This document shows positions 1 through 64,000 of a DNA stretch of 64,000 nucleotides, one piece after another. The number at the start of each line of letters is the position of its first letter. Within the stretch, counting starts at the first letter, position 1. The position numbers were made by a program, and so were the translations under genes. Location: NCBI RefSeq assembly GCF_900099805.1, contig NZ_FNDR01000002.1, forward strand, positions 620,001-684,000, written 5' to 3'. The notes under the pieces are model-generated. The model ran no database searches. It saw nothing but the letters and a program-made list of their open reading frames with translations, and was not told the DNA's origin. Source of the stretch: Variovorax sp. OV700 (GTDB taxonomy: Bacteria; Pseudomonadota; Gammaproteobacteria; Burkholderiales; Burkholderiaceae_C).

Positions 1-59
1 CTCGAGAGCACCCAACCAGAGAACATTCATAAGAATGCCCGATTGACCCTGCTGCGTCG

Positions 60-345
60 AATCGAGATGCCGAAGGTAGAGAACGGGGAGCTCGTGGTCG
101 AAAATGGATTCTTGCGCGCCTGGGCAATCGGCGCTTCAACCTGGGCGAACTCGACCGCGCGATCGCCGAGCTGCTGGTCGATCTGAACCAGCGCCCGTTC
201 AAGAGGCTGCCGGGTCGTCAGCGCAGTGCCTTTGAGATGCTGGATGCGCCAGCTCTGCGCCCGCTGCCGGCCACGCGCTTCGAGGTTTGGCTATGGAGAA
301 GCGCCAAGGTGAACATCGACTACCAAGTCGAGTTCGATGGCCGCT
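60..345 (+). pseudogene. IS21-family IstA transposase, C-terminal fragment
   Basis: Translation from about base 97 reads W-I-L-A-R-L, then a D-R-A-I-A-E-L-L stretch and R-F-E-V-W-L-W, the conserved C-terminal part of IS21 IstA transposases. No upstream catalytic domain is visible and the window edge lies just before it. The reading frame ends at the junction near base 345, where IS66-type sequence begins without a gap. It is a dead remnant. Further IstA/IstB scraps occur near 41 and 45.8 kb, so the region has hosted IS21 elements more than once. Confidence 0.7.
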
Positions 346-862
346 ACTACGCAAGTTCCACGAACTCTGGGCCAATCACGGCAGCCTGGTCGGCGAGCAC
401 TACGCCGTCGAACGCGAGGTCGCCGAATTGATCCCTGAGGAGCGAAGGCGAATACGCCAGGAGAGGTCGCGCAAGGTGGCTGATGCCCTCCAGCAATGGC
501 TCGCCGGGCAACGGCAAAGAGTACCGGATGGCTCGATAACGGCCAGGGCAATCGACTACAGCCTGAAGCGCTGGCACGCGCTCACGCGCTACATCGACAA
601 CGGGGATCTGCCGGCGGACAACTACTGGGTGGAGAACCAGATCCGCCCGATCGCCATCGGACGATCCAACTGGCTGTTCGCGGGATCGCTAAGGGCGGGC
701 CAGCGCGCTGCAGCCATCATGAGCTTGATCCAGTCGGCGAAGCTCAATGGACACGAGCCGCACGCGTACCTCAGCGACATTCTTGAGCGCCTGCCCACGC
801 AGCCGGCCAGCCGCGTCGGAGAGTTGCTGCCGCACCGCTGGCAGCCAACCGCAGTGCGCTGA
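346..862 (+). pseudogene. IS66-family transposase (TnpC), C-terminal fragment
   Basis: The reading frame that crosses this span carries the IS66 TnpC C-terminal signatures: K-F-H-E-L-W near the start, Y-I-D-N-G-D-L-P, then D-N-Y-W-V-E-N-Q-I-R-P-I-A-I-G-R and L-F-A-G-S. The last part of the DDE domain is present, but the N-terminal two thirds (zinc-finger and helix-turn-helix) are missing and replaced by IS21 IstA sequence. About 170 residues remain of roughly 500 expected. It is a non-functional fusion remnant marking the left edge of the mosaic. Confidence 0.8.
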
Positions 863-1166
863 TCGAAGGACCGTCGTCAAGACGGGATCACCGCGCGTAC
901 ATGGACGCCCCCTATGCCACGCTCTCAGTTCGTAACGGTTCGAAGGTAAAGATTGCACCCGTACATCCGGACTTTGTTTCAGTGCTTTTTGGCTCTGCTG
1001 TCCCTGATGGGAGTTGCTGACTGGCTTCTCCATCGCTTACACGCACTCGAGGTGCTACGCGCGGTGCGGGCTTTGCCAGTCACGGTCCAACCTGTCTTGC
1101 CATCACTTCATGATCGCCTGAGCAATCGGTGGTTCGTTCTCCCTGATCTCGTTGCTTTTCAGATAG
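863..1166. other. Intergenic IS-end debris
   Basis: About 300 bases between the stop of the IS66 fragment and the end of the IS110 gene. I see no convincing coding frame. It probably holds the right end of the IS66 element and the 3' non-coding end of the IS110 element, but I could not define terminal repeats. Confidence 0.35.
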
Positions 1167-1975
1167 TCAAACGGTCGTTGCCTGGCGGACGTAGCCTGCG
1201 TCAAAGTTGCGACCGTGCGCTAGCAGAGCCCAGACGATCCGAGCATTCTTGTTCGCCAGCGCGACTGCCGCTATGTTCTTGTTGCGCTGTTTGACCACGC
1301 CGGCGATCCAGCCACATGCCTCAGTCTTCTGGCCGACTCGGTAGATCACCGAGCGCGCGCCGTGTATCAGAAGCGTTCGAAGGTAGGTGTCGCCCCGCTT
1401 ACTCATCCCCAGTAGGCCGGCCTTGCCGCCCGAAGAGTGCTGCTTCGGCACGAGGCCAAGCCACGCTGCCACCTGACGACCGCTGTCAAAGTTCTTCGCA
1501 TCTCCGATCGAGGCGACCAGTGCGCTGGCCGTGATCGGCCCGATGCCCGGAACTTCGGCGAGTTTGCGACTGAGCTCACTGCCTCGGTGCCATGCATGAA
1601 TCTTTGCTTCGAGTTCTTCGACTTGGCGGTCCAGGTCCTTGAGGTGATCGAGCAACCGTTGCACCAGCAGTCGAAACGCGCCACGGAGGTAGTTGGCGCC
1701 ATCTTCGATCAGTTCAGGAACACGGTTGGCGATGTATCCGATGCCCTGCGGGATGACGATGCCAAACTCGCCGAGCAGTCCACGGATCTGGTTGGCTTGG
1801 GCCGTGCGCGCCCTGACGAAGGCTTGGCGTACGCGATGCAGGGCGAGCACCGCTTGCTGTTCGACATTCTTGACCGGCACGAAGCGCATATTGGGGCGCC
1901 CCACCGCCTCGCAAATGGCCTCAGCGTCAGCCGCATCGTTCTTATTTGTCTTGACGTAGGGTGCTATAGATCCGG
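1167..1975 (-). pseudogene. IS110-family transposase, N-terminally truncated
   Basis: From about base 1975 leftwards the minus-strand protein reads P-Y-V-K-T-N-K-N-D-A-A-D-A-E-A-I-C, a typical IS110/IS1111 DEDD-domain segment. It continues through the C-terminal transposase domain with V-P-G-I-G-P-I-T-A and G-D-T-Y-L-R-T-L-L. The first roughly 80-100 residues, with the first catalytic acidic residue, are missing. The open frame continues upstream but reads antisense-like sequence of the neighbouring oxidase gene, so the true IS gene is truncated there. The break lies exactly at the stop codon of the FAD-linked oxidase, so the element or its deletion product abuts that gene. Confidence 0.8.
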
Positions 1976-3394
1976 TATCGTCTTCCCAGGGTTCATAAGG
2001 CCAGCGGGGTCGAGCGCCTGACGGATTGCGCGCATCGCCGCCAGACGCGGAGCGGCGCGGTAGCGGTGCATGTAGGCGAGCTTCGACTGACCAATGCCAT
2101 GCTCGGCACTGAAGGACCCGCCCAAGGCCGCCACGCGGTCGAGAATACTCGCCACCTGCGTTTCGACCGGCAGCTTGGCCCAATCCTGCTCTTCACCCGT
2201 GGCCAGCGTGCAATGCAAATTGCCGTCGCCCAGATGCGCGACGGTATAGACCTCGAACCCAAGCGCGCGGGAGCCCGCATCCGTCTCTGCGACAAAGCCT
2301 GGCACCGCGGCCAAAGGCAGGGAAATGTCGAACATGTAAGCCTCTTTGAGGGCAAAGACAGCCTCGGCGGCGCCTTCGCGGAGTTCCCAGAGGGCATCGC
2401 GCTGCGCTTCAGACGTAGCGACAACCGCGTCCTCGACCAGCGCGTCTTCCATCAGCCCGTCTAAGACCTCTATCACCAGCGCCTGCAGCTTTGGCGTTCC
2501 GTCCGCATCCGGCGCGGCATCGTCGGCGCGGGTCGAGGCAAGTTCGAGCAGGAGCCCGGTCTCGGGTGCCTGTGTCATAGGAGCGCGCTTGCCGTGATAA
2601 CCCGTGATCAGACGCATCATCGGGGCAGGCATGTATTCAAAGGCCTCGACCAAACCGCCCGAAGCATCCTGCAGCCGGTTCAGCACGTTCAGGGCCGAGG
2701 CCACGTCCCGCAGCGCGAGGAAGGCGGTTGTCCGGACCACTGGCACGGGGTAGAGCCGCAGGCAGGCTGCGGTGATGATGCCGAGCGTTCCTTCGGCACC
2801 GATCATCAGGTCGCGCAGGTCATAGCCCGTGTTGTCCTTGCGCAGGCCCGACAAGTCGCTGACCACACTGCCATCTGCCATCACCGCCTCGATCCCGAGG
2901 CAGAGGGCACGGGTATTGCCGTAGCGCAGCACGTTCGAGCCGCCGGCATTGGTTGAAAGGTTGCCCCCGATGGTGCAGCTGCCGCGCGCGCCGAACATCA
3001 GCGGGAAGACCAAGCCTTCGGCCGCGACGGCTTCCTGAAGCTGTTGCAACACGCATCCGGCCTCGACCGTGGCCGTGCGCGCGGCGGGGTCGATCTGGCG
3101 GATGCGCTTCATCCGGTCCAGAGACAGCAGGATTTGCGGCCGATCCCCCAGCGGCACGCCGCCGCCGGCGAGGCCGGTGTTGCCTCCCTGCGGGGTGATC
3201 GCCACGCCCGCCGCCGCGCAGAGACGCAAAGTCTCGGCCACGGCCTCGGTCGAGGCGGGGCGTACCACGGCCAGCGCGGTGCCGGTATAAGCCCCAGTCC
3301 AGTCGGTCAGATAGCGCGCGCAATCGGCGGGATCCGTCAGCAGCGCTCCGGGGCCCAGAGCGCTGCGCAGGTCATCCAAAAAGGTCACAGTCAT
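1964..3394 (-). CDS. FAD-linked oxidase, GlcD/D-2-hydroxyacid dehydrogenase type
   Basis: A 476-residue flavoprotein of the FAD-binding type 4/GlcD family, which oxidises D-lactate, glycolate, D-2-hydroxyglutarate or similar 2-hydroxyacids. The PP-loop-type FAD-binding segment is seen as P-Q-G-G-N-T-G-L-A-G-G, followed by G-N-L-S-T-N-A-G-G and G-A-E-G-T-L-G-I-I-T. The C-terminal FAD-oxidase domain contains H-L-G-D-G-N-L-H and S-A-E-H-G-I-G, and ends at M-N-P-G-K. The start at 3394 is preferred over an upstream in-frame ATG because GGAG lies six bases before it. It sits about 150 bp downstream of the ammonia-lyase gene on the same strand. A role in oxidising a 2-hydroxyacid pathway intermediate is plausible but not shown. 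Its last codons touch the IS110 remnant. Confidence 0.85.
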   Translation of the reverse strand: MTVTFLDDLRSALGPGALLTDPADCARYLTDWTGAYTGTALAVVRPASTEAVAETLRLCAAAGVAITPQGGNTGLAGGGVPLGDRPQILLSLDRMKRIRQIDPAARTATVEAGCVLQQLQEAVAAEGLVFPLMFGARGSCTIGGNLSTNAGGSNVLRYGNTRALCLGIEAVMADGSVVSDLSGLRKDNTGYDLRDLMIGAEGTLGIITAACLRLYPVPVVRTTAFLALRDVASALNVLNRLQDASGGLVEAFEYMPAPMMRLITGYHGKRAPMTQAPETGLLLELASTRADDAAPDADGTPKLQALVIEVLDGLMEDALVEDAVVATSEAQRDALWELREGAAEAVFALKEAYMFDISLPLAAVPGFVAETDAGSRALGFEVYTVAHLGDGNLHCTLATGEEQDWAKLPVETQVASILDRVAALGGSFSAEHGIGQSKLAYMHRYRAAPRLAAMRAIRQALDPAGLMNPGKTIPDL

Positions 3395-3543
3395 CGGAAA
3401 CTCCGCGTTTTGGAGACAGTCTGGCGCAGCGGACGGCTGAGGGAAGACGGTTTCTTTCCCGTTCAGCATCGAGCCAAACAAAGGATCTCCGCCCGGCGAG
3501 GGCGGAGATCGGGCTGCTCATCTGCTTTGTCTGGCGCGTCGGG

Positions 3544-5088
3544 TCACGCGTTGGATCGCGCGCCATCAGCGTTGCGCCAGGCCCCCGCAGCGATGGCAAC
3601 AAGCTGCCCCGACTTGACCATGATTCTGGCCGCTTCAAAGGCGGGACCAAATTCCCTGTCGATGTTCATCCGCTCAACCTGGCTGCGGACCAGGTCCTTG
3701 ATCTCTTTGAGCGGCGACGACAGTTCCAGCCCCTGGAAATCGCAGGCTTCGACAGCCGCCAGAAGTTCAATCGCAAGAATGTTGTTCAGGGTTTCAACCA
3801 TGGCGACCAGACGGCGGGCGCCGTGGGTTGCCATGGACACGTGATCTTCATAGTTCACCACGGTCGGCACGCTGTCGACAGAGGCCGGATGCGACTTCTG
3901 CCGGTTCTCGGCAACCATTGCGGCTGCGCTGATCTGTGCACTCATGAAGCCCGAGTTCAGTCCCGGATTGCTGGTCAGGAAGGACGGCAGGCCCGACAGG
4001 CTCGTATCTGTCATCAGCGCCAGGCGACGTTCCGAGAGCGAGCCCAGTTCGCAAATGGCGAGCGCCGTGATATCCGCAGCAAAGGCCACCGGTTCCGCGT
4101 GGAAGTTGCCACCGGAAACGACGTCATTGGTTTCAGGGAACACGATGGGGTTGTCTGTAACCGCATCCGCTTCGCGTTCCAGCGTGGTGTCCACGAAGTT
4201 CAACAGATCCAGACAAGCGCCATAGACCTGGGGTTGGCAACGGATGCAATAGGGGTCCTGCATCCTGCCCTCCTTGATCGATTTCTCGCGGAACTGGCTT
4301 CCCTTGGTCAGCTCGCGCAGCCTGCGTGCCACTTCGATCTGGCCGGTCTGGCGACGGACCTGATGAATCCGGTCCTCGAAGGGCGCGACGGAGCCAATCA
4401 CACCTTCGGTCGTCAGAGCGCCGATGATCACGGCGCTGTCAAACGCCTGACGCGCTTCGAACGCCCCGGTCAAGGCAAGTGCCGTGGAGATTTGTGTGCC
4501 GTTCAGGAGCGCAAGGCCCTCCTTCGGCTGAAGCACAACCGGCTTGAGGTTCTTTGCGGCCAGAGCCTCGGCTGCCGGAACAAGCTTGCCGTCGAGCCGG
4601 ACCGAGCCCAGGCCAATCATCGTCAATGCGATATGCGCAAGCGGCGTCAGGTCGCCCGAGGCACCGACCGAGCCCTGGCAGGGAATAACCGGCAAGAGAT
4701 CGTGGTTGAACATAGCAACCATCAATTGCACCAACTCCAGACGGACGCCCGAGTTGCCCTGCGCCAGCGATGCGATCTTCATCGCCAGGGCAAGACGGGT
4801 CTCCGCTGCCGTCAAGGGAACCCCCGAGCCAATCGCGTTCGTCAGCACAACATTTCTCTGCAGCAGGCCGATGTCCTTCTCGTCGATGACTGTGTCAGAC
4901 AAGCGGCCGAAGCCGGTGTTGATGCCATAGGCCGGTCCGCCTTTGGCCATGAGATCCTTCACCGTCTTGTGCGCGGCCTTGATCGCGGCTGTCGCGGACT
5001 CGCCCAGCCGCAGCGTCACGCGCTCGCGGTAGATCGTTTCCCAGGCATCCATGCCATTCATTCCGGTGGTAATTTCAATCGTCTTCAT
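3544..5088 (-). CDS. HAL-like aromatic amino acid ammonia-lyase (MIO enzyme)
   Basis: A 514-residue MIO-dependent ammonia-lyase of the histidine/phenylalanine ammonia-lyase superfamily, close to histidine ammonia-lyase in length. The MIO triad is A143-S144-G145 in G-S-V-G-A-S-G-D-L. Catalytic features present are Y54 in Y-G-I-N-T-G-F-G, the asparagine of L-L-N-G-T-Q, D-P-Y-x-x-R-C-Q-P-Q, G-N-F-H-A-E-P and E414 in Y-E-D-H-V-S-M. The usual HAL Ser-His pair (H83 in the Pseudomonas enzyme) is Thr-Asn here (T83-N84), and the Q of the usual Q-E-D-H is Tyr. The chemistry should be intact, but the substrate may not be plain L-histidine. No urocanase (HutU) or HutI is in the window. It lies between the molybdenum hydroxylase genes and the FAD oxidase on the same strand. 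Confidence 0.88.
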   Translation of the reverse strand: MKTIEITTGMNGMDAWETIYRERVTLRLGESATAAIKAAHKTVKDLMAKGGPAYGINTGFGRLSDTVIDEKDIGLLQRNVVLTNAIGSGVPLTAAETRLALAMKIASLAQGNSGVRLELVQLMVAMFNHDLLPVIPCQGSVGASGDLTPLAHIALTMIGLGSVRLDGKLVPAAEALAAKNLKPVVLQPKEGLALLNGTQISTALALTGAFEARQAFDSAVIIGALTTEGVIGSVAPFEDRIHQVRRQTGQIEVARRLRELTKGSQFREKSIKEGRMQDPYCIRCQPQVYGACLDLLNFVDTTLEREADAVTDNPIVFPETNDVVSGGNFHAEPVAFAADITALAICELGSLSERRLALMTDTSLSGLPSFLTSNPGLNSGFMSAQISAAAMVAENRQKSHPASVDSVPTVVNYEDHVSMATHGARRLVAMVETLNNILAIELLAAVEACDFQGLELSSPLKEIKDLVRSQVERMNIDREFGPAFEAARIMVKSGQLVAIAAGAWRNADGARSNA

Positions 5089-5178
5089 CTTGTTTCTCTG
5101 CAATTTGGAACCCTGGGCTCACGTTGTGAAAGTCTTTTTTTTTTTGGTGTTTACCTGACCGCGTTCCCGGTCGGGCGT

Positions 5179-5210
5179 GCGCACTGTCCCGAGGTTTCAG
5201 GACAGTGCGC
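5179..5210. terminator. Strong inverted repeat between xdh-type and HAL-like genes
   Basis: Two perfectly complementary 11-base arms (5179-5189 and 5200-5210) flank a 10-base loop just downstream of the molybdenum hydroxylase large subunit on the minus strand. It could act as an attenuator or a 3' processing hairpin. No U-run follows it immediately on the minus strand, so a standard intrinsic terminator is not proven. A run of 11 T lies nearby at about 5135-5145 on the plus strand. Confidence 0.45.
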
Positions 5211-5269
5211 GGCAAACCAAAGCAGGATTGACCGGATGCCGCGCAATCTCTGCTTGCGAGCAACGGCGG

Positions 5270-7642
5270 TCAGACCGTCGCCATCAACGCGCGTTCAGGC
5301 GTCGCCGGAGCGTCCAAGCCTGCCCTGTCGCCTGACTTCCTCGCTACCGTCGCCATCAACACGCGTTCAGGCGTCGCCGGAGCGTCCAAGCCTGCCCTGT
5401 CGCCTGACTTCCTCGCGGCCGTCACCGCCTCGATCAAAGCCTGATGGACCGATACCGCCAGGATCAAAGGCGGTTCGCCGACCGCTTTCGACCAATACGG
5501 CGTCTCGGCCCGGAAAGACTTGTTGTCCACGAGGCTGACGTTGAAGACTGGCGGGACGTCGGACGAGGCGGGAATCTTGTAGGTGGAGGGCGCATGGGTT
5601 TTCAGCTCGCCCTTGGTATTCCACCAGAGTTCCTCGGTGGTCAACCACCCCATTCCCTGAATGAAACCGCCTTCGATCTGACCGATGTCAATCGCCACGT
5701 TCAGCGAGGTGCCGACGTCATGGAGGATGTCCACCTGCTCGACGCGGTACTCTCCGGTCAGCGTATCGATGACAACTTCCGAAACAGCCGCACCGAAGCA
5801 GAAGTAGAGGAACGGCTCGCCGACAAAGTTCTGGTCGTCAAAGTAGACATGCGGCGTCTTGAAATAGCCGGTTGCGGACAATGACACCCGCGCCAGGTAG
5901 GCCTTCATGACAAGCTCATCAAAAGTGACGATCTGCGGACCGACGTGGACAAGACCGTTGTCGAAGGACACTGTCTCGGCGTCCACGTTGTAATGGGCCG
6001 CGGCAAAATTTGTCAGCCGATCCTTGAGGGTGCGCACTGCATCGATAACGGCCATCCCGTTCAGGTCGATGCCCGCCGAAGAGGCCGTAGGCGAGCTATT
6101 CGGCACCTTGTCGGTGGTCGTGGCTGCGACGATAACCCGCTCAAATTTCACGCCGAGTTCATTCGCAGCAATCTGCGCAATCTTGACATGCAGGCCCTGG
6201 CCCATCTCGGTGCCGCCGTGATTGACCGCGACGCTGCCATCCTTATAAATATGGATCAGAGCACCAGCCTGGTTCAGGTGGTCACGCGTAAAGCAGATGC
6301 CCATCATGCAGGGAACCACTGCGATGCCGCGCTTGAACACTTTGCTGTTCTGGTTGTACTCCGCAATGTTTTCGCGTCTTTGGTGGTAGGAGGAATCCTC
6401 AACCAACTTGTCCATCACATCGCCGATGATCAGATTGGTCACGCGTTGGCCGTAGTGCGTGATATCCCGCCCGGCTTCGTGATAGAGATTGGCCTTGCGC
6501 ACCTCCAGCGGGTCTAGGCCCAGATGATGCGCGATGTCCAGCAGCGCCCGCTCGATTCCGATGACGCCCTGCGGAACGCCGAAGCCACGGAATGCGGTGT
6601 TGGACACCGTGTTGGTCTTGCAGCGATAGGAGTGGATCTCGACATGCTCTAGAAAGTAGGCGTTGTCCGCATGCATGATCCCCCGGTCCGCCACAGCGCC
6701 GGACAGATCTGCTGCGAAGCCGCATTTCACTTTCTGGACAAATGAGATCGCCTGGATCCGGCCGGTATCGTCAAAGCCGACGTCATACTCGATCTTGAAG
6801 TCGTGCCGCTTGCCGGTCATCACCATGTCGTCGTCGCGATCAAGGCGCACTTTTGCCGGTCTGCCGGACTTGTGTGCCACAAGGCAGGCAATCGCAGCAT
6901 ACTGTGCCGGCTGCGTTTCCTTGCCGCCGAAACCACCCCCCATGCGGCGAACCACCACCTCGACCGCATTGTTCGCAAGCCCGAGCACCTGAGCGCAATG
7001 GTATTGCACTTCGCTGGGATTTTGCGTCGCGGAGAACACTTTCATGCCGCCATCATCCAGGGGCCACGCCATTGAAATCTGGCTTTCGAGATAGAAATGG
7101 TCCTGACCGCCGACCAGCAATTCGCCCTGCAGCCTGTGGGTTGCCGTGTTGAGAACTTTCTCGGGATTACCGCGCCGCGCCATCTTGGGTGGCAGCACGA
7201 AGTTATTCGCGGCCATCGCCTCCTCGATGGTCAGGATCGGCTTGAGGATTTCGTACTCGATCTTTGCCAGCTTCGCGGCCCGCCGGGCCGCATCGACAGA
7301 CTCCGCCGCCACGGCGAAAATCGGCTGACCGACGTATTGCACAAGATCATGCGCCAGAACCGGCTCATCGTCGCGATGAATGCAGCTGATGTCATTGTGG
7401 CCGATAATGTCTTGCGCGCTCACCACCGTCGCGATGCCATCGTAGGCTGCGACGGCAGAAAGGTCCATCGAAAGGATACGGGCATGCGCATGCGGCGAGT
7501 AGGCGATGTAGATATTCAGCAAGCCCTGGGGCTCACGCATGTCGTCTACATATTCAGCGATGCCTGTGACCTGACCCCAGGCACTCTGGTGATATTTGCT
7601 GTCGCCGATGATCGGCCGTTGCTCGCGATTCATTGCGTCCAT
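5270..7642 (-). CDS. xdhB: Molybdenum hydroxylase large subunit (XdhB type)
   Basis: A 790-residue molybdopterin-binding subunit of the xanthine dehydrogenase family, which hydroxylates N-heterocycles such as purines using water. Visible family features are the N-terminal G-x-A-x-Y-V-D-D segment, the glycine-rich G-G-G-F-G-G-K-E loop, A-F-R-G-F-G-V-P-Q and the C-terminal A-V-G-E-P-P-L with the catalytic glutamate. The last 24 residues are a tandem duplication. The ATG at 7642 has GAGGAG nine bases upstream and overlaps the small-subunit stop by 13 bases; an alternative ATG at 7633 would give an ATGA overlap. Xanthine is the default substrate for this family, but an imidazole ring is possible given the ammonia-lyase next door. 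An XdhC-like maturation factor is encoded near 25 kb. Confidence 0.88.
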   Translation of the reverse strand: MDAMNREQRPIIGDSKYHQSAWGQVTGIAEYVDDMREPQGLLNIYIAYSPHAHARILSMDLSAVAAYDGIATVVSAQDIIGHNDISCIHRDDEPVLAHDLVQYVGQPIFAVAAESVDAARRAAKLAKIEYEILKPILTIEEAMAANNFVLPPKMARRGNPEKVLNTATHRLQGELLVGGQDHFYLESQISMAWPLDDGGMKVFSATQNPSEVQYHCAQVLGLANNAVEVVVRRMGGGFGGKETQPAQYAAIACLVAHKSGRPAKVRLDRDDDMVMTGKRHDFKIEYDVGFDDTGRIQAISFVQKVKCGFAADLSGAVADRGIMHADNAYFLEHVEIHSYRCKTNTVSNTAFRGFGVPQGVIGIERALLDIAHHLGLDPLEVRKANLYHEAGRDITHYGQRVTNLIIGDVMDKLVEDSSYHQRRENIAEYNQNSKVFKRGIAVVPCMMGICFTRDHLNQAGALIHIYKDGSVAVNHGGTEMGQGLHVKIAQIAANELGVKFERVIVAATTTDKVPNSSPTASSAGIDLNGMAVIDAVRTLKDRLTNFAAAHYNVDAETVSFDNGLVHVGPQIVTFDELVMKAYLARVSLSATGYFKTPHVYFDDQNFVGEPFLYFCFGAAVSEVVIDTLTGEYRVEQVDILHDVGTSLNVAIDIGQIEGGFIQGMGWLTTEELWWNTKGELKTHAPSTYKIPASSDVPPVFNVSLVDNKSFRAETPYWSKAVGEPPLILAVSVHQALIEAVTAARKSGDRAGLDAPATPERVLMATVARKSGDRAGLDAPATPERALMATV
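5274..5417 (-). repeat. 72-bp tandem duplication at the 3' end of the Mo-hydroxylase gene
   Basis: Two consecutive 72-base units (5274-5345 and 5346-5417) differ at only one or two positions. They stay in frame, so the last 24 residues of the large subunit (starting A-R-K-S-G-D-R-A-G) are repeated and the protein ends with the same A-T-V tail twice. The near-identity of the copies implies a recent slippage or unequal crossover. Confidence 0.9.
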
Positions 7643-9111
7643 GACGTGAACTCCTCAAGTCTTCCGGCAAGACGGAACTCTTTTGATGCGGTGGTTTCCA
7701 GGAAATACTTCGTCAGAAGGTTACTTGCGATCAAGCGTCGATAGCCTGCGCTGGCGCGAGCATCGCTGATCGGCTCATAGGTGCGGTCGAGGATCGCCTT
7801 TGCATCCGCGACCGTTTCCTCCGTCCAGGGCTTGCCGATCAGGAAGGCCTCGCAGGCTGTCGCCCGCAGCGGGGTGCCAGCCATGCCACCGAATGCGATT
7901 CGCGCGCTGGCCACCCTGGTCACCCCATCGCGTTCGGCGAAGGACAGGTTGAAGATGCCACAAACCGCCGAGATGTCCTGATCGAAGCGCTTCGATACCT
8001 TGTAGGCCTTGAGCACGGCCCCGGCTGCGGGACGCGGCACAAAGATCTCTTCGATGAACTCGCACGGACGCAGATCCTGCCGGCCATACTCGATGAAGTA
8101 GTCCTCCAAAGGAACCGTTCTGCGCTCTGCGCCTTTGCGCAGCGTCAAGGTTGCACCGGCCGCAATCAGCACCGGCGAAGAATCGGCAATCGGCGAACCG
8201 TTTCCGATATTGCCACCGATGGTTCCTGACGATCTGACCTGAACGCTGCCGATGCGGCGTATCAGCTCGCCCATATCGGGATAGAGCTTCTCCAGATGCG
8301 GCCAGGCCGTTTCATAGGTTACGGCCGCGCCAATCCGCAGGCCACCGGCTTCGGCGACCACCGCGTTCATTTCAGCAATCGCGGCAACGGACACAAGGGC
8401 TTCGAATTGAATGTGCCGCTTGGTCACATGCAGACCAAGATCTGTGCCGCCTGCAACAATGCGCGCCTTCGGGGTCTTCGCGAGAATGTCCGCCAGCTCG
8501 TCTGTGGTCGCAGGCAGGAAGAACTCGCCTGCCTCGCTTTCGATCCTGACAGCCCCAGGTGCGCTGATTTCCGCCAGCGCAGCCGCCAGGGCGTCGCGAT
8601 TGCCGTCAAAGTCGACCGGCTTGGCAAGCGACAGCGCGCTCGCCGCCGCGTCGACGATCGGACGGTACCCGGTACATCTGCACAGATTGCCGGCAAGGAG
8701 GTCGTCGACGCTCTTCCGATCCCCGCCCGCGCCGTTGCAATAGCCACCAAACAGACTCATCACAAAACCGGGAGTGCAGAAGCCGCACTGCGAGCCGTGA
8801 CATTCCACCATAGCCTTCTGGACCGGATGCGGCTGCGCGGGGGTCGAGATGCCCTCGATGGTAAACAGAGCCTTGCCGTGCATCGATCCCATGAACTGGA
8901 TGCAGGTGTTGAAAGCCTTATAAACGACGACGTCATTTTCGAGTGTTGCGCTGACGGCGGTACAGGCTCCGCAGTCGCCTTCGGCGCATCCCTCCTTCGT
9001 GCCCTTGAGCTTTGCCTGCTCGCGCAGATACCTCAGCACCGTCAGGCCGGGATCGAAGCCGCCGAGCGTGACAAGCTCGCCATTCAGGAGGAACTTGATG
9101 TGGTCGTTCAT
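7630..9111 (-). CDS. xdhA: Molybdenum hydroxylase small subunit, [2Fe-2S] + FAD (XdhA type)
   Basis: A 493-residue fused iron-sulfur/FAD subunit like bacterial XdhA. The first [2Fe-2S] cluster cysteines are in C-A-E-G-D-C-G-A-C, with a further cysteine in N-T-C-I. The second cluster is in S-Q-C-G-F-C-T-P-G and C-R-C-T-G-Y-R. The FAD domain follows, with V-A-G-G-T-D-L-G and I-G-G-N-I-G-N-G-S-P-I-A-D-S. It passes electrons from the molybdenum subunit to NAD+ or another acceptor. Its ATG overlaps the stop of a 48-codon upstream frame (ATGA), which suggests translational coupling, and it overlaps the large-subunit gene. Confidence 0.92.
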   Translation of the reverse strand: MNDHIKFLLNGELVTLGGFDPGLTVLRYLREQAKLKGTKEGCAEGDCGACTAVSATLENDVVVYKAFNTCIQFMGSMHGKALFTIEGISTPAQPHPVQKAMVECHGSQCGFCTPGFVMSLFGGYCNGAGGDRKSVDDLLAGNLCRCTGYRPIVDAAASALSLAKPVDFDGNRDALAAALAEISAPGAVRIESEAGEFFLPATTDELADILAKTPKARIVAGGTDLGLHVTKRHIQFEALVSVAAIAEMNAVVAEAGGLRIGAAVTYETAWPHLEKLYPDMGELIRRIGSVQVRSSGTIGGNIGNGSPIADSSPVLIAAGATLTLRKGAERRTVPLEDYFIEYGRQDLRPCEFIEEIFVPRPAAGAVLKAYKVSKRFDQDISAVCGIFNLSFAERDGVTRVASARIAFGGMAGTPLRATACEAFLIGKPWTEETVADAKAILDRTYEPISDARASAGYRRLIASNLLTKYFLETTASKEFRLAGRLEEFTSWTQ

Positions 9112-9254
9112 TCAGAAGCTATCCTATGGACGTGGAAGAGATCCCGGCGAAGCAACTGCTGCAGCCGGCCACGGTTGGCCGCAACCATTGCCGAGCAACG
9201 GTCATGCTCGAGTGCGATCAGGTCGCCAACGGTGGAATCATGTTGGGAGTTCAT
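9108..9254 (-). CDS. 48-residue SnoaL/DUF4440-like N-terminal fragment, leader frame of xdhA
   Basis: A short frame with a good ribosome-binding site (GAGAGGA before the ATG) whose stop overlaps the xdhA start codon. Its sequence (D-L-I-A-L-E-H-D-R-C-S-A-M-V-A-A-N-R-G-R) closely matches the N-terminus of the SnoaL-like protein at 27454-27864 (L-I-A-L-E-R-E-R-C-S-A-M-V-A-A-D-R-G-R). It is therefore the truncated head of a DUF4440-type gene. It may persist because its translation delivers ribosomes to xdhA. A function as a peptide is unlikely. Confidence 0.65.
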   Translation of the reverse strand: MNSQHDSTVGDLIALEHDRCSAMVAANRGRLQQLLRRDLFHVHRIASE

Positions 9255-9300
9255 GCGGTATTCCTCTCAAGGAAAACGTCTTGCAAACTTAGGCAGCCGT

Positions 9301-10296
9301 CTACTTCAGGACGTCCTTGATCGTCGACCCGTACGAATCGATGTCGGATCGCAGCCGTCGCGAGAGCTCCGCCGGCGTGGCGGGGTAAGGATCACCCGAA
9401 GTCGCCAGCTTTTCCTTCATGCCGGGCTCTGCGAGTGCAGTGTTGAACTCGCGGCTGATGCGATCGACGATAGCGGGCGGCGTGCCCGCCGGCGCGATGA
9501 ACCAGATCGTGTTGGTGAAGTTCTGGCCAGGGAAGCCGCTTTCCGCCAGGCTTGGCGTTTCGGGCAGCAGCGGGTGGCGACGCTCGCTTAGCGTGGCGAT
9601 CGCGACGATCTTGCCGCTCTTCACGTACTGTTGCGCGTAGTGCACCGGAAGGATCATGGCCTGGATGTGGCCGGAGATCAGGTCGGTCGCCGCCGGCGCG
9701 AGGCCCTTGTAGGGGACATCGACATACTTGGCCTGCGTCAGCTTCGCAAGCTGGTACATCTGCACTGACCAGGCACTGCCTGGGCCCAGCGAGCCGAAGT
9801 TGACGCCCTCCCCCGACTTGCGATCTTGCGTCAGCCGGATGAAGTCCTTCAGCGTGCGGGCCGGGACTGCCGGATGCACGGCCAGGACCAAGGGCACGTC
9901 GACGAGGCCGGCGACGGGGACGAAGTTGCGGACTGCATCGTAGGGGACCTTGGCACCCAGAATCTCTGCAGCTTTTGGCTGCGTCGAGATCGCCTGGTTG
10001 ATGGCGTGCGAATCCGACACCACGCCGATCGTGTAGCCGTCCGGTGCAGCTCGCGAGACCACTTCCGTCCCGATCATGGTTGACGCGCCGGGGCGGTTGT
10101 CAATGAGGATGACCTGTTTCAGGCGGGCGGCGGCGCTTTCAGCCACCGCCCGCGCGCCGACGTCCGCATTTCCGCCCGGCGGATACGGCACGATGATGCG
10201 GATGGGCTGTTTAGCAGGCCAGTCCTGCGCGATGGCAGCGTGGCCAGCCAGGCCGAAGGCGAGCAGGCCGAGAAGTACGCGAGAAAACGCTTTCAT
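9301..10296 (-). CDS. Bug/TctC-family periplasmic solute-binding protein
   Basis: A 331-residue tripartite tricarboxylate transporter receptor. An N-terminal signal peptide ends at A-I-A-Q-D, followed by the family motif I-R-I-I-V-P-Y-P-P-G-G and D-N-R-P-G-A. Bug proteins bind carboxylates and similar small polar molecules in the periplasm. Such proteins are highly expanded in Bordetella, Achromobacter and Comamonadaceae, often without dedicated TctA/TctB partners, and none is in this window. It is the first gene of the minus-strand block that continues into xdhAB, with its start 38 bp from leader repeat A. Confidence 0.9.
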   Translation of the reverse strand: MKAFSRVLLGLLAFGLAGHAAIAQDWPAKQPIRIIVPYPPGGNADVGARAVAESAAARLKQVILIDNRPGASTMIGTEVVSRAAPDGYTIGVVSDSHAINQAISTQPKAAEILGAKVPYDAVRNFVPVAGLVDVPLVLAVHPAVPARTLKDFIRLTQDRKSGEGVNFGSLGPGSAWSVQMYQLAKLTQAKYVDVPYKGLAPAATDLISGHIQAMILPVHYAQQYVKSGKIVAIATLSERRHPLLPETPSLAESGFPGQNFTNTIWFIAPAGTPPAIVDRISREFNTALAEPGMKEKLATSGDPYPATPAELSRRLRSDIDSYGSTIKDVLK

Positions 10297-10334
10297 GAAT
10301 ATTCCGTCTGTCGTGTGAGGTTCTTTTGAATCAT

Positions 10335-10541
10335 GTAAGGTTTATTGAAACTGTTCGCCTTAATGAAACACCGGGCCATTCTTGACCTACAGCCAGGTGA
10401 ATTTCTTCAAACTGGTGCGGTGCCTGAGCATGTGACCGACGCCTGCGTGCAGATTAGCGCTAGCTACACCCGCAGATCAGTTTCATACCGTATTGCGCCG
10501 AGACCCTACTCCGTGAGACTTGTTTGAGAAGTCACCAAAGT
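10335..10541 (-). repeat. Leader repeat A (three-copy dispersed repeat), upstream of Bug gene
   Basis: About 207 bases that recur with few differences at 21042-21251 (copy B) and, for the distal ~95 bases, at 33805-33898 (copy C). All copies lie in the same orientation directly 5' of a minus-strand gene (here the Bug gene starting at 10296). All contain the perfect 8-base palindrome TAGCGCTA (10455-10462 in this copy). No clear sigma-70 promoter is obvious. It may be a shared promoter/operator leader or a mobile-element footprint. Confidence 0.8.
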
Positions 10542-10547
10542 CGGGCT

Positions 10548-10909
10548 CTAGATGTAGCTTCTCACGACGTTGTTCCCATCAAATCCGAGGCGAGAAGCCG
10601 GAGGGCGGAAGTAGCTGAGTGGGGCCGATGGAAGTTGTAGTGATGCATCCACGGGGCCAGCTCGCTGGCGCGGGCGTCCGAGGTTGGGGGCTTGCTGGGG
10701 CAACAGCGAGCGGGGCTGCGCTTCGGGCGTGAGCTGTGGTCGGCCAGTGCGCCAGCGCGGTGCAGCGCAAAGCGACGACGCCACTTGGCCGCCGTGCGGG
10801 TACTCAAGCCAGCGGCTGCAGCCGCTAGTTTGAGACCAATTGGATCAATTTCTCGAACCAGGTGGGCTCGACCTTAGGGCGTCATTGAGGCATTCTTGCG
10901 GATGTTCAT
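10548..10909 (-). pseudogene. IS481-family transposase remnant
   Basis: From an ATG at 10909 the minus strand encodes a typical IS481 N-terminus (M-N-I-R-K-N-A), then an in-frame stop after eleven residues. The helix-turn-helix segment follows (G-L-S-T-R-T-A-A-K-W-R-R-R-F). The next recognisable part is the extreme C-terminus (H-H-Y-N-F-H-R-P-H-S, then a shifted frame with D-G-N-N-V-V-R-S-Y). The whole DDE core is deleted. It abuts leader repeat A. Confidence 0.75.
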
Positions 10910-11117
10910 CCGGGGAGTCCTGAAGGGTTTTGGAAGATGTCAGAACCTCTCCTTCACCTCGGGTGAACAACCTCTTGGGAAACTACATAGACCCTGTGGA
11001 ATGTGCGCAGGCAGCTATCAATTCACGAGCTAGTGGTCTACCCTCTGACAGCACCGAAAATGCACAAAGCTGGATATAGCCACAGTATCATCGGCACCCA
11101 GCCCACGCTGGCACCCC

Positions 11118-11303
11118 ATGTCGCCCGCCGCACGTCCAGTTCAACAGCACTCGCGCCCGCACGCGGGTGCGCAAGCGGGCGCCAAACCCCGGCTTTACAA
11201 TCCGCGCCACCCCGAGCGAACCCTGCTGTACCGCACCATCGCCGAGCATTTCGAGCCTGGCTTGCGCTTACATCTGGCTGGATTGATTGTTAACACCCCC
11301 TAG
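11118..11303 (+). pseudogene. Possible IS91-family transposase N-terminal fragment
   Basis: The short frame contains Y-N-P-R-H-P-E-R-T-L-L-Y-R-T-I-A-E-H-F-E, which resembles the N-terminal zinc-binding region of IS91-family rolling-circle transposases. It stops after about 60 residues and nothing else of the element is visible. The identification rests on this one motif. Confidence 0.45.
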
Positions 11304-11331
11304 AAGAACGCCGTTTGAAAGGGGCATGATA

Positions 11332-12915
11332 GTGTACGTGGACGTTACAAAAAAAGAGGTGGAGCTGCAGCTGCAACGCATTGTGAACAGCGATGTATTT
11401 TCAGCGTCGCCAAAGCTGCGAAAATTTCTTCAATACATAGTTGAGGAGACACTGCAAGGCAACGGGAGCCGGCTCAAGCAGTATTCAATAGCCACGAATG
11501 CATTCGGCTTGAATGAAAATTTTGATCCAGACACCAATCCGGCCGTTCGGCTAGACGCTGGCAGATTGCGCATTGCCCTTGAATCCTACTATAAAGCCGA
11601 GGGAGTTGAGGACACTATCCGAATATCCGTTCCCAAAGGGCGTTACATACCGATTTTTGAGAGAGTTGCGTCTAAACCGCAACTGGCATCTTCCAAGAAC
11701 GTAGAGAGCCTCGGTCGTACAGGTATTTTTGAACCCAACCGCCTTTTGATCATGAAGCTCAAGGGGTCGAGCATCAATGGCGGGGTGCCTAACTTTTCTG
11801 AAGGAATGACCGAGCAGCTAATTGTCGAATTTTCGCGGTACCCCGACATCACGGTCTCCACGTCCTCAGATGAAGCCGAGGAGCAGCAGCTACAGAGCTC
11901 TGACACCGAATTGGATCTGCGCACCCGATTTGTTCTGTGCGGGAGTGTCACGTCCTCGATCTCGGCGATCAGAGTCACATTTCAGTTACATGATCGCATG
12001 TCGGGGACCGTCATTTGGGCCGATCGATTCGACGTTAAAGTCGGCTCGACTGATGTCTTGGGCGCTCAAGAGGAAATCGCAGGCCACATAGCGGGAATTA
12101 TTGGGGACGACTTCGGCATATTATCCTATCGCATGAGTCTGGAGCTGGAAAGCCGAATCCATGAGCGATGGAGCGCACAGAATACCAACCTTTTTCATCG
12201 CCATATGGCGCGGACACTTACGGAGCATGCGTATCAGGTAGCCCGCAAGAATATAGAGATCGGCGTCAAAGAGCTCCCTAACAATCCTATGATATGGGCA
12301 GCACGTGCGCAGGCTGTATTCTATGGCAACGTCCTTGGTTATGACCGAGACGAGGACTGGTTAAATCTGGTCTATTATTGCGCGCAGCGTTCGCTTGAGC
12401 TGGACCGGAATAGCCATTATGCGCAGGTCGCGATAGCGCAGTTTCACCTTTATAATCGGGACTTCAAGGCGGTCATCGATATTTGTGATCGTTTGCTTGA
12501 AAAGAACCCCAGATCAGCCAGCAACCAATTGAGCACCGGCTTCTTTCGAGCTCTCGCCGGCGATTGGGACGAAGGATGCCAACTCCTCTCGAAGGCAATC
12601 AAGAGGCTTCATAATCCCCCGGGCTGGGCCTACAAGGCATTGTTCTTGAACTCCTATCGGCTGGGCCGCTACGAAGAGGCACTCAGCTTCATCAATCAGT
12701 ATTTTGTGCCCGAGCATTTCACGCCGCCACTCCTAAGGGCGGTGGTGCTATTCAGACTTGGACGCTTGGATGAAGCAGAGAAGGCGGCAGATGATGTTCG
12801 CCGAATAAATCCTTCTCTGCGCGAGCATGTAGACACTTACTTCAGATATCTTTCGACTTCGGATGATTTGACCGACAATTTGCAAGACGCCCTGCGGCAC
12901 CTTGATCTAATCTAG
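11332..12915 (+). CDS. TPR protein with N-terminal regulator-like domain (TolB/adenylate-cyclase-like architecture)
   Basis: A roughly 527-residue protein. Residues ~1-110 match a conserved N-terminal domain found in many TPR/TolB-type putative signalling proteins (S-P-K-L-R-K-F-L-Q-Y-I-V-E-E-T, F-D-P-D-T-N-P-A-V-R-L-D, I-R-I-S-V-P-K-G-R-Y). A middle part resembles the TolB-like segment that often follows (F-S-E-G-M-T-E-Q-L-I-V-E-F). The C-terminal half is tetratricopeptide-like helices. No transmembrane segment is obvious. GTG at 11332, seven bases after GGGG, is a reasonable start; an ATG at 11326 is also in frame. The lower-GC, AT-richer codon use differs from the neighbours and suggests separate acquisition. 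Its function is unknown, with a regulatory role inferred. Confidence 0.7.
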   Translation: MYVDVTKKEVELQLQRIVNSDVFSASPKLRKFLQYIVEETLQGNGSRLKQYSIATNAFGLNENFDPDTNPAVRLDAGRLRIALESYYKAEGVEDTIRISVPKGRYIPIFERVASKPQLASSKNVESLGRTGIFEPNRLLIMKLKGSSINGGVPNFSEGMTEQLIVEFSRYPDITVSTSSDEAEEQQLQSSDTELDLRTRFVLCGSVTSSISAIRVTFQLHDRMSGTVIWADRFDVKVGSTDVLGAQEEIAGHIAGIIGDDFGILSYRMSLELESRIHERWSAQNTNLFHRHMARTLTEHAYQVARKNIEIGVKELPNNPMIWAARAQAVFYGNVLGYDRDEDWLNLVYYCAQRSLELDRNSHYAQVAIAQFHLYNRDFKAVIDICDRLLEKNPRSASNQLSTGFFRALAGDWDEGCQLLSKAIKRLHNPPGWAYKALFLNSYRLGRYEEALSFINQYFVPEHFTPPLLRAVVLFRLGRLDEAEKAADDVRRINPSLREHVDTYFRYLSTSDDLTDNLQDALRHLDLI

Positions 12916-13510
12916 AGACCCATTAATTGGGTTAAGCCTTCCAGGCTGGCGTGATGCAATCCCCCGCACTGACGGGGGTGATGATGAACATCATTGACCG
13001 ATTGCTGGCTGACCCTCGGCGCATCGTCGCGATACGCAATAAGCTTAACCTTGGCAAGTCGGTGCGATTCATGGATTGGCGCACCGGCCAAATGCGCACG
13101 GGCAAGATCGTTGCGATCAAACACGCACGACCCGGGCGCGGACAGTGATCGGGTTTAAAGTGAATCGCTCACCATCAACGTTCAACCGTCCCCACAATAG
13201 CCCAGCCGCGATGACTTCCGTCGCGGCGACAAGGTCTCGTTCACCGACAAGTATCTGCAGCACTAGGTGGGAACGTCTGTCCGGGCTGTGGACTTACACC
13301 ACGTATTGGGACATGCCCGATGCGCAGGACAAGCCAAGCTCTGAACTGGGCGAGGATGTTTCGGGGATGTCGCGCAGCAGGGCACTTGCTTGCCCACTCC
13401 GAGACCAATGCCTATCGACAAGCCGGACTCTTGTTTAGGAGTGAGGGACGCCGGTTAGCAGGTCACATCAGACGGCGCTTTCCATCGCCCGGTCAGCAGA
13501 CCGCCGCGCC
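12916..13510 (+). other. Degraded short hypothetical gene and non-coding sequence
   Basis: A 65-codon frame (12951-13148) encodes L-L-A-D-P-R-R-I-V-A-I-R-N-K-L-N-L-G with a strong hypothetical-protein look. About 75 bases further on, another frame reads R-R-G-D-K-V-S-F-T-D-K-Y-L-Q-H followed by a stop at 13265-13267. Together these look like pieces of one small KOW-like protein broken by frameshift and stop. I do not recognise the family. The rest of the interval to 13510 shows nothing I can support. Confidence 0.4.
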
Positions 13511-14599
13511 TCATGCGAGATGCCCCGACTTGGCGGCCTTGGTTGCCAGATAGCCCGCGTTCTGCTCGGACAGGCCGACATGCAGCCGCACCCTCTCGTG
13601 CACGGTCAGGCCAACGGCCGCCATCATCGACAACTTGTTCGGGTTATTGGTCATCAGCCTCACCGCAGAAAAACCCATCTGCTTGAGAAGATCCGCGCCG
13701 ATGCGGAAATCTCGCTCGTCATCCTCAAAGCCCAGCCGGTGATTGGCCTCCACCGTGTCGAAGCCCTGATCCTGCAGGGCATAGGCCCGCAGCTTGTTGG
13801 CAAGGCCGATGCCCCTGCCCTCCTGATTGAGATAGAGCAGCACACCCGCGCCCTCGGCCCCCATCTGCGCCAGCGCAGCACGCAGTTGCGGACCGCAGTC
13901 GCATTTCAGGCTGCCCAGCACGTCGCCGGTAAAACAGGCCGAGTGAAGCCGCGCCAGCACCGGCTGGCTGCGGTCGGGGCGGCCAATCTCGATGGCGTAA
14001 TGCTCGGCCCCGCCATCCTCGGGCCGGAAGACATGCACCCGCCCGGCCTGTGAGGCGGCCAAAGGCACTGGGGCCGAGGCCACTGGGTATAGCGGCGAGC
14101 CGCGCAGTAGTTCCGGGGCCAGCTCTGCCAAGCTCAGATGCGTCAGCACGTTCAAGGCGGCCAGCGCCCGACCGTCCTGCACCGCCACCAGCAGCGCGGC
14201 AGGCAGCAACTGCGCCGACTTCGCCAGCGCAATGGCCGCGCGGTGCAGATCCGCCGGGCCGCCTCGCGACGACCGGAAGGGTCGCTTCATTGGCACCCAC
14301 AGATCGATCACCGGGCTGGCGATCGCCCGTATCCAGTCAACCCCCGCCGCTTCGGGCACCTCAAGACGCGCCAGATCGCCGTCGTAAGCCCACGCTTGCA
14401 ACGTCTCCGCCCGCCGCAGGGAGATTGCCAGCTCGGGCACCCCAAGCGACCGCAGGTCCGCCAGTCGCGCGGCCTCCAGTGCCTCCACCGCCACGACAAG
14501 CGCGGATCGCCCCGCCTCGGTCAGCACCACCGGCACCCCCATGCGCAGATCGCCCCGCGCACGGGCAATGCGTTCGACGGTGCTCGGGGCAAGTGGCAT
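13511..14599 (-). CDS. ribA: GTP cyclohydrolase II-type protein (RibA-like)
   Basis: A 362-residue protein. Its C-terminal ~195 residues are a canonical GTP cyclohydrolase II domain with the zinc cysteines C-F-T-G-D-V-L-G-S-L-K-C-D-C and the substrate loop Y-L-N-Q-E-G-R-G-I-G-L. R-L-M-T-N-N-P-N-K completes the signature. The N-terminal ~160 residues are not a DHBP synthase domain. The start at 14599 has AAGGAC upstream. The enzyme opens GTP to the first pyrimidine intermediate of riboflavin, and the later intermediate 5-amino-6-ribitylaminouracil is the FbiC substrate for F420. An accessory RibA in an F420 island therefore makes sense as precursor supply. It is the last gene of the minus-strand block starting at LLM. 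Confidence 0.85.
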   Translation of the reverse strand: MPLAPSTVERIARARGDLRMGVPVVLTEAGRSALVVAVEALEAARLADLRSLGVPELAISLRRAETLQAWAYDGDLARLEVPEAAGVDWIRAIASPVIDLWVPMKRPFRSSRGGPADLHRAAIALAKSAQLLPAALLVAVQDGRALAALNVLTHLSLAELAPELLRGSPLYPVASAPVPLAASQAGRVHVFRPEDGGAEHYAIEIGRPDRSQPVLARLHSACFTGDVLGSLKCDCGPQLRAALAQMGAEGAGVLLYLNQEGRGIGLANKLRAYALQDQGFDTVEANHRLGFEDDERDFRIGADLLKQMGFSAVRLMTNNPNKLSMMAAVGLTVHERVRLHVGLSEQNAGYLATKAAKSGHLA

Positions 14600-14766
14600 G
14601 GGCTGTCCTTTCGTTTTCGGGTCTTGCCGGAGTTGACGAGAATTGAAACATTTCCCCGCAATCGGACACGAGGCCTTGACGTATCCGCTGCACAGCTTGC
14701 CGGAACGGTGAGGCTCGCGCATGTCACCAAGCTACCAAAAGGCGTACTCCGCAGCACAGCCTAGGC

Positions 14767-16203
14767 TCAACGGGACGTCAAAACAGCCTGACTGACTTGT
14801 TCAGGGCGAAGGACTTCGCGCGACTGCGGCGCATCCGGTCTTACAAAGCAGCCAGTGCCGGGGGTGGCGATCACTTTTCCGTCCTCATACACTTTCTTGC
14901 CGCGCAGATAGGTGGCCGACACATAGCCATCCATTTCCATCCCCGCATAGGGCGTGAATTTGAACTTGGAACTCATCTGGGCAGGATCGATCGACCTTTT
15001 CTCGCGGCGGAACACTGTGACATCGGCAAGCGCGCCCGAGGAAATGCGCCCTCGGTTCGGATAGAGCCCGAAATGTCGGGCTGGGTTTTCCGCCGTGAGT
15101 TTGGCGATAAGCAGCGGATCAAGCGCCCCCCGCTGTGCCATTCCGGTGTACAGCAAGGCCAGCAGCGATTCCAACCCGGCAATTCCCGAGGCATTGGAGA
15201 AAAACGCAGGATTGCTCTTCCGTTCGACAGGCCAGGACACGTGATCGGTCGAAATAAAATCGATATCGCCCTTGAACAAGCTGCCCCACAGGGCTTCACG
15301 CTCTTCTTCCAGCCGGATCGAAGGATTGAGTTTCAGGAATGCGCCATGCTTCAGGACATCGTCGTTGTTGAAAACGAGGTAATGGACACAGGATTCGACA
15401 GTGACCTTGTTGCCTGCATCGCGGTAGTGCCGGGCGATGTCACAGCCCCGCGCCAGGGAAGAATGGACGATATGGCAACGCGCGTCAGTGCCCGAGGCCA
15501 GTTCCAGGATCTGCGCGTCCGCGACAAGCTCGCAAATGGGAGGTCGGCCCAGAAGTTGAGCTGCAGCAGTGTTGTTGCCGGCGGCCGTTTGCTTGCTTGT
15601 AAAATAGTCGACCAACTCCTGATCCTCGTTGTGGAAGCCAACGGGAAGATCGACTTTCTGGGCAGCGACGAAGGCCGCGTACATCTCCGCCGTCGAAAAG
15701 CGGGGAAACCGGACAGGATGGTACTCGTAAGTCGACAGCTTGATGCCCGCCGCGCCTGCCTTGGCGAACCCTTCTATCGCATCGGCCGCGTCGGCTTCCT
15801 TGGAGAGCGTCACATAAAGCGCGACGTCGACGCATGCCAGACGATTGACCTCGGCTATCTTGGACTCGAGCCGCGCAACGGTGTTGACAGGATCCGGGTT
15901 GTCGAATGGCATATCCACGACGACGGTGACACCTCCGGCCGCGGCCGCGCGTGTTGCGTCTTCAATTCCTGTGACGCCTTCGAAACTGCCGGCATGGATC
16001 TGGGCGTCGATCAGGCCCGGAAAGAGGTAGCTGTTTTCATAGCGCTCGACCGTTTTCGCGGCGGGAGGCTCACCGGAACCAACCGCCACGATCCTGTCGT
16101 CGCGGATGGCAATATAGCCCTCCCTCAGGACTTTGTCCGGTGTCACAACGTCACCAAGGATCAGTAAGTCAAATGGGGATTCGTCATTATTCGCGACAGC
16201 CAT
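14767..16203 (-). CDS. Hydantoinase/dihydropyrimidinase/allantoinase-like amidohydrolase
   Basis: A 478-residue cyclic amidohydrolase of the D-hydantoinase/allantoinase/dihydroorotase group, which hydrolyses cyclic ureides or amides with a binuclear metal site. The carbamylated lysine is K155 (G-I-K-L-S-T), metal histidines are H191 (H-N-E-D) and H247 (H-I-V-H-S-S), and the catalytic Asp is D320 (S-T-D-H). The usual D-x-H-x-H motif reads D-A-Q-I-H (Q68 in place of the first His), a variant I have also seen in some dihydroorotases. Four in-frame ATGs spaced 15 bp apart (16203, 16218, 16233, 16248) arise from a tandem repeat; 16203 is chosen as the one giving a family-like N-terminus. It fits opening a hydantoin or allantoin ring before the M20 carbamoylase near 37 kb. 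Confidence 0.85.
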   Translation of the reverse strand: MAVANNDESPFDLLILGDVVTPDKVLREGYIAIRDDRIVAVGSGEPPAAKTVERYENSYLFPGLIDAQIHAGSFEGVTGIEDATRAAAAGGVTVVVDMPFDNPDPVNTVARLESKIAEVNRLACVDVALYVTLSKEADAADAIEGFAKAGAAGIKLSTYEYHPVRFPRFSTAEMYAAFVAAQKVDLPVGFHNEDQELVDYFTSKQTAAGNNTAAAQLLGRPPICELVADAQILELASGTDARCHIVHSSLARGCDIARHYRDAGNKVTVESCVHYLVFNNDDVLKHGAFLKLNPSIRLEEEREALWGSLFKGDIDFISTDHVSWPVERKSNPAFFSNASGIAGLESLLALLYTGMAQRGALDPLLIAKLTAENPARHFGLYPNRGRISSGALADVTVFRREKRSIDPAQMSSKFKFTPYAGMEMDGYVSATYLRGKKVYEDGKVIATPGTGCFVRPDAPQSREVLRPEQVSQAVLTSR

Positions 16204-16248
16204 GTTGGTTCTTTCCATGTTGGTTCTTTCCATGATGGTTCTTTCCAT
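16204..16248 (-). repeat. 15-bp tandem repeat multiplying start codons
   Basis: On the minus strand three copies of a 15-base unit (consensus ATGGAAAGAACCAAC) precede the ATG at 16203. Each unit supplies an ATG and a GGAAAG Shine-Dalgarno-like element ahead of the next ATG, all in the same frame, adding five residues (M-E-R-T-N/I) per unit. This is a natural slippage tract that could tune translation initiation of the amidohydrolase. Confidence 0.85.
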
Positions 16249-16268
16249 GTTGACAGTTGAAGGTCGGA

Positions 16269-16868
16269 TCAAACCTTGACGATATTTCCCAACTGACAAT
16301 AGTTGCGCCCCGCGATCCGGCCGAGCGGCGCGAGCTCGCGGGGGTCAATCTTGTAATTCCGCACCAGGCCGGCCCGGGCGTGGACCTGCACGATTCGCCC
16401 GATTGTCATGTGGCTTTCCCCGAAGCGGATGATCTGGTGCAAGCGACACTCGAAATGCAGGTTCGACATCGCTACCCTGGGCGGTGCAACCTTGAGGGAG
16501 GGGATCAGGTCAAAACCGACTTCCTTCGCCTCGCTGACGTGAGGCGGATATTCCTCGGCGCAGTTCTGGACCTGAACCGCCATCGGTTCGGAAACGGAGT
16601 TGATGACGAACTCTTCCGTGCGACGGATATTCACCAAGGTATCCTTGACACGCTTCTGATCGGGGCCAACCGAGAAGCAGAGAAATCCTTCCTCGACCGA
16701 GGCGATCATGAAACTGCTGAAAGGCGCGAGGTTGACGTTACCCGCCTCGCCGATTGTCGATACAAGTGCGATCGGGCGTGGAATAATGGATGCCGACAGT
16801 AATTTGTAGCGAAGATCGAACGGCAAGCCGTCCAGGCTGATATTCTCGAATTCGTTTGTCGGAGCCAT
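16269..16868 (-). CDS. Flavin reductase-like, FMN-binding split-barrel protein
   Basis: A 199-residue protein of the flavin reductase-like family. The FMN-binding features are visible as S-I-I-P-R-P-I-A-L-V-S-T, N-L-A-P-F-S-S-F and C-F-S-V-G. HpaC-type relatives supply FMNH2/FADH2 to monooxygenases; others bind FMN or F420 in a split barrel, and sequence inspection does not separate these. The start at 16868 has a GGA nine bases upstream, with an alternative ATG at 16877. It ends about 20 bp before the hydantoinase start region, suggesting one operon. No obvious partner monooxygenase other than the LLM protein is nearby. Confidence 0.8.
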   Translation of the reverse strand: MAPTNEFENISLDGLPFDLRYKLLSASIIPRPIALVSTIGEAGNVNLAPFSSFMIASVEEGFLCFSVGPDQKRVKDTLVNIRRTEEFVINSVSEPMAVQVQNCAEEYPPHVSEAKEVGFDLIPSLKVAPPRVAMSNLHFECRLHQIIRFGESHMTIGRIVQVHARAGLVRNYKIDPRELAPLGRIAGRNYCQLGNIVKV

Positions 16869-16982
16869 TAGGTTCATTCCAGTATCTGAGCAAGACCGCG
16901 TCGTAGCGCACCCGGGTTGCCTCCCCGACGGCCTCCAGGCCGATATGGCGTTTTCGTCGTCGTGCACGGTGCACTCCTTGGG

Positions 16983-17234
16983 TTACCTGAGTTCATTCGT
17001 GGCGACCTGCGCCGCGTTGGAACGTTCGCTTCGTGCAGGATGCAGCCTGCTTGTACGCTGCACAGGGTAGATGGTGGGTTGGCTCGCGATGATGGGCCGG
17101 CCCATTGCCATGGCTACATCGTTGGCGCGGCACTCGGCGCGGCGCTCATCGTCGAGGAGAGACTCGAGGCTCACGTACATGTCATTTTCCTGGCAAGTAG
17201 TTGACTGGTTCGACATCTGGCTGGGGCAAACCAT
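16983..17234 (-). CDS. Unidentified short frame
   Basis: An 83-codon minus-strand frame (with the segment M-Y-V-S-L-E-S-L-L-D-D-E-R-R-A-E at an internal ATG) between two amidohydrolase-operon genes. I do not recognise it, and an overlapping plus-strand frame is equally open. It may be a remnant of a deleted gene. Confidence 0.2.
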   Translation of the reverse strand: MVCPSQMSNQSTTCQENDMYVSLESLLDDERRAECRANDVAMAMGRPIIASQPTIYPVQRTSRLHPARSERSNAAQVATNELR

Positions 17235-17282
17235 CCGCTAGTCAGATGAATTGCCGACTTCCGGATCGGATTCGCGACTTGT

Positions 17283-18650
17283 TCAGACCTCCCTTAGCAG
17301 AAGGGCTGCGTCGACTTCGGTTTTCCAATCCTGCACGCGTTCGACAAGGTTTTGCGAATTTCCATTCACCAAAGCCCTATCCTTCACAATTTGGCGGCCG
17401 TGGACCCATGAGTTGTCGACGTGATTGACCGCACAAAGCAAGGCGGCCGCGATTGCATCATTGGCGCCAAGAAGTTCCGGCCGCGAAAGATTGATCGAGA
17501 ACAAATCCGCGGCACGCCCAACCTCAATTGCGCCAATATCATCGCGCCTAAGAAGCGCCGCACTGCCCAATGTCGCAACCTCTAGCGCATTGCGAGGAGA
17601 AAAGAGCGGCGGAACCTCACCAGGAGCAATCCGCGCCAACAGCATTGCCAGTCTGGCCTCGGTCAGCAGGTTCGCCCCGTCATTCGAGGCCGCGCCGTCC
17701 ACCCCGAGCCCAACCTTAACCCCCGCTTTCCTATACGTCCGGATCGGGGCATGACCCGCGCCGACACGCATGTTCGACGATGGACAGTGGCAAACGCCGC
17801 AGCCGGTCTGAACCAGAAGGCGCTGGTCGCTATCGCTGAGGTGGACCCCGTGGGCAATCCAACTCTTGCCTTCAAGGCAGCCGAAGCTATGCGCCGCTTC
17901 GACCGGACTGAGGCCAAATTTCTCGCGCGTGAAGACGGTCTCACCAGCTGTCTCGGCCAGATGCATGTGAAAGCCGACATCCATCGACCGCGCGAGGTCC
18001 GCAGACCGGCGCAGAAGATCCGGCGTCACCGACCTGATCGAGCTTGGCGCGACGAAGACCTGCAGATGAGACCCGCGCGACGGATCATGAAACTCTTCGA
18101 TCGATTGGGCGCAGCGCGAAAGGGCAACCTCGCTGCTTTCCGCCAGTTCATCCGGTGCGAAGCCGCCGTCCTTGTTGGAGATATTCTGAAAGCCATGTCC
18201 CAGATGAAAGCGCAGCCCGACCGACCGCGCTGTATCGACCAGGTGTTTTGCGGTCAAGCCGTTGGGCCAGAGATAATTGTGGTCAGCGACGGTCGTGCAC
18301 CCTGAAAGGGCCATCTCCGTCAGTCCGACTTCCACTGCCATCTGGACGATCGGGGGGCGCAAAAGCCTCCAACGCGGATAGAGTTTCCTCAGCCAGTCGA
18401 CGAAGCCGGCATTGCATTGGCAGGCCCTGTCCAGCGTTTGGAACAGATGGTGATGGGCATTGATTAGCCCGGGGAGCACCATATGCCCACGAAGGTCGAC
18501 GATCTCATCCGCCGTCTGCGGCAGTTGCTCGGTTTCGGCCACCTGCTGGATCCAGCCGTCCCGGATAAAGATACCAGCATTGCGAATTTCGCGGCGCTGT
18601 CCGTCCATTGTCGCCAACGTGTGGATGTTGCGCAGAAGCAAGGTCGGCAT
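17283..18650 (-). CDS. Amidohydrolase, AtzB/8-oxoguanine deaminase-like
   Basis: A 455-residue metal-dependent hydrolase of the AtzB/TrzN/8-oxoguanine deaminase branch, which hydrolytically removes amino groups from N-heterocycles. The mononuclear metal site is visible: H-x-H in N-A-H-H-H-L-F-Q, H-M-H-L-A-E-T, I-A-H-G-V-H and the Asp in G-V-D-G-A-A-S-N-D. The latter resembles the V-D-G-x-A-S-N-D signature of 8-oxoguanine deaminases. The ATG at 18650 follows AGGTGA; a GTG at 18662 is also possible. In context it could deaminate an aminoimidazole or purine intermediate. It lies 330 bp upstream of the flavin reductase-like gene and downstream of a Bug protein gene on the same strand. Confidence 0.85.
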   Translation of the reverse strand: MPTLLLRNIHTLATMDGQRREIRNAGIFIRDGWIQQVAETEQLPQTADEIVDLRGHMVLPGLINAHHHLFQTLDRACQCNAGFVDWLRKLYPRWRLLRPPIVQMAVEVGLTEMALSGCTTVADHNYLWPNGLTAKHLVDTARSVGLRFHLGHGFQNISNKDGGFAPDELAESSEVALSRCAQSIEEFHDPSRGSHLQVFVAPSSIRSVTPDLLRRSADLARSMDVGFHMHLAETAGETVFTREKFGLSPVEAAHSFGCLEGKSWIAHGVHLSDSDQRLLVQTGCGVCHCPSSNMRVGAGHAPIRTYRKAGVKVGLGVDGAASNDGANLLTEARLAMLLARIAPGEVPPLFSPRNALEVATLGSAALLRRDDIGAIEVGRAADLFSINLSRPELLGANDAIAAALLCAVNHVDNSWVHGRQIVKDRALVNGNSQNLVERVQDWKTEVDAALLLREV

Positions 18651-18798
18651 TCGGTAAGTCACCTTAACTTGGGGCCATCATGGGTTTCGACAGGCCGCTA
18701 ATCGAAAATTCCCTGCTTCATGAACTGCGGTGTTTGTCATTGGTTTTCTTCATTGCCTTGACGAAGCGGACAGAGACTGTCCGCCCCGTCAGCGCCCA

Positions 18799-19794
18799 TT
18801 AGGATTCGGCCGTAAAACCGACACGATGCACATACGGGCCCCAGCGATCGTGGTCAGCCTTCAGGACGCGTGCGAACTCCTCTGGGCTGGATGAGCCGAC
18901 GACGTCAAAAGCCCACGGCAATCCAGCGTCAATCATGTCCTTCTGCAGGAGAGCAGCGCGCACGGCGGCGGACGCACGCTGTGCCACAGCTGCAGGAGTG
19001 CGCGGGGGCATGAAAACACCAGTCCACTCGCGCATGTTCAATTCAGGGAACCCCTGCTCTGTGTAGGTTGGCACATCCGGCGTGAAGCGGGAGCGCGTCG
19101 TACCAGTCACGGCGAGCAGACGCAATCGCCCGCTGCCGAGATATGGCAGGTAGTCGCCCATGGGGGATGAGAAGGCGGCAACCTGGCCGCCAAGCAGGTC
19201 TTGAATGCCGGGGGCCGAGCCGCGGTAAGGAATGTGCTTGAGCGGGATACCCGAAGTCTTTTCCATCAAGGCCGCAACCAGGTGGGGCATCGAACCGGCG
19301 GCCGGCGATCCATAGTTGGCCAACGCCGGATTCGCTTTGGCCCAATCGAGGAATTCGTGCAGCGTCTTGACCGAGGCTGGCACTTGCGGGCCGACTCCAA
19401 AGCCGTGGGAACCGTAATTCACCGTGCTAATGGGCATTACATCGTTGATGGTGTAAGGCAGCTTGGGGTACGTGTGGGGGTAAATGATCAGCATTCCCGC
19501 GGGCGTCAGCAGCATGACGGATCCGTCTGCAACACTGTCACGTAAAGCAGTGACTGCAATTTGCCCGCCGGCGCCGGACTTGTTTTCAACGAAGGCGTTG
19601 GCGGCGTATGTGCCTTGAAGCTTGCTAGCGAGTCTGCGCGCAAACCCATCGCTCGTTCCGCCCGGTGGAAAGCCCACAATGATGCGCAAGGTCTCCACAA
19701 CTGGAGCCTGCGCCCTCGATACCGCGGGGACGCCAAGATGGGCAGAAATCCCAGCGACGCCGATTGATTTTAGAAGCTGTCTACGTGTAGTCAT
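18799..19794 (-). CDS. Bug/TctC-family solute-binding protein with Tat-like signal
   Basis: A 331-residue tripartite tricarboxylate receptor. The N-terminus has a twin-arginine-like signal (T-T-R-R-Q-L-L-K-S-I-G) ending near S-R-A-Q-A. The mature protein starts with the family segment L-R-I-I-V-G-F-P-P-G-G and has E-N-K-S-G-A-G-G. It probably delivers the pathway substrate or a related acid, given its place between the amidohydrolase and LLM genes. No TctAB permease is present in the window. The start at 19794 is chosen for the Tat motif; an upstream in-frame ATG adds 12 residues. Confidence 0.9.
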   Translation of the reverse strand: MTTRRQLLKSIGVAGISAHLGVPAVSRAQAPVVETLRIIVGFPPGGTSDGFARRLASKLQGTYAANAFVENKSGAGGQIAVTALRDSVADGSVMLLTPAGMLIIYPHTYPKLPYTINDVMPISTVNYGSHGFGVGPQVPASVKTLHEFLDWAKANPALANYGSPAAGSMPHLVAALMEKTSGIPLKHIPYRGSAPGIQDLLGGQVAAFSSPMGDYLPYLGSGRLRLLAVTGTTRSRFTPDVPTYTEQGFPELNMREWTGVFMPPRTPAAVAQRASAAVRAALLQKDMIDAGLPWAFDVVGSSSPEEFARVLKADHDRWGPYVHRVGFTAES

Positions 19795-20003
19795 GGCGAT
19801 TTCTGGCGATGGATAAGAGAGTGAATGCACTAAATGTTTCGGACTGCTAACTAGCTGCCAGGGCGGACTGGTGGCCCATCAGAGAACGGCCGCGTGTCCG
19901 CTGGAAAAACCGCTTCGCGCAGGTCGTGCGTCACGAGAACGCAACTGAATTTCTTCTGCAGCCACAGCTGCTGAGTTACGCCCCACAATTCTTCCCATAT
20001 GTA

Positions 20004-21023
20004 TCACCAGGTCCCGGGAGCCATGGCGCGAACCATTTCGTCGTAGTTCTCGCTCAGAGGCAGGAACACCGGATAGGAAATGCCCGCATCTCTCCACTCA
20101 TTGACGCGGTCCTTGACCTGAGTCGAGGTGCCGGAAAGCGTCATCTTGCGAACGGTTTCGACGGGCACCAGCTTCATGGCGTCTTCGATGCCGTTCTTGC
20201 GCGCCGGCCAGCCACCCATCACTTCGGTGATGCGTGCGATCAGCTCCGGCTCCAGTCCGCTGGCAAGGCCGATATGCGGCTGCTGGCCGAGATACTTGGT
20301 CACCAGATAGTGCGCTGCGTAGTGCGCGGAATCTGGATCGGAGTTCGAAATGGCGATGTTGAGGAGCTGCGGACGCTCATAGTTGTTGAAGTCCCGACCG
20401 GCCTTCTCCGCGCCATCCTTCAGGTTCTTCACCATCCGACCGGTGTACTCCGGCGACAGCAGACCGTTCAGGATTGCGCCATCGGCAACCTCGCCTGCCA
20501 GCTCCGTCATGACGGGACCAGTCGGGCCCACGTAGATCTTGACGTTCTTGGGTTCGCGCGTCGAACCATGACCCAGGTCCAGGCTGATATCGCGCACCTT
20601 GACGAATTCACCTTCAAAGGTGATGTTTTCTTCCAGATTCAGCAAACGGCGGAGCACCTCAACATACTCACGCATTTGCGAAACCGGCTTACGGCGGTCG
20701 ATGCCCTGTTTCCAAGCCAGCGGGTCCCAATAAGCCCCCAATCCGCAGATGACGCGGCCAGGAGCCATCTCATCGAGTGTTGCCAGGGTCATCGCCATCA
20801 GTGCAGGGCCGCGGGTCCACGAGTTGACGATGCCGGTGGCGAGCTGAATGCGGCTCGTGACTGCGGCAAACGCACCAAGGACGCTAAAGGCATCTCTCGC
20901 CAGGCGGGTTTCCGTCACCCACGCAGACGTGTAGTCAAGCTTCTCCATCGTTTGGACAAGTTCAATCTGCTCAACTGTAGATGGCCGATCAAGGAAGCAG
21001 AATCCGATCCGTTCGTCTCTCAT
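20004..21023 (-). CDS. LLM-class F420-type oxidoreductase
   Basis: A 339-residue luciferase-like monooxygenase-family protein of the Mer/F420-dependent type, an (alpha/beta)8 barrel. Typical features are L-A-T-G-I-V-N-S-W-T-R near residue 65, the G-R-V-I-C-G-L-G segment near 95 and the nucleotide-binding Y-V-G-P-T-G-P-V-M-T-E-L-A-G-E-V-A-D-G. The family includes F420H2-dependent reductases, and the F420 biosynthesis genes in the same window favour F420 over FMN. It likely catalyses the hydride transfer that justifies the cofactor. The ATG at 21023 follows AAAGGAA at good spacing. Leader repeat B begins 19 bases upstream of this ATG, so the RBS abuts the repeat. Confidence 0.85.
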   Translation of the reverse strand: MRDERIGFCFLDRPSTVEQIELVQTMEKLDYTSAWVTETRLARDAFSVLGAFAAVTSRIQLATGIVNSWTRGPALMAMTLATLDEMAPGRVICGLGAYWDPLAWKQGIDRRKPVSQMREYVEVLRRLLNLEENITFEGEFVKVRDISLDLGHGSTREPKNVKIYVGPTGPVMTELAGEVADGAILNGLLSPEYTGRMVKNLKDGAEKAGRDFNNYERPQLLNIAISNSDPDSAHYAAHYLVTKYLGQQPHIGLASGLEPELIARITEVMGGWPARKNGIEDAMKLVPVETVRKMTLSGTSTQVKDRVNEWRDAGISYPVFLPLSENYDEMVRAMAPGTW

Positions 21024-21041
21024 GTGAAGTTCCTTTGTCAC

Positions 21042-21251
21042 GTAAGGTTTATTAAAACTGTTCGCCTAAACGAAACACCGGGGCACATCCTTGACCCACA
21101 GCCAGGTGAATTTCTTCAAGCTGGTGCGGTGCCTGAGCATGTGACCGGATGCCTGGCTGCAGATTAGCGCTAGCTACACCCGCAGATCAGTTTCATACCG
21201 TATTGCGCCGATACCCTACTCCGTGAGACTTGTTTGAGAAGTGACCAAAGT
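21042..21251 (-). repeat. Leader repeat B (three-copy dispersed repeat), upstream of LLM gene
   Basis: Full-length copy of the repeat described at 10335-10541, with scattered substitutions and two small indels. It sits immediately 5' of the F420-type oxidoreductase gene on the minus strand. At its far edge it joins pcaJ/pcaF debris on the other strand. Confidence 0.8.
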
Positions 21252-21306
21252 GCACGCTAGCCTGCACGCCGCAGGGCCTCAGGCCGCCGCAGGGCCTCAG
21301 GCTCAT

Positions 21307-21398
21307 CGACGCGGTCGATGGATGACCTGAGCCATGCCGAACTCGAACGCCTGGTCGGCCTGCCGATCCTCTTCTCTGACACCCGGAGCACCTCATGA
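21307..21398 (+). pseudogene. pcaJ C-terminal fragment (3-oxoadipate CoA-transferase beta)
   Basis: The frame ends [14 protein letters not shown] and stops with a TGA that overlaps the next ATG, the tail and coupling expected of 3-oxoadipate CoA-transferase subunit B before pcaF. Only about 30 codons remain. Confidence 0.6.
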
Positions 21399-21609
21399 CC
21401 AAACAAGCCTCATCTGCGACGCGATCCGCACGCCCTTCGGCCGCCACGGCGGCGCCTCCTCCTCCATTCGTGTCGACGACCTCGGCGCCTCCGGCGCCCG
21501 GCTGGCCACCACCGCCGTCAACCAGTTGCACCGTAGCGGCGGCCGCTACGCGCTCTGCACCATGTGCATCGGCGTGGGACAAGGCATCGCGGTCACGCAT
21601 GCACATTGA
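21395..21609 (+). pseudogene. pcaF (beta-ketoadipyl-CoA thiolase) with internal deletion and frameshift
   Basis: The N-terminus [15 protein letters not shown] is reached after a one-base frameshift from the ATG. It then jumps directly to the thiolase C-terminus [16 protein letters not shown]. About 340 codons are missing. The stub overlaps the start of pntA (21599), so pntA was placed against a beta-ketoadipate operon scar. Confidence 0.8.
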
Positions 21610-23257
21610 AACGACACACGAGCCCGCGGCTGGAACCAACGGGGCTATTGAAGGGGAAGCAGCACGCAAGCCTGCGGTGATCGGCGTTCCGCGCGAGATT
21701 TTCCCTGGCGAAAAAAGGGTGGCAACCGTGCCCGAGGTGGTGGAAAAACTCATCAAGCTGGGCTTCTCGGTGGTGCTCCAGAGCGGCGCCGGCGATGCCG
21801 CCCATTGCAGTGATGACAGCTACCGCGCGGCCGGCGCGCACATCGTCGCCGACGCCGCCACGCTGTGGGCCAGCTCCGACATCGTGTTCAAGGTTTGCGC
21901 GCCCACCCCGGAGGAAGTCGCCCTCATGAAGGCCGGCGGCACCTTGATCAGCTTCATCTGGCCGGCGCAAAAGCCCGAGTTGATGCAGCAGCTCGCCGAG
22001 CGCAAGGTGACCGTGCTGGCCATCGACTCGCTGCCGCGCACGCTCTCGCGCGCCCAGAAGATGGACGCGCTGACCTCGCAGGCCGGCGTGGCCGGCTACC
22101 GCGCCGTGATCGAGGCCGCCAACGCCTTCGGCCGCTTCTTCAATGGCCAGATCACGGCCGCGGGCAAGGTGCCGCCGGCCAAGGTTTTCATCGCCGGCGC
22201 CGGCGTCGCCGGCCTGGCCGCGATCGGCACCGCCGCCGGCCTGGGCGCCATCGTGCGCGCCAACGACACCCGCGCCGAAGTGGCCGACCAGGTCGTGTCC
22301 CTGGGTGGCGAATTCGTCAAGGTCGATTACGAGGAGGAAGGCTCGGGCGGCGGCGGCTACGCCAAGGTCATGAGCGAGGGCTTCCAGCAGGCCCAGCGCG
22401 AGATGTACGCCAAGCAGGCGCGGGAGGTGGACATCATCATCACCACCGCGCTCATCCCCGGCAAGCCCGCGCCCCGGCTGATCACCGCCGAGATGGTCAA
22501 GAGCATGAAGCCGGGCAGCGTCATTGTCGACATGGCGGCTGAGCGCGGCGGCAACTGCGAGCTGACCGAGCCCGGTCAGTCGGTGGTCAAGCACGGCGTC
22601 ACCATCGTTGGTTACACCGACCTGGTGAGCCGCCTGGCCAAGCAGTCGTCCACGCTCTACGCCACCAACCTGTTCCGCCTGAGCGAGGAACTCTGCAAGA
22701 CCAAGGACGGCATCATCAACGTCAACATGGAAGACGACGCGATTCGTGGCCTGACCGTCATCAAGGAGGGCAGCATCAGCTGGCCGCCGCCCCCGCCCAA
22801 GCAGGCGGCCGCGCCGGCCCAGACCAAGCCCGCCGCCGCGCCAGTGGCGGTCAAGAAGGCCCACGGTCACGGTGCCCCGAGCGAACCCATGGCCGGCAAC
22901 AAGCTGGCCATTCTGTTCGGCGTGTCCGCCGCCCTGTTCTGGTTTGTCGGCGCCAACGCGCCCGCGGCCTTCCTGGCCCATTTCACCGTCTTCGTGCTGG
23001 CCTGCTTTGTGGGCTACATGGTGGTGTGGAACGTCAAGCCGGCCCTGCACACGCCGCTGATGAGCGTGACCAATGCCATCAGCAGCATCATCGCCATCGG
23101 CGCCCTGGTGCAGATCGCGCCACCGATCGCCGGGGCCGCGAATCGGCCCGATGACTGGATTCGCTGGCTGGCGGCGGCCGGCATTGTGCTCACCGCCATC
23201 AATATGTTCGGCGGCTTTGCCGTGACCCAGCGCATGCTGGCCATGTTCCGCAAATAA
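21599..23257 (+). CDS. pntA: NAD(P) transhydrogenase alpha subunit
   Basis: A 552-residue proton-translocating transhydrogenase alpha subunit. The NAD(H)-binding domain I starts with [15 protein letters not shown] and holds the Rossmann loop [10 protein letters not shown]. The A/P-rich linker near residue 400 is followed by a C-terminal membrane domain of about four hydrophobic helices, as in E. coli PntA. It uses the proton gradient to drive NADH + NADP+ to NADPH. With the NADPH-F420 oxidoreductase in the same island it could feed F420H2 production. An upstream open extension is pcaF debris, so the ATG at 21599 is preferred. Confidence 0.93.
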
Positions 23258-23269
23258 GAGAGACCACTG

Positions 23270-24688
23270 ATGTCCGCAAGTCTGTCCACGGTCTCCTATA
23301 TCGGAGCCACCATTCTTTTCATCCTGAGCCTGGGCGGCCTGTCCAACCAGGAAACTTCGCGCCGCGGCAATCTCTACGGCATGATAGGCATGGCGATTGC
23401 CGTGCTGGCCACCGTGTTCGGCCCGCAGGTCACGGCCGCCGGCATTCCCTGGATTCTCGGCGCCATGCTGGTGGGCGCCGCCATCGGTCTGTACGCGGCG
23501 CGCACCGTGCAAATGACGCAAATGCCCGAGCTGGTGGCGCTGATGCACAGCATGGTCGGCCTGGCCGCCATGCTGGTCGGCTTTGCCACCTTCATCGACC
23601 CGGAAGCGTCCAAGGAATTCACCGGCGCGGCCAAGGCGATTCACGAGATGGAGATCTACATCGGCATCCTGATCGGCGCCATCACCTTCTCGGGCTCCAT
23701 CATCGCCTTTGGCAAGCTGTCCGCGCGCATCGGCGGCAACCCCATGCTGCTGCCGGGGCGCCACTGGATGAACCTGGCCGGCCTGCTGGTGGTGATCTGG
23801 TTCGGGCGCGAGTTCCTCAACGCCCACTCCATCGACGAGGCCATGACGCCGCTGATCGTGATGACGGCGATTGCGCTGCTGTTTGGCGTGCACATGGTGA
23901 TGGCCATTGGCGGCGCCGACATGCCGGTGGTGGTGTCCATGCTCAACAGTTACTCGGGCTGGGCGGCCGCGGCCACCGGCTTCATGTTGTCCAATGACCT
24001 GCTGATCGTGATCGGCGCGCTGGTGGGCTCCAGCGGCGCCATCCTGTCCTACATCATGTGCAACGCCATGAACCGCAGCTTCATCAGCGTGATTGCCGGC
24101 GGCTTTGGCACCACCAGTGTCAAGCCCAAGGCCAGCGGGGACGCGGCGCAACCGGCCGGAGAAGTGATCCCGGTGAACGCGCTGGAGACGGCCGAGATGC
24201 TGCGCGAGGCCAAGAGCGTGATCATCGTGCCGGGCTACGGCATGGCGGTGGCGCAGGCCCAGCACACGGTGTTCGAGATCACCAAGCTGCTGCGCGACAA
24301 AGGCGTCAAGGTGCGCTTTGGCATCCACCCGGTGGCCGGGCGCATGCCCGGCCACATGAACGTGCTGCTGGCCGAGGCCAAGGTGCCTTACGACATCGTG
24401 TTCGAGATGGACGAGCTCAACGAGGACTTCCCCGACACCGACGTGGCCATGGTGATTGGCGCCAACGACATCGTCAACCCAGCCGCGCAGGACGACCCGA
24501 CCAGCCCGATTGCCGGCATGCCGGTGCTCGAAGTCTGGAAGGCCAAGCACTCCATCGTCATGAAGCGCAGCATGGCCTCGGGCTACGCCGGTGTGGACAA
24601 CCCGCTGTTCTACAAGGACAACAACCGCATGCTGTTTGGCGACGCCAAGAAGATGCTCGACGAGGTGATGGTCGCGCTGGAGGCTTGA
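23270..24688 (+). CDS. pntB: NAD(P) transhydrogenase beta subunit
   Basis: A 472-residue membrane subunit, 12 bp after pntA. The N-terminal half has eight to nine hydrophobic segments. The C-terminal NADP(H)-binding domain III has [10 protein letters not shown] and [17 protein letters not shown]. The ending L-D-E-V-M-V-A-L is also typical. It pairs with PntA in the inner membrane. Confidence 0.95.
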
Positions 24689-24973
24689 GGCGATGAGATC
24701 AATGGCAGAGGCGCGGCATTGACCAGGGCCATCACGCGCGTCGCCAGACCAATGCTGAACTTCGAGTCCTTTCGATCGGCCAAGAATGTCCTGACATGAC
24801 TCATGCACATGATTCGCAAAGGCCATTCTGCAAGGCTGCAACGAACTGTCTTTTGCCGACCAGTTTATGCGTTGGCAGGAAAAATCCATCGCAGTTGAGT
24901 AGCTGGCGCATCCGTTCCTACCCCTGACATGTTTATCAATTGGAACGCGACAGAAGCCCCTATTACAGTAACT

Positions 24974-26035
24974 ATGGAAAATCTCGACGTGAAGGTGCTT
25001 CGGACCCTGCATGGATGGCGCCGATCCGGTAAGCGAGCACTATTGGCAACGGTCGTGCGAACCTGGGGCTCGTCGCCGCGCCCGGTAGGCTCGATCATGG
25101 CGTTGTGCGAAGACGGCGCCGTGGTCGGCTCCATCTCGGGCGGGTGTATTGAAGATGATCTGATACACCGCTTTACGACGGCCAATGCTGGAAAAGATGA
25201 AATTCGTTCGCTCCCGTTGGGTCCTCCGATTTTCATAAGGTACGGGGTAACTGCCGAAGAGGCACACCGTTTTGGCCTGCCTTGCGGCGGCACACTAGAG
25301 TTGCTTTTGGAGTACGACCCGGACGCCATCAGCTTGGGCGAATTGGTTCAGGGACTGGAACAGGGGCAGCTAATGCGCCGAACTGTGCGGCTGTCCGATG
25401 GCACTGTTACCTTGGACGCGTCGCCTGGAACACCGTATGTAAACGCGACAGAAGTAGTAAACACCTTCGGCCCTGAGTACCGCATGCTGCTAATTGGCGC
25501 GGGTCAGCTAACCGAGTATCTGGCCACAATGGGGCTGTTCAGCGGCTTCGCTGTAACAGTCTGCGATCCTAGGGAGCAATACCGAGGTGGTTGGAATGTG
25601 CCGGGCGCTCAGATGCTGACCGGCATGCCTGACGATGTGGTCATGGCTTTCAAGCCTGACCGCCGTAGCTGTATTGTGGCCCTTACTCACGATCCCAAAC
25701 TTGACGACTTGGCTTTGCTGGAGGCGCTCAATTCCAAAGCGTTCTACATTGGCGCCATCGGCAGCAGACGTAACAACGCTGCCCGGCGGCAACGGATGAT
25801 TGACCACTTCGCGGAGACCGAAGAGTCATTAGCTCGGCTGCGCGGACCGATCGGTCTTTATATAGGGAGCAAGACCCCGGCTGAGATCGCGGTTAGCGTG
25901 ATGGCTGAGATTCTTGCGGTAAAGAATGAAGTAATTCTTCCGCAAGAAATGGACGTGGCTCGGGCTAAAGACGGGGGAGCGCCAAGGAGTTCCGATGTCG
26001 TGGGTGACCATAATGACGGTGGTGTTGCCGAATGA
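24974..26035 (+). CDS. XdhC/CoxI-family molybdenum-enzyme maturation factor
   Basis: A 353-residue XdhC/CoxI-family protein. The N-terminal domain has A-T-V-V-R-T-W-G-S-S-P-R-P-V-G-S and G-S-I-S-G-G-C-I-E. The C-terminal Rossmann-like domain has L-L-I-G-A-G-Q-L-T-E-Y-L and Y-I-G-A-I-G-S-R-R. XdhC proteins bind molybdopterin and insert sulfurated cofactor into xanthine dehydrogenase-type enzymes. The only such enzyme in the window is XdhAB at 5.3-9.1 kb, so this gene ties both parts together. The ATG at 24974 gives the family-like start; the frame is open 15 codons further up. Confidence 0.88.
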   Translation: MENLDVKVLRTLHGWRRSGKRALLATVVRTWGSSPRPVGSIMALCEDGAVVGSISGGCIEDDLIHRFTTANAGKDEIRSLPLGPPIFIRYGVTAEEAHRFGLPCGGTLELLLEYDPDAISLGELVQGLEQGQLMRRTVRLSDGTVTLDASPGTPYVNATEVVNTFGPEYRMLLIGAGQLTEYLATMGLFSGFAVTVCDPREQYRGGWNVPGAQMLTGMPDDVVMAFKPDRRSCIVALTHDPKLDDLALLEALNSKAFYIGAIGSRRNNAARRQRMIDHFAETEESLARLRGPIGLYIGSKTPAEIAVSVMAEILAVKNEVILPQEMDVARAKDGGAPRSSDVVGDHNDGGVAE

Positions 26036-26147
26036 GGCTGTTCGCCCCAAATTTTGCTGGCGCCTACTTGTTTTGAAGAACCTAAACTCTTATGCGTTGA
26101 TCGCCTTCTCTGGCTAATCTTCCGCTGAGTTCCGAAGCACCCCAACC

Positions 26148-27023
26148 TTGCGCAAAGCAATCCCCCTCGTCCTCGTCCTCACGCTGGTGTGGGGCACCAT
26201 GTGGCCACTGTTCACCATCGGCGTGCGTGAGGTCTCCGTGTGGACTTTTCGTACCGTATGCCTGGTCGGCTCCGGATTGGCGCTGCTGGCGATCGCGCGC
26301 GCCCGTGGCGAATCGTTGCGCATTGCGCGAGCCCATTGGGGCACTCTGGTTGCCGCCTCGCTGACCTACCTCGTGGTCTGGAACATCACCAGCACCTATG
26401 CGGCGATATTGATACCGTCAGGGCAAGCCGCCATCCTCGGCTTCACGATGCCGCTGTGGGCGGCCTTGATGGCTTGGGCATTCGTGGGACAGCGCCCGAC
26501 CGGCCGCGTGTTGCTGGCATTGGCGATCGGGGGGCTGGGCGTCGCGCTGCTCATCGTCAACGGAATCGATGCCTACGCGAAGGCGCCGCTCGGCTTTTCC
26601 ATGGGGCTGCTCGCGGGCCTTGGCTGGGCGGCGGGCACCGTCATCCTCAAGCGCTGTCCCGTGCCCGGCTCGCCGCTGGTGCTCACAGGCTGGCAGCTGC
26701 TGGTCGCCGCAGTGCCTCTCACGATCGGCGCATTTGCCTTCGCGGAAGGTCCGTGGTTCGTGCCTTCGACGACAACTCTCGTGGTCATCGCGTACATCAC
26801 GCTCGTGCCGATGGCAGTGGGCAACGCGGCGTGGTTTGCAATCGTCGGCTTGTTGCCTGGCAACGTAGCGGGCCTGTCATCGGTCATGGTGCCTGTCGTG
26901 GCGATGGTGTCCGGCGCGATCATTCACCACGAGCCGCTGGGGCCCGTGCAGTGGGCGTCGATGGTGTGCTGCGCCGCGGGACTCGCGCTGGCACTGATCA
27001 AGCCGGCCGAGGCCAGGCGCTGA
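26148..27023 (+). CDS. EamA/DMT-superfamily transporter
   Basis: A 291-residue integral membrane protein with about ten hydrophobic helices in two EamA repeats (first repeat near residues 5-130, second near 145-285). It starts at a TTG. DMT-family members export or exchange metabolites and amino acids; the substrate cannot be read from sequence. It lies 110 bp downstream of the xdhC-like gene on the same strand. Confidence 0.85.
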   Translation: MRKAIPLVLVLTLVWGTMWPLFTIGVREVSVWTFRTVCLVGSGLALLAIARARGESLRIARAHWGTLVAASLTYLVVWNITSTYAAILIPSGQAAILGFTMPLWAALMAWAFVGQRPTGRVLLALAIGGLGVALLIVNGIDAYAKAPLGFSMGLLAGLGWAAGTVILKRCPVPGSPLVLTGWQLLVAAVPLTIGAFAFAEGPWFVPSTTTLVVIAYITLVPMAVGNAAWFAIVGLLPGNVAGLSSVMVPVVAMVSGAIIHHEPLGPVQWASMVCCAAGLALALIKPAEARR

Positions 27024-27029
27024 CGCAGT

Positions 27030-27410
27030 TCAGACGCCCACCGCACCCGCATCCCGAACACATACGATTACATCGACAGCACCCCGTGAACGATGCCGCC
27101 GGGGAGCACCGTTGCGGGAACAGGTAACGAGGCAGCACCCAGCGATCAACAAGGGCAGGAAATGTTCGGCGGTCGGATGCGACCGGGCCGCATGCGGCGC
27201 TTTCTCGAGCGGCCGGATCAACCTGGCCACATCGCCCGCCTCGACGCCCTGGCGAATTCACGATGTGAATTCCTGCACGTACCCGGCTGGGACCTCCTCG
27301 CTCTGGCGGAACTCGTACAGGTTGTGCGTGAGGCTGCCCGAACCGATGACCAGCACGCCCTCCTCGCCCCAACTGAAATGAAGCCATGTCCAAAGATATC
27401 AGCACCCAAC
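27030..27410 (-). pseudogene. Class III extradiol dioxygenase (DODA/YgiD-like), C-terminal fragment
   Basis: The minus strand encodes [16 protein letters not shown], then an in-frame TGA. After it comes A-P-H-A-A-R-S-H-P-T-A-E-H-F-L-P-L, the C-terminal half of LigB/DODA-type ring-opening dioxygenases. The N-terminal half is absent, so it is inactive. Confidence 0.75.
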
Positions 27411-27453
27411 CCGATGTTGTCCATCGGTTCGGCTCTCGGTGAGTGGCGCCAAA

Positions 27454-27864
27454 TCAGATCGGTCGTTCTAGCGAGATCTCGGTCGGAGTTGTCTGGAAGG
27501 CAATCTGCTGCCAGCGCCCGTCTTCCTGAACCCACACCTGCATGACCCGGGAGTCGATTCGCATACGGTCTCCTGTGTCCTTGCGCTCCAATTCGAGCAA
27601 TTGGCGCCCTGTCATCAGCGCCGAATCCCCGAGGATCCGAACGTGCAGATCGTCAAAGCGTTCGACGCGAAGGTACCGGGCGCTGAATCCGCCAGTCGCC
27701 ATGTAGCTCTCGTACGTGTCGACCTGTCCCATTGCATGGATATGAAGGAGATCCCGGTGAAGTAGATCTCGGAACCTTCCCCGATCAGCAGCGACCATCG
27801 CAGAGCAGCGCTCGCGCTCAAGAGCGATCAGATTGGCAGCGGAGGCAACCTCAGAGCAATTCAT
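27454..27864 (-). CDS. SnoaL-like/DUF4440 nuclear-transport-factor-2 fold protein
   Basis: A 136-residue small NTF2-like protein with I-D-S-R-V-M-Q-V-W-V-Q-E-D-G-R-W-Q near the C-terminus, typical of DUF4440. Family members are dehydratases, isomerases or have no known activity. It has a good AAGGA ribosome-binding site. A truncated paralogue head lies in front of xdhA (9108-9254), so this gene type was probably linked to that operon. Its role is unknown. Confidence 0.75.
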   Translation of the reverse strand: MNCSEVASAANLIALERERCSAMVAADRGRFRDLLHRDLLHIHAMGQVDTYESYMATGGFSARYLRVERFDDLHVRILGDSALMTGRQLLELERKDTGDRMRIDSRVMQVWVQEDGRWQQIAFQTTPTEISLERPI

Positions 27865-28047
27865 GTTCAATTCCTTAAGAAGACAGTTACGCGGCAACCA
27901 CCGTCAGGCCATGGCGGTCTCTCGACGCGACCGATCCCTGGACGCCTATGGCCAGACCGCTGCCAGTGCGCAGGCGAGGCAGAGAAGATGACAATGAGGA
28001 CCGGGCGCACGTTTCGCTCGTCGCTATGATTCGCGGGTTGCTTCTTG

Positions 28048-28460
28048 TCATGGCTGAATGCGTTTGGACGCCGGGGCCAGGAGCTCGGACCAACTCCACC
28101 GTCCGCCCAATTCCGTGCGGCTGATTTCGAGCGCCTTACCGAACGTATCGACATTCCCTGCAGTGGTCAGCATTGAAGCAGGACCGCGAGTCGGAATCGC
28201 TCCATGCGCTCCGGTGGGGCCATTGGCGCTTGGCCAATGCCGGACAAAGTCCGGACCTTCCCAGTCCTGTCGCGAATGATCATGAACGCATCGCCACCGA
28301 AACCGGAGAAATGCGGATACGTGACACTGAGGCCGGCCCCTTTGGCAATCGCCACTTCGATCGCGCTGCCTTTCGACTTCAATACCTCCAGGCCAATGCT
28401 GGTCGCCAGGGAGTGTGGGCTCGTGACCATTCCATGCTTCGACTGTGCGAGGGTTCGCAT
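28048..28460 (-). pseudogene. Gamma-glutamyltransferase-family N-terminal fragment, frameshifted
   Basis: Starts with H-G-M-V-T-S-P-H-S-L-A-T-S-I-G-L-E-V-L and continues through S-G-F-G-G-D-A-F-M-I-I-R-D, the N-terminal large-subunit part of Ggt-family enzymes. The frame then shifts, with further family-like sequence (W-S-W-S-E-L-L-A-P-A) in another frame before homology stops. The catalytic threonine region is missing. Confidence 0.75.
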
Positions 28461-28490
28461 CGAAGGGTGTCCGCTCTCGGGGGGGCAAGG

Positions 28491-29240
28491 TCAGAGAACC
28501 AGCTCGCGACTTACGGCGCGCACATCAACCTCGAATTCCATGCCTTGTACGGGTGGATAGCTGGGAAACAGCGTAAGACCGACGTTCGTAAGCCCACTCT
28601 CAGCAAACACCGACGAAACGACAGCCTCGACCGGATGTACCGTGTAGATCTGTGAAGCAGTGATCGACGACCATTCAGCACCCAACTGCAAGACTCTCTC
28701 GCGGAGTGCTTGCATGATGTACGCCGCCTTGCTCTTCAGGCCATCAGAGGAGACGTCGGCGCCACCAAAAATCCCGTCGGGCTCGCTCTCGATGTTTTCC
28801 GGCTTGCCCGAGATGAAAAAGTCGACTGGCCGAACCTCGTGTTTTCGCTCGACCGGGGCGGTGTATGTAAACGCAAACACGGAAGGCTCTATTGGAGGGC
28901 TGTACAGCGGGGCGAGGTTGCTGCGACCGATGGGATAGGGCGGCTGCCCTGAAAACCCACACGAGGCCAGAAGCTCAATGTATTTCCTGTTGAACTGATC
29001 GAAGTCTGAACGCGCAAGGGCCGCGGGCGAACGCAGTTCACACGCAGCTAACGCTGCCAGGGGCCTGCCCCTTTGTTGGAGGAAGGCAGCGATCTTCCGG
29101 AAACCCGCTTCCAGTGGTTGCGGCCGCAAAAACCGGACGCGATGCAGCTCGCTGCCTGCAAGAGCAGCGACGCCGTTTGAGAAATAGCCACCCGGGATGA
29201 ATCGAAAATTCCCAAGCTCATGGATCGCCGCGGTATTCAT
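28491..29240 (-). CDS. RidA/YjgF-like protein (tentative)
   Basis: A 249-residue protein whose last ~100 residues have the layout of the RidA/YjgF/UK114 fold (I-Y-T-V-H-P, then an F-P-S-Y-P-P-V-Q-G-M-E-F-E-V-D-V-R-A-V ending). RidA-family proteins hydrolyse enamine/imine intermediates produced by lyases and aminotransferases. The N-terminal half resembles a second, diverged copy of the same fold. It sits between the ggt pseudogene and the HisC-like aminotransferase. Assignment is by pattern only and is moderately secure. Confidence 0.5.
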   Translation of the reverse strand: MNTAAIHELGNFRFIPGGYFSNGVAALAGSELHRVRFLRPQPLEAGFRKIAAFLQQRGRPLAALAACELRSPAALARSDFDQFNRKYIELLASCGFSGQPPYPIGRSNLAPLYSPPIEPSVFAFTYTAPVERKHEVRPVDFFISGKPENIESEPDGIFGGADVSSDGLKSKAAYIMQALRERVLQLGAEWSSITASQIYTVHPVEAVVSSVFAESGLTNVGLTLFPSYPPVQGMEFEVDVRAVSRELVL

Positions 29241-29375
29241 CGAAGCCTCATTAAGACAAATGGCACTTACTTAAGGCCCATGACGCTGAAGTCACGGGGC
29301 CAGCCCTCATGACACATGACCAAGGTGTTCAGGCTGACCTACATGAGCCCTTGCGTTTGCAAAGGCCGCTGCAGG

Positions 29376-30491
29376 TCAAGCCAGGATCTCACGCAACTCG
29401 CTGAGGAACCTGTCGTTGTTCTCTCGGGAACTGACCGTAATCCGCAGCGAACCACGCTGATTTGGCCAGGGCATCGCTTGTATCAGAATGCCGCCCTGTT
29501 TCAGCTTCTCCACGATGTCCTGGGCGGAAACCTGCGTTGCTGTGGGAAGACCCGCAGCAAGAAAATTCGCCTGACTGGGAAAGACCTCAAAGCCAAGCGC
29601 AAGCAGTCCGTCGCCAAGCCGGTTGCGTTCGCCAATGGTTTTGTCCAGCGTCGCCTCAAGGTGAGCCTTATCGGCATAGGCCTCGGTCGCGGCTGCGAGG
29701 GCGACCCGGTTCACATTGAAGTTCGGGCGAAGCTGCATGAGGCCCAACTGTATCTCGGTACCGCTGCTGATCGCGTAGCCGACACGAAGCCCAGCCAGAC
29801 AATAGGCCTTGGAAAACGAGCGTGTCACAGCCCAGGGGCCAACTCGGCTTGAGAGCAGTGCAAGAACATCAGGCCCACCACCATGGGCCGAAAACTCATA
29901 ATAGGCTTCATCGATTACCAGGAGGCAATTCTCGGGAACCTCCTCAATCGCGCGGAGGATGTCGGCCTGCCCGAGCGTGCCGCCGGTGGGATTGTTGGGG
30001 GTGCAGAGATAGAACAGGCGGGTCTTGGCGGTGATAGCCCCCAACATCGCCGGCACATCATTCACGCCATCCGACCGCAGGGGAACGCTGACCAGCTTAC
30101 CGGCCGCGATCTGCACACCCTTCGGACAGGTGGGAAAGGTTGGGGTGGGAACCACCGCCTCATCGCCCGGCTCGATCGAAAGCATTGCCAGCGCAACCAG
30201 CAACTCACCACTGCCATTGCCGAAGCTGATCCGATTGGTCGGTATACCCGTCTGGCGGGAGACAGCCGCAGCGAGAGAGCTGCAGCCGTGGTCGGGATAG
30301 GAGTTGAAACTGCCAAGCGTCGCAACAGCCGCGTGAATGGCTTTGGGCGAGGGTGGAAAAGGCGATTCGTTCAGGTTCATGCGAACATTAGACCCATCGA
30401 CTTCGAAACCACGGTCAGCAATCACCGGCGGTTGAGGGAAAACAATTTCCCGAACTTTTTTGATAGGGAAGAGGTGTTTCATCGTGTCCAT
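29376..30491 (-). CDS. HisC-like PLP-dependent aminotransferase
   Basis: A 371-residue fold-type I aminotransferase of the histidinol-phosphate aminotransferase/CobD group. PLP-binding features are T-P-N-N-P-T-G near 164, D-E-A-Y-Y-E-F near 194 and the Schiff-base lysine K228 in S-F-S-K-A-Y. It ends with the substrate carboxylate arginine region L-R-I-T-V-S. It is separated by 230 bp, containing a TRAP transporter scrap, from npdG. It may handle an imidazole amino acid or the tyrosine/glutamate side of F420 metabolism; a housekeeping HisC role is less likely inside this island. Confidence 0.85.
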   Translation of the reverse strand: MDTMKHLFPIKKVREIVFPQPPVIADRGFEVDGSNVRMNLNESPFPPSPKAIHAAVATLGSFNSYPDHGCSSLAAAVSRQTGIPTNRISFGNGSGELLVALAMLSIEPGDEAVVPTPTFPTCPKGVQIAAGKLVSVPLRSDGVNDVPAMLGAITAKTRLFYLCTPNNPTGGTLGQADILRAIEEVPENCLLVIDEAYYEFSAHGGGPDVLALLSSRVGPWAVTRSFSKAYCLAGLRVGYAISSGTEIQLGLMQLRPNFNVNRVALAAATEAYADKAHLEATLDKTIGERNRLGDGLLALGFEVFPSQANFLAAGLPTATQVSAQDIVEKLKQGGILIQAMPWPNQRGSLRITVSSRENNDRFLSELREILA

Positions 30492-30565
30492 TTCGGCAGT
30501 ATCAACGGTGTAGTTTGGTGTGCAATGCGGGTCTATATCGGCCGACTGCCTACCTATTCAAGCAT

Positions 30566-30697
30566 TTACGGCAACCAGGTCGCGATGCCTGGGAAAGCAA
30601 TCAGCAAGATCAGGAGTGCTATCTCGATCGCAACGAAAGGCCAGACCGAATTGATCGCTTGCGCAAGCGTTATGCCATTCTGTTTGCGCCTCGGCAT
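30566..30697 (-). pseudogene. TRAP transporter DctM subunit, C-terminal tail
   Basis: The minus strand encodes W-P-F-V-A-I-E-I-A-L-L-I-L-L-I-A-F-P, then the tail I-A-T-W-L-P before a stop. This is the characteristic last helix of TRAP large permeases. Only 43 codons remain. It suggests that the ancestral cluster carried a TRAP uptake system, lost here. Confidence 0.65.
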
Positions 30698-30723
30698 CGC
30701 CGCCCGATCCCCGATCTGCGGCG

Positions 30724-31392
30724 TCAGTGGCTTGGCGCCCAGATCTTGATCCCGGCGTGCGAAAAGGGCACCGCCTTCGAGATGTTGATCCGGATGAGGA
30801 TCGGCGTGATTGCCTCAATGCAGCGCGCACTCTGGGCGGGGCCGGCATTGTAGGAGGTCACACCGAGCTTGTTGCACAGCTCCATAACCTTCATCCGGGC
30901 CGTAAGATCGTCGCCGCAGACCAGCACGTCACAGTTGATGTCCCAGTCCAGCGTATTCAGCGTTGTGGCCGATACGTTGTGCAAAGCGCCGATCACCGGA
31001 ATTTCCGGCCCGAGCAGGGCCTGAGCGGCCTCGGTTGCCGAGCCTTCCGGCGGCATGCTCACAAGTTTGGGATCGTTCGCGGACAAGGGCACGACAATGT
31101 CGACGAGGATCTTGCCCTTCAGTCCAGCCTTGATGGCCTCAAGCGTCACATTGTGCGCGCTGAAGGGAACCGCCAGGATCACGATCTCGTCCGCCTTTGC
31201 GACGGCGGCATCGTTGTTGACGCCGACGATCTGCGCACCGGCACCAGCCAGACGCTGGTTGAGTTCTGCGGCGATCTCAGCGCCACGCACCCCGTCGCGC
31301 GATCCCAAGGCAACAGGAATACCCGCACGCGCGAAGCGCAGTGCCAGACCCTGGCCTTGCGGGCCGGTTCCACCGATAATCGCTATAGTCAT
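30724..31392 (-). CDS. npdG: NADPH-dependent F420 reductase (F420H2:NADP+ oxidoreductase)
   Basis: A 222-residue Rossmann protein. The N-terminal nucleotide-binding loop is [13 protein letters not shown], followed by G-S-R-D for NADP 2'-phosphate selectivity. Later come [10 protein letters not shown] and the family-typical H-N-V-S-A-T-T-L and V-L-V-C-G-D-D segments. It transfers hydride between NADP(H) and F420, here probably charging F420H2 for the LLM enzyme. Its ATG overlaps the cofE stop (ATGA), the last gene of a cofD-cofC-cofE-npdG operon. Homologues occur in actinobacterial nitrophenol/picrate clusters and in methanogens. Confidence 0.92.
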
Positions 31393-32159
31393 TTGAACAT
31401 ATCCTCTGATTGATTTCTTAAAAGGTCGCCTGCGCAACCTGGTTTCTCATGCCAGTGCAATCCGCGGATCATCACCAGTGGCGTCCGCGACGCTTTGCCA
31501 ATGACGAGACCCGAAGCAGCCGCAATTTCATCCCCGAAGGCGGGTTCGGTAACGGAAAGTTCGCGGCCATGCGCATCCAGATTTCCGATTTCGGTCCTCA
31601 GAGCGGGCAGACCGGCGGCACCGATCGCGACGTTGACCTGACCCAAACGCCAGGGCCGACCAAAGGTGTCGCTGATGACGAGGCCGAAGGCACAGGCAAA
31701 CCGCGCTTGCAGTGATTGGTGCAGGCGGCGGGCGCACGCATCCGGATCGCGCGGCAACAGCAGAACGCGATTCTCGCCGCCAACATTCGACCTATCCACG
31801 CCAGCATTGGCCGAGATGTGGCCACTGACATGCTCGCAGATCAGCGTGCCCTCCTTCTGGCTCGGGTGCCAGAAATGTTTGACCACCCGGCTACTCTGGC
31901 GAAGCACGACTTCGACATAGCGGGCGTCTTTGCCCAACTGATCTGCCAGCTCCTTCGCTTCAGCCGACGGGGCCACCTCGTCCAGATCGACGAAAAGCCC
32001 CTCAGCCTTGGAAACGACCTTCTGCGCCACGACAAGGATATCGTTCTGCGCTATGCCGCCTGCGTGGCTGTGGATCGCATCGCCGAGGATGCGCGCAAGG
32101 TCGTCGCCGGAGGTGATATCCGGAACCCCTGGGATGGAGAAAATCGAGACTGCGGTCAT
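31389..32159 (-). CDS. cofE: F420-0:gamma-glutamyl ligase
   Basis: A 256-residue CofE that adds L-glutamates to F420-0 with GTP. Signature parts visible are [15 protein letters not shown] near residue 40, G-V-D-R-S-N-V near 120 and [13 protein letters not shown] near 165. It lacks the C-terminal FMN reductase domain found in actinobacterial FbiB; that function is probably supplied by the separate gene at 39964. It lies 7 bp after cofC and overlaps npdG. Confidence 0.95.
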
Positions 32160-32166
32160 GTTGTTT

Positions 32167-32790
32167 TCAACTGTGTTTGTCGCGCGACGCGATCTGTGAA
32201 AACTCTTGCAGATGTTCGGCTGAATCCAGATCGAACCTTATGTTGCTGTCGCGAAGGATGTGGCAGACCAGCCCGTTGCGCATCGCCTCCAGCCGATGGG
32301 CGCGAAACGATCCTTCGCCGTATTGGAACTTCATGGCGTCAGGCGGCGAAACCATCAGGCAGTTGGTTCCGCCATCTACCGATTCACAAAGTGCCACATG
32401 CCCGCGTGGCAAGACCAGGTTCTGCAAATAAACCAGATCTGCGGACGACAACAGGGGCAGGTCCATCGGCAGAATCGCCATCCGCTCGAAGCCGTTCGCG
32501 GCGGCCCAGCTTGCGGCCTTCCTTGCGGCTTCATTGATGCCTTCGGCACGGTCCTCAACCAGAGTGTTGAAGCCACGCGCCTTGCAAATGGCCTCGACCT
32601 GCCTGCTTTCCGTGATCACCAGAACGGCCGAGTCATCGGCGGCATTGGCAACCACGTCGAGCGTCCTTTCGAACATCGCCAAAGCGAACTCCCGCCGCGA
32701 ACGGTCATCCAGAACCATGGAGAGCCGCGACTTGGAAATCGACGGGTCCTTCATGGGAATCGCGAAGAGAAGAGGCTTGACCTGGCTCAC
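32167..32790 (-). CDS. cofC: Phosphoenolpyruvate/2-phospholactate guanylyltransferase
   Basis: A 207-residue nucleotidyltransferase of the CofC/FbiD family that activates 2-phospholactate, PEP or 3-phosphoglycerate with GTP. The N-terminus A-I-P-M-K-D-P-S-I-S-K-S-R-L matches the usual P-x-K-x-x-x-x-S-K-S-R-L, with L-P-M-D-L-P-L-L near residue 110 and D-G-G-T-N-C-L near 140. A GTG start at 32790 overlaps the cofD stop (GTGA). Which C3 acid it uses cannot be read from the sequence; the presence of an FMN reductase gene favours the PEP route. Confidence 0.92.
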   Translation of the reverse strand: MSQVKPLLFAIPMKDPSISKSRLSMVLDDRSRREFALAMFERTLDVVANAADDSAVLVITESRQVEAICKARGFNTLVEDRAEGINEAARKAASWAAANGFERMAILPMDLPLLSSADLVYLQNLVLPRGHVALCESVDGGTNCLMVSPPDAMKFQYGEGSFRAHRLEAMRNGLVCHILRDSNIRFDLDSAEHLQEFSQIASRDKHS

Positions 32791-33770
32791 GGCACCACCC
32801 CACAGGCCTCGGCAGACAGCGCCGTGGCCAAGACGGTACGCGCCAAGGCCACCTTGTCTTCCAACGAGGTCATGACAATATTGCAGGCGACGGCACACAG
32901 GCCGGCCGACTTCACATCGCCGCAGAATGCCCGATCAGAAGTATCAATCAGCAGCGTGTCGGCAATCCCGGCATAGCGCCGCGCGACGGCACCGACCGTG
33001 GCCTCGAACCCCAGGGATACCATCATCCTGTCCGCCGGACCTTTGATCGCCTTTCCGTTGACGAAGGGGCACACGGCGATCCTCGCGGCTTTGGCACCGG
33101 CAATCGCCGTCCGCATCCCGGCAATGGAGAGGATCGGCTCTATCGAGACCAACGGATTGCTCGGCGCGATCACGATGACATCGGCATTTGCGATCGCGTC
33201 CAAAGCTGCCGGATTCGGGGCCGCCACATCGAGTCCCTGGTAGGACAGCTCCAGCACCTCAGGAGCGCAATGTTCGCGGACGAAATATTCCTGGAAACTC
33301 AGCCAGCCCGCTTCCGTTTTTACGCGGGTTTGCACGACATCCTCGGTTGACAGAACAATCCGGCAGCAAGCGCCGAAAGCCCGAGAAATATCGTCGGCGA
33401 TGGCCTGGCGCGCGTGACCCTTGCGCAAGCGGCTGCTGCGATAGATATGCAGGCCAAGATCGCGGTCGCCGAGCGTCATCCAGGTTTCTTCGCCCAATTC
33501 CTTCAACACCGAAAGCCCGCGCAGCGCCTCGTCCGCAACCCCCCATCCCTGCTGTCGATTGATCCGGCCACTCAGGCTATAAGTGAGCGTGTCGATATCG
33601 GGCGATACCCACAATCCGTGGAACTCATCATCGTCCGCGACATTTCCTATGACGGTCAGGTCGACATTCTCGAGGCCCGCGAGCCCCTCCGCCATCTTGG
33701 CACCACCAACGCCCCCGGCCAGCAGGACAACGGATCTGTTCGTTGATGATTTCGACAAAGAATCTGACAT
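32787..33770 (-). CDS. cofD: 2-phospho-L-lactate/PEP transferase (CofD/FbiA)
   Basis: A 327-residue CofD/FbiA that joins the guanylylated C3 acid to FO, giving F420-0 or dehydro-F420-0. The N-terminal G-G-V-G-G-A-K-M loop, N-V-A-D-D-D-E-F near 43, D-L-G-L-H near 100 and P-S-N-P-L-V-S-I near 200 are standard. It is the first gene of the minus-strand F420 operon. Its ATG lies 35 bp from leader repeat C, and the fbiC gene is divergent on the other side. Confidence 0.95.
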   Translation of the reverse strand: MSDSLSKSSTNRSVVLLAGGVGGAKMAEGLAGLENVDLTVIGNVADDDEFHGLWVSPDIDTLTYSLSGRINRQQGWGVADEALRGLSVLKELGEETWMTLGDRDLGLHIYRSSRLRKGHARQAIADDISRAFGACCRIVLSTEDVVQTRVKTEAGWLSFQEYFVREHCAPEVLELSYQGLDVAAPNPAALDAIANADVIVIAPSNPLVSIEPILSIAGMRTAIAGAKAARIAVCPFVNGKAIKGPADRMMVSLGFEATVGAVARRYAGIADTLLIDTSDRAFCGDVKSAGLCAVACNIVMTSLEDKVALARTVLATALSAEACGVVP

Positions 33771-33804
33771 CGCTTAGCAACCAATCCTGCAATTTCAGTC
33801 AAGG

Positions 33805-33898
33805 ATGTGACCGACGCTTGCCTGCAGATTAGCGCTAGCTACACCCGCAGATCAGTTTCATACCGTATTGCGCCGATACCCTACTCCGTGAGACTTGT
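33805..33898 (-). repeat. Leader repeat C (partial copy), between cofD and fbiC
   Basis: About 94 bases nearly identical to the distal part of leader repeats A and B, including the TAGCGCTA palindrome. It lies in the cofD-fbiC divergent region, so it may control cofD, fbiC or both. The gene-proximal part found in copies A and B is replaced here. Confidence 0.8.
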
Positions 33899-33986
33899 CG
33901 GGTGCGGCAGGCGACCGCAAAATTGTTGTACTAGTTGGGGTAGTAGTCGGCGCGGACGTGGACATCTCAGAAAAGGGCTTATCAGT

Positions 33987-36386
33987 ATGATGAAAGACAT
34001 CCGGTTTGATCTGAACGATCTGGACCTCCTCCACGTTCTAGAGCAGGCGCCTCTGGAGGATATCCTCAAGGCAGCCAGCGAGAAAGCCAGAGCCTCCCAT
34101 GGCGCTGTAGTCTCGTACTCCCGAAAAGTCTTCGTTCCGCTCACTCATCTCTGTAGAGACGTATGCGCCTACTGTACGTTCGCTGCGCCGCCAGTCCGCA
34201 ATCAGAAGTCCTTCCTGTCTCCAGACGAAGTGCTCGCCATCGCCGAGGCCGGGCGCGCTACCGGCTGCCATGAGGTGCTGTTCACTTTGGGAGACAAGCC
34301 GGAGCTTCGCTATGCCAAGGCACGCGAAGAGCTGGCGACCCTAGGGCACCAAACGACACTTTCCTACTTGGAGGCGATGTGCGAGCTGGTGTTCAGGGAA
34401 ACAGGCCTTTTCCCGCACATCAATGCCGGGGTAATGTCGGAGGACGATATTGCGCGACTGCGCAAGGTGAGCATTTCACAAGGCCTGATGCTGGAAACCG
34501 TTTCCGACCGGCTTTGCCAGCGCGGCATGCCGCACTTCGGTTCGCCTGACAAGAAGCCCTCCGAGCGCCTCGCGACGATCGAGGCGGCGGGGAAGCAAGC
34601 CGTCCCGTTCACGAGCGGCATCCTGATCGGTATCGGCGAAACGCGTGCCGAGAGGATTGAATCGCTGCTGGCTCTTCGCGCGCTGCACGAGAGATACGGC
34701 CATATCCAGGAAGTGATCATTCAGAACTTCCGCGCAAAGCCGAATACGCGCATGGCCAATGCGCCCGAACCGACGACCGAAGACCACCTTTGGACGATCG
34801 CGGCCGCCAGACTTCTCCTTCCTGCCAGCATGAACATTCAAGCTCCGCCCAATCTTTGCAAGGACAGCTACACCGAGCTTCTCCGAGGCGGGATCAATGA
34901 TTGGGGCGGAATTTCTCCCGTGACCCCTGACCACGTCAATCCTGAAGCAGCGTGGCCGGAGATCGATCGTCTAGCTGATGCAACCCGGCGTTCGGGCCTC
35001 GAGCTGGTCGAGAGATTGGCGATCTACCCCGCATACACTAACAATGCCGAGCGTTGGATTGATCCGGCCTTCATCACGCCAATTAAGCGCGCGTCCGACG
35101 CTGACGGATATGCACGTGCCGACAAATGGTCTCCAGGGATCGCCAGCGTGAAACCTGCGGAGCCATTTCCATCACCCATTGGCGGGCTGCGCTTCTACGC
35201 GATGGACGGAGTGCTGAACCGCGCCGAATCGGGAGCGCGGCTCGATGAGCGTGAGCTGGCGAGCTTGTTTCAGGCACGTGGTTCCGGCGTTTCCGAAATA
35301 TGCAGCGCTGCGGACGCACTACGCAGATCCATCAATGGCGATACCGTCTCCTATGTGGTGACTCGCAATATCAACTATACGAACATCTGCTCTTTCAAAT
35401 GCAGCTTCTGCGCCTTCTCGAAGGGTAAAACCAGCGACAACCTTCGCGGCAAACCTTACGATCTCGCCCTCGATGAAGTGCAACGCCGCGTTGTCGAAGC
35501 GTGGGACCGTGGTGCCACCGAGGTCTGCATGCAAGGCGGAATTCATCCCAAATACACCGGGCAGACTTACCTCGACCTCGTTAAGGCCGTAAAAGAAGCG
35601 ATTCCTGAGATGCATGTCCATGCCTTCTCGCCGCTCGAAATCACCCACGGCGCTCAGACGCTCGGAATCGAGATCCCGACGTTTCTGTCGATGCTGCGCG
35701 ATGCCGGCCTTGGAAGTCTTCCGGGCACAGCAGCCGAAATTCTGGACGACCCCATTCGCCAACTCCTGTGCGCCGACAAGCTAACGACAGTCCAGTGGCT
35801 GAACGTGATCGAACAGGCGCATCGGGTTGGCCTCAAAACGACGTCCACCATCATGTTTGGTCACGTCGATGGACCCCAGAATTGGGCACGTCATCTGCTG
35901 CATCTCCGCGACCTGCAGGAACAGACGGGCGGGATTACCGAATTCGTCCCCCTGCCCTTCGTCCATATGGAGGCGCCCGCCTTCTTCCGAGGCGAAACGA
36001 GGAAGGGCCCGACATGGCGAGAAACAGTCCTAATCCATGCCGTCGCCCGTCTGGCACTTAACCCGTTGATCACCAATATTCAGGCCTCCTGGGTGAAACT
36101 CGGACCAGACCGTACCCGTGACGTCTTGAATGCCGGCGTGAATGATCTCGGCGGAACCTTGATGAACGAGAGCATTTCGCGTGCCGCCGGGACCGAACAC
36201 GGACAGGAGTTCGCTCCCAAGGAGATGGAGGCGCTCATCCGCTCCGCTGGCCGTGTCCCGCGGCTGCGAACGACCACCTACGGCGATGCTCCCGTCGAGC
36301 GCCGCAATGCAGCCTTCGCTGCGCCAGAGCTTACGCCGATGATTCTTACACCGCCAAGCCGCAAGTCTTTGAGCATGGCGAGCTAG
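33987..36386 (+). CDS. fbiC: FO synthase, fused CofG-CofH radical SAM enzyme
   Basis: A 799-residue two-domain FO synthase, the fused type typical of Actinobacteria. It condenses 5-amino-6-ribitylaminouracil with tyrosine into the deazaflavin FO. The CofG-domain cluster cysteines are C56, C60 and C63 (C-R-D-V-C-A-Y-C). The CofH-domain cysteines are C468, C472 and C475 (C-S-F-K-C-S-F-C). CofH features include V-C-M-Q-G-G-I-H-P, H-A-F-S-P-L-E and N-D-L-G-G-T-L-M-N-E-S. An upstream open extension of 60 codons is read through leader repeat C and is not family-like; ATG-ATG at 33987 is the sensible start. It is transcribed away from cofD and followed by the M20 gene. Confidence 0.95.
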   Translation: MMKDIRFDLNDLDLLHVLEQAPLEDILKAASEKARASHGAVVSYSRKVFVPLTHLCRDVCAYCTFAAPPVRNQKSFLSPDEVLAIAEAGRATGCHEVLFTLGDKPELRYAKAREELATLGHQTTLSYLEAMCELVFRETGLFPHINAGVMSEDDIARLRKVSISQGLMLETVSDRLCQRGMPHFGSPDKKPSERLATIEAAGKQAVPFTSGILIGIGETRAERIESLLALRALHERYGHIQEVIIQNFRAKPNTRMANAPEPTTEDHLWTIAAARLLLPASMNIQAPPNLCKDSYTELLRGGINDWGGISPVTPDHVNPEAAWPEIDRLADATRRSGLELVERLAIYPAYTNNAERWIDPAFITPIKRASDADGYARADKWSPGIASVKPAEPFPSPIGGLRFYAMDGVLNRAESGARLDERELASLFQARGSGVSEICSAADALRRSINGDTVSYVVTRNINYTNICSFKCSFCAFSKGKTSDNLRGKPYDLALDEVQRRVVEAWDRGATEVCMQGGIHPKYTGQTYLDLVKAVKEAIPEMHVHAFSPLEITHGAQTLGIEIPTFLSMLRDAGLGSLPGTAAEILDDPIRQLLCADKLTTVQWLNVIEQAHRVGLKTTSTIMFGHVDGPQNWARHLLHLRDLQEQTGGITEFVPLPFVHMEAPAFFRGETRKGPTWRETVLIHAVARLALNPLITNIQASWVKLGPDRTRDVLNAGVNDLGGTLMNESISRAAGTEHGQEFAPKEMEALIRSAGRVPRLRTTTYGDAPVERRNAAFAAPELTPMILTPPSRKSLSMAS

Positions 36387-36517
36387 CCCCAAGGACAGAC
36401 AAAAGGTCGGCGGCCCCGCCAATGCACGGCTGTCGACCGAGCCCGGAAGCGCCGAGGAAGAATTTATAGGTCTCACCGGGCTCACCAGAGATCGAACAAT
36501 ATTAACCATACGGCTCT

Positions 36518-37810
36518 ATGCCGACGAGGAGAAATGCTTTGACCAAACTTGCTCATGCCATTCGAGAGCTAAAGGACGCTTCTGCTGGACTGTTTCGTTC
36601 GATTGCCGATGCGTCACGCGATAAGGTCGAAGGGATTACACGCGCGGCCTATGGTCCCGAGGAAACCGCGACGGGTGAGATCCTCGCCGATTTCGCCCGG
36701 TCCGAAGGTCTGCAGGCCTCTTGGGACGGTGTCGGCAATATCCATATGACAAGACCGGGCAATGGCAAGTCGAACAAAGAGATCGTCATAGGCTCTCATA
36801 TCGACACGGTCCCACGTGGCGGCAATTTTGACGGGCTGGCGGGCGTGGTTGCAGGGGCCACCCTGTTGGCAGCCTTGCAGCGCGCGGCCATCGCCACGGA
36901 TCATGGCATCCGAGTCATCGGCTTTCGAGGCGAAGAGAGCCCCTGGCTCGGGCAGGCTTATATCGGCAGCAAGCTGCTGATGGGCGCGCTGTCCAGGGAC
37001 GAGCTGCACAATCTGAAGCACTCCCGCTACGGTAAGAGCCTGTGGCAGTTGCTCGAAGATCTGAAGTTGGATCCGGAGGAGTCGCTCAATCGCAAGCAAA
37101 TTCAACCTGCCAACATCCATGCCTATCTCGAACTTCACATCGAGCAGGCTCCCTTGCTGGTTTCGTTGAATCGTCCCGTGGCCGTCGCCCGGGCGGTTCG
37201 CGGCAATATTCGGCATCCCAAGGTGACGGTAACCGGCGAATACGGCCATTCGGGCGCCATGCCGCGGCATCTGCGCAAAGACACCGTCATGGCCACGGCC
37301 AAGCTGCTCGCCAGTATCGACGGGGAGTGGAAGCGCCTGATCGACGCCGGAAATGACGATCTCGTCTACACGACGGGCGTGATCCAAACGAACGCCGATA
37401 CCCATACCATGACGAAAGTTCCGGGCGAACTCACCTGGAGCTTCAACGTCGGCGGGACGAACGATGGCGTGATGCAAGAGCTTTATGATTTCGCGATCAA
37501 GAAGGCGGACGAGCTCGCAAGGGAACATTCGGTGACGTTCGATTTTGGCGTGCGAACGGGTTCGTCTGCCTCTCCCCTAGATCCGAGAATCATGAACGCC
37601 GCGATCAGGGCCGGCGAGGATCTTTCGATCGCGATGGAGATCATGCCCACCGTCGGACACGATGCCGCGATCTTCGAAAAGAACGGCGTTCCATGCGGTG
37701 TGATCCTGATCCGCAATGAGAACGGCAGCCACAACGCGGACGAGGCCATGGAGATCGAGGACTTCATTCTCGGCGTTCAAGTGCTGGGCGCAACCGCAGT
37801 ATCCATCTGA
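36518..37810 (+). CDS. M20-family N-carbamoyl-L-amino-acid hydrolase/allantoate amidohydrolase
   Basis: A 430-residue zinc hydrolase of the HyuC/AllC group that removes CO2 and NH3 from N-carbamoyl amino acids or allantoate. Metal and catalytic segments are G-S-H-I-D-T-V-P-R-G-G-N-F-D-G, F-R-G-E-E-S, L-H-I-E-Q-A-P, V-G-H-D-A-A and N-E-N-G-S-H-N-A-D-E-A-M. A TTG at 36539 with GAGGAG eight bases upstream is an alternative start. It is the natural partner of the hydantoinase at 14.8-16.2 kb: hydantoin to carbamoyl amino acid to amino acid. A decayed second copy of its C-terminus lies at 46320-46606. Confidence 0.88.
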   Translation: MPTRRNALTKLAHAIRELKDASAGLFRSIADASRDKVEGITRAAYGPEETATGEILADFARSEGLQASWDGVGNIHMTRPGNGKSNKEIVIGSHIDTVPRGGNFDGLAGVVAGATLLAALQRAAIATDHGIRVIGFRGEESPWLGQAYIGSKLLMGALSRDELHNLKHSRYGKSLWQLLEDLKLDPEESLNRKQIQPANIHAYLELHIEQAPLLVSLNRPVAVARAVRGNIRHPKVTVTGEYGHSGAMPRHLRKDTVMATAKLLASIDGEWKRLIDAGNDDLVYTTGVIQTNADTHTMTKVPGELTWSFNVGGTNDGVMQELYDFAIKKADELAREHSVTFDFGVRTGSSASPLDPRIMNAAIRAGEDLSIAMEIMPTVGHDAAIFEKNGVPCGVILIRNENGSHNADEAMEIEDFILGVQVLGATAVSI

Positions 37811-37855
37811 CGCGTACGGCATCAGGTCGATTTCAAAGATTATTGGGGAAAGAGC

Positions 37856-39187
37856 ATGGTAGATACGATCATCGAAAATGACATCGCCGCCGCTACGAAG
37901 CGCGTGCGCGATCGCTATGCCGCGGCAAATCCAAACAGCAAGGCAGCGCAAGAAGCGGCCCGTGCGGTTTTCCCCGCCGGCAACACCCGCGCAGTTCTCG
38001 GCTATCAGCCGTTCCCGCTGACGATCGCGAACGGCGTTGGCGCGGAAGTCGAGGATGCCGATGGTCACACTTATGTCGATTGTGTCGGCGAGTACTCCGC
38101 CGGGTTGTTCGGTCACTCCAACCCGACAATCAGGTCTGCCATCGTCAAAGCGTTGGACGCTGGCATCGTGCTCGGCGGGCCCAATCTGTATGAGACGAGT
38201 TTCGCCGCTGCGATATGCGACCGGTTTCCCTCCATTGAACTCGTGCGGTTCTGCAACTCGGGAACTGAGGCCAACACGCTTGCGCTGCTCGCCGCGAGGG
38301 CATTCACCAACCGCAAGAAGATCCTTGTCTTCAACGATGCCTACCACGGCGGGTTTCTGGCCTTCAAATCGGGTGGGGGAGCGTCAAACCTGCCGTTTGA
38401 TTTTGTGATGGCCGACTACAACGATCCGGCAACCGAAGGCCTGATGCGCAAGTTCGCGCCGGATCTTGCTGCTGTGATCATCGAACCGATCATCGGTGCG
38501 GGTGGAAACATCTGCGCGACGCCCGAATTCATGAGGATGCTGCGCACGACATCGCACGAGATAGGCGCGGTTCTGATTTTCGATGAAGTCAAGACATCTC
38601 GCAACGGCCCGGGCGGCATGCAGGAATGGTTCGGCATCATTCCGGACATGACGACGCTTGGAAAATATATCGGTGGCGGATTGACGACGGGCGCGTTCGG
38701 CGGCCGGCGCGACATCATGGAAATCTTCGACCCCGCCAAGGCTGGAACGCTCGTCCACTCCGGCACTTTCAATAACAACGTGTGTTCGATGGCGGCGGGC
38801 GTCGCTGCCATGACTGAGGTTTTCACGTGTGACGAAGCTGCTCGGTTCTTCGCGCGCGGCGAGGCATTCCGCTCCGAGTTGAACATCATGTTGGCCAAGC
38901 GCAATGTTCCGTTGCAGTTCACCGGGCTCGGCTCGATCATGGCGCCGCACTTCACGACCACCCCGATACTCGGTCCGAAGGACGTTCCGAAAATCGACAA
39001 GGTGCTAATGCCGCTCATGCATATGGAAATGCTGATGCGAGGTGTTCTTGTGGCCGCGCGAGGCGATATCTTCCTTAGCCTCCCGATGGAAAAGCGGCAT
39101 TTCGATACGGTCAAGGAGGCGTTGATGGGATTTGTCGATGAACATGAGAACTTGATAGTTCGTCATATACAACAGTCATGCCCTTAA
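37856..39187 (+). CDS. Class III aminotransferase, GSA-aminomutase-like
   Basis: A 443-residue PLP enzyme of the aminotransferase class III/glutamate-1-semialdehyde aminomutase group. Features are F-C-N-S-G-T-E-A-N near 132, the D-E-V-K pair near 243 and the PLP lysine K270 in T-T-L-G-K-Y-I-G-G-G. It follows the M20 gene by 45 bp on the same strand. It could move the amino group of a beta- or omega-amino acid produced by the carbamoylase. A C-terminal fragment of a paralogue lies at 46072-46332 next to the M20 remnant, so the pair is ancestrally linked. Confidence 0.88.
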   Translation: MVDTIIENDIAAATKRVRDRYAAANPNSKAAQEAARAVFPAGNTRAVLGYQPFPLTIANGVGAEVEDADGHTYVDCVGEYSAGLFGHSNPTIRSAIVKALDAGIVLGGPNLYETSFAAAICDRFPSIELVRFCNSGTEANTLALLAARAFTNRKKILVFNDAYHGGFLAFKSGGGASNLPFDFVMADYNDPATEGLMRKFAPDLAAVIIEPIIGAGGNICATPEFMRMLRTTSHEIGAVLIFDEVKTSRNGPGGMQEWFGIIPDMTTLGKYIGGGLTTGAFGGRRDIMEIFDPAKAGTLVHSGTFNNNVCSMAAGVAAMTEVFTCDEAARFFARGEAFRSELNIMLAKRNVPLQFTGLGSIMAPHFTTTPILGPKDVPKIDKVLMPLMHMEMLMRGVLVAARGDIFLSLPMEKRHFDTVKEALMGFVDEHENLIVRHIQQSCP

Positions 39188-39450
39188 TTTTGTGCTGAAA
39201 CGCTGCGGCTCTTCTCTCCATGGCCTGTAGGGTTTTGTATGATTTCCGCCGAAACCATGCAATTTCGGTTCTGCCATGAGGCATCGCCCGCGCCCATTCC
39301 GTACAGGATGACCTGCTGCGTCCGCAGCTGATTAAGGTGCCTCTAGTTTCCTAAAGGACTACGAGCGTCTCGCTGATTTGATCAAGCAGTTGAAGCCGCT
39401 TTGACGGTATGGAGTTGACCTGGTTATGTTTCCGGCTCCGCCAACGAGCC
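39188..39450. other. Non-coding spacer with unresolved debris
   Basis: Between the class III aminotransferase and the cofH relic. A stretch near 39350-39400 can be read S-F-L-K-D-Y-E-R-L-A-D-L-I-K-Q-L-K, but I cannot assign it. No complete gene is seen. Confidence 0.3.
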
Positions 39451-39847
39451 AACGGCGATGTCGCGCGGTATGTCGTAAACCGCAATAGCGGCGCGTACAG
39501 GAGGCGTTGGACCGCGGGGCAACCGAAGTCTGCACGCAAGGTGGGGTCAACCCGCACTACCTTGCTGTTCGCGACCTGCAGGAGCGCATCGGAGGCTTCA
39601 CCGAATTCGTCCCCTGCCGTTCATCTAAATGAAAGCGCCACTCGGGCGTCCGTGGCAGAACGCGCAAAGGCCCTACCTGGCTCGAGGTGCGACTGATGCA
39701 TGCGATCGCACGGCTGGTGCTGCTTCCGCTTATTGCCAATATTCAGGCAAGCTTGGCCCAGACGGCGTGCGAACCCTGCTGTATGGCGGGGTCAACGACC
39801 TCGGCGGCACGCTGATGAATGAGAGCATTTTTGCGCAGCATCGCTGA
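39451..39847 (+). pseudogene. cofH remnant (second F420 locus)
   Basis: In shifting frames this segment reads N-G-D-V-A-R-Y-V-V-N-R-N, D-R-G-A-T-E-V-C-T-Q-G-G, R-D-L-Q-E-R-I-G-G-F-T-E-F-V-P and N-D-L-G-G-T-L-M-N-E-S. These align in order with the CofH half of the intact FbiC. The radical SAM cysteines and several internal blocks are deleted, and frameshifts and stops separate the pieces. The DNA differs clearly from the intact gene, so this is an independent, diverged copy rather than a recent duplication. Confidence 0.85.
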
Positions 39848-39850
39848 TGA

Positions 39851-39967
39851 TGGAAGCAGGCAGCCGAAGGCGTGCCGGTCGTCCTCATCCGCGGCGCACC
39901 CTATGCTCGGCGTGATGGGTCGGCGGCAGAGCTGCTGCGGTCCAAGACAACAGATTTGTTCCGATGA
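39851..39967 (+). pseudogene. cofE C-terminal remnant (second F420 locus)
   Basis: The frame V-P-V-V-L-I-R-G-A-P-Y-A, then G-S-A-A-E-L-L-R and T-T-D-L-F-R matches the C-terminal end of CofE (compare T-P-L-V-M-I-R-G and D-L-L-R-N in the intact protein). Its stop overlaps the next ATG as ATGA, preserving the ancestral coupling of cofE to the FMN reductase gene. Confidence 0.8.
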
Positions 39968-40623
39968 ACGCCGCGACTCGCAACGACGCACTGATGAATG
40001 CACTGGATGCACACAGCCTGCTTCGCGGGCGGCAGAGCATTCGCCGCTATCACGCAGCACAACCGTCCACCGCGAGTATCACAAGGATCTTTGAAAGCGT
40101 CGCGTATGCGCCGTCTGCGCACAATCGCCAGCCATGGCGTTACATGGTGCTGTTCGGGTCCGCTGCGAAGGAACAATTGGCGCTCGCCATGGGTCGTCGC
40201 CTAGCGGCCGACCGCAGCCGAGACGGTGATGCCTCTGACCCTATCCAACAGGACGTGGAGCGATCTTCCCAGCGGATCACACAGGCTCCAGTCGTGATCA
40301 TCGTCGCGCTCAGCATGGTCGAGATGGACTGCTATCCGGATCAGTTCCGCACGCAAGCAGAGCGCACGATGGCAGTGCAAAGCACAGCAATGGCCACGCA
40401 GAATTTGCTGCTCGCTGCGCATGCCGAGGGCCATGGCACATGCTGGATGTGCGCACCGTTGTTTTGCCCCGACGAGGTGAAGACGGCGCTGTCATTACCG
40501 GCGGACTGGGAGCCGCAGGGGCTGATCACGCTTGGCTGTCCGGCTCAGCCCGGACGGAACAAGCCGCGCAAGACAATCACCGATTTCGTTCGCTTCGCTG
40601 AACCACACGACGCTCCGGGCTAG
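39964..40623 (+). CDS. Nitroreductase-fold FMN reductase, FbiB C-terminal type (dehydro-F420-0 reductase candidate)
   Basis: A 219-residue nitroreductase-family protein resembling the C-terminal domain of actinobacterial FbiB. That domain reduces dehydro-F420-0 made from PEP to F420-0. The N-terminus R-S-I-R-R-Y-H motif (here R-Q-S-I-R-R-Y), A-P-S-A-H-N-R-Q-P-W-R and the late G-T-C-W-M-C-A-P are typical. It is intact while all its former neighbours (cofH, cofE remnants) are decayed, and the intact CofE has no such domain. It is therefore probably kept to complete the F420 pathway. The overlap with the cofE remnant supports this family assignment. Confidence 0.85.
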   Translation: MNAATRNDALMNALDAHSLLRGRQSIRRYHAAQPSTASITRIFESVAYAPSAHNRQPWRYMVLFGSAAKEQLALAMGRRLAADRSRDGDASDPIQQDVERSSQRITQAPVVIIVALSMVEMDCYPDQFRTQAERTMAVQSTAMATQNLLLAAHAEGHGTCWMCAPLFCPDEVKTALSLPADWEPQGLITLGCPAQPGRNKPRKTITDFVRFAEPHDAPG

Positions 40624-40967
40624 ACCGATGATCGATACATCATCCTTGCGCGGCTGACTCTGGCGGGCACCATCGCATCGATGTGGCCGCAGTGATCGCT
40701 GGCGGCAGACCGAGAGTCAATTCGGCGTCGAGTATCGCAATATCGGGCAGAATGATTGAGCTGGATACGCCACGCTTTCCTCGTCGCCGTGATGATCGAC
40801 ACCGGTGTCACTTCCGAACCGGTGCTCCACATACACGTCGTTGTACGCCTTGTCGAAGGGCATCATCACAGCAACTAAGTTGTCGTCGCGGTCATCGCTG
40901 AACTCAAATCCAGTGGGCTTGAGCTTCGCCCCACCAATGCCGCCTTTGAGCAGCACTTGGAAGAGAT
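40624..40967. other. Debris between FMN reductase gene and IS21 remnant
   Basis: The minus strand contains a short frame starting L-L-K-G-G-I-G-G-A-K-L, reminiscent of the CofD N-terminal loop. It continues into unrelated sequence with A-V-M-M-P-F-D-K-A-Y-N-D-V-Y. No intact gene is supported. Confidence 0.3.
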
Positions 40968-41780
40968 CGGCGCACGATGGCCTCGCCCTTCTTCTGCGGG
41001 ATGTTCACCGGGGTGATCTCGCTCTCGAAGAAACCGGCCTTCTGCGCGGCCACGTCGCCCAAACTGCTCCAGGCAGGACGGGTCGGACTATGCAGTGACG
41101 GGGGTTTGTGCAATGCGTGCAACGGCCTCCTTGAGTCGATAGCTCTTGCCCTCGAACTCGAGCATCGCGGCGCGATGCATGAGGCGGTCGAGGATGGTGG
41201 TGCCCATGGTGGCGTCGCCGTGGTATTTGCCCCAGTCCTGCACGACGCGATTCGAAGTGACCACAAGGCTGCGGCGCCGCTTGTAGCGCTGGTGTACGAT
41301 GGTTTGCAGTAGTTCGGCGCCGGCCTCGCTGATGCGACGCGCGAGGAAGAGATCGTCCAGCACCAGGAGAGCGGGCTCGATGTAGGCGCGCAGCATCTGA
41401 GCCTGCTCGGCCTGGCTGGACAGCCCATATCGTGCGAACTCGGTGTCGGCTTCGACGTACCGGACGTCGTGACCCTGCAGGGTGGCCTGGTAAGCCACGG
41501 CCTTGGCGATGTGACTCTTCCCGGTTCCAGGCTTTGCCGATGATCAGCGCGTTGGCACCTTCGGCGATGAACTTGAGGGTATGCAACTCGAAGCAGGCTT
41601 GGCGCGGCAGCTTGACCGAGTTGTAGGCCGCGGTGAAACCGAACTGGTCGACCAGGTCTTGGTACACGGCCATCGCGTTGCGGTTGAGCTTCAACTGCGA
41701 CTCGATGAAGGCGCGGTGCGGCTCGCATGCCGACGTGATGCTGCTCGGCGCTGATCCGGGCGGCCGGATCGGTGGCCACC
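40968..41780 (-). pseudogene. IS21-family element remnant: istA fragment fused to frameshifted istB
   Basis: Reading leftwards, an IstA piece (N-A-M-A-V-Y-Q-D-L-V-D-Q-F-G-F) is joined directly to IstB (F-E-L-H-T-L-K-F-I-A-E-G-A-N). A frameshift occurs inside the Walker A loop (I-I-G-K-A-W-N). IstB then continues in another frame (41088-41498) with Y-V-E-A-D-T-E-F-A-R-Y-G-L, L-V-L-D-D-L-F-L and D-W-G-K-Y-H-G-D. Most of istA is deleted, so the element is inactive. Confidence 0.85.
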
Positions 41781-42246
41781 GTACGCTCAAGTCGAGAACA
41801 TCACGGCAATCGCAAGACCGACCACAAACACGACGTACGGGACCGCAGCCGTCCAGTGGAATCTGCGCGCCGAGCTGTTGGCGGGCGCCAGATCTTCCTG
41901 CGCGTAAGTGCCCGGGTATAGCGACACGATCACCTGCTCTTGCCTTGAGTCGGGTTCGGAAGAACTCATAACGCGCCCTTTCGTCGCTGTATTTCCCCCT
42001 CAGCATACCGCTGCGGGCGCAGCGGACGCAGATCGATCGGGCATCTGGGAGGGACTCTTTTCAGCAGCGACCGCCGAGATCGTAGCAGCATCCGTCGCGG
42101 ATGCTTTCCGACCGAAGTCAATTGCTCCTTCCGCGCACCTGACGAAGAGTACTGGCCTTTCGTGATTCGGGGGGAGCGGAGTTTCACTTCCGCTCCGGCC
42201 GCAGCGGACTTCGAATGGCCAGGCCAAGCGTGCCGCCGTCGCCACC

Positions 42247-42831
42247 ATGATCGAGCACTGCGATCTGAGCGAACGACGCGCATGCAGGCTTGTGGGGCTC
42301 TCCCGCGACAGCTATCGCAATCCACCCGAGGCCGATGCCATGACGCAAGAGCTCAGCAGCAAGATCGTCGAGATCGCGCATGCACGTCTGCGCTTCGGCT
42401 ATCGGCGTATCCACGACATGCTGCGCCCGCACTTCCCGGGCGTGAACCACAAGCGCGTCTACCGTCTGTACAGCGCTGCCAACCTGGCTGTGCGCAAGCG
42501 CAAGAAGGTCAAACGCCCCGCCAGCGAACGCGTGCCGCTGCAACTGGCCACGACGGTCATTGAGGTGTGGAGCATGGATTTCGTCAGCGACACGAGCAGT
42601 GGTTCGAGACGCTGCAGCAGGCCAGGTCGGCCATCACGCTCTGGCGCCAGGACTACAACGAGGTCAGGCCGCACAGCAGTTGCCAGCGAATGCCACCGGC
42701 GAAGTTCGCCGAGCTGCATCGCCGGCGCGCTGGCGATGCAGCTCGAACCAGCTCAACAACCACCGAGATCAATTAATCTTGCAACCCCGGACTTCCTCGT
42801 TATGAATGGCACGGCAGGAGGGGGCAGGTCA
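42247..42831 (+). pseudogene. IS3-family transposase (orfB) with deletion of the DDE core
   Basis: The N-terminal part (A-C-R-L-V-G-L-S-R-D-S-Y, R-F-G-Y-R-R-I-H) is intact to W-S-M-D-F-V-S-D, just before the first catalytic Asp region ends. It then jumps, in a shifted frame, to the C-terminus (A-I-T-L-W-R-Q-D-Y-N-E-V-R-P-H). The right terminus GGGGGCAGGTCA is present at 42820-42831. Its inverted partner TGACCTGCCCCC lies at 47918. Confidence 0.8.
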
Positions 42832-43540
42832 GCCGGAAGGTCCCAACCCCGTGTGCAGATCGATCCAAGCCATGGCAGGCCTTCGCGAAGCATGACGACG
42901 CAGCAGGGACCGTACAACCAAGTTGCTCCAGCAGGTCTTGCTGCCAGAACAAAATATCCCGTCTTGATGGCTATGCCGACCGGTCGTTGCGGCTCTACGA
43001 TATGCCGCGACGCCATGCTTGGCTATATAGGACCCGATGGCCTGCGAGATGTCGGCGCTTGGTGGCCAGGCAGGTGGTAGCAACAGCTGATGAAGTTCGG
43101 CATAGGCTAGATTCGCAGGCTGCTGGGTCCGCTTCGAGAAGTCGATGAAATTGCGGTTCAGATCGACGTTGCCTTCGTTGGCGCGGCGCAGGTAGGAAAA
43201 TCCATGCGGATTGACCGCGTGTAAGAATAGCAGGTCCACACCGCGCTGACTCGCCACCTTTAGCAATACCTCGTCGCTGAGCATTGCGGTTTGGCAGCCC
43301 GACCCACAGATGTCCTTCGACACCGTGCACTGCGGAAGAAATTACGACTAACGGGGCTTCGTCGTTTTCGCAGCGAATCAGCGCTTCATCAATCGCAAGG
43401 TCCTCACCCCTGCTGCCCCGATAACCGGGAAGCAGGTGGTGCTCTGTCGCTGCTGCAGCCTGCGCGGCAGCGCGAAGAAAGTTTTCGCGAGCGTCCTCGT
43501 AGTGCTCAGAAAAATAGGCTTTGAGGTGTGTATAGCTCAT
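42829..43540 (-). pseudogene. DUF2817/M14-like carboxypeptidase-family gene, frameshifted and truncated by IS3
   Basis: Starting at 43540 the frame carries V-I-S-S-A-V-H-G-V-E-G. After a frameshift near 43300 it continues with G-S-G-C-Q-T-A-M-L, R-A-N-E-G-N-V-D-L-N-R-N-F and A-W-I-D-L-H-T-G-L-G-P, the DUF2817 zinc-peptidase-like pattern. Coding stops exactly where the IS3 right end begins (42831), so the element cut off the C-terminus. DUF2817 proteins are predicted amide or peptide hydrolases. Confidence 0.75.
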
Positions 43541-43622
43541 GGGTTGGAAATATAGAGGCGCTTTTCAAAGATCCGGCACACTGGCACGGCTTCGCCGCGG
43601 GTGGCCTTGCCCAATGGGGCAA

Positions 43623-44615
43623 TCATTGCGGCTGGAATCCAATCTGTTTGACGACTTGCCCCCAGTTGTCCGTCGCGCGCTGCATGTTGCGTCGCACCGC
43701 CTCTGGGCCGGCATAATCCGGCTGCATGCCTAGTGCTTGCAGTTGCTCGCGCAATGCGGGACCGGCGAGAACCGCACGCAAGGCATCGCTGTAGCGCTCG
43801 ACCACCTTGGCGCTGGTGCCGGCCCGCGCAAAAAGGACAAGGAAGTTGGACTGGTCCAAACCCTGGACGCCCTGCTCCGCGAATGTTGGCACTTCGGGCA
43901 GCAGCGGCGAACGCTGTGTGCCCGAGACGGCCAGCACACGAATCTTGCCCGCCTTTTGATATTGCAATAGCTCGCTCAGAGCTGTAATGCCGGCTGGCAA
44001 TTGTCCGCTAACCAAATCCGCAGCCAGCGGCGCACCGCCGCGGTACGCAACGGCTTTGGCATCGATGCTCAACTGGCCAGACAGCAGACTGACTGCAAAT
44101 TCCGGAATGCTGGCTGGTGCAGGCACACCTACATTGGCTTTGCTGGGGTTGCGCTTGGCCCATGCCGCGAATTCATCCAGCCGCATCGACTGCGTGGAGG
44201 GGTGCACGGCCAGACCCATTGCGATCTGCGCGACATTGCCTATCGGTACAAAGTCGCTCGAAGGCTCGAAACCCGGCGCTTTCGTCGTCAGTAGCGCCGT
44301 GACTACGGTGTGGTCGTTGGATAGAAAAACGGTTTGTCCATCGGCCGCAGCGTGTTTGAGCGCCGCGGCCGCAATCAGGCCGCCGGCTCCCGTGCGGTTA
44401 TCCACCACGAATGGTTGCCCGAGTTTTTGCCCGAGCGCTTCTGCCAGAAGGCGAGCTACCACGTCGACACCGCCGCCTGCCGGAAATCCGACGAGGATCC
44501 GAACCGGTGGCGCCGACGACTGTGCCAGGGCCGAATGCGCGGCACTCAGCCCCAAAGCGAGCACCAACGCCTTGAGGCCTTTGGCCATCAGTGAACGTAT
44601 CGGAATTCTTCGCAT
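43623..44615 (-). CDS. Bug/TctC-family periplasmic solute-binding protein
   Basis: A 330-residue tripartite tricarboxylate receptor. A signal peptide ends near H-S-A-L-A-Q, followed by V-R-I-L-V-G-F-P-A-G-G and D-N-R-T-G-A-G-G. It is divergently transcribed from a LysR regulator 170 bp away, the classic arrangement in which the regulator controls uptake of its own effector. The permease partners are elsewhere. Confidence 0.9.
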   Translation of the reverse strand: MRRIPIRSLMAKGLKALVLALGLSAAHSALAQSSAPPVRILVGFPAGGGVDVVARLLAEALGQKLGQPFVVDNRTGAGGLIAAAALKHAAADGQTVFLSNDHTVVTALLTTKAPGFEPSSDFVPIGNVAQIAMGLAVHPSTQSMRLDEFAAWAKRNPSKANVGVPAPASIPEFAVSLLSGQLSIDAKAVAYRGGAPLAADLVSGQLPAGITALSELLQYQKAGKIRVLAVSGTQRSPLLPEVPTFAEQGVQGLDQSNFLVLFARAGTSAKVVERYSDALRAVLAGPALREQLQALGMQPDYAGPEAVRRNMQRATDNWGQVVKQIGFQPQ

Positions 44616-44788
44616 GAGATGTCTCCTAAATTTACTAAAGGTTTCTTGGTTGCTTGCCGGCTGAATGTAGAAACACCGAGAGAAAACGAAAAGACAAGAT
44701 TTCTTCTCTGGTGATTAAGATTCCTTTTCTCCGCTCCAGAGCGTTGGCCGTTTCAAGGAAGCATCTGCCGCGACAATCCGACCCTGTT

Positions 44789-45682
44789 ATGAAGCTGAAC
44801 CAACTCCATGTTTTCAAGGTTGTGGCCGAATGCGGCAGCATCCGTGCTGCCGCTCGGCGACTTGGGGTTACACAACCCGCAGTGACCTACGTCGTACGTG
44901 AACTCGAACGCTCTTTGGGCGCGGAGCTGCTGCTTCGCGACAGTAAGGGAGCAACGTTGACCGCGCTCGGAGTGGCGCTGCACCAGCGCGCTGTGCTGTT
45001 GCTTTCAGAAATGCGACGCGCCGAGGATGAACTGGTGCAATTGAGGGACGGCACGGGCGGCAGTCTCTGCATCGCGTTCAGTTCGGGGGCCGCTATGAGG
45101 GTCCTAGTGCCAACATTGAACAGCTTCCGAAAACTGCGCCCCGGGGTCCAAATCGAGCTGCATGAGATCACCCTGATTGATCCCCGGATGCACTGGCAGA
45201 GCGGGCGCTTCGACTTTGCCGTGATCAGTGAGTTGGATGAGCCGATTGCAGACGGCATGGAACGCCAAGTGCTGTTTACGTCGCCGATGGTCGTGACTGC
45301 GCGAGAGGGGCATCCTTTGGCCAATGCCCGATCATTGCGCGATCTACGATCAAGCCTGTGGCTATTGCCCGGCCATGGCTTGCGGGTAATGACCGGTTTA
45401 ATGCAGGGCTTGGGGGTGCCACCGCCCAATGACGTGCTACTGTGCCAATCGTTGCAGTTCGTTCTGTCTATCCTGAGAGGCACGGACGCGCTTACCCTCT
45501 TTTCGAGCACGCTGCACGAAGACCCGCTCGTTTCGGGTGGGCTGGTTCGTCTCAAGGTCAGGGAAGCGTTGCCGCGTTTGCGTCTGTCCCTTGTAGCGCG
45601 CAACGTTGGATTACTGACTCCCGCTGCGCGCCTGTTTGTTCAATGCTTGACCGACGAGACAAAGAAGTCGTCCGAAAAGTGA
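44789..45682 (+). CDS. LysR-family transcriptional regulator
   Basis: A 297-residue LysR protein. The N-terminal winged helix-turn-helix is M-K-L-N-Q-L-H-V-F, then S-I-R-A-A-A-R-R-L-G-V-T-Q-P-A-V-T. The substrate-binding domain follows. The ATG at 44789 gives the standard LysR start; the open frame upstream has no family character. It probably regulates the divergent Bug gene at 43623-44615 through the 170-bp intergenic region and may respond to the transported acid. Confidence 0.92.
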   Translation: MKLNQLHVFKVVAECGSIRAAARRLGVTQPAVTYVVRELERSLGAELLLRDSKGATLTALGVALHQRAVLLLSEMRRAEDELVQLRDGTGGSLCIAFSSGAAMRVLVPTLNSFRKLRPGVQIELHEITLIDPRMHWQSGRFDFAVISELDEPIADGMERQVLFTSPMVVTAREGHPLANARSLRDLRSSLWLLPGHGLRVMTGLMQGLGVPPPNDVLLCQSLQFVLSILRGTDALTLFSSTLHEDPLVSGGLVRLKVREALPRLRLSLVARNVGLLTPAARLFVQCLTDETKKSSEK

Positions 45683-45782
45683 GCGCAGTCGACCCCGCTT
45701 TACCCAAATGTTAGCGCCGATGTAAAACTAGACACTGCGCCGAATTAAAAGTGACCCACCATGGCAGCCTTTGTGAGGCTGC

Positions 45783-46074
45783 TGATGTTGACTCAGGAGC
45801 AAGCATTGGAGATACAAGTGATGGCCCGAAGGGGCGAGAGTGTCGGAGCGATCGCGAAGCAGTTGGATTGCTCGCGCAATACGGTGCGCAGGACCTGCGA
45901 GACGAGGCCGCGCAGCGGTACGGGCCGCGTGACCCGCGTGCATGCAAGCTCGACGACTACAAGACCTATCTGCATGAACGTATCGGGCAAGCCAGGCCCA
46001 GATGGATTCCGGCCACCGTGCTGCTGCGTGAGATCCAGGAACGCGGCTACACAGGCGGCATCAGCCAACTCAAG
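45783..46074 (+). pseudogene. IS21 istA N-terminal fragment, frameshifted
   Basis: Begins with M-L-T-Q-E-Q-A-L-E-I-Q-V-M-A-R-R-G-E-S-V and the HTH segment C-S-R-N-T-V-R-R. After a frameshift near 45895 it continues in another frame with Y-G-P-R-D-P-R-A-C-K-L-D-D-Y and G-Y-T-G-G-I-S-Q-L-K. It ends abruptly against the aminotransferase remnant, which suggests an insertion into that gene followed by deletion. Confidence 0.85.
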
Positions 46075-46332
46075 GATACCTTGCTCAACCATGTCGAAAT
46101 GGAACAAGTCGCGCAGCGGGAAATTGCTTCCAGTCAATTCGCGGATACTGCGAACCGGTCCCTCGCACATGTGCACGTTCATCATCGAACCGATACCCGT
46201 GAACTGCATCGGGAAACCTGCTTTGGTAGCGATCTCATTCAACTGCGCTCTGAGACCTTCTCCGCGCGCGGTCAGTGCGGTCGCAGCCTCAGGTGTAAAT
46301 AGCCGTGATAGACCAGCCACACCCGCCGACAT
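46072..46332 (-). pseudogene. Class III aminotransferase C-terminal remnant (second copy)
   Basis: The minus-strand frame S-A-G-V-A-G-L-S-R-L-F-T-P-E-A-A, G-F-P-M-Q-F-T-G-I-G-S-M-M-N and F-H-F-D-M-V-E-Q-G-I-L aligns with the C-terminal part of the intact aminotransferase at 37856-39187 (M-A-A-G-V-A-A-M-T-E, V-P-L-Q-F-T-G-L-G-S-I-M). Only about 87 codons remain, cut by IS21 sequence on one side and M20 sequence on the other. Confidence 0.8.
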
Positions 46333-46606
46333 CGACTTCGGGACTCGGGTAGGAACAGAGGCGGCTCAACTGGATACGGGCCTGATCTTGAAGATTGAAA
46401 AAGCAGCTCGCGATCTTGGACTTGCCATCCTGAACATGCCTACGGTGGGTCACGACGCGGCATTGTTTGCGCGCGCAGGCGTGCCCGCGGGAATGGTCCT
46501 CATCCGCAACCAAAACGGGAACCACAAGGTGAATGAAGCCATGGAAATCAGGGATTTTCTCGATGGAGTCAAGGTGCTGGCCCGGTGCGCGCTGGAGCCC
46601 GTCTAG
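46320..46606 (+). pseudogene. M20 N-carbamoylase C-terminal remnant (second copy)
   Basis: Encodes L-N-M-P-T-V-G-H-D-A-A-L-F, G-V-P-A-G-M-V-L-I-R-N-Q-N-G-N-H and N-E-A-M-E-I, matching the end of the intact M20 enzyme (M-P-T-V-G-H-D-A-A-I-F, V-I-L-I-R-N-E-N-G-S-H). The N-terminal metal site is gone. Diverged sequence indicates a separate lineage of the same gene. Confidence 0.8.
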
Positions 46607-46662
46607 TAGTCCTTCGCAGTTCGATTCAGTTTTCCGATTTCATTTTTATAGGAGATGCCATC

Positions 46663-47649
46663 ATGAAAAATCTCTGGCGCTTCCCGCCTCTTCGCCGCGC
46701 GTTGCTCAGTCTCAGTGCTGTTGCAGCGTGCGCTGCAACACCGGCATTCGCTGACTATCCAGAGCGCCCTGTTCGTGTTCTGGTGGGGTTCGCGGCGGGC
46801 GGTACTACAGATATTGCGGCGCGCATCATTGCAGCTGAGTTGAGCAAGAGCCTAGGTCAAACGTTCATCGTGGAAAACAAGCCAGGTGCGAGCAGCAACC
46901 TCGCTACGGCTCAAACCCGCAGCGCGACGCCCGATGGCTATACCCTACTGGTCTTTGCGGTGACCTCGGCGATCAACCAGACTTTGTTCCAGAACCTCAA
47001 GTTTGACATTACGACCGACTTCGAGCCCGTTGCCAACTTCTTTCTCTCGCCTAACCTGCTAGTGGTCAACCCATCACTCCCCATTAAAAATCTGAAAGAG
47101 CTGGTGGACTATGCCAAGAAGAATCCAGGCAAGCTGGCATTTGCGTCCGCTGGAACTGGTGGTTCAACGCACATGGCAGGCGAGCTTTTCAAGATTCAGG
47201 CGGGCATCGACATGCTCCACGTTCCTTACAAGGGGAGTGCTCCCGCTCTTCAAGATCTGATTGCCGGTCAAGTGCAGTTGAGCTTCGACAACCTGCCTTC
47301 CGCGCTGCCCCATGCCCGTGGCGGCAAGCTGAGAGCGCTTGCAGTGACAAGCCGCGAAAGATCACCAAGCGCTCCCGACATTCCGACGGTGGCGGAGGCT
47401 GGCTACCCTGACTACGCCGTCTCGGCATGGTTCGGGATGCTAGCTCCCAAAGGCACCCCCTCTGACGTCGTTATGAAGCTCAACACCGCGGTCAACAAAG
47501 CGCTTACAGACCCATCAGTTCGCCAGAAGTTGGATCAGATGGGTGCCGTCCCCGCGCCGATGACGCCAGCCGAATTTGGCCGCTTCGTCAAAAGCGAAAC
47601 AGAGATGTGGGGCAAGGTTGTGCGCGCATCAGGGGCGACTAGCGAATGA
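46663..47649 (+). CDS. Bug/TctC-family periplasmic solute-binding protein
   Basis: A 328-residue tripartite tricarboxylate receptor with a signal peptide ending T-P-A-F-A-D. The mature protein has V-R-V-L-V-G-F-A-A-G-G-T-T and E-N-K-P-G-A-S-S-N. The ATG at 46663 has GGAG upstream. It follows the M20 remnant by 57 bp on the same strand, so it was probably the transport gene of the decayed second locus and may still be expressed. Confidence 0.92.
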   Translation: MKNLWRFPPLRRALLSLSAVAACAATPAFADYPERPVRVLVGFAAGGTTDIAARIIAAELSKSLGQTFIVENKPGASSNLATAQTRSATPDGYTLLVFAVTSAINQTLFQNLKFDITTDFEPVANFFLSPNLLVVNPSLPIKNLKELVDYAKKNPGKLAFASAGTGGSTHMAGELFKIQAGIDMLHVPYKGSAPALQDLIAGQVQLSFDNLPSALPHARGGKLRALAVTSRERSPSAPDIPTVAEAGYPDYAVSAWFGMLAPKGTPSDVVMKLNTAVNKALTDPSVRQKLDQMGAVPAPMTPAEFGRFVKSETEMWGKVVRASGATSE

Positions 47650-47917
47650 GTTTGCTCGCTCCGGGTTGTTGAACAACATCATTCAACCTCGCAAGCCTAG
47701 GGCGCGTGACGATGCGACCACCGTCGCTGCGTAGAAAGCGTATCGGGGTCCGCCGCTTAATCGTTTCGTTGTCGATTTCCATCCAGAAGTGACCAGTTGA
47801 GGGTGCGGATAAAAACTTGGACTGCTTTTATGTCGTGAGTCCGAGACTCTCTCGGTATCCGCGGAGTTGAGAGAGGCAAGGACTCAGCTAAGTGCCTTCT
47901 GAACTGTGAAGAGCACT
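47650..47917. other. Intergenic region without recognised gene
   Basis: About 270 bases between the Bug gene and an IS3 left end. I see no supportable coding frame, and no clear terminator hairpin after the Bug stop. Confidence 0.4.
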
Positions 47918-48052
47918 TGACCTGCCCCCTCCCAGCCGTACCAGCGTAATGGCAGCGAAGTCCGTCAACTTGGAGAATGACGGACATGAGAAAGAGCAGA
48001 TACACCGAGGAGCAGATCATCGGTTTCATCAAGCAAGCCGAGTCGGGCTTGC
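47918..48052 (+). mobile_element. Left end of an IS3-family element with the head of orfA
   Basis: Starts with TGACCTGCCCCC (complement of the right end at 42820-42831). It contains the orfA start M-R-K-S-R-Y-T-E-E-Q-I-I-G-F-I-K-Q-A-E before being cut by the complete IS3 element at 48053. It is the same IS type as the 42.2-42.8 kb remnant, with the opposite end preserved. Confidence 0.75.
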
Positions 48053-48102
48053 TGAATCGCCCCGGCTTTCATGGAGGCTCAACACTCTGAGAGGATTGAG
48101 CC

Positions 48103-48426
48103 ATGAAGAAGTCGAACAAGTTCTCACCCGAGGTGCGTGAGCGCGCGGTGAGGATGGTGCAGGAGCACCGTGGGGAGTACCCATCGCTATGGGCGGCGAT
48201 CGAATCGATTGCACCGAAGATCGGCTGCGTGCCGCAGTCGCTGAACGAATGGGTCAAGCGCGACGAAATCGACAACGGCGTGCGTGAAGGCGTCACGGCC
48301 AGCGAGGCCCAGCGGATGAAGGAGCTCGAGCGCGAGGTCAAGGAGCTGCGCCGGGCCAACGAGATCCTGAAGCTGGCGAGCGCGTTTTTCGCCCAGGCGG
48401 AGCTCGACCGCCGGCTGAAGTCCTGA
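48103..48426 (+). CDS. IS3-family transposase OrfA
   Basis: A 107-residue HTH/leucine-zipper protein: [13 protein letters not shown] near the N-terminus and the coiled heptad [16 protein letters not shown] near residue 70. It binds the IS ends and is fused to OrfB by -1 frameshifting near its end. Confidence 0.9.
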
Positions 48427-49334
48427 GGGATTTCATCGACAAGCATCGCGCCACCTTCGGGGTCGAGCCGATCTGCAAGGTCTTGCAGGTCGCCCCGTCG
48501 GGCTATCGGCGGCACGCAGCGCTGCTGCGCGAGCCGCACAAGCGCTGCGCCAGGGCGCAACGCGACGATGCCCTCATGTCAGCGATTCAGCGCGTGTGGC
48601 AGGCCAACATGCAGGTCTATGGCGCCGACAAGGTCTGGAGGCAACTGGCACGCGAAGGCACGGCGGTGGCGCGTTGCACGGTCGAGCGGCTGATGCGGCG
48701 CCTGGGGCTGCGAGGCGTGATGCGAGGCAAGGTGGTGAAGACCACGATCAGCGATGCCAGAGCCCCATGCCCGCTGGACCGGGTCAACCGGCAGTTCCGC
48801 GCGCAGCGCCCTAACCAACTGTGGGTCTCGGACTTCACGTACGTGTCGACTTGGCAGGGCTGGCTCTACGTCGCCTTCGTGATCGACGTTTATGCCCGGC
48901 GCATCGTGGGCTGGCGGGTCAGCAGCTCGATGCGCACGGACTTCGTGCTCGATGCCTTGGAGCAAGCGCTGTACGACCGTCGACCCGAGCGCGATGGCAG
49001 CTTGATTTGTCACTCGGATCGCGGCTCGCAATACGTCAGCATCCGGTACACCGAACGACTGGGCGAGGCTGGCATTGAGCCATCGGTGGGCAGCAAGGGC
49101 GACTCCTATGACAACGCCCTGGCCGAGACGATCAACGGCCTCTACAAGGCCGAGTTGATCCATCGTCGAGCACCCTGGAAGACCAAGGAGGCGGTGGAGT
49201 TCGCGACGCTCGAATGGGTGTCCTGGTTCAACCACCATCGCCTGCTCGAACCCATCGGCTACATCCCGCCTGCAGAAGCTGAGGCAAACTATTACCGGCA
49301 ACTCGCCAGTCAGACCGCCACTGCGGCGGCATAA
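48423..49334 (+). CDS. IS3-family transposase OrfB (DDE)
   Basis: A rve-type integrase core with D in V-S-D-F-T-Y-V, D in H-S-D-R-G-S-Q-Y and E in N-A-L-A-E-T-I-N-G. The frame is open from the orfA overlap (L-R-D-F-I-D-K-H). No separate start is convincing, as expected for a frameshift product. It appears intact, so the element may be active. Confidence 0.9.
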
Positions 49335-49410
49335 CTTAAACCAACCGGCCTCCATGAAAGCCGGGGCGATTCAATCTTCATATTGGAGTTCCACGCGAGT
49401 CAGATCAGAC

Positions 49411-50184
49411 TCAGTTGGTGAACTTGCTGACCTGGTAGCCGTCAAAGGTTGGGTCGGACGAATTGGAGTGACCTAAATAGGCGCGAACCATGCGATCGCT
49501 CTGCGCCGCAGATTTCCAGTCGGCGCCATCCAGTTCGTCCACGACACGGCCCATGGACATCACGTAGGCGCGGTCGGCGATGGCCGCGGCAATGCGCACG
49601 TTCTGCTCGATCAACAGCAGCGCGACACGCCTTTCGCGCAGCTTCTCGAAGACCACCTGAATGTCTTTGAACACTTTGGGTGCCAGGCCTGTGGAAGGCT
49701 CGTCCATGATGAGGAGGTCGGGCTGCAGCAGAAGTGCCCGGGCGACGGCCACCATCTGCTGCTGCCCGCCGCTAAGGAGCTGCACGCGTTGGTGCCATTT
49801 CTCGCCCAGGATCGGGAACAGGGCCACCACTTCGTCCATGCCGAATCGATGGTGTTCCGCGCGCGTGCGCCGGCCATGCCGTTCAGCCAGCAGCAGGTTC
49901 TCGTGCACATTCAGCTCGCCGAACAGGTGCCGGTTCTCGAGCACCACCGCGATCCCACAAGACGGGCGTGCCTGGGGGGAGGCCTGAGTCAGGTCGAGCC
50001 CATCCTTGGCAAGTCGGCCGCCAACGACTGGAACGAGGCCACACAACGCCTTGACCAGAGTTGTCTTGCCGGCTCCGTTGGGCCCGACCACAGCGACCGC
50101 CTCACGGCTGGCCACATGAAGAGAGAGCGAATGCAGGATGGTGAGCGGTCCATACCCGGCTTTGAGCGCATCGATTTTCAACAT
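49411..50184 (-). CDS. livF: Branched-chain/aromatic acid ABC transporter ATP-binding protein LivF type
   Basis: A 257-residue ATPase with Walker A G-P-N-G-A-G-K-T, signature L-S-G-G-Q-Q-Q and Walker B L-L-I-M-D-E-P-S. It starts one base after the livG stop. It powers import by the LivHM permease with the LivK-like binding protein upstream in the same operon. The catabolic genes that follow upstream suggest an aromatic or branched acid as cargo. Confidence 0.92.
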   Translation of the reverse strand: MLKIDALKAGYGPLTILHSLSLHVASREAVAVVGPNGAGKTTLVKALCGLVPVVGGRLAKDGLDLTQASPQARPSCGIAVVLENRHLFGELNVHENLLLAERHGRRTRAEHHRFGMDEVVALFPILGEKWHQRVQLLSGGQQQMVAVARALLLQPDLLIMDEPSTGLAPKVFKDIQVVFEKLRERRVALLLIEQNVRIAAAIADRAYVMSMGRVVDELDGADWKSAAQSDRMVRAYLGHSNSSDPTFDGYQVSKFTN

Positions 50185-50185
50185 G

Positions 50186-50947
50186 TCAGACGCCCAGATA
50201 GATGTCGCGCACGCGTGGGTCACTCTGGAGCGTTGCCATGCCGCCGCTGACGAGCAGCTCCCCGTTGTAGAGAAGATGCACGACGTCCACGTCGGCCATC
50301 AGTTCCATGTCGTGCGATACGAGAAGGATCGAGATTCCATCGGCGCGCAGCCGATTGATCCACTGCCGCAACGTCCTGACTTCGGCGTCGTTCAGGCCCG
50401 AAGACGGCTCATCGAGCATCAGCAGGCGTGGTCTGCCGATCACGGCTCGGGCGATCTCCAGTACCCGTCTCTGGCCGGCCGGCAGTGTGGATGTGGGTTC
50501 CCCTCGCAGCTTCCACAAGTCGAAACGGGCGCACACTTCATCAGCAGCCTGCTCCATGCTGCGCCGCGTCTTGCGCGCTTCGGGAAGGCCGAACATCTCG
50601 CTCAGCATTCCGGCGCCGGGCACCTTCGCGCAGCCAGCCATGATGTTCTCGTGGACAGTCATGGATTCGAAAACCCGCGGTGTCTGGAAGGTGCGCACCA
50701 GCCCGCAGCGGCTGCGGTCTTCCACGGCCATGCCGGCCATCGGTCGGCCGCCGAACGCAATGGCGCCAGCACATGGCTCGATGAAGCCCGAAATAAGATT
50801 GAACAACGTGGTCTTGCCAGATCCGTTCGGGCCTATCAGCCCCACGAGTCCGTTTTCTGGCACGTCGAACCTCACCCCGCTGAGCACCTTCACCGCACCG
50901 AAGCTGTGGCCCAGTCCCTCGACCTTCAGCAAAGTGGTATCAGGCAC
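50186..50947 (-). CDS. livG: ABC transporter ATP-binding protein LivG type
   Basis: A 253-residue ATPase with Walker A G-P-N-G-S-G-K-T and Walker B L-L-M-L-D-E-P. The signature reads L-P-A-G-Q instead of the common L-S-x-G-Q, a variation known in LivG. It overlaps livM by eight bases. Confidence 0.92.
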   Translation of the reverse strand: MPDTTLLKVEGLGHSFGAVKVLSGVRFDVPENGLVGLIGPNGSGKTTLFNLISGFIEPCAGAIAFGGRPMAGMAVEDRSRCGLVRTFQTPRVFESMTVHENIMAGCAKVPGAGMLSEMFGLPEARKTRRSMEQAADEVCARFDLWKLRGEPTSTLPAGQRRVLEIARAVIGRPRLLMLDEPSSGLNDAEVRTLRQWINRLRADGISILLVSHDMELMADVDVVHLLYNGELLVSGGMATLQSDPRVRDIYLGV

Positions 50948-51905
50948 GCGACCTCCGCTTGACCCACATGGGGATCAGACCGCCCAGCCCCTGAGGAAGC
51001 AGCACAACCACGGCGATCATGACCAACCCGAAGAGCATTTGATGGGCGTCACCCAACCGACTCAGGTAGTAAGGTGCGAAGCTCACAAATACCGCGCCTA
51101 CCAGCATGCCGGCGGGCGAGCGCATACCTCCCAGCACCGGGACCAGCAGGAAGAGCAATGACTTGGAGAGGCCAAAGCTGTCGACGCTGACAAAGCTGGC
51201 GTAATGCGCGAAGAGCGACCCGGCCAGGCTTCCCAGCAGTGCGCACAATACGAATACTGCGGTTCGCATGGCGCGCAGCGGCACACCCAGGCTGACAGCC
51301 GCGTCGCCACTGTCACGGCCGGCACGCAGCAACAGGCCCGCTCGCCCGCGAATCAGGTTGTTAGCCACCCAGGTGGCGACAAAAGCGGCGATCCAGACGA
51401 CGTAGTAGAACGATTCCGCTGAATCCGTCGCGCGTCCGAACAGGGTGAGCTTCGGGATGCCGCCAATCCCAAGGCTGCCGCCCGTCAAGCCGTCCCATTC
51501 AAAGAACAAGGTGTATCCAATCACGCCAAGCGCCAGCGTGGCCAGGCCAAGGAAATAGCCTTGCAGGCGCAGGATGGTCCACCCGAGCGCCGCCGCTATG
51601 GCCATGGAAATACTTGCTCCAGCAGCAATGCCGCCCAGCGCCGGAACGCCTCGGGTGCTCAGCGCGGCGCTTGCATAAGCGCCGATGCCGAAGAACAGCG
51701 CCTGCCCCAGATTGACGATCCCGCACTGACCGAGTGCCAGGCCGACGCCGAGCCCGCCGATGTAGTAGAGGCCAGTCAACACCAGCAGATCGTTCAGCGC
51801 AGGCGCAAGCAGGATCGGCGCCGTGGCCCAGGCAAGCAAGAGCAGGCCCCACCACAAGATCCGTGCGCACAGGCCGCGAGTTCCCGTCTCGACCATTCGC
51901 GTCAC
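50940..51905 (-). CDS. livM: ABC transporter permease LivM type
   Basis: A 321-residue membrane permease with about nine hydrophobic helices. The LivM segment G-Q-C-G-I-V-N-L-G-Q-A-L-F-F-G-I-G-A-Y near residue 60 is characteristic, as is G-G-S-L-G-I-G-G near 140. It overlaps livH (ATG/stop overlap) in the same operon. Confidence 0.92.
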   Translation of the reverse strand: MTRMVETGTRGLCARILWWGLLLLAWATAPILLAPALNDLLVLTGLYYIGGLGVGLALGQCGIVNLGQALFFGIGAYASAALSTRGVPALGGIAAGASISMAIAAALGWTILRLQGYFLGLATLALGVIGYTLFFEWDGLTGGSLGIGGIPKLTLFGRATDSAESFYYVVWIAAFVATWVANNLIRGRAGLLLRAGRDSGDAAVSLGVPLRAMRTAVFVLCALLGSLAGSLFAHYASFVSVDSFGLSKSLLFLLVPVLGGMRSPAGMLVGAVFVSFAPYYLSRLGDAHQMLFGLVMIAVVVLLPQGLGGLIPMWVKRRSRA

Positions 51906-52789
51906 CCTCCAACCCGGGCTGCGCGGCCCAGCATGCCGTGCGGCAGCACGACCATGATGACGATCAGCAGGCCGAATGCGATCACGTCCTTATAGCTCGA
52001 CGAAATGAACGTGATGGCAAACGCCTCCAGCAAGGCGATGGTGAGGCCGCCCGCCACGGCCCCAAGCGGATTGGCCAGACCCCCGAGAATTGCCGCGGCA
52101 AAGCCTTTCAAGGTCAGGCTCATGCCCACGTGGTAGTCCATGGCCACGAGCGGCGCAACCAGAATGCCTGCGAACGCGGCGAGCAGGCCACCGGTGGCGA
52201 ACGCCAACGTCCGCATGCGGCCGACGTCGATGCCAATGGTGGCCGCACCCTGGGGATCGATCGAGGCAGCCACCATGGCCAGGCCCACGGCGGTATGCCG
52301 GAAAAATGCATGGAGCGCGACCGTCAGCAGCACGCCACCCGCCACCAGCCATACCGCATGCTCGACGAGCACGGCGTCCTGGACCAGAAACACGTGATCG
52401 CTGCCAAGGGTCGGCAGGCTGTAGCTCCCGCGCCCCAGAAAGAACAGCAGTGCGGCCGACAGGGTCAGCGTCACCCCGATCGTCAGTAGCAGATACGCCT
52501 CCTCCCCGGCGCCACGGCGCTTCATGGGGCGCACCAGCACCCGCTCGATACCGGCGCAGAGCAGCGCACCGACGAGGCCCCCGCCCAGCGCAGCCAGCGG
52601 GTACGGCACACTCAGGCGCGCCAGCAACAAGACCGATGCGATGGCCCCGACCACGGCACAGTCGCCCTGCGCCGCATTGATGACGTGACTCCCTTTGAAG
52701 ATCACCGCCAGCCCCATCCCGATGAGGGCATAGACGAACCCGTTCGTCACGCCGGCGATCAGCGCCTGGATTAAAAGACTCATGCTCAT
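51902..52789 (-). CDS. livH: ABC transporter permease LivH type
   Basis: A 295-residue permease with eight to nine helices. The N-terminal Y-A-L-I-G-M-G-L-A-V-I-F-K and N-A-A-Q-G-D, and the late A-A-I-L-G-G-L-A-N-P-L-G, are LivH hallmarks. It lies 37 bp after the binding-protein gene. Confidence 0.92.
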   Translation of the reverse strand: MSMSLLIQALIAGVTNGFVYALIGMGLAVIFKGSHVINAAQGDCAVVGAIASVLLLARLSVPYPLAALGGGLVGALLCAGIERVLVRPMKRRGAGEEAYLLLTIGVTLTLSAALLFFLGRGSYSLPTLGSDHVFLVQDAVLVEHAVWLVAGGVLLTVALHAFFRHTAVGLAMVAASIDPQGAATIGIDVGRMRTLAFATGGLLAAFAGILVAPLVAMDYHVGMSLTLKGFAAAILGGLANPLGAVAGGLTIALLEAFAITFISSSYKDVIAFGLLIVIMVVLPHGMLGRAARVGG

Positions 52790-52825
52790 GGCTTTGGCCG
52801 TCCTGCTATTCGATCGTGCGGCGCT

Positions 52826-53956
52826 TCAGTCGGCGATCTTGACTTCGAGCGGCGTGAATTTGCCGGCCACCAGTTTCGAAAAAACCACCTGCGAAGGTTT
52901 GATCCCGTTGAGGTCTTCCGCCGCAAAGTTGTAGTCGTAGCTGACGCCTGGAAAGCGGTCGCGCACGGTCGCGCACATCTTGGCGCCATTGGCACCTGGA
53001 CCAGCGCGCTTGCCCAGTTCGGCGGCAATCTGGATGGCGTCCCAGCCCATCATGGCAGCGCCTTTGGGCAGCGTGCCGTATTCCTTCTGGTGTATCTCGA
53101 CAAAGGGCTTCTGCCGTGGTGCAGGCGACTCGGAGACGATGTATTCGACCAGGACGATGTTGTCAGCGGCAGCACCCATGGCATTCACCGCTTCATACGA
53201 GGCGACTGTCCCGGCCCCAAGAATCGTCTGGGTCATCTGCAGCCGACGCAGCTCCCGGTACGGCATGGCCGTATTGCTGACGGCGACCAGGATATCGGGA
53301 GCGGCCGCCTTCAACTTGGCCGCTTGGACCGTGGCTTCTGTTGCGGCCTGCTCGAACTTCTCGGCGCCGACCAATTCGACTCCGTAGCTTGGCGCAAGCC
53401 GCTTCAGCTCCGCATAGATGAGTGTTCCCCAACCCGAGTCGTACAGCACGCCCATCTTTTTCATGTTCATGCTGCGCGCATAGGCAAGGAACGCCTTCGT
53501 GGTGACGTCCTGGCTGAAACCAAGATGCACAACGCACTTGCGCTCACGCTCGATCGTGGGGCCGATCCCGGACAGCGAGATCTGAGGCGTCACTGCCGCG
53601 GTGGTAACCCCGCCAATGGCAATCGAGCTGGCCGTGGTTGTCAGCGCAACAATGACGTCGACCTTTTCGGTGCGCACCAGCTCGTTCGCGTGGGTCAAGG
53701 CCGAGTCGGGATTGGTGGCATCGTCCCGAATCAGAAGCTGCACCTGCCGACCGCCCACCCCTCCGGCAGCGTTGATCTGTTTCTGAGCCAGCAGGGCACC
53801 GCTGCGCGCGGCAGCGAAAGTGAGCGCGGCGGGTCCGGTCACGGCCGCGATCACCCCGACTTTGAGCGGCGGCTGTTGAGCCCACGCTGGCACGGCGACG
53901 CAGACGATGCTGCACGCAGCCAGCAGCGTATGGCAAAAGTTGGACTGGATATTCAT
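52826..53956 (-). CDS. ABC transporter substrate-binding protein, LivK-like
   Basis: A 376-residue periplasmic type I binding protein. A signal peptide ends A-V-P-A-W-A-Q-Q, then K-V-G-V-I-A-A-V-T-G-P-A-A. Repeated family segments include L-I-R-D-D-A-T-N-P and M-G-V-L-Y-D-S-G-W-G. Close relatives often bind aromatic acids rather than amino acids, which fits the ring-cleavage genes next to it. It is 19 bp after the ALDH gene on the minus strand. Confidence 0.9.
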   Translation of the reverse strand: MNIQSNFCHTLLAACSIVCVAVPAWAQQPPLKVGVIAAVTGPAALTFAAARSGALLAQKQINAAGGVGGRQVQLLIRDDATNPDSALTHANELVRTEKVDVIVALTTTASSIAIGGVTTAAVTPQISLSGIGPTIERERKCVVHLGFSQDVTTKAFLAYARSMNMKKMGVLYDSGWGTLIYAELKRLAPSYGVELVGAEKFEQAATEATVQAAKLKAAAPDILVAVSNTAMPYRELRRLQMTQTILGAGTVASYEAVNAMGAAADNIVLVEYIVSESPAPRQKPFVEIHQKEYGTLPKGAAMMGWDAIQIAAELGKRAGPGANGAKMCATVRDRFPGVSYDYNFAAEDLNGIKPSQVVFSKLVAGKFTPLEVKIAD

Positions 53957-53975
53957 TACGGATACAGGCTGTGAC

Positions 53976-55487
53976 CTATTCGAAGTTGATCAATACGGTC
54001 TTGGAGCGGGTGAAGTGCTCCAGCATCGATTCGAGGGTCATTTCCTTGCCCAGACCCGACTGCTTGAAGCCGCCGAAAGAGATGTTCATGCCAGCGGTCT
54101 GACCTTGATTCACCTGGATGAAGCCGGCCTGCAGTTCGTTCACCGCCCGCATTGCGCTGGGCAGATCTCGCGTCCACACGGTCGCGGCCAAGCCGAAGTC
54201 GGAGTCGTTGGCGATCGCCAGAGCCTCATCGAGGGTGGAAAAGCGGATGACGCAAGTGACAGGGCCGAAAATTTCTTCACGGGCAAGGCGGCTGTTGTTG
54301 TCCATACCAGTGAATATGACCGGCCGCACAAAGAACCCGCCTTTCAGCCGCGGGTCAGTCGGAACTGCGCTGCACTCATGGGCAGTAGCGCCCGGCATTG
54401 CGCGGCCAAGCTCGATGTAGCTGCGCACCTTTTCGAACTGGTCACGAGAGATGATCGCGCCGATGTCCGTCTCCTCTTGCAGCGGATCTCCCATCTTCAG
54501 AGCGTCGATGCGCGCCTTGAGACCGCTCACGAATGCATCGTGCAGGCTGTCGTGCACGAGCATGCGAGTCATGGCTGTGCAACTCTGTCCCTGGCGTGTA
54601 AAGCGCATGCCCGTCACTGCGCCGTCGATCGCGCGGTCGAGGTCCGCATCGGCGAGAACGATCATCGGGCTCTTGCCGCCAAGTTCAAGCGTCACCGGCA
54701 CGAGCTTGGCAGCGGCGGCCGCGTAAATCAGCTTGCCGGTCTGCACGGAACCTGTGAACGTGATCTTGGATACTGCCGGGTGGGCAACCAGAGGGGCGCC
54801 GCAGCCGGGGCCGTCGCCAGACAGCACGTTGAGCAACCCTTTGGGAAGGATTTCGTTCATCAACTCCGCGATGCGAAGGACTCCCAATGGGGCCTCCTCC
54901 GCGCTCTTGACAACGACGCCGTTGCCGGCCGCCAGCGCCGGCCCGATCTTCACGGCCATCAACATGACAGGCACATTCCAAGGCAGGACCGCCGCAACCA
55001 CGCCCAGAGGCTCGCGAACGGTATAGCTCAGGACGCCGGGCCTCAGAGGCACGGTATCGCCCTTGAGTTCGCCAGCCAGTCCGCCGAAGAATTCCAGCGC
55101 GTCCGCGACGCCCTTGGCTTCGACGCGACATTCCGTCCGCAAGGCCTTGCCCGACTCCAGTGCAACCAGCGCGGCAAGCTCCTCGACGTGCTGGGCTACG
55201 TGGTGAGCAGCTGCGATCAGGCGCTTGCCGCGCTCGCGTGCCGGAGTCTTTGCCCACGCTACCTGTGCGCGCCGGGCCGCGGCAACAGCCAGTTCCACAT
55301 CATCTACACCCGCGTGGGCGGCTAGCGCCACCTTCTCACCCGTGGCCGGGTTGTTGATGGGAAACGTGCGCGAGCCGCGAGCATGCGCCAGCATTCCGTC
55401 GATCAGCAGCTTGCCGCTCAGTCGGCGGGCAGTCGCTCGCGCTTGAGCGATCGGCGCCGGCTCCTGGACATCTTTGGTCTCAATCAT
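53976..55487 (-). CDS. Aldehyde dehydrogenase (NAD(P)+), class of meta-cleavage/vanillin-type ALDHs
   Basis: A 503-residue ALDH-superfamily enzyme. The catalytic Glu lies in L-E-L-G-G-K-S-P and the catalytic Cys in Q-G-Q-S-C-T-A-M. It has the NAD-binding F-T-G-S-V-Q-T-G-K segment. It would oxidise an aldehyde (for example a semialdehyde) to an acid. A short duplicate of its 3' end lies at 57368-57412. Confidence 0.92.
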   Translation of the reverse strand: MIETKDVQEPAPIAQARATARRLSGKLLIDGMLAHARGSRTFPINNPATGEKVALAAHAGVDDVELAVAAARRAQVAWAKTPARERGKRLIAAAHHVAQHVEELAALVALESGKALRTECRVEAKGVADALEFFGGLAGELKGDTVPLRPGVLSYTVREPLGVVAAVLPWNVPVMLMAVKIGPALAAGNGVVVKSAEEAPLGVLRIAELMNEILPKGLLNVLSGDGPGCGAPLVAHPAVSKITFTGSVQTGKLIYAAAAAKLVPVTLELGGKSPMIVLADADLDRAIDGAVTGMRFTRQGQSCTAMTRMLVHDSLHDAFVSGLKARIDALKMGDPLQEETDIGAIISRDQFEKVRSYIELGRAMPGATAHECSAVPTDPRLKGGFFVRPVIFTGMDNNSRLAREEIFGPVTCVIRFSTLDEALAIANDSDFGLAATVWTRDLPSAMRAVNELQAGFIQVNQGQTAGMNISFGGFKQSGLGKEMTLESMLEHFTRSKTVLINFE

Positions 55488-55553
55488 TTCAGTAGATATA
55501 TGTTTGATGATCGGTTGGAGTCGCTGACTCGTGCTCTTGCCTTGCCCGCCCGG

Positions 55554-56495
55554 CTATTCATGCGCGTGGGTGAGGAATCGATGGGTCACCTGCTGGCCCC
55601 AAGGACCATTGATGCTCTCGACCGTGCCTTCGGTCACCCCTCGAAATTCCGCATTCAAACGATCGCTATCGGTCCAGTGTTCGTACATGAATTCCCAGGG
55701 GTCCATCCAGTAGTCGAATATCTGCCCGCCATAGACGTGCCGGCCTATGCCCCACACGCTCTCGTAGCCCAGGCCCTGCAGATGCTCGTGGCCGAGCATC
55801 AGGTCGTCGACGTCGTGGACTTCGAATGCCACGTGATTGAGGCCGGCCTTGGGCCCCGCTTGCAGCAGGAGCACATGGTGATCCACGAATTCGGCCCCAC
55901 GGTCGAGACGATTGAACGAGAGCCCCACTTCCCCGCCGGGCCCCACGATCTCGTCGCTCATGAGCAAGCCGAGGGTTTCGCGGTACCAGGCTCTCATGCG
56001 CGGCAACTCGGGAGTGACCAGCACCGCATGTCCCAAACGCAGCACGTTGGCGCAACCACGCTCGTGGCGTGCCAGCGTTCCCGCGCGACGCAGCCCCTCG
56101 GTGGCGTCGTTCAACGGGTGCCGGACGTGTTGGATCGGCTCGACGCGGGCGATACCATGGACCACTTCCACCGTGTGCCCGTCGGGGTCCGTCAGGCGTA
56201 CACGCAGGCCGCCGCCCGGCTCCTCGATACGTTCCACCTTCGATGCCCCGGGCAAGCGGCTGAGGCAGTCCAGGTCTTCTGCGTTATCAACAGCGAAGCC
56301 GAGAGCCAGGAATTTGGCCGGCCCCTCTTCCGTGATGTGAACATGGTGGTCGGGTCCGGCACCGCGCATGTAAAGCGCCTGGCCGGTGCGGTCAGCCCGG
56401 ACCAACCCGAAATCCTGCATGAAGGTTTCCGCACGATCCAGGTCCGGCACTCGGACGCGGACGTAGGCAAGATCTGCTGCTCTGATGATTGGCAT
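55554..56495 (-). CDS. Type I extradiol dioxygenase (two-domain VOC)
   Basis: A 313-residue vicinal-oxygen-chelate enzyme with two repeats. The 2-His-1-Glu iron site is in the C-terminal repeat: H in R-L-G-H-A-V-L-V, H in L-N-H-V-A-F-E-V and E in F-M-Y-E-H-W. It cleaves a catechol-type ring next to the diol. AAGGAG precedes the ATG at 56495. It is the committed ring-opening enzyme of this operon; the substrate is not evident from sequence. Confidence 0.88.
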   Translation of the reverse strand: MPIIRAADLAYVRVRVPDLDRAETFMQDFGLVRADRTGQALYMRGAGPDHHVHITEEGPAKFLALGFAVDNAEDLDCLSRLPGASKVERIEEPGGGLRVRLTDPDGHTVEVVHGIARVEPIQHVRHPLNDATEGLRRAGTLARHERGCANVLRLGHAVLVTPELPRMRAWYRETLGLLMSDEIVGPGGEVGLSFNRLDRGAEFVDHHVLLLQAGPKAGLNHVAFEVHDVDDLMLGHEHLQGLGYESVWGIGRHVYGGQIFDYWMDPWEFMYEHWTDSDRLNAEFRGVTEGTVESINGPWGQQVTHRFLTHAHE

Positions 56496-56511
56496 GACGA
56501 CTCCTTGGGCG

Positions 56512-57360
56512 TTACTCAAAGGCACGCGCGCGCTGGCGTTGCTGGCCAAGTTGGGGGGAGGTGAGAGTGACCACGTCGCCCGGCTTGAGGTAGACCGGCG
56601 GCTTCATGCCGGCGCCCACGCCCCCGGGCGTGCCGGTGACGATCACGTCCCCGGGAAGCAAAGTCATGACCTCGGACAGGTGGGCAATGATCTGCCGCAC
56701 GCTGAAAACCATGTCCGCAGTGTTTGTCACCTGGCGGGTAACGCCGCTCACATCGAGCTTCAAATCGATCGCCTGAGGATCCGGAATTTCGTCCTGGGTG
56801 ATCAGCCACGGACCGAGCGGCCCAAAGCTGGGCGCACTCTTTCCCTTGACGAACTGCCCGCCGCGGCCCATCTGCCAGTTGCGCTCGGAAATGTCGTTGG
56901 CCAAGCAGTAACCCGCGACGTACTGGAGCGCCTCGGACTCGCTGACGTTGCTGGCGGTCCGGCCCATCACGACTGCGAGTTCCACCTCCCAATCCACCGC
57001 TGTGGCTCCGCGGGGAATCACGGTGTCGTCGTCAGGACCGCAGATCGAGGTGAGCGCCTTGTTGAACACCAGGGGTTCGGGCGGTGTCGGCATGCCCACC
57101 GCCTCGGCGATGTGGGCCCTGTAGTTCAGGCCGATCGCGAAGAACTGGCGCACGCCGGCAACAGGGGGGCCTAGGCGCTGCGGACCCTTGACCAGGGCGA
57201 GCTTGCGCGGGTCGATGGCGGACAACACCTTCAGGCTGTCGGGGCCAAGGATTTCCGGGGTGAGGTCGGCGATCGCCGGATACAGGCTGCGGATCTGCCC
57301 CTCGTTGTCGAGCAAACCGGGCCGCTCCTGACCCACGGGGCCATAACGCAATAATTTCAT
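56512..57360 (-). CDS. Fumarylacetoacetate hydrolase-family protein
   Basis: A 282-residue FAH-family enzyme. Metal-binding E-x-E is in D-W-E-V-E-L-A-V-V-M, with I-G-L-N-Y-R-A-H upstream and V-I-V-T-G-T-P-G-G-V-G near the end. Homologues act as 2-oxo-hept-ene-dioate isomerases/decarboxylases, fumarylpyruvate hydrolases or acylpyruvases in meta-pathways. It is 16 bp upstream of the dioxygenase gene. Confidence 0.92.
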   Translation of the reverse strand: MKLLRYGPVGQERPGLLDNEGQIRSLYPAIADLTPEILGPDSLKVLSAIDPRKLALVKGPQRLGPPVAGVRQFFAIGLNYRAHIAEAVGMPTPPEPLVFNKALTSICGPDDDTVIPRGATAVDWEVELAVVMGRTASNVSESEALQYVAGYCLANDISERNWQMGRGGQFVKGKSAPSFGPLGPWLITQDEIPDPQAIDLKLDVSGVTRQVTNTADMVFSVRQIIAHLSEVMTLLPGDVIVTGTPGGVGAGMKPPVYLKPGDVVTLTSPQLGQQRQRARAFE

Positions 57361-57367
57361 TGGGTGT

Positions 57368-57412
57368 CCTATTCGAAGTTGATCAGTACGGTTTGGAGCG
57401 AGTGAGGTGCTC
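57368..57412 (-). repeat. Duplicate of the ALDH 3' end
   Basis: The ~45 bases upstream of the FAH gene are nearly the same as 53978-54022, which encode the last residues of the ALDH (H-F-T-R-S-K-T-V-L-I-N-F-E). A base deletion breaks the frame. This implies that an ALDH paralogue once preceded the FAH gene, or that recombination copied the end. Confidence 0.75.
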
Positions 57413-57529
57413 GTGGGAGCTTTGTCGGCTATATAAAAATATCAGTATTCGATTCATATATATCAGAAGTCGAGTTCTAGTTCGTCCATAAGGAAAACCC
57501 TCGACCCGCCAGCGGATATGCCTCATCCA

Positions 57530-58330
57530 TCACTGGCCCCGAAACAAGGGGATCCTCTTTTCGCGCCAGGCGGCAACGCCTTCGCGAAGATCGGCCGAGC
57601 GCAGGCACGCAAGCTCGGCTTGCGCAACCTCGGTGGCGTCCCATCGTCCGCGTGCAAGCGCATTCAATGCGGCCTTCATGCCCCTGCTAGGCAAGGGAGC
57701 GGTAGCTGCGACAGCGCGGGCGATCGCTCGCGCTTCGTCCAGCAAGACCTCCGGTGCGACGATCGCATCGAGGTACCCGATGGCCAGCATCGCCTCGGCG
57801 TCTAGTTCCTGCGCCAGAAGGAACAGTCGCTTGGCCGCATTGAGCCCCAGACGTGACACATATCTTCGAAGACCGGACTCGTAATAGTGAAGCCCCAGGC
57901 GAGCAGCCGGCATGACCATCCGCACCGATGGCACGCCCAGGCGGAAGTCACAGGCCAGCGCGAGGTCGGTGGACCCGCCGAACACGCCTCCGTTCAAGGC
58001 GCAGACCGTCACCTGGGGCAGCGCTTCCACGGCATCGACCATGGCGACAAAGGCATTGCCACCGCCGGGCTCGCGCCCCCCTTCTTCGCGCGTGTTCAAT
58101 ACCGATCCGATGTCATAGCCCGCGCTGAAATGCTTGCCTGTACCTGTGAGGATGACGCAGCGGACAGTGCCGTCGGTTTGCAGCGCCTTGCAATGAGCCA
58201 GCACGACGTCGATGTCGGCAGGCTCGACTCGGTTGGCGGACCCCGGGCGCCGCAGGCGAATGGTCGCAACGGAACCCGAAACGCTCAGCGACGGCGCACC
58301 GTTCTCTTCTTCTGGCTGTCGCAGGCTCAT
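57530..58330 (-). CDS. Enoyl-CoA hydratase/isomerase-family protein
   Basis: A 266-residue crotonase-fold protein. The oxyanion-hole segments are F-S-A-G-Y-D-I-G near 70 and N-G-G-V-F-G-G-S near 115. It overlaps the CoA-transferase stop (ATGA). It would hydrate or isomerise a CoA-bound acid made by the transferase. Confidence 0.9.
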   Translation of the reverse strand: MSLRQPEEENGAPSLSVSGSVATIRLRRPGSANRVEPADIDVVLAHCKALQTDGTVRCVILTGTGKHFSAGYDIGSVLNTREEGGREPGGGNAFVAMVDAVEALPQVTVCALNGGVFGGSTDLALACDFRLGVPSVRMVMPAARLGLHYYESGLRRYVSRLGLNAAKRLFLLAQELDAEAMLAIGYLDAIVAPEVLLDEARAIARAVAATAPLPSRGMKAALNALARGRWDATEVAQAELACLRSADLREGVAAWREKRIPLFRGQ

Positions 58331-59520
58331 ATGGCACCCTCGGCGATCAGCGCTTCGATCTCGCCAGGACCGAAGCCCAGTTCCTGGAGCAGGCTCAGGT
58401 TGCTGCCGCCTTTTTCCTCAAGGGTCGTCTCGATTCTTGCGGGTGTGCGTGCGAGGTCCACCACCTGGGAGATCAGGTTGATCGGACCCCGTTCCGGATG
58501 GCTCACCGGACTCGAGATGCCGCAGTGCCGCACCTGCTCGTCAGCAAAAACCTGACCCATGGAGTAAATCGGTCCGCACGGCACGTCCTGTGCATCGAGT
58601 GCTTCGATCCACGCTGCGGTGCTGCGCGTGCGAAATACGCTGCGCAGCAACTCGTTCAGCTGTTCCCGGTTTCGCACCCGGTCGGGATCGGACAGGAATT
58701 CGGGGAGATCGGCCAGGTCGGGTCGACCGATTGCCCGACATAGCGACCGCCACATGCTGTCGCCGCCGGCGCCAACGTTAAGAAAACCATCACTGGTGGG
58801 ATAGGCCGACGTGGGCATGCTGGTGGGGTGGTCGTTACCGACTCTTCCCGCAACCGTGCCATCCACAAGGTAACGGGCTGCCTGGAAGTCCATGAGCCCG
58901 ATGCCTGCATGCAGCAGGGAGGTTCGGACCCATTGACCCTCACCGCTCGATTCGCGCTCCAATAGTGCCGTGAGAGCACCCAGCGCTGCATAGAGTCCTG
59001 CCACCACATCGACGACGGCCGCCCCCGCGCGCATGGGGTCGCCCTCGGGTGCGCCTGTTGTGCTCATGAGGCCGCACATGCCTTGGATGATCTGGTCGAA
59101 GCCAGGTCGGCGCTGGTACGGGCCGTCTTGTCCGAACCCTGAAATGCTCACCAGGATGATCCTCGGGTTGATTGCCCTGAGCGCCTGGTAGCCGATACCA
59201 AGCCGAGTCTTCACATCCGGACGGAAGTTCTCCACGACCACGTCCGCCGTTGCGACCAGTCGCATCAGCACCTCGCGCCCGCCCGTGGACTTCAGGTCCA
59301 GCGTCATCGAACGCTTGTTCCGGTGCAAGTTCTGCATGTCGGCTCCATTGCGCGCACCGACATAGAGCTCTCCCCGCTTGGCCGCAGCTGGAGCCTCCAC
59401 CTTGATGACATCCGCCCCAAAGTCAGCGAGCTGTTTGACGCAAGTGGGGCCCGCGCGGACCTGGCTCAGGTCGATGACCCGAAAGCGGTGTAGCGCTCCC
59501 TCATTCATGACGCGTTGCAT
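58327..59520 (-). CDS. Class III (CaiB/Frc-type) CoA transferase
   Basis: A 397-residue family III CoA transferase. The N-terminal V-I-D-L-S-Q-V-R-A-G-P, A-D-V-I-K-V-E and the catalytic Asp in R-P-G-F-D-Q-I-I-Q-G are standard. AAAGG precedes the ATG at 59520. It is the first gene of the operon and faces the divergent GntR regulator. It activates a carboxylic acid to a CoA ester for the hydratase. Confidence 0.92.
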   Translation of the reverse strand: MQRVMNEGALHRFRVIDLSQVRAGPTCVKQLADFGADVIKVEAPAAAKRGELYVGARNGADMQNLHRNKRSMTLDLKSTGGREVLMRLVATADVVVENFRPDVKTRLGIGYQALRAINPRIILVSISGFGQDGPYQRRPGFDQIIQGMCGLMSTTGAPEGDPMRAGAAVVDVVAGLYAALGALTALLERESSGEGQWVRTSLLHAGIGLMDFQAARYLVDGTVAGRVGNDHPTSMPTSAYPTSDGFLNVGAGGDSMWRSLCRAIGRPDLADLPEFLSDPDRVRNREQLNELLRSVFRTRSTAAWIEALDAQDVPCGPIYSMGQVFADEQVRHCGISSPVSHPERGPINLISQVVDLARTPARIETTLEEKGGSNLSLLQELGFGPGEIEALIAEGAI

Positions 59521-59578
59521 TGAGACGACCTTTAAAAATTTCGCCGCAGTCTACATGTCAAATACATCACAAGCAATG

Positions 59579-59592
59579 TCTGATATTTCAGA
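59579..59592. promoter_or_regulatory. Candidate GntR operator palindrome
   Basis: TCTGATATTTCAGA is a 5-4-5 inverted repeat in the 143-bp region between the CoA-transferase gene and the GntR gene. Position and symmetry suit a GntR/FadR-type operator controlling both directions. No conserved second copy was confirmed. Confidence 0.35.
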
Positions 59593-59663
59593 TACCAATA
59601 GGTGTGCGTCTCAAAACCCCCTTTGACATAAAATAGCTCGATGACTTTGACCGGAACCTTGCG

Positions 59664-60497
59664 ATGAAAACAAAGAATCCAGGCGAATCGGCCGAACTGG
59701 AGAGCTCACCCGCAGCCGTGGAACCTAAGCTCCGCGCCTCGGAACTGGTTCGCCGTCAGCTGGAGCGCGACATCAGTAGTGGAGTGCTCCTGCCCGGCGA
59801 TGCATTGGACGAGGATGCATTGGCAAAGCGGTTTGGCGTTTCGCGCACCCCGGTCCGGGAGGCCCTGCTGCAGTTGTCGGTCCGCGGACTTGTGTTAATC
59901 GCCCCGCGCGCGGGCACTTATGTGTCGCGGCTTTCCATCCCTGAATTGCTGGGCCTTTCCGAGTTGCTTGCCGAACTCGAAGGCGCTTGCGCCAAACTGG
60001 CAACGCGTCGGCTCACTCCAGAAGAGGCGCACGAATTGCGCCGCGTGCACGAAGAAAGTCTGGCGTTTGAATCCGATCCCGACCCGCAGGCCTACAGCCG
60101 GGCCAACACGCGATTTCACGAAATCCTCTATCGCGCCTGCCGCAATGACGCGCTGATGGGCGAGATCGCCCACATTCGGCGCCGCACGCAGGTGTATCGG
60201 CAGTCCGTCTTTCAGAACCAGGCACGTATTCGCCGCTCCCGGGAAGAACACGGACGCATCCTGGAGGCGATACTGGCGGGCGATTCGGTCATGGCCGGCC
60301 ACTTGATGGTGGACCACATTGCGGCGGGCGGGCGCGATTTCGCAGACTTGATCTCCACCCTGCCTCAACGGCTGTTGGCTTCCGCAGTAGAAACCTATCC
60401 AGGAAAGCAAGCGGCGGAATTGGGACACGCTCCGGCGAAGACGACGCGGCGTCCAGTGGGTAGGCCTCGCGCTGCAGCCAGGGGCAAAGCGGGCTGA
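59664..60497 (+). CDS. GntR-family regulator, FCD (FadR) subfamily
   Basis: A 277-residue regulator. The N-terminal winged HTH contains F-G-V-S-R-T-P-V-R-E-A-L-L-Q-L near residue 60. The C-terminal helical FCD domain has the metal/ligand histidines in F-H-E-I-L-Y, E-E-H-G-R-I-L-E and D-H-I. It is followed by a basic A/P/R-rich tail. It probably represses the divergent CoA-transferase operon and releases on binding a pathway acid. Confidence 0.92.
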   Translation: MKTKNPGESAELESSPAAVEPKLRASELVRRQLERDISSGVLLPGDALDEDALAKRFGVSRTPVREALLQLSVRGLVLIAPRAGTYVSRLSIPELLGLSELLAELEGACAKLATRRLTPEEAHELRRVHEESLAFESDPDPQAYSRANTRFHEILYRACRNDALMGEIAHIRRRTQVYRQSVFQNQARIRRSREEHGRILEAILAGDSVMAGHLMVDHIAAGGRDFADLISTLPQRLLASAVETYPGKQAAELGHAPAKTTRRPVGRPRAAARGKAG

Positions 60498-60749
60498 GGG
60501 CCTGCAGTGCCGACGGCAAACTGAAGGACAGGTGGTGGCCTACCTCACGCACGCGAGCTTCACAATGATCGCGACCGAGGGAATGTCCATCGTCCTCGTT
60601 TCCAGCTTCGTCTTTCGACCACGAACGGGCGTCTTGCGTTCTCCACCGGGTTGGTGGTCCGCTGTAAATCGCACTGCTTACGTCGGTTCAGACACCACGC
60701 GCAAGGGCGTGGTTTATTGACTGCCTACGTTGAACTCAAAGCAGCGTCT
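60498..60749. other. Intergenic region without recognised gene
   Basis: About 250 bases between converging genes. A 62-codon plus-strand frame is present but shows no family character. No strong terminator hairpin was identified. Confidence 0.4.
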
Positions 60750-62216
60750 TCATAGCTGGATGCAAACTGTTTTTGGTTCGGTGTACATCTCAAGGGCGGC
60801 AGAGCCCATCTCTCGACCCCAGCCCGATTCCTTGTAGCCGCCAAAAGGCATCGCTGCATCCATCACGTGGTGGCAGTTGATCCACACCGTACCGGCCTGC
60901 ACGGCACGGGCCACAGCGTGTGCACGCGATACGTCTCGCGTCCAGATGCTGGCGGCCAGGCCGTATATGCTGTTGTTGGCATGGGCTACCACTTCATCCA
61001 CTTCCTTGAAGCGCGTAGCGACAAGGACCGGGCCGAAGATCTCCTCCTGCACGACCCGCATCGACTGACGCACGTCCGTGAGGATGGTGGGGCGATAGAA
61101 GTAGCCCGCCCCGCCGACCGCCTCGCCACCGACCGCGACACCGGCGCCCTCCTTCCGACCAATGTCAACGTAGCCGGTTACGCGCCGCAATTGCTCATCA
61201 GAAACCAAGGGGCCGATCTGCGTGTCAGGGTCAAGGCCGGGCCCGATCTTGAGCGCTGATGCCACGGCCACAAGGCGCTCCACGAACTTGTCATAAATCG
61301 ACTCATGCACGTACAGGCGCGAACCGGCCGTGCAGACCTGCCCCTGATTGAAGAAAATCGCATGCGCTGCGCCCTTCACGGCGGCGTCCAGATCGGCGTC
61401 GCCCATGACGATGACGGGTGATTTGCCGCCCAGTTCCAAGGAAATGCGTTTGAGCGTGTCGGAGCCTGAGCGCACGATCATCTTGCCGACCTCGGTGGAT
61501 CCCGTGAAGGCGATCTTGTCAACGTCAGGGTGCGCCACGATAGCGGCGCCCGACGAATGACCCAGGCCTTGGATGAGATTGAGTTGCCCGGGGGGCACGC
61601 CAGCCTCGTGCGCGATGGCCACCAGCGCCGCAGCGGTCAGCGGCGTCTGCTCGGCAGGCTTGAGAATGGACGCACAGCCGAAAGCCAGGGCCGGGGCAAC
61701 CTTCCACGCCGCCATCAACAAAGGGAAGTTCCAGGGCACGATCTGACCCACCACGCCCATGGGATCGCGCTGAGTGTAGGCAAGGAATTGGCCCTGAGGG
61801 CGGCCCGCCAGCGGAAGCTGCTCCCCCTCCATCCGCGTGGCCCAGCCCGCCATGTAGCGAAACACATTGGCGGCGGAGGGTATGTCAGCCATGCGCGCGG
61901 CCGACACGGGCTTGCCGTTGTCCAGAGATTCGAGCGCGGCAAGTTCCTCGCCGCGGGCCTCGATCATGTCGGCAATGCGCGTGAGCACGCGTGATCTGGC
62001 CATGGGCGGCGCCTTGGCCCAGGGACCCTTTTCAAAGGCGGCGCGCGCGCTGCGCACGGCCAAATCGACATCCTGCGCATCGGCCGAGGCCACTTGCGCG
62101 ATGGGCTGGCCGGTTGCGGGATTGACAGTGCTCAGAGTCGCGCCCGATCGGGCGTCGACCCATTCACCATTGATGAACAGTTTCAGGGGAGGCAGTTGAG
62201 GGGTGGGTGTGGACAT
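60750..62216 (-). CDS. Aldehyde dehydrogenase (betaine/phenylacetaldehyde-type)
   Basis: A 488-residue ALDH of the betaine/phenylacetaldehyde dehydrogenase type. The Glu is in L-E-L-G-G-K-S-P and the Cys in N-Q-G-Q-V-C-T-A-G, with F-T-G-S-T-E-V-G-K for NAD. The ATG at 62216 removes an 18-residue unlikely extension. It follows a Liv-type binding-protein gene by 34 bp, suggesting an oxidising step for the imported compound. Confidence 0.92.
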   Translation of the reverse strand: MSTPTPQLPPLKLFINGEWVDARSGATLSTVNPATGQPIAQVASADAQDVDLAVRSARAAFEKGPWAKAPPMARSRVLTRIADMIEARGEELAALESLDNGKPVSAARMADIPSAANVFRYMAGWATRMEGEQLPLAGRPQGQFLAYTQRDPMGVVGQIVPWNFPLLMAAWKVAPALAFGCASILKPAEQTPLTAAALVAIAHEAGVPPGQLNLIQGLGHSSGAAIVAHPDVDKIAFTGSTEVGKMIVRSGSDTLKRISLELGGKSPVIVMGDADLDAAVKGAAHAIFFNQGQVCTAGSRLYVHESIYDKFVERLVAVASALKIGPGLDPDTQIGPLVSDEQLRRVTGYVDIGRKEGAGVAVGGEAVGGAGYFYRPTILTDVRQSMRVVQEEIFGPVLVATRFKEVDEVVAHANNSIYGLAASIWTRDVSRAHAVARAVQAGTVWINCHHVMDAAMPFGGYKESGWGREMGSAALEMYTEPKTVCIQL

Positions 62217-62250
62217 CGCTAAATCCGGGGTCGGGCAGAAGAAGGGCCGC

Positions 62251-63459
62251 TTACACGGCCAGGGGTTCACCGAAGGGTTTCCAGGTCTCGCCGTCGAAGC
62301 GCTGCAGCCACAGCTTTTCGTAGAGCTCGTGCTGGTTCGGCTGGGTACTCAGCTGCACGCCGGGCAGCATGATGGCGGTGCGAAAACCCTTGAGGTTCAG
62401 CGCCTGCTTCATGATGTTCTCGCGAGTGAGGTCATCGCCGCTTCGTCGCAGGATCTCTCGCAGAATCTGTGCGCTGTTGTAGCCCGAGGCGATCAACTGG
62501 TCATTGGGATCGTGGCCACTCAGGCGCTTCTTCGCGAACTCCCGCAGCTCGACGATTGCGGGGTCCTTGTTCCACTGCGAATCGGAGGGCGACTTGGCCA
62601 CGGCGATGGTAATGGCCCCCACAACCTTGTCGCCGCCGGCCGGGCGCATGATGGCCTGGATGGACGAGCTGCCCAACGGCAGGAATATCTGGGGCTTCCA
62701 GCCAATGTCGTGCGCCTTGCGCAGCGCCTGTACCGCGAACTTGCCGTTGCACAGCACGAAGAACACGTCCGCATTCGTGCTCTTCAGGCCTACGACCTGC
62801 GAGTCCACCGTCGCATCCGTCACCTCGTAGGTGTTCTCAGCCACGACCATGGTCTTGGCCCGTTCACCAAGCGCGCTCTTGATGGCGTCCAGGTAGTCCT
62901 TGCCGAAGTCGTCGTTCTGGCGCAGCACCGCGATCTTCGCGTTGGGCTTGTTATCCAGTAGCCAGCGTGCATAGGCACGCCCTTCGGCGGCATAGGACGG
63001 TGCACCGGGAACGACAAAGGGCGCAACCTTGGCGTCCACCCACTTGTTCGCGCCGCTGTTGACAAGCAGCTGCGGCACTTTGCGCTCATTGAGGTAACGG
63101 TGGATGGCGTTGTTGTTGGGAGTTCCCAGCGTCTGATAGATCAGCGCGACGTTCTCGCTTTCCACCAGGCGTCGCGTGAGCTCCAGTGCCTTGCCGGGGT
63201 TATATGCGTCGTCGTACTGGATCAGTCGGACTTTGCGGCCGTTGATGCCGCCCGTTTCGTTCAACTCCTCGAAGTAGGCCTGCGCGGCCTTTCCCATCAT
63301 GCCAAGGCCTGACACCGGCCCACTGAAGGGCATGGTGGAGCCGATGCGGATTTCACTATCGGAAGTGCCCGGCCCGTACTTGGGCTGTGCGAAAACGGCG
63401 TGCGGAAAGCTCAGTGCCGCGGCCGAGGCCGCAAGTGCGGTGCGTCGATTCATGGACAT
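62251..63459 (-). CDS. ABC transporter substrate-binding protein, LivK-like (second system)
   Basis: A 402-residue periplasmic binding protein. The signal peptide M-S-M-N-R-R-T-A-L-A-A-S carries two arginines and ends near V-F-A-Q. The mature part has I-R-I-G-S-T-M-P-F-S-G-P and L-I-Q-Y-D-D-A-Y-N-P-G. It is part of a second Liv operon with the partial permease next to it. Confidence 0.9.
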   Translation of the reverse strand: MSMNRRTALAASAAALSFPHAVFAQPKYGPGTSDSEIRIGSTMPFSGPVSGLGMMGKAAQAYFEELNETGGINGRKVRLIQYDDAYNPGKALELTRRLVESENVALIYQTLGTPNNNAIHRYLNERKVPQLLVNSGANKWVDAKVAPFVVPGAPSYAAEGRAYARWLLDNKPNAKIAVLRQNDDFGKDYLDAIKSALGERAKTMVVAENTYEVTDATVDSQVVGLKSTNADVFFVLCNGKFAVQALRKAHDIGWKPQIFLPLGSSSIQAIMRPAGGDKVVGAITIAVAKSPSDSQWNKDPAIVELREFAKKRLSGHDPNDQLIASGYNSAQILREILRRSGDDLTRENIMKQALNLKGFRTAIMLPGVQLSTQPNQHELYEKLWLQRFDGETWKPFGEPLAV

Positions 63460-63484
63460 GGCAAGTCCCTTTCGTGGTTAAAAG

Positions 63485-63997
63485 CTATGAAGGTCTGGAC
63501 TCAATGCATGGCCCGGGTGTTGGGGCGGGCTTGGTCCGTGAACGCCAGCGCTGCGCCAGCGCTTGGCCGGCACCGGCCAAGCCACCAGGGGCAAGGAAGA
63601 CGATCACCAACACCGAGAAGCCGAAAATGGCCCAGGGCGCTGCCGTGGATACGCGCTCTGCCCAGGCCGGCACGTACAGAATGAACGCCGCTCCGATCCA
63701 TGGCCCCACCGTCGAGGCTGGACCGCCGACCACCAGCGCCACCAGCATGGTCAGCGAGAGGAAGACGCCAAAGCTGTCGGGACTGACGTACTGCACGTTC
63801 AACGCATACAGGCCACCACCGAGCGCCGCACACAGGCCACTGAAGGCGAAGGCCACCTCCTTGACGCGGCTGACGTGCACACCGTGCGCCGCTGCGGCGA
63901 TGGCGTTGTCGCGCACCGAACGCAGCTCCAGGCCTCTGCGACCGGCCAAGATCTTGGCCAGCACCACGGTCAGCAGCACCGCGATGGCCAGCGCCAC
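63485..63997 (-). CDS. ABC transporter permease LivM type, partial (runs off window)
   Basis: The last 170 residues of a LivM-type permease, with R-S-V-R-D-N-A-I-A-A-A-A-H-G-V and several membrane helices including A-F-S-G-L-C-A-A-L-G-G-G-L. Its N-terminus lies beyond the window. The hydrophilic C-terminal tail is typical. It precedes the binding-protein gene on the minus strand. Confidence 0.9.
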   Translation of the reverse strand: MALAIAVLLTVVLAKILAGRRGLELRSVRDNAIAAAAHGVHVSRVKEVAFAFSGLCAALGGGLYALNVQYVSPDSFGVFLSLTMLVALVVGGPASTVGPWIGAAFILYVPAWAERVSTAAPWAIFGFSVLVIVFLAPGGLAGAGQALAQRWRSRTKPAPTPGPCIESRPS

Positions 63998-64000
63998 CCA

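Follow-up and report, generated by a model that had tools for sequence, protein, structure and literature searches.

A Variovorax genomic island combining a complete F420 gene set with a predicted F420H2-dependent LLM reductase and ureide-hydrolase genes

We detected a complete coenzyme F420 gene set, a Mer-like reductase of the luciferase (LLM) family, a xanthine dehydrogenase (XDH) block and several ureide-hydrolase genes in Variovorax sp. OV700, within a window of 64,000 nucleotides (the whole stretch of DNA analyzed here). Considering this gene content and an element repeated upstream of three of the gene blocks, we propose that these genes probably constitute a co-regulated island, in which F420H2 would reduce an N-heterocycle that a hydantoinase and a carbamoylase then open, F420 thus being made and used for one catabolic pathway.

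The original prediction described a cofD-cofC-cofE-npdG operon and a fused FbiC as a complete F420-specific set with NADPH-linked recycling, to which it gave no function, and the curated models uphold this gene content with small corrections of the start codons. The minus strand carries npdG (NADPH:F420 reductase, 30724..31392; NCBIfam equivalog TIGR01915, 186 bits, cut-off 149.8), cofE (F420-0:glutamate ligase, 31389..32159; TIGR01916, 242 bits, cut-off 180.65), the guanylyltransferase gene cofC (32167..32790; TIGR03552, 142.7, cut-off 105) and cofD (32787..33770; TIGR01819, 265.3, cut-off 257.45). The fused CofG-CofH FO synthase gene fbiC lies on the plus strand (33987..36386; NF006687, 1141.3 bits, cut-off 1018), and the separate CofG and CofH domain models also score far above their cut-offs in the curated profile scan. 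ATG 31392 is the probable start of npdG, which then overlaps the end of cofE by 4 nt; cofC starts at GTG 32790 with a 4-nt overlap with the end of cofD, and fbiC probably starts at ATG 33987 rather than at 33807. An accessory GTP cyclohydrolase II had also been predicted, and ribA is indeed the last gene of the LLM run (13511..14722, minus strand, gap of 44 nt; NF001591, 239.6, cut-off 148). The protein previously called FbiB-type (39964..40623, plus strand) proved to be a cof-type nitroreductase, 59% identical to its counterpart near fbiC in Cupriavidus numazuensis and 41-59% identical to the free-standing nitroreductases of eight cof loci (L005, L014, L038, L053, L148, L153, L154, L155), but it falls under the curated FbiB C-terminal cut-off (TIGR03553, 121.4 vs 249.55 bits), and we consider it a candidate dehydro-F420 reductase.

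The closest solved structure to the CofC of the window is 7p97, the 3-PG enzyme, a likeness to the 3PG-F420 loci of Mycetohabitans. Position S162 of CofC is diagnostic for 3-PG (PMC8764529). In contrast to the Mycetohabitans loci, the CofC of the window has Gly, not Ser/Thr, at this position in the alignment to 7p97, and the 3PG-F420 type was therefore rejected; judged from this residue, ordinary F420 would be the typical product. As in other proteobacterial F420 loci (Cupriavidus numazuensis L014, Neopusillimonas L053), npdG, cofE, cofD, a fused fbiC and a cof-type nitroreductase gene are clustered, whereas the fbiC of the window is divergent and is followed by M20 and aminotransferase genes.

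The LLM protein (20004..21041, minus strand) is predicted to be F420H2-dependent on the basis of its sequence, a structure model and locus comparisons. Mer leads its matches among PDB sequences, and its AlphaFold model (pLDDT 87.5) superimposes on Mer with Z 37.3 and an rmsd of 2.4 over 322 aligned residues. The 15 entries of highest Z in the fold search are F420 enzymes, and a Gly-Ile pair aligns with the non-prolyl cis-peptide site of Mer (a Gly-hydrophobic pair), while the eight other LLM proteins of the host genome match non-F420 families, six over the cut-off and two (L164, L165) below it. We infer from these data that the protein uses F420 as its cofactor. The close fold ranking of F420 enzymes and flavin luciferases (Z 30.3 vs 29.5) counts against this reading. 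The protein is unlike Mer in being only 24-27% identical to it, and its identity as a methylene-H4MPT reductase was rejected (138.6 bits vs a cut-off of 348.7). Glu6 is the catalytic residue of Mer (PMC11094777) and corresponds, by alignment offset, to Cys15 in the LLM protein, making a methylene-pterin substrate unlikely.

Relatives of the LLM protein point to a linkage with F420 and ureide metabolism in other phyla. Sampling of 397 other Pseudomonadota did not yield the protein, and at E<=1e-40 it was absent from all 82 other FbiC-bearing entries checked (32 + 50, in which G323 and L058, sharing an identical FbiC, probably represent a single genome), which sets the window apart from other proteobacterial F420 loci and means that the proteobacterial pairing rests on this one genome; in the first 32 entries, G240 gave a weaker match of 31% (2.8e-31). 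On the other hand, the protein shares 55-58% identity with one from Chloroflexota. Among 12 Chloroflexota loci chosen out of 48 matches, three have SsnA-NpdG-CofE-FbiB-CofD-CofC-LLM in a row and one has NpdG through LLM without SsnA. CofG was missing in 38 of 40 LLM-bearing Chloroflexota, vs 36 of the 40 LLM-negative ones tested, and kinship of the LLM protein thus does not imply that F420 is made in the same cell; the genome of the closest relative (G610) does have CofG, and a hydantoinase, a carbamoylase-like nitrilase and an Asp/Glu/hydantoin racemase lie beside its LLM gene. Four haloarchaeal loci were opened. In three, the LLM gene is accompanied by M20, D-aminoacylase, two amidohydrolase, PLP enzyme and molybdenum hydroxylase genes, npdG being present in two of these; in the fourth it lies with cytosine permease, M20, dihydropyrimidinase-like, class III aminotransferase and MMSDH genes. 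The haloarchaeal and Chloroflexota loci are apparently reductive purine/pyrimidine clusters. An F420-dependent yanthine reductase of PF00296 has been proposed in Chloroflexota (2025; PMC12507026). Among the open-access papers listed, we found none describing a haloarchaeal or pyrimidine F420 route; a haloarchaeal review discusses instead, for Haloferax, a urate route that is oxidative (PMC8305020).

Based on the gene content, we propose a theoretical pathway of which we infer both the order of the steps and the class of substrate. FbiC, CofC, CofD and CofE would make F420 with RibA feeding the precursor, the nitroreductase probably saturating dehydro-F420, and NpdG with NADPH would keep the cofactor reduced, perhaps helped by PntAB (21395..24688, plus strand; PntA NF006942, 795.6 bits, PntB by plasmid match, the best plasmid matches being Cupriavidus and Burkholderia), a possible NADPH supply. 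XDH, a molybdenum hydroxylase (large subunit 5270..7642, TIGR02965, 1122.6, cut-off 849.5; small subunit 7630..9111, TIGR02963, 603.4, cut-off 467; both minus strand), would prepare the ring. It is a second XDH of the host, another large-subunit copy lying on contig C24 (65% DNA identity), and the XDH maturation factor gene xdhC (24929..26035, plus strand; PF13478, PF02625) likewise has another copy, on contig C17. LLM with F420H2 may then act on a nitrogen heterocycle, reducing the ring or a side chain conjugated to it and so yielding a substrate for the SsnA-like amidohydrolase (17283..18662, minus strand; 8-oxoguanine deaminase model PRK08203, 487.5 bits, below the cut-off of 532) and the HyuA/ErtD-like hydantoinase (14767..16299, minus strand; NF058538). 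An M20 hydantoinase/carbamoylase-family amidohydrolase (36518..37810, plus strand; TIGR01879, 225.1, cut-off 204) and an aminotransferase would complete the breakdown; the window encodes a class III, GSA-aminomutase-like enzyme (37856..39187, plus strand; PF00202, 171.2 bits) and a HisC-like enzyme 232 nt downstream of npdG (29376..30491, minus strand; 260.5, below the hisC cut-off of 276.55). The minus strand also encodes two proteins that we take to be Bug-type solute-binding proteins from their similarity to the other such ORFs of the window (18799..19830 and 9301..10296), and a CnbZ-type aminomuconate deaminase-like protein (28491..29240; NF049982, 246.5, cut-off 220). Use of F420H2 for reductive ring attack in catabolism is known from picrate degradation (Npd/Fht) in Rhodococcus, Nocardia and Nocardioides (PMC8498797). 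Unlike the window, those systems are actinobacterial and act on nitroaromatic substrates. To our knowledge, they have no hydantoinase or XDH genes.

Three classes of substrate were weighed. It is possible, though we hold it only tentatively, that an imidazole or histidine-type compound is degraded, with histidine ammonia-lyase (HAL) and XDH making an oxidized urocanate-like acid, F420H2-LLM converting this acid by saturation into a 5-substituted hydantoin such as hydantoin-5-propionate, from which the hydantoinase (ErtD-like) and the M20 enzyme (ErtE-like) would release an amino acid. After XDH and on the same minus strand follow a second HAL gene (3544..5103; TIGR01225, 606.4, cut-off 539.15; other copy on contig C33) and a gene for a FAD-linked hydroxyacid dehydrogenase-like (GlcD-like) protein (1964..3481; 260 bits, glcD cut-off 567.9), with gaps of 166 and 62 nt and a putative shared transcript. 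Relatives of the GlcD-like (39%) and HisC-like (51%) proteins are encoded side by side near the hut genes of Ponticoccus. ErtD is the best curated family for the hydantoinase and ErtE the fourth-best for the M20 enzyme, and of the two hydantoinase relatives opened (41-42% identity) that of Burkholderia ambifaria lies with HutH, urocanate hydratase and M20 genes and that of Thalassospira with urocanate hydratase, without HutH in the stretch; the hydantoinase and racemase beside the closest LLM relative fit as well. Against this, both Ert scores are under their cut-offs (ErtD 484.3 vs 600, ErtE 216.5 vs 520), by which a genuine ergothioneine utilization set was rejected, none of the scanned window genes was recognized as a urocanase, and no precedent was found for the proposed reaction.

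A reductive route for purines (urate/yanthine or an 8-oxopurine) is in our view somewhat unlikely; here XDH would work together with the SsnA-like and HyuA-like amidohydrolases in the manner known from E. coli and C. difficile, with F420H2-LLM taking the place of YgfK. The known reductive uric acid pathway of anaerobic bacteria runs through XdhD-YgfK/UacX-SsnA-HyuA-YgeW/UacY-YgeY-YgeX, and shares with the window a molybdenum hydroxylase, SsnA-like and HyuA-like amidohydrolases, an M20 hydrolase and, as noted for Chloroflexota, a PF00296 enzyme (PMC12507026). LLM relatives are found in the purine-type haloarchaeal loci and the Chloroflexota SsnA-cof-LLM operons, the XDH is over its cut-off and an 8-oxoguanine-deaminase-like gene belongs to the LLM operon. 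However, YgeX, YgeW and UacY were not recognized in the window: Ec_YgeX, Ec_YgeW, Ht_ThrC and Ht_UacY gave no match in 39 of its proteins, in the gaps searched or in the 20-kb flanks, and proteins 17283 and 14767 touch the UacY family PF07969 only as a second match. The SsnA marker was rejected as well, since 17283 scores 131.4 with TIGR03314 (cut-off 455.5) against 487 with 8-oxoguanine deaminase, its best model. In contrast to that pathway, the island also encodes F420 biosynthesis de novo. Its LLM protein is another subtype, which branches separately and differs in the motif of the first strand.

Reductive pyrimidine degradation, with F420H2-LLM as a dihydropyrimidine dehydrogenase followed by hydantoinase, M20 ureidopropionase and class III aminotransferase, is unlikely. 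The locus of Haladaptatus caseinilyticus has the same complement around an LLM protein 40-42% identical to ours, M20 and class III aminotransferase genes come directly after fbiC, and for one M20 relative that we opened, from Agrobacterium (39%), the neighbours are genes of the dihydroorotate dehydrogenase type and for a nucleoside phosphorylase; but RutA is already encoded in the host genome (636 bits, cut-off 498), the LLM protein is nearer the purine than the pyrimidine type, and the class III aminotransferase is only 27% identical to the haloarchaeal one.

The gene blocks are tied together by a 104-bp repeat whose exact 51-nt core occurs three times in the window (none expected in 100 shuffles). 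One copy lies upstream of each block: copy 1 (10438..10541, extended from 10377) precedes the XDH block, with a Bug-type gene (9301..10296) as the first gene behind it; copy 2 (21148..21251, its similarity to copy 1 going on over 21086-21147) precedes the LLM operon; and copy 3 (33813..33916, 85% to copy 1, core 33826-33876) lies between cofD and fbiC. The element, as a sequence feature, may co-regulate these three blocks, and its sharing suggests that F420 was here probably acquired to run one degradation pathway. That the repeat is instead a mobile or passenger sequence without co-regulation, in a chance mosaic of imported catabolic cassettes, is in our opinion improbable: the window does hold insertion sequence (IS) remnants and decayed second gene copies, and the surroundings of copy 3 showed no sigma-70-like promoter, but all three copies have the same orientation upstream of minus-strand starts, the similarity of copies 1 and 2 extends toward the start codons, and no further copy was found in the window, nor an exact 40-mer within its 20-kb flanks. 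Flavin reductases are common partners of LLM proteins, and a flavin-reductase-like gene in the same run (16269..16967, minus strand; PF01613, 75.9 bits) would suit a two-component FMN monooxygenase and counts against our explanation, yet that the LLM protein is such an ordinary monooxygenase, with F420 serving unrelated enzymes, is very doubtful given its closest sequence and structure matches to F420 enzymes, its relatives adjoining npdG and cof genes, and the element common to the LLM and cof operons.

Horizontal acquisition of the locus, as previously suggested, is corroborated by the distribution of FbiC: of 398 other genomes sampled from the same order, 26 gave a match, none of them from the host family. 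The phylogenetic check then proposed groups the FbiC of the window (99*) with an Afipia MAG, Paracoccus, a betaproteobacterial MAG and G415 (another family), apart from Cupriavidus numazuensis, and its NpdG with Chloroflexota NpdG encoded near LLM (91/94, long branch), while the CofE tree gives no resolved placement; the F420 gene set may thus be a mosaic. The IS remnants reported nearby are likewise present, as an IS110-type transposase (1167-2183), an HTH_21 protein at 42247, presumably IS3-type, and IS3-family matches across about 48053-49373. Decayed fragments of a second fbiC (39436..39829, plus strand, several frames with stops) and of second M20 (plus strand) and aminotransferase (minus strand) genes (46072..46594; 88-residue matches to the intact genes at 51% and 37.5%, respectively) were also detected. 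The best reading is that the F420 genes and the F420-type LLM gene of the host were imported and the island horizontally assembled.

The first strand of the LLM protein, FCFLDRP, differs from the [IL]YLQDKH and IWNWERK of two better-defined types; the FLDRP type is otherwise seen in one of 16 Chloroflexota sequences aligned. The difference in the first strand counts against our explanation, as does the low identity of the ureide enzymes of the window to those of the haloarchaeal loci (25-30%; 27% for amidohydrolase 17283 to the SsnA-like protein). We tentatively suggest, at less than even confidence, that the LLM protein represents a third (FLDRP) subtype of cross-domain F420H2-dependent heterocycle reductases, besides the purine and pyrimidine types, that its substrate is probably an imidazole- or hydantoin-forming compound, and that the reductase, the ureide-opening enzymes and the whole cofactor biosynthesis were gathered in one island under one upstream element. 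To judge from the haloarchaeal loci, the F420 route put forward for Chloroflexota may extend to the archaea and exist in a pyrimidine version. Overall, the island offers a concrete enzyme, a candidate chemistry (N-heterocycle reduction before hydantoinase) and a shared element, all of them testable, and, if our reading is true, a complete rare cofactor would have been acquired as the accessory of a single catabolic pathway.

The F420 locus of Variovorax sp. OV700 probably sits within a co-regulated, F420H2-dependent degradation island, comprising the F420 genes, the operon of a luciferase-family, Mer-like protein (LLM; 20004-21041, minus strand) and a block encoding a Bug-type solute-binding protein and xanthine dehydrogenase (XDH). 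In the host genome (6.48 Mb, 36 contigs; the window lies on contig C13), npdG, cofE, cofC, cofD and the fused fbiC all scored above their curated cut-offs and lie where the original prediction had placed them, with small corrections of three start sites, to a probable ATG 31392 for npdG, GTG 32790 for cofC and a probable ATG 33987 for fbiC. Overlaps of 4 nt join cofD to cofC and cofE to npdG. The nitroreductase at 39964, previously described as an FbiB-type reductase, shares homology with the C-terminal domain of FbiB, although its score falls below the curated cut-off of that model; free-standing homologues (41-59% identity) occur in eight cof loci. The window CofC carries Gly at the position where 3-PG enzymes carry Ser162 (position counted from PMC8764529), and ordinary F420, made from phospholactate or PEP, is thus predicted. 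Overall, an F420 locus of ordinary enzymology is confirmed, and its horizontal acquisition is supported.

Mer, the F420-dependent methylene-H4MPT reductase, is both the best curated family for the LLM, with a score below the cut-off, and its best PDB match by sequence. The AlphaFold model, built from 16 sequences (pLDDT 87.5, pTM 0.87), matched Mer with a Z of 37.3 and an rmsd of 2.4 over 322 residues. The 15 structures with the highest Z (30.3-37.3) are F420 enzymes, followed after a small step by flavin luciferases at Z 29.5 and lower, and Foldseek ranks 1-26 are likewise all F420 enzymes. Besides, a Gly-Ile pair of the LLM lines up with Mer's non-prolyl cis-peptide site, which backs F420 (PMC11094777). 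The catalytic Glu6 of Mer corresponds to Cys15 in the LLM, and the substrate should therefore differ from that of Mer. Based on sequence, predicted fold and gene linkage, we infer that the LLM is F420-dependent. A PF00296 search detected eight further LLM proteins in the host genome, six of which (L163, L166-L170) scored above a cut-off for alkanesulfonate monooxygenase, RutA, MsnO8 or NtaA/DmoA types, and two (L164, L165) gave weaker matches to such families.

Among the 398 Pseudomonadota sampled, the host alone carries the LLM (E<=1e-50), and the same query, which recovers positives elsewhere, found none at E<=1e-40 in the 82 other FbiC-positive entries, in which at least one genome was probably counted twice; the proteobacterial pairing of LLM with de novo F420 synthesis thus concerns one genome. 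The LLM was detected in 43 of 301 Chloroflexota genomes, the closest being that of G610 (55-58% identity over three comparisons). All 20 plasmid records listed for the LLM are haloarchaeal (15 at 44-47% and 5 at 39-40% identity), and 117 non-haloarchaeal plasmid records, mostly from Streptomyces (39) and Rhodococcus (24), match more weakly. In a tree including 28 of 30 sequences (L166 and L169, with no BLAST match, were left out), the window and G610 proteins form one branch (96/92), sister to every other Chloroflexota and haloarchaeal row. FbiC was found in 41 of the 301 Chloroflexota genomes (E<=1e-60), and a simple co-occurrence with the LLM failed, as two genomes (G601 and G610) are common to both lists. 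CofG was present in 2/40 LLM-positive vs 4/40 LLM-negative Chloroflexota, a comparison covering 40 of the 43 positives and negatives hand-picked as near neighbours in number. This weak co-occurrence stands against the simple reading. Four Chloroflexota loci (L148, L153, L154 and L155) carry npdG-cofE-fbiB-cofD-cofC beside the LLM, and 38 of the 40 LLM-bearing genomes have no recognised CofG, as is the case for 36 of the 40 LLM-negatives. FO salvage or an unknown FO synthase may account for the presence of F420 tail genes where no FO synthase is recognised.

The neighbourhoods of LLM relatives point to ring degradation pathways. On plasmids of Haloarcula, Haloterrigena and Haladaptatus halobius, the LLM gene occurs with genes for a molybdenum hydroxylase, an M20 hydrolase, a D-aminoacylase, a threonine-synthase-like PLP enzyme, and HyuA-like and SsnA-like amidohydrolases, joined by npdG in the latter two. 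The same kinds of parts make up the reductive urate pathway established in E. coli and C. difficile; for Chloroflexota, the authors of that study report a luciferase-family putative F420-dependent enzyme taking the place of YgfK (PMC12507026). The loci of Haloterrigena (L123) and Haladaptatus halobius (L142), which include npdG and LLM, look like nearly complete clusters for reductive purine degradation, and L142 also has an adenine deaminase and an NCS2 permease. A Haladaptatus caseinilyticus plasmid (L143, 2600-11005) combines a cytosine permease, M20, LLM, a dihydropyrimidinase-like protein, a class III aminotransferase and methylmalonate-semialdehyde dehydrogenase, a gene content that likely serves reductive, F420-dependent pyrimidine degradation in this haloarchaeon. 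Three of 12 hand-picked Chloroflexota loci show the arrangement SsnA-NpdG-CofE-FbiB-CofD-CofC-LLM, one more lacks just the SsnA of this series, and the remaining loci have fewer such genes, or none in the stretch. In G610, which has its own CofG, consecutive genes encode a carbamoylase-like protein of the nitrilase type (scoring below the cut-off of the N-carbamoylputrescine amidase model), a hydantoinase, the LLM and an Asp/Glu/hydantoin racemase, followed by ORFs read as a putative transporter.

In the window, the LLM gene heads a minus-strand run continuing with Bug, amidohydrolase (17283-18662), flavin-reductase-like, hydantoinase and RibA genes, with gaps of -31 to 315 nt. An M20 carbamoylase (36518-37810) and then a class III aminotransferase (37856-39187) lie behind fbiC, and a HisC-like aminotransferase (29376-30491) and then a CnbZ-type 2-aminomuconate deaminase-like protein lie behind npdG. 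The gene of the latter (28491-29240) is the second one after npdG, on the same strand, and has relatives in just three plasmid records. The XDH, histidine ammonia-lyase (HAL), GlcD-like and XdhC genes are second copies, with 65-70% identical DNA elsewhere in the genome among the matches listed. The 3' end of the XDH large-subunit gene holds a 72-bp tandem duplication (5274-5417, 97% identical). We propose that ring preparation would be followed by F420H2 reduction, ureide hydrolysis, decarbamoylation and transamination, with PntAB possibly supplying NADPH to NpdG. The substrate may, tentatively, be an imidazole or a hydantoin-forming compound, as the hydantoinase, M20, HAL, GlcD-like and HisC-like genes would indicate. 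A purine, favored by the kinship of the LLM and by XDH, is only slightly less likely, and a pyrimidine, which M20 and the aminotransferase would also fit, is the least likely of the three.

In a survey of 80 FbiC loci, M20, both aminotransferases, the hydantoinase and the LLM gave few, weak matches as FbiC neighbours, and island genes as habitual FbiC neighbours were rejected; the link to the cof genes therefore emerged from the LLM and from a repeat. This 104-bp sequence occurs at 10438, 21148 (95%) and 33813 (85%), with a 51-nt core identical in all three copies (0 in 100 shuffles). Read on the minus strand, copy 1 precedes the Bug/XDH block (start 10296), copy 2 the LLM gene (21041 or 21023) and copy 3 cofD (33770). 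Copy 3 also precedes fbiC on the plus strand, and the similarity of copies 1 and 2 extends nearly to the start codons. A search with an exact 40-mer of the element gave no hit in the 20-kb flanks of the window, and the element had no match in the plasmid collection. Co-regulation of the three blocks through the element is the simplest reading, its rival being a passenger repeat. The idea of a riboswitch was rejected on the lack of an Rfam match, weak folding and no compensatory pairs: minus-strand folding against shuffles gave z of +0.8, -0.8 and -2.0 for copies 1, 2 and 3, copies 1 and 2 thus folding no better than shuffles.

The horizontal acquisition originally proposed gained support from the sparse same-order distribution of FbiC and from tree placements, in an analysis covering FbiC, NpdG and CofE. 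Full-size FbiC matches (E = 0) occurred in three genomes among 100 relatives, all outside the host family, and five additional weak matches, again same-order only (7.9e-5 to 6.6e-4), are probably other radical-SAM proteins. At E<=1e-100, FbiC was present in 27 of 399 same-order genomes including the host, the sole positive from its family; that of G323 is identical to FbiC of L058, a record titled Betaproteobacteria. In another same-order genome (G144, L117/L119), a divergent CofG/CofH pair shares 48-50% identity with the window FbiC and has stops in its first part. The FbiC tree (105 rows) groups the window with an Afipia MAG, Paracoccus, a betaproteobacterial MAG and G415 (99*), NpdG falls beside Chloroflexota NpdG genes that neighbour LLM (91/94, long branch), and the CofE tree did not resolve the window CofE. 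The F420 genes may thus possibly have more than one source. The ribA region (13511-14600) shares 76.5% DNA identity with that of a Cereibacter azotoformans plasmid, which suggests an alphaproteobacterial source, and the best plasmid matches of pntAB are from Cupriavidus (81%) and Burkholderia (79-80%). The predicted IS remnants were found in the window as IS110 and IS3-type remnants, and together with decayed second fbiC fragments (39436-39829) immediately before the nitroreductase, which show no special closeness to the intact fbiC, and a decayed second M20 gene and aminotransferase gene (46072-46594), they show repeated turnover. An ALIL pseudoknot, a frameshift signal of IS3-family transposases, lies at 48381-48497 (Rfam RF01497, 114.7 bits).

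Overall, the island is probably a new version of the F420-reductive routes proposed for purines and pyrimidines, and it provides a concrete test case for the purpose of F420 in Proteobacteria.
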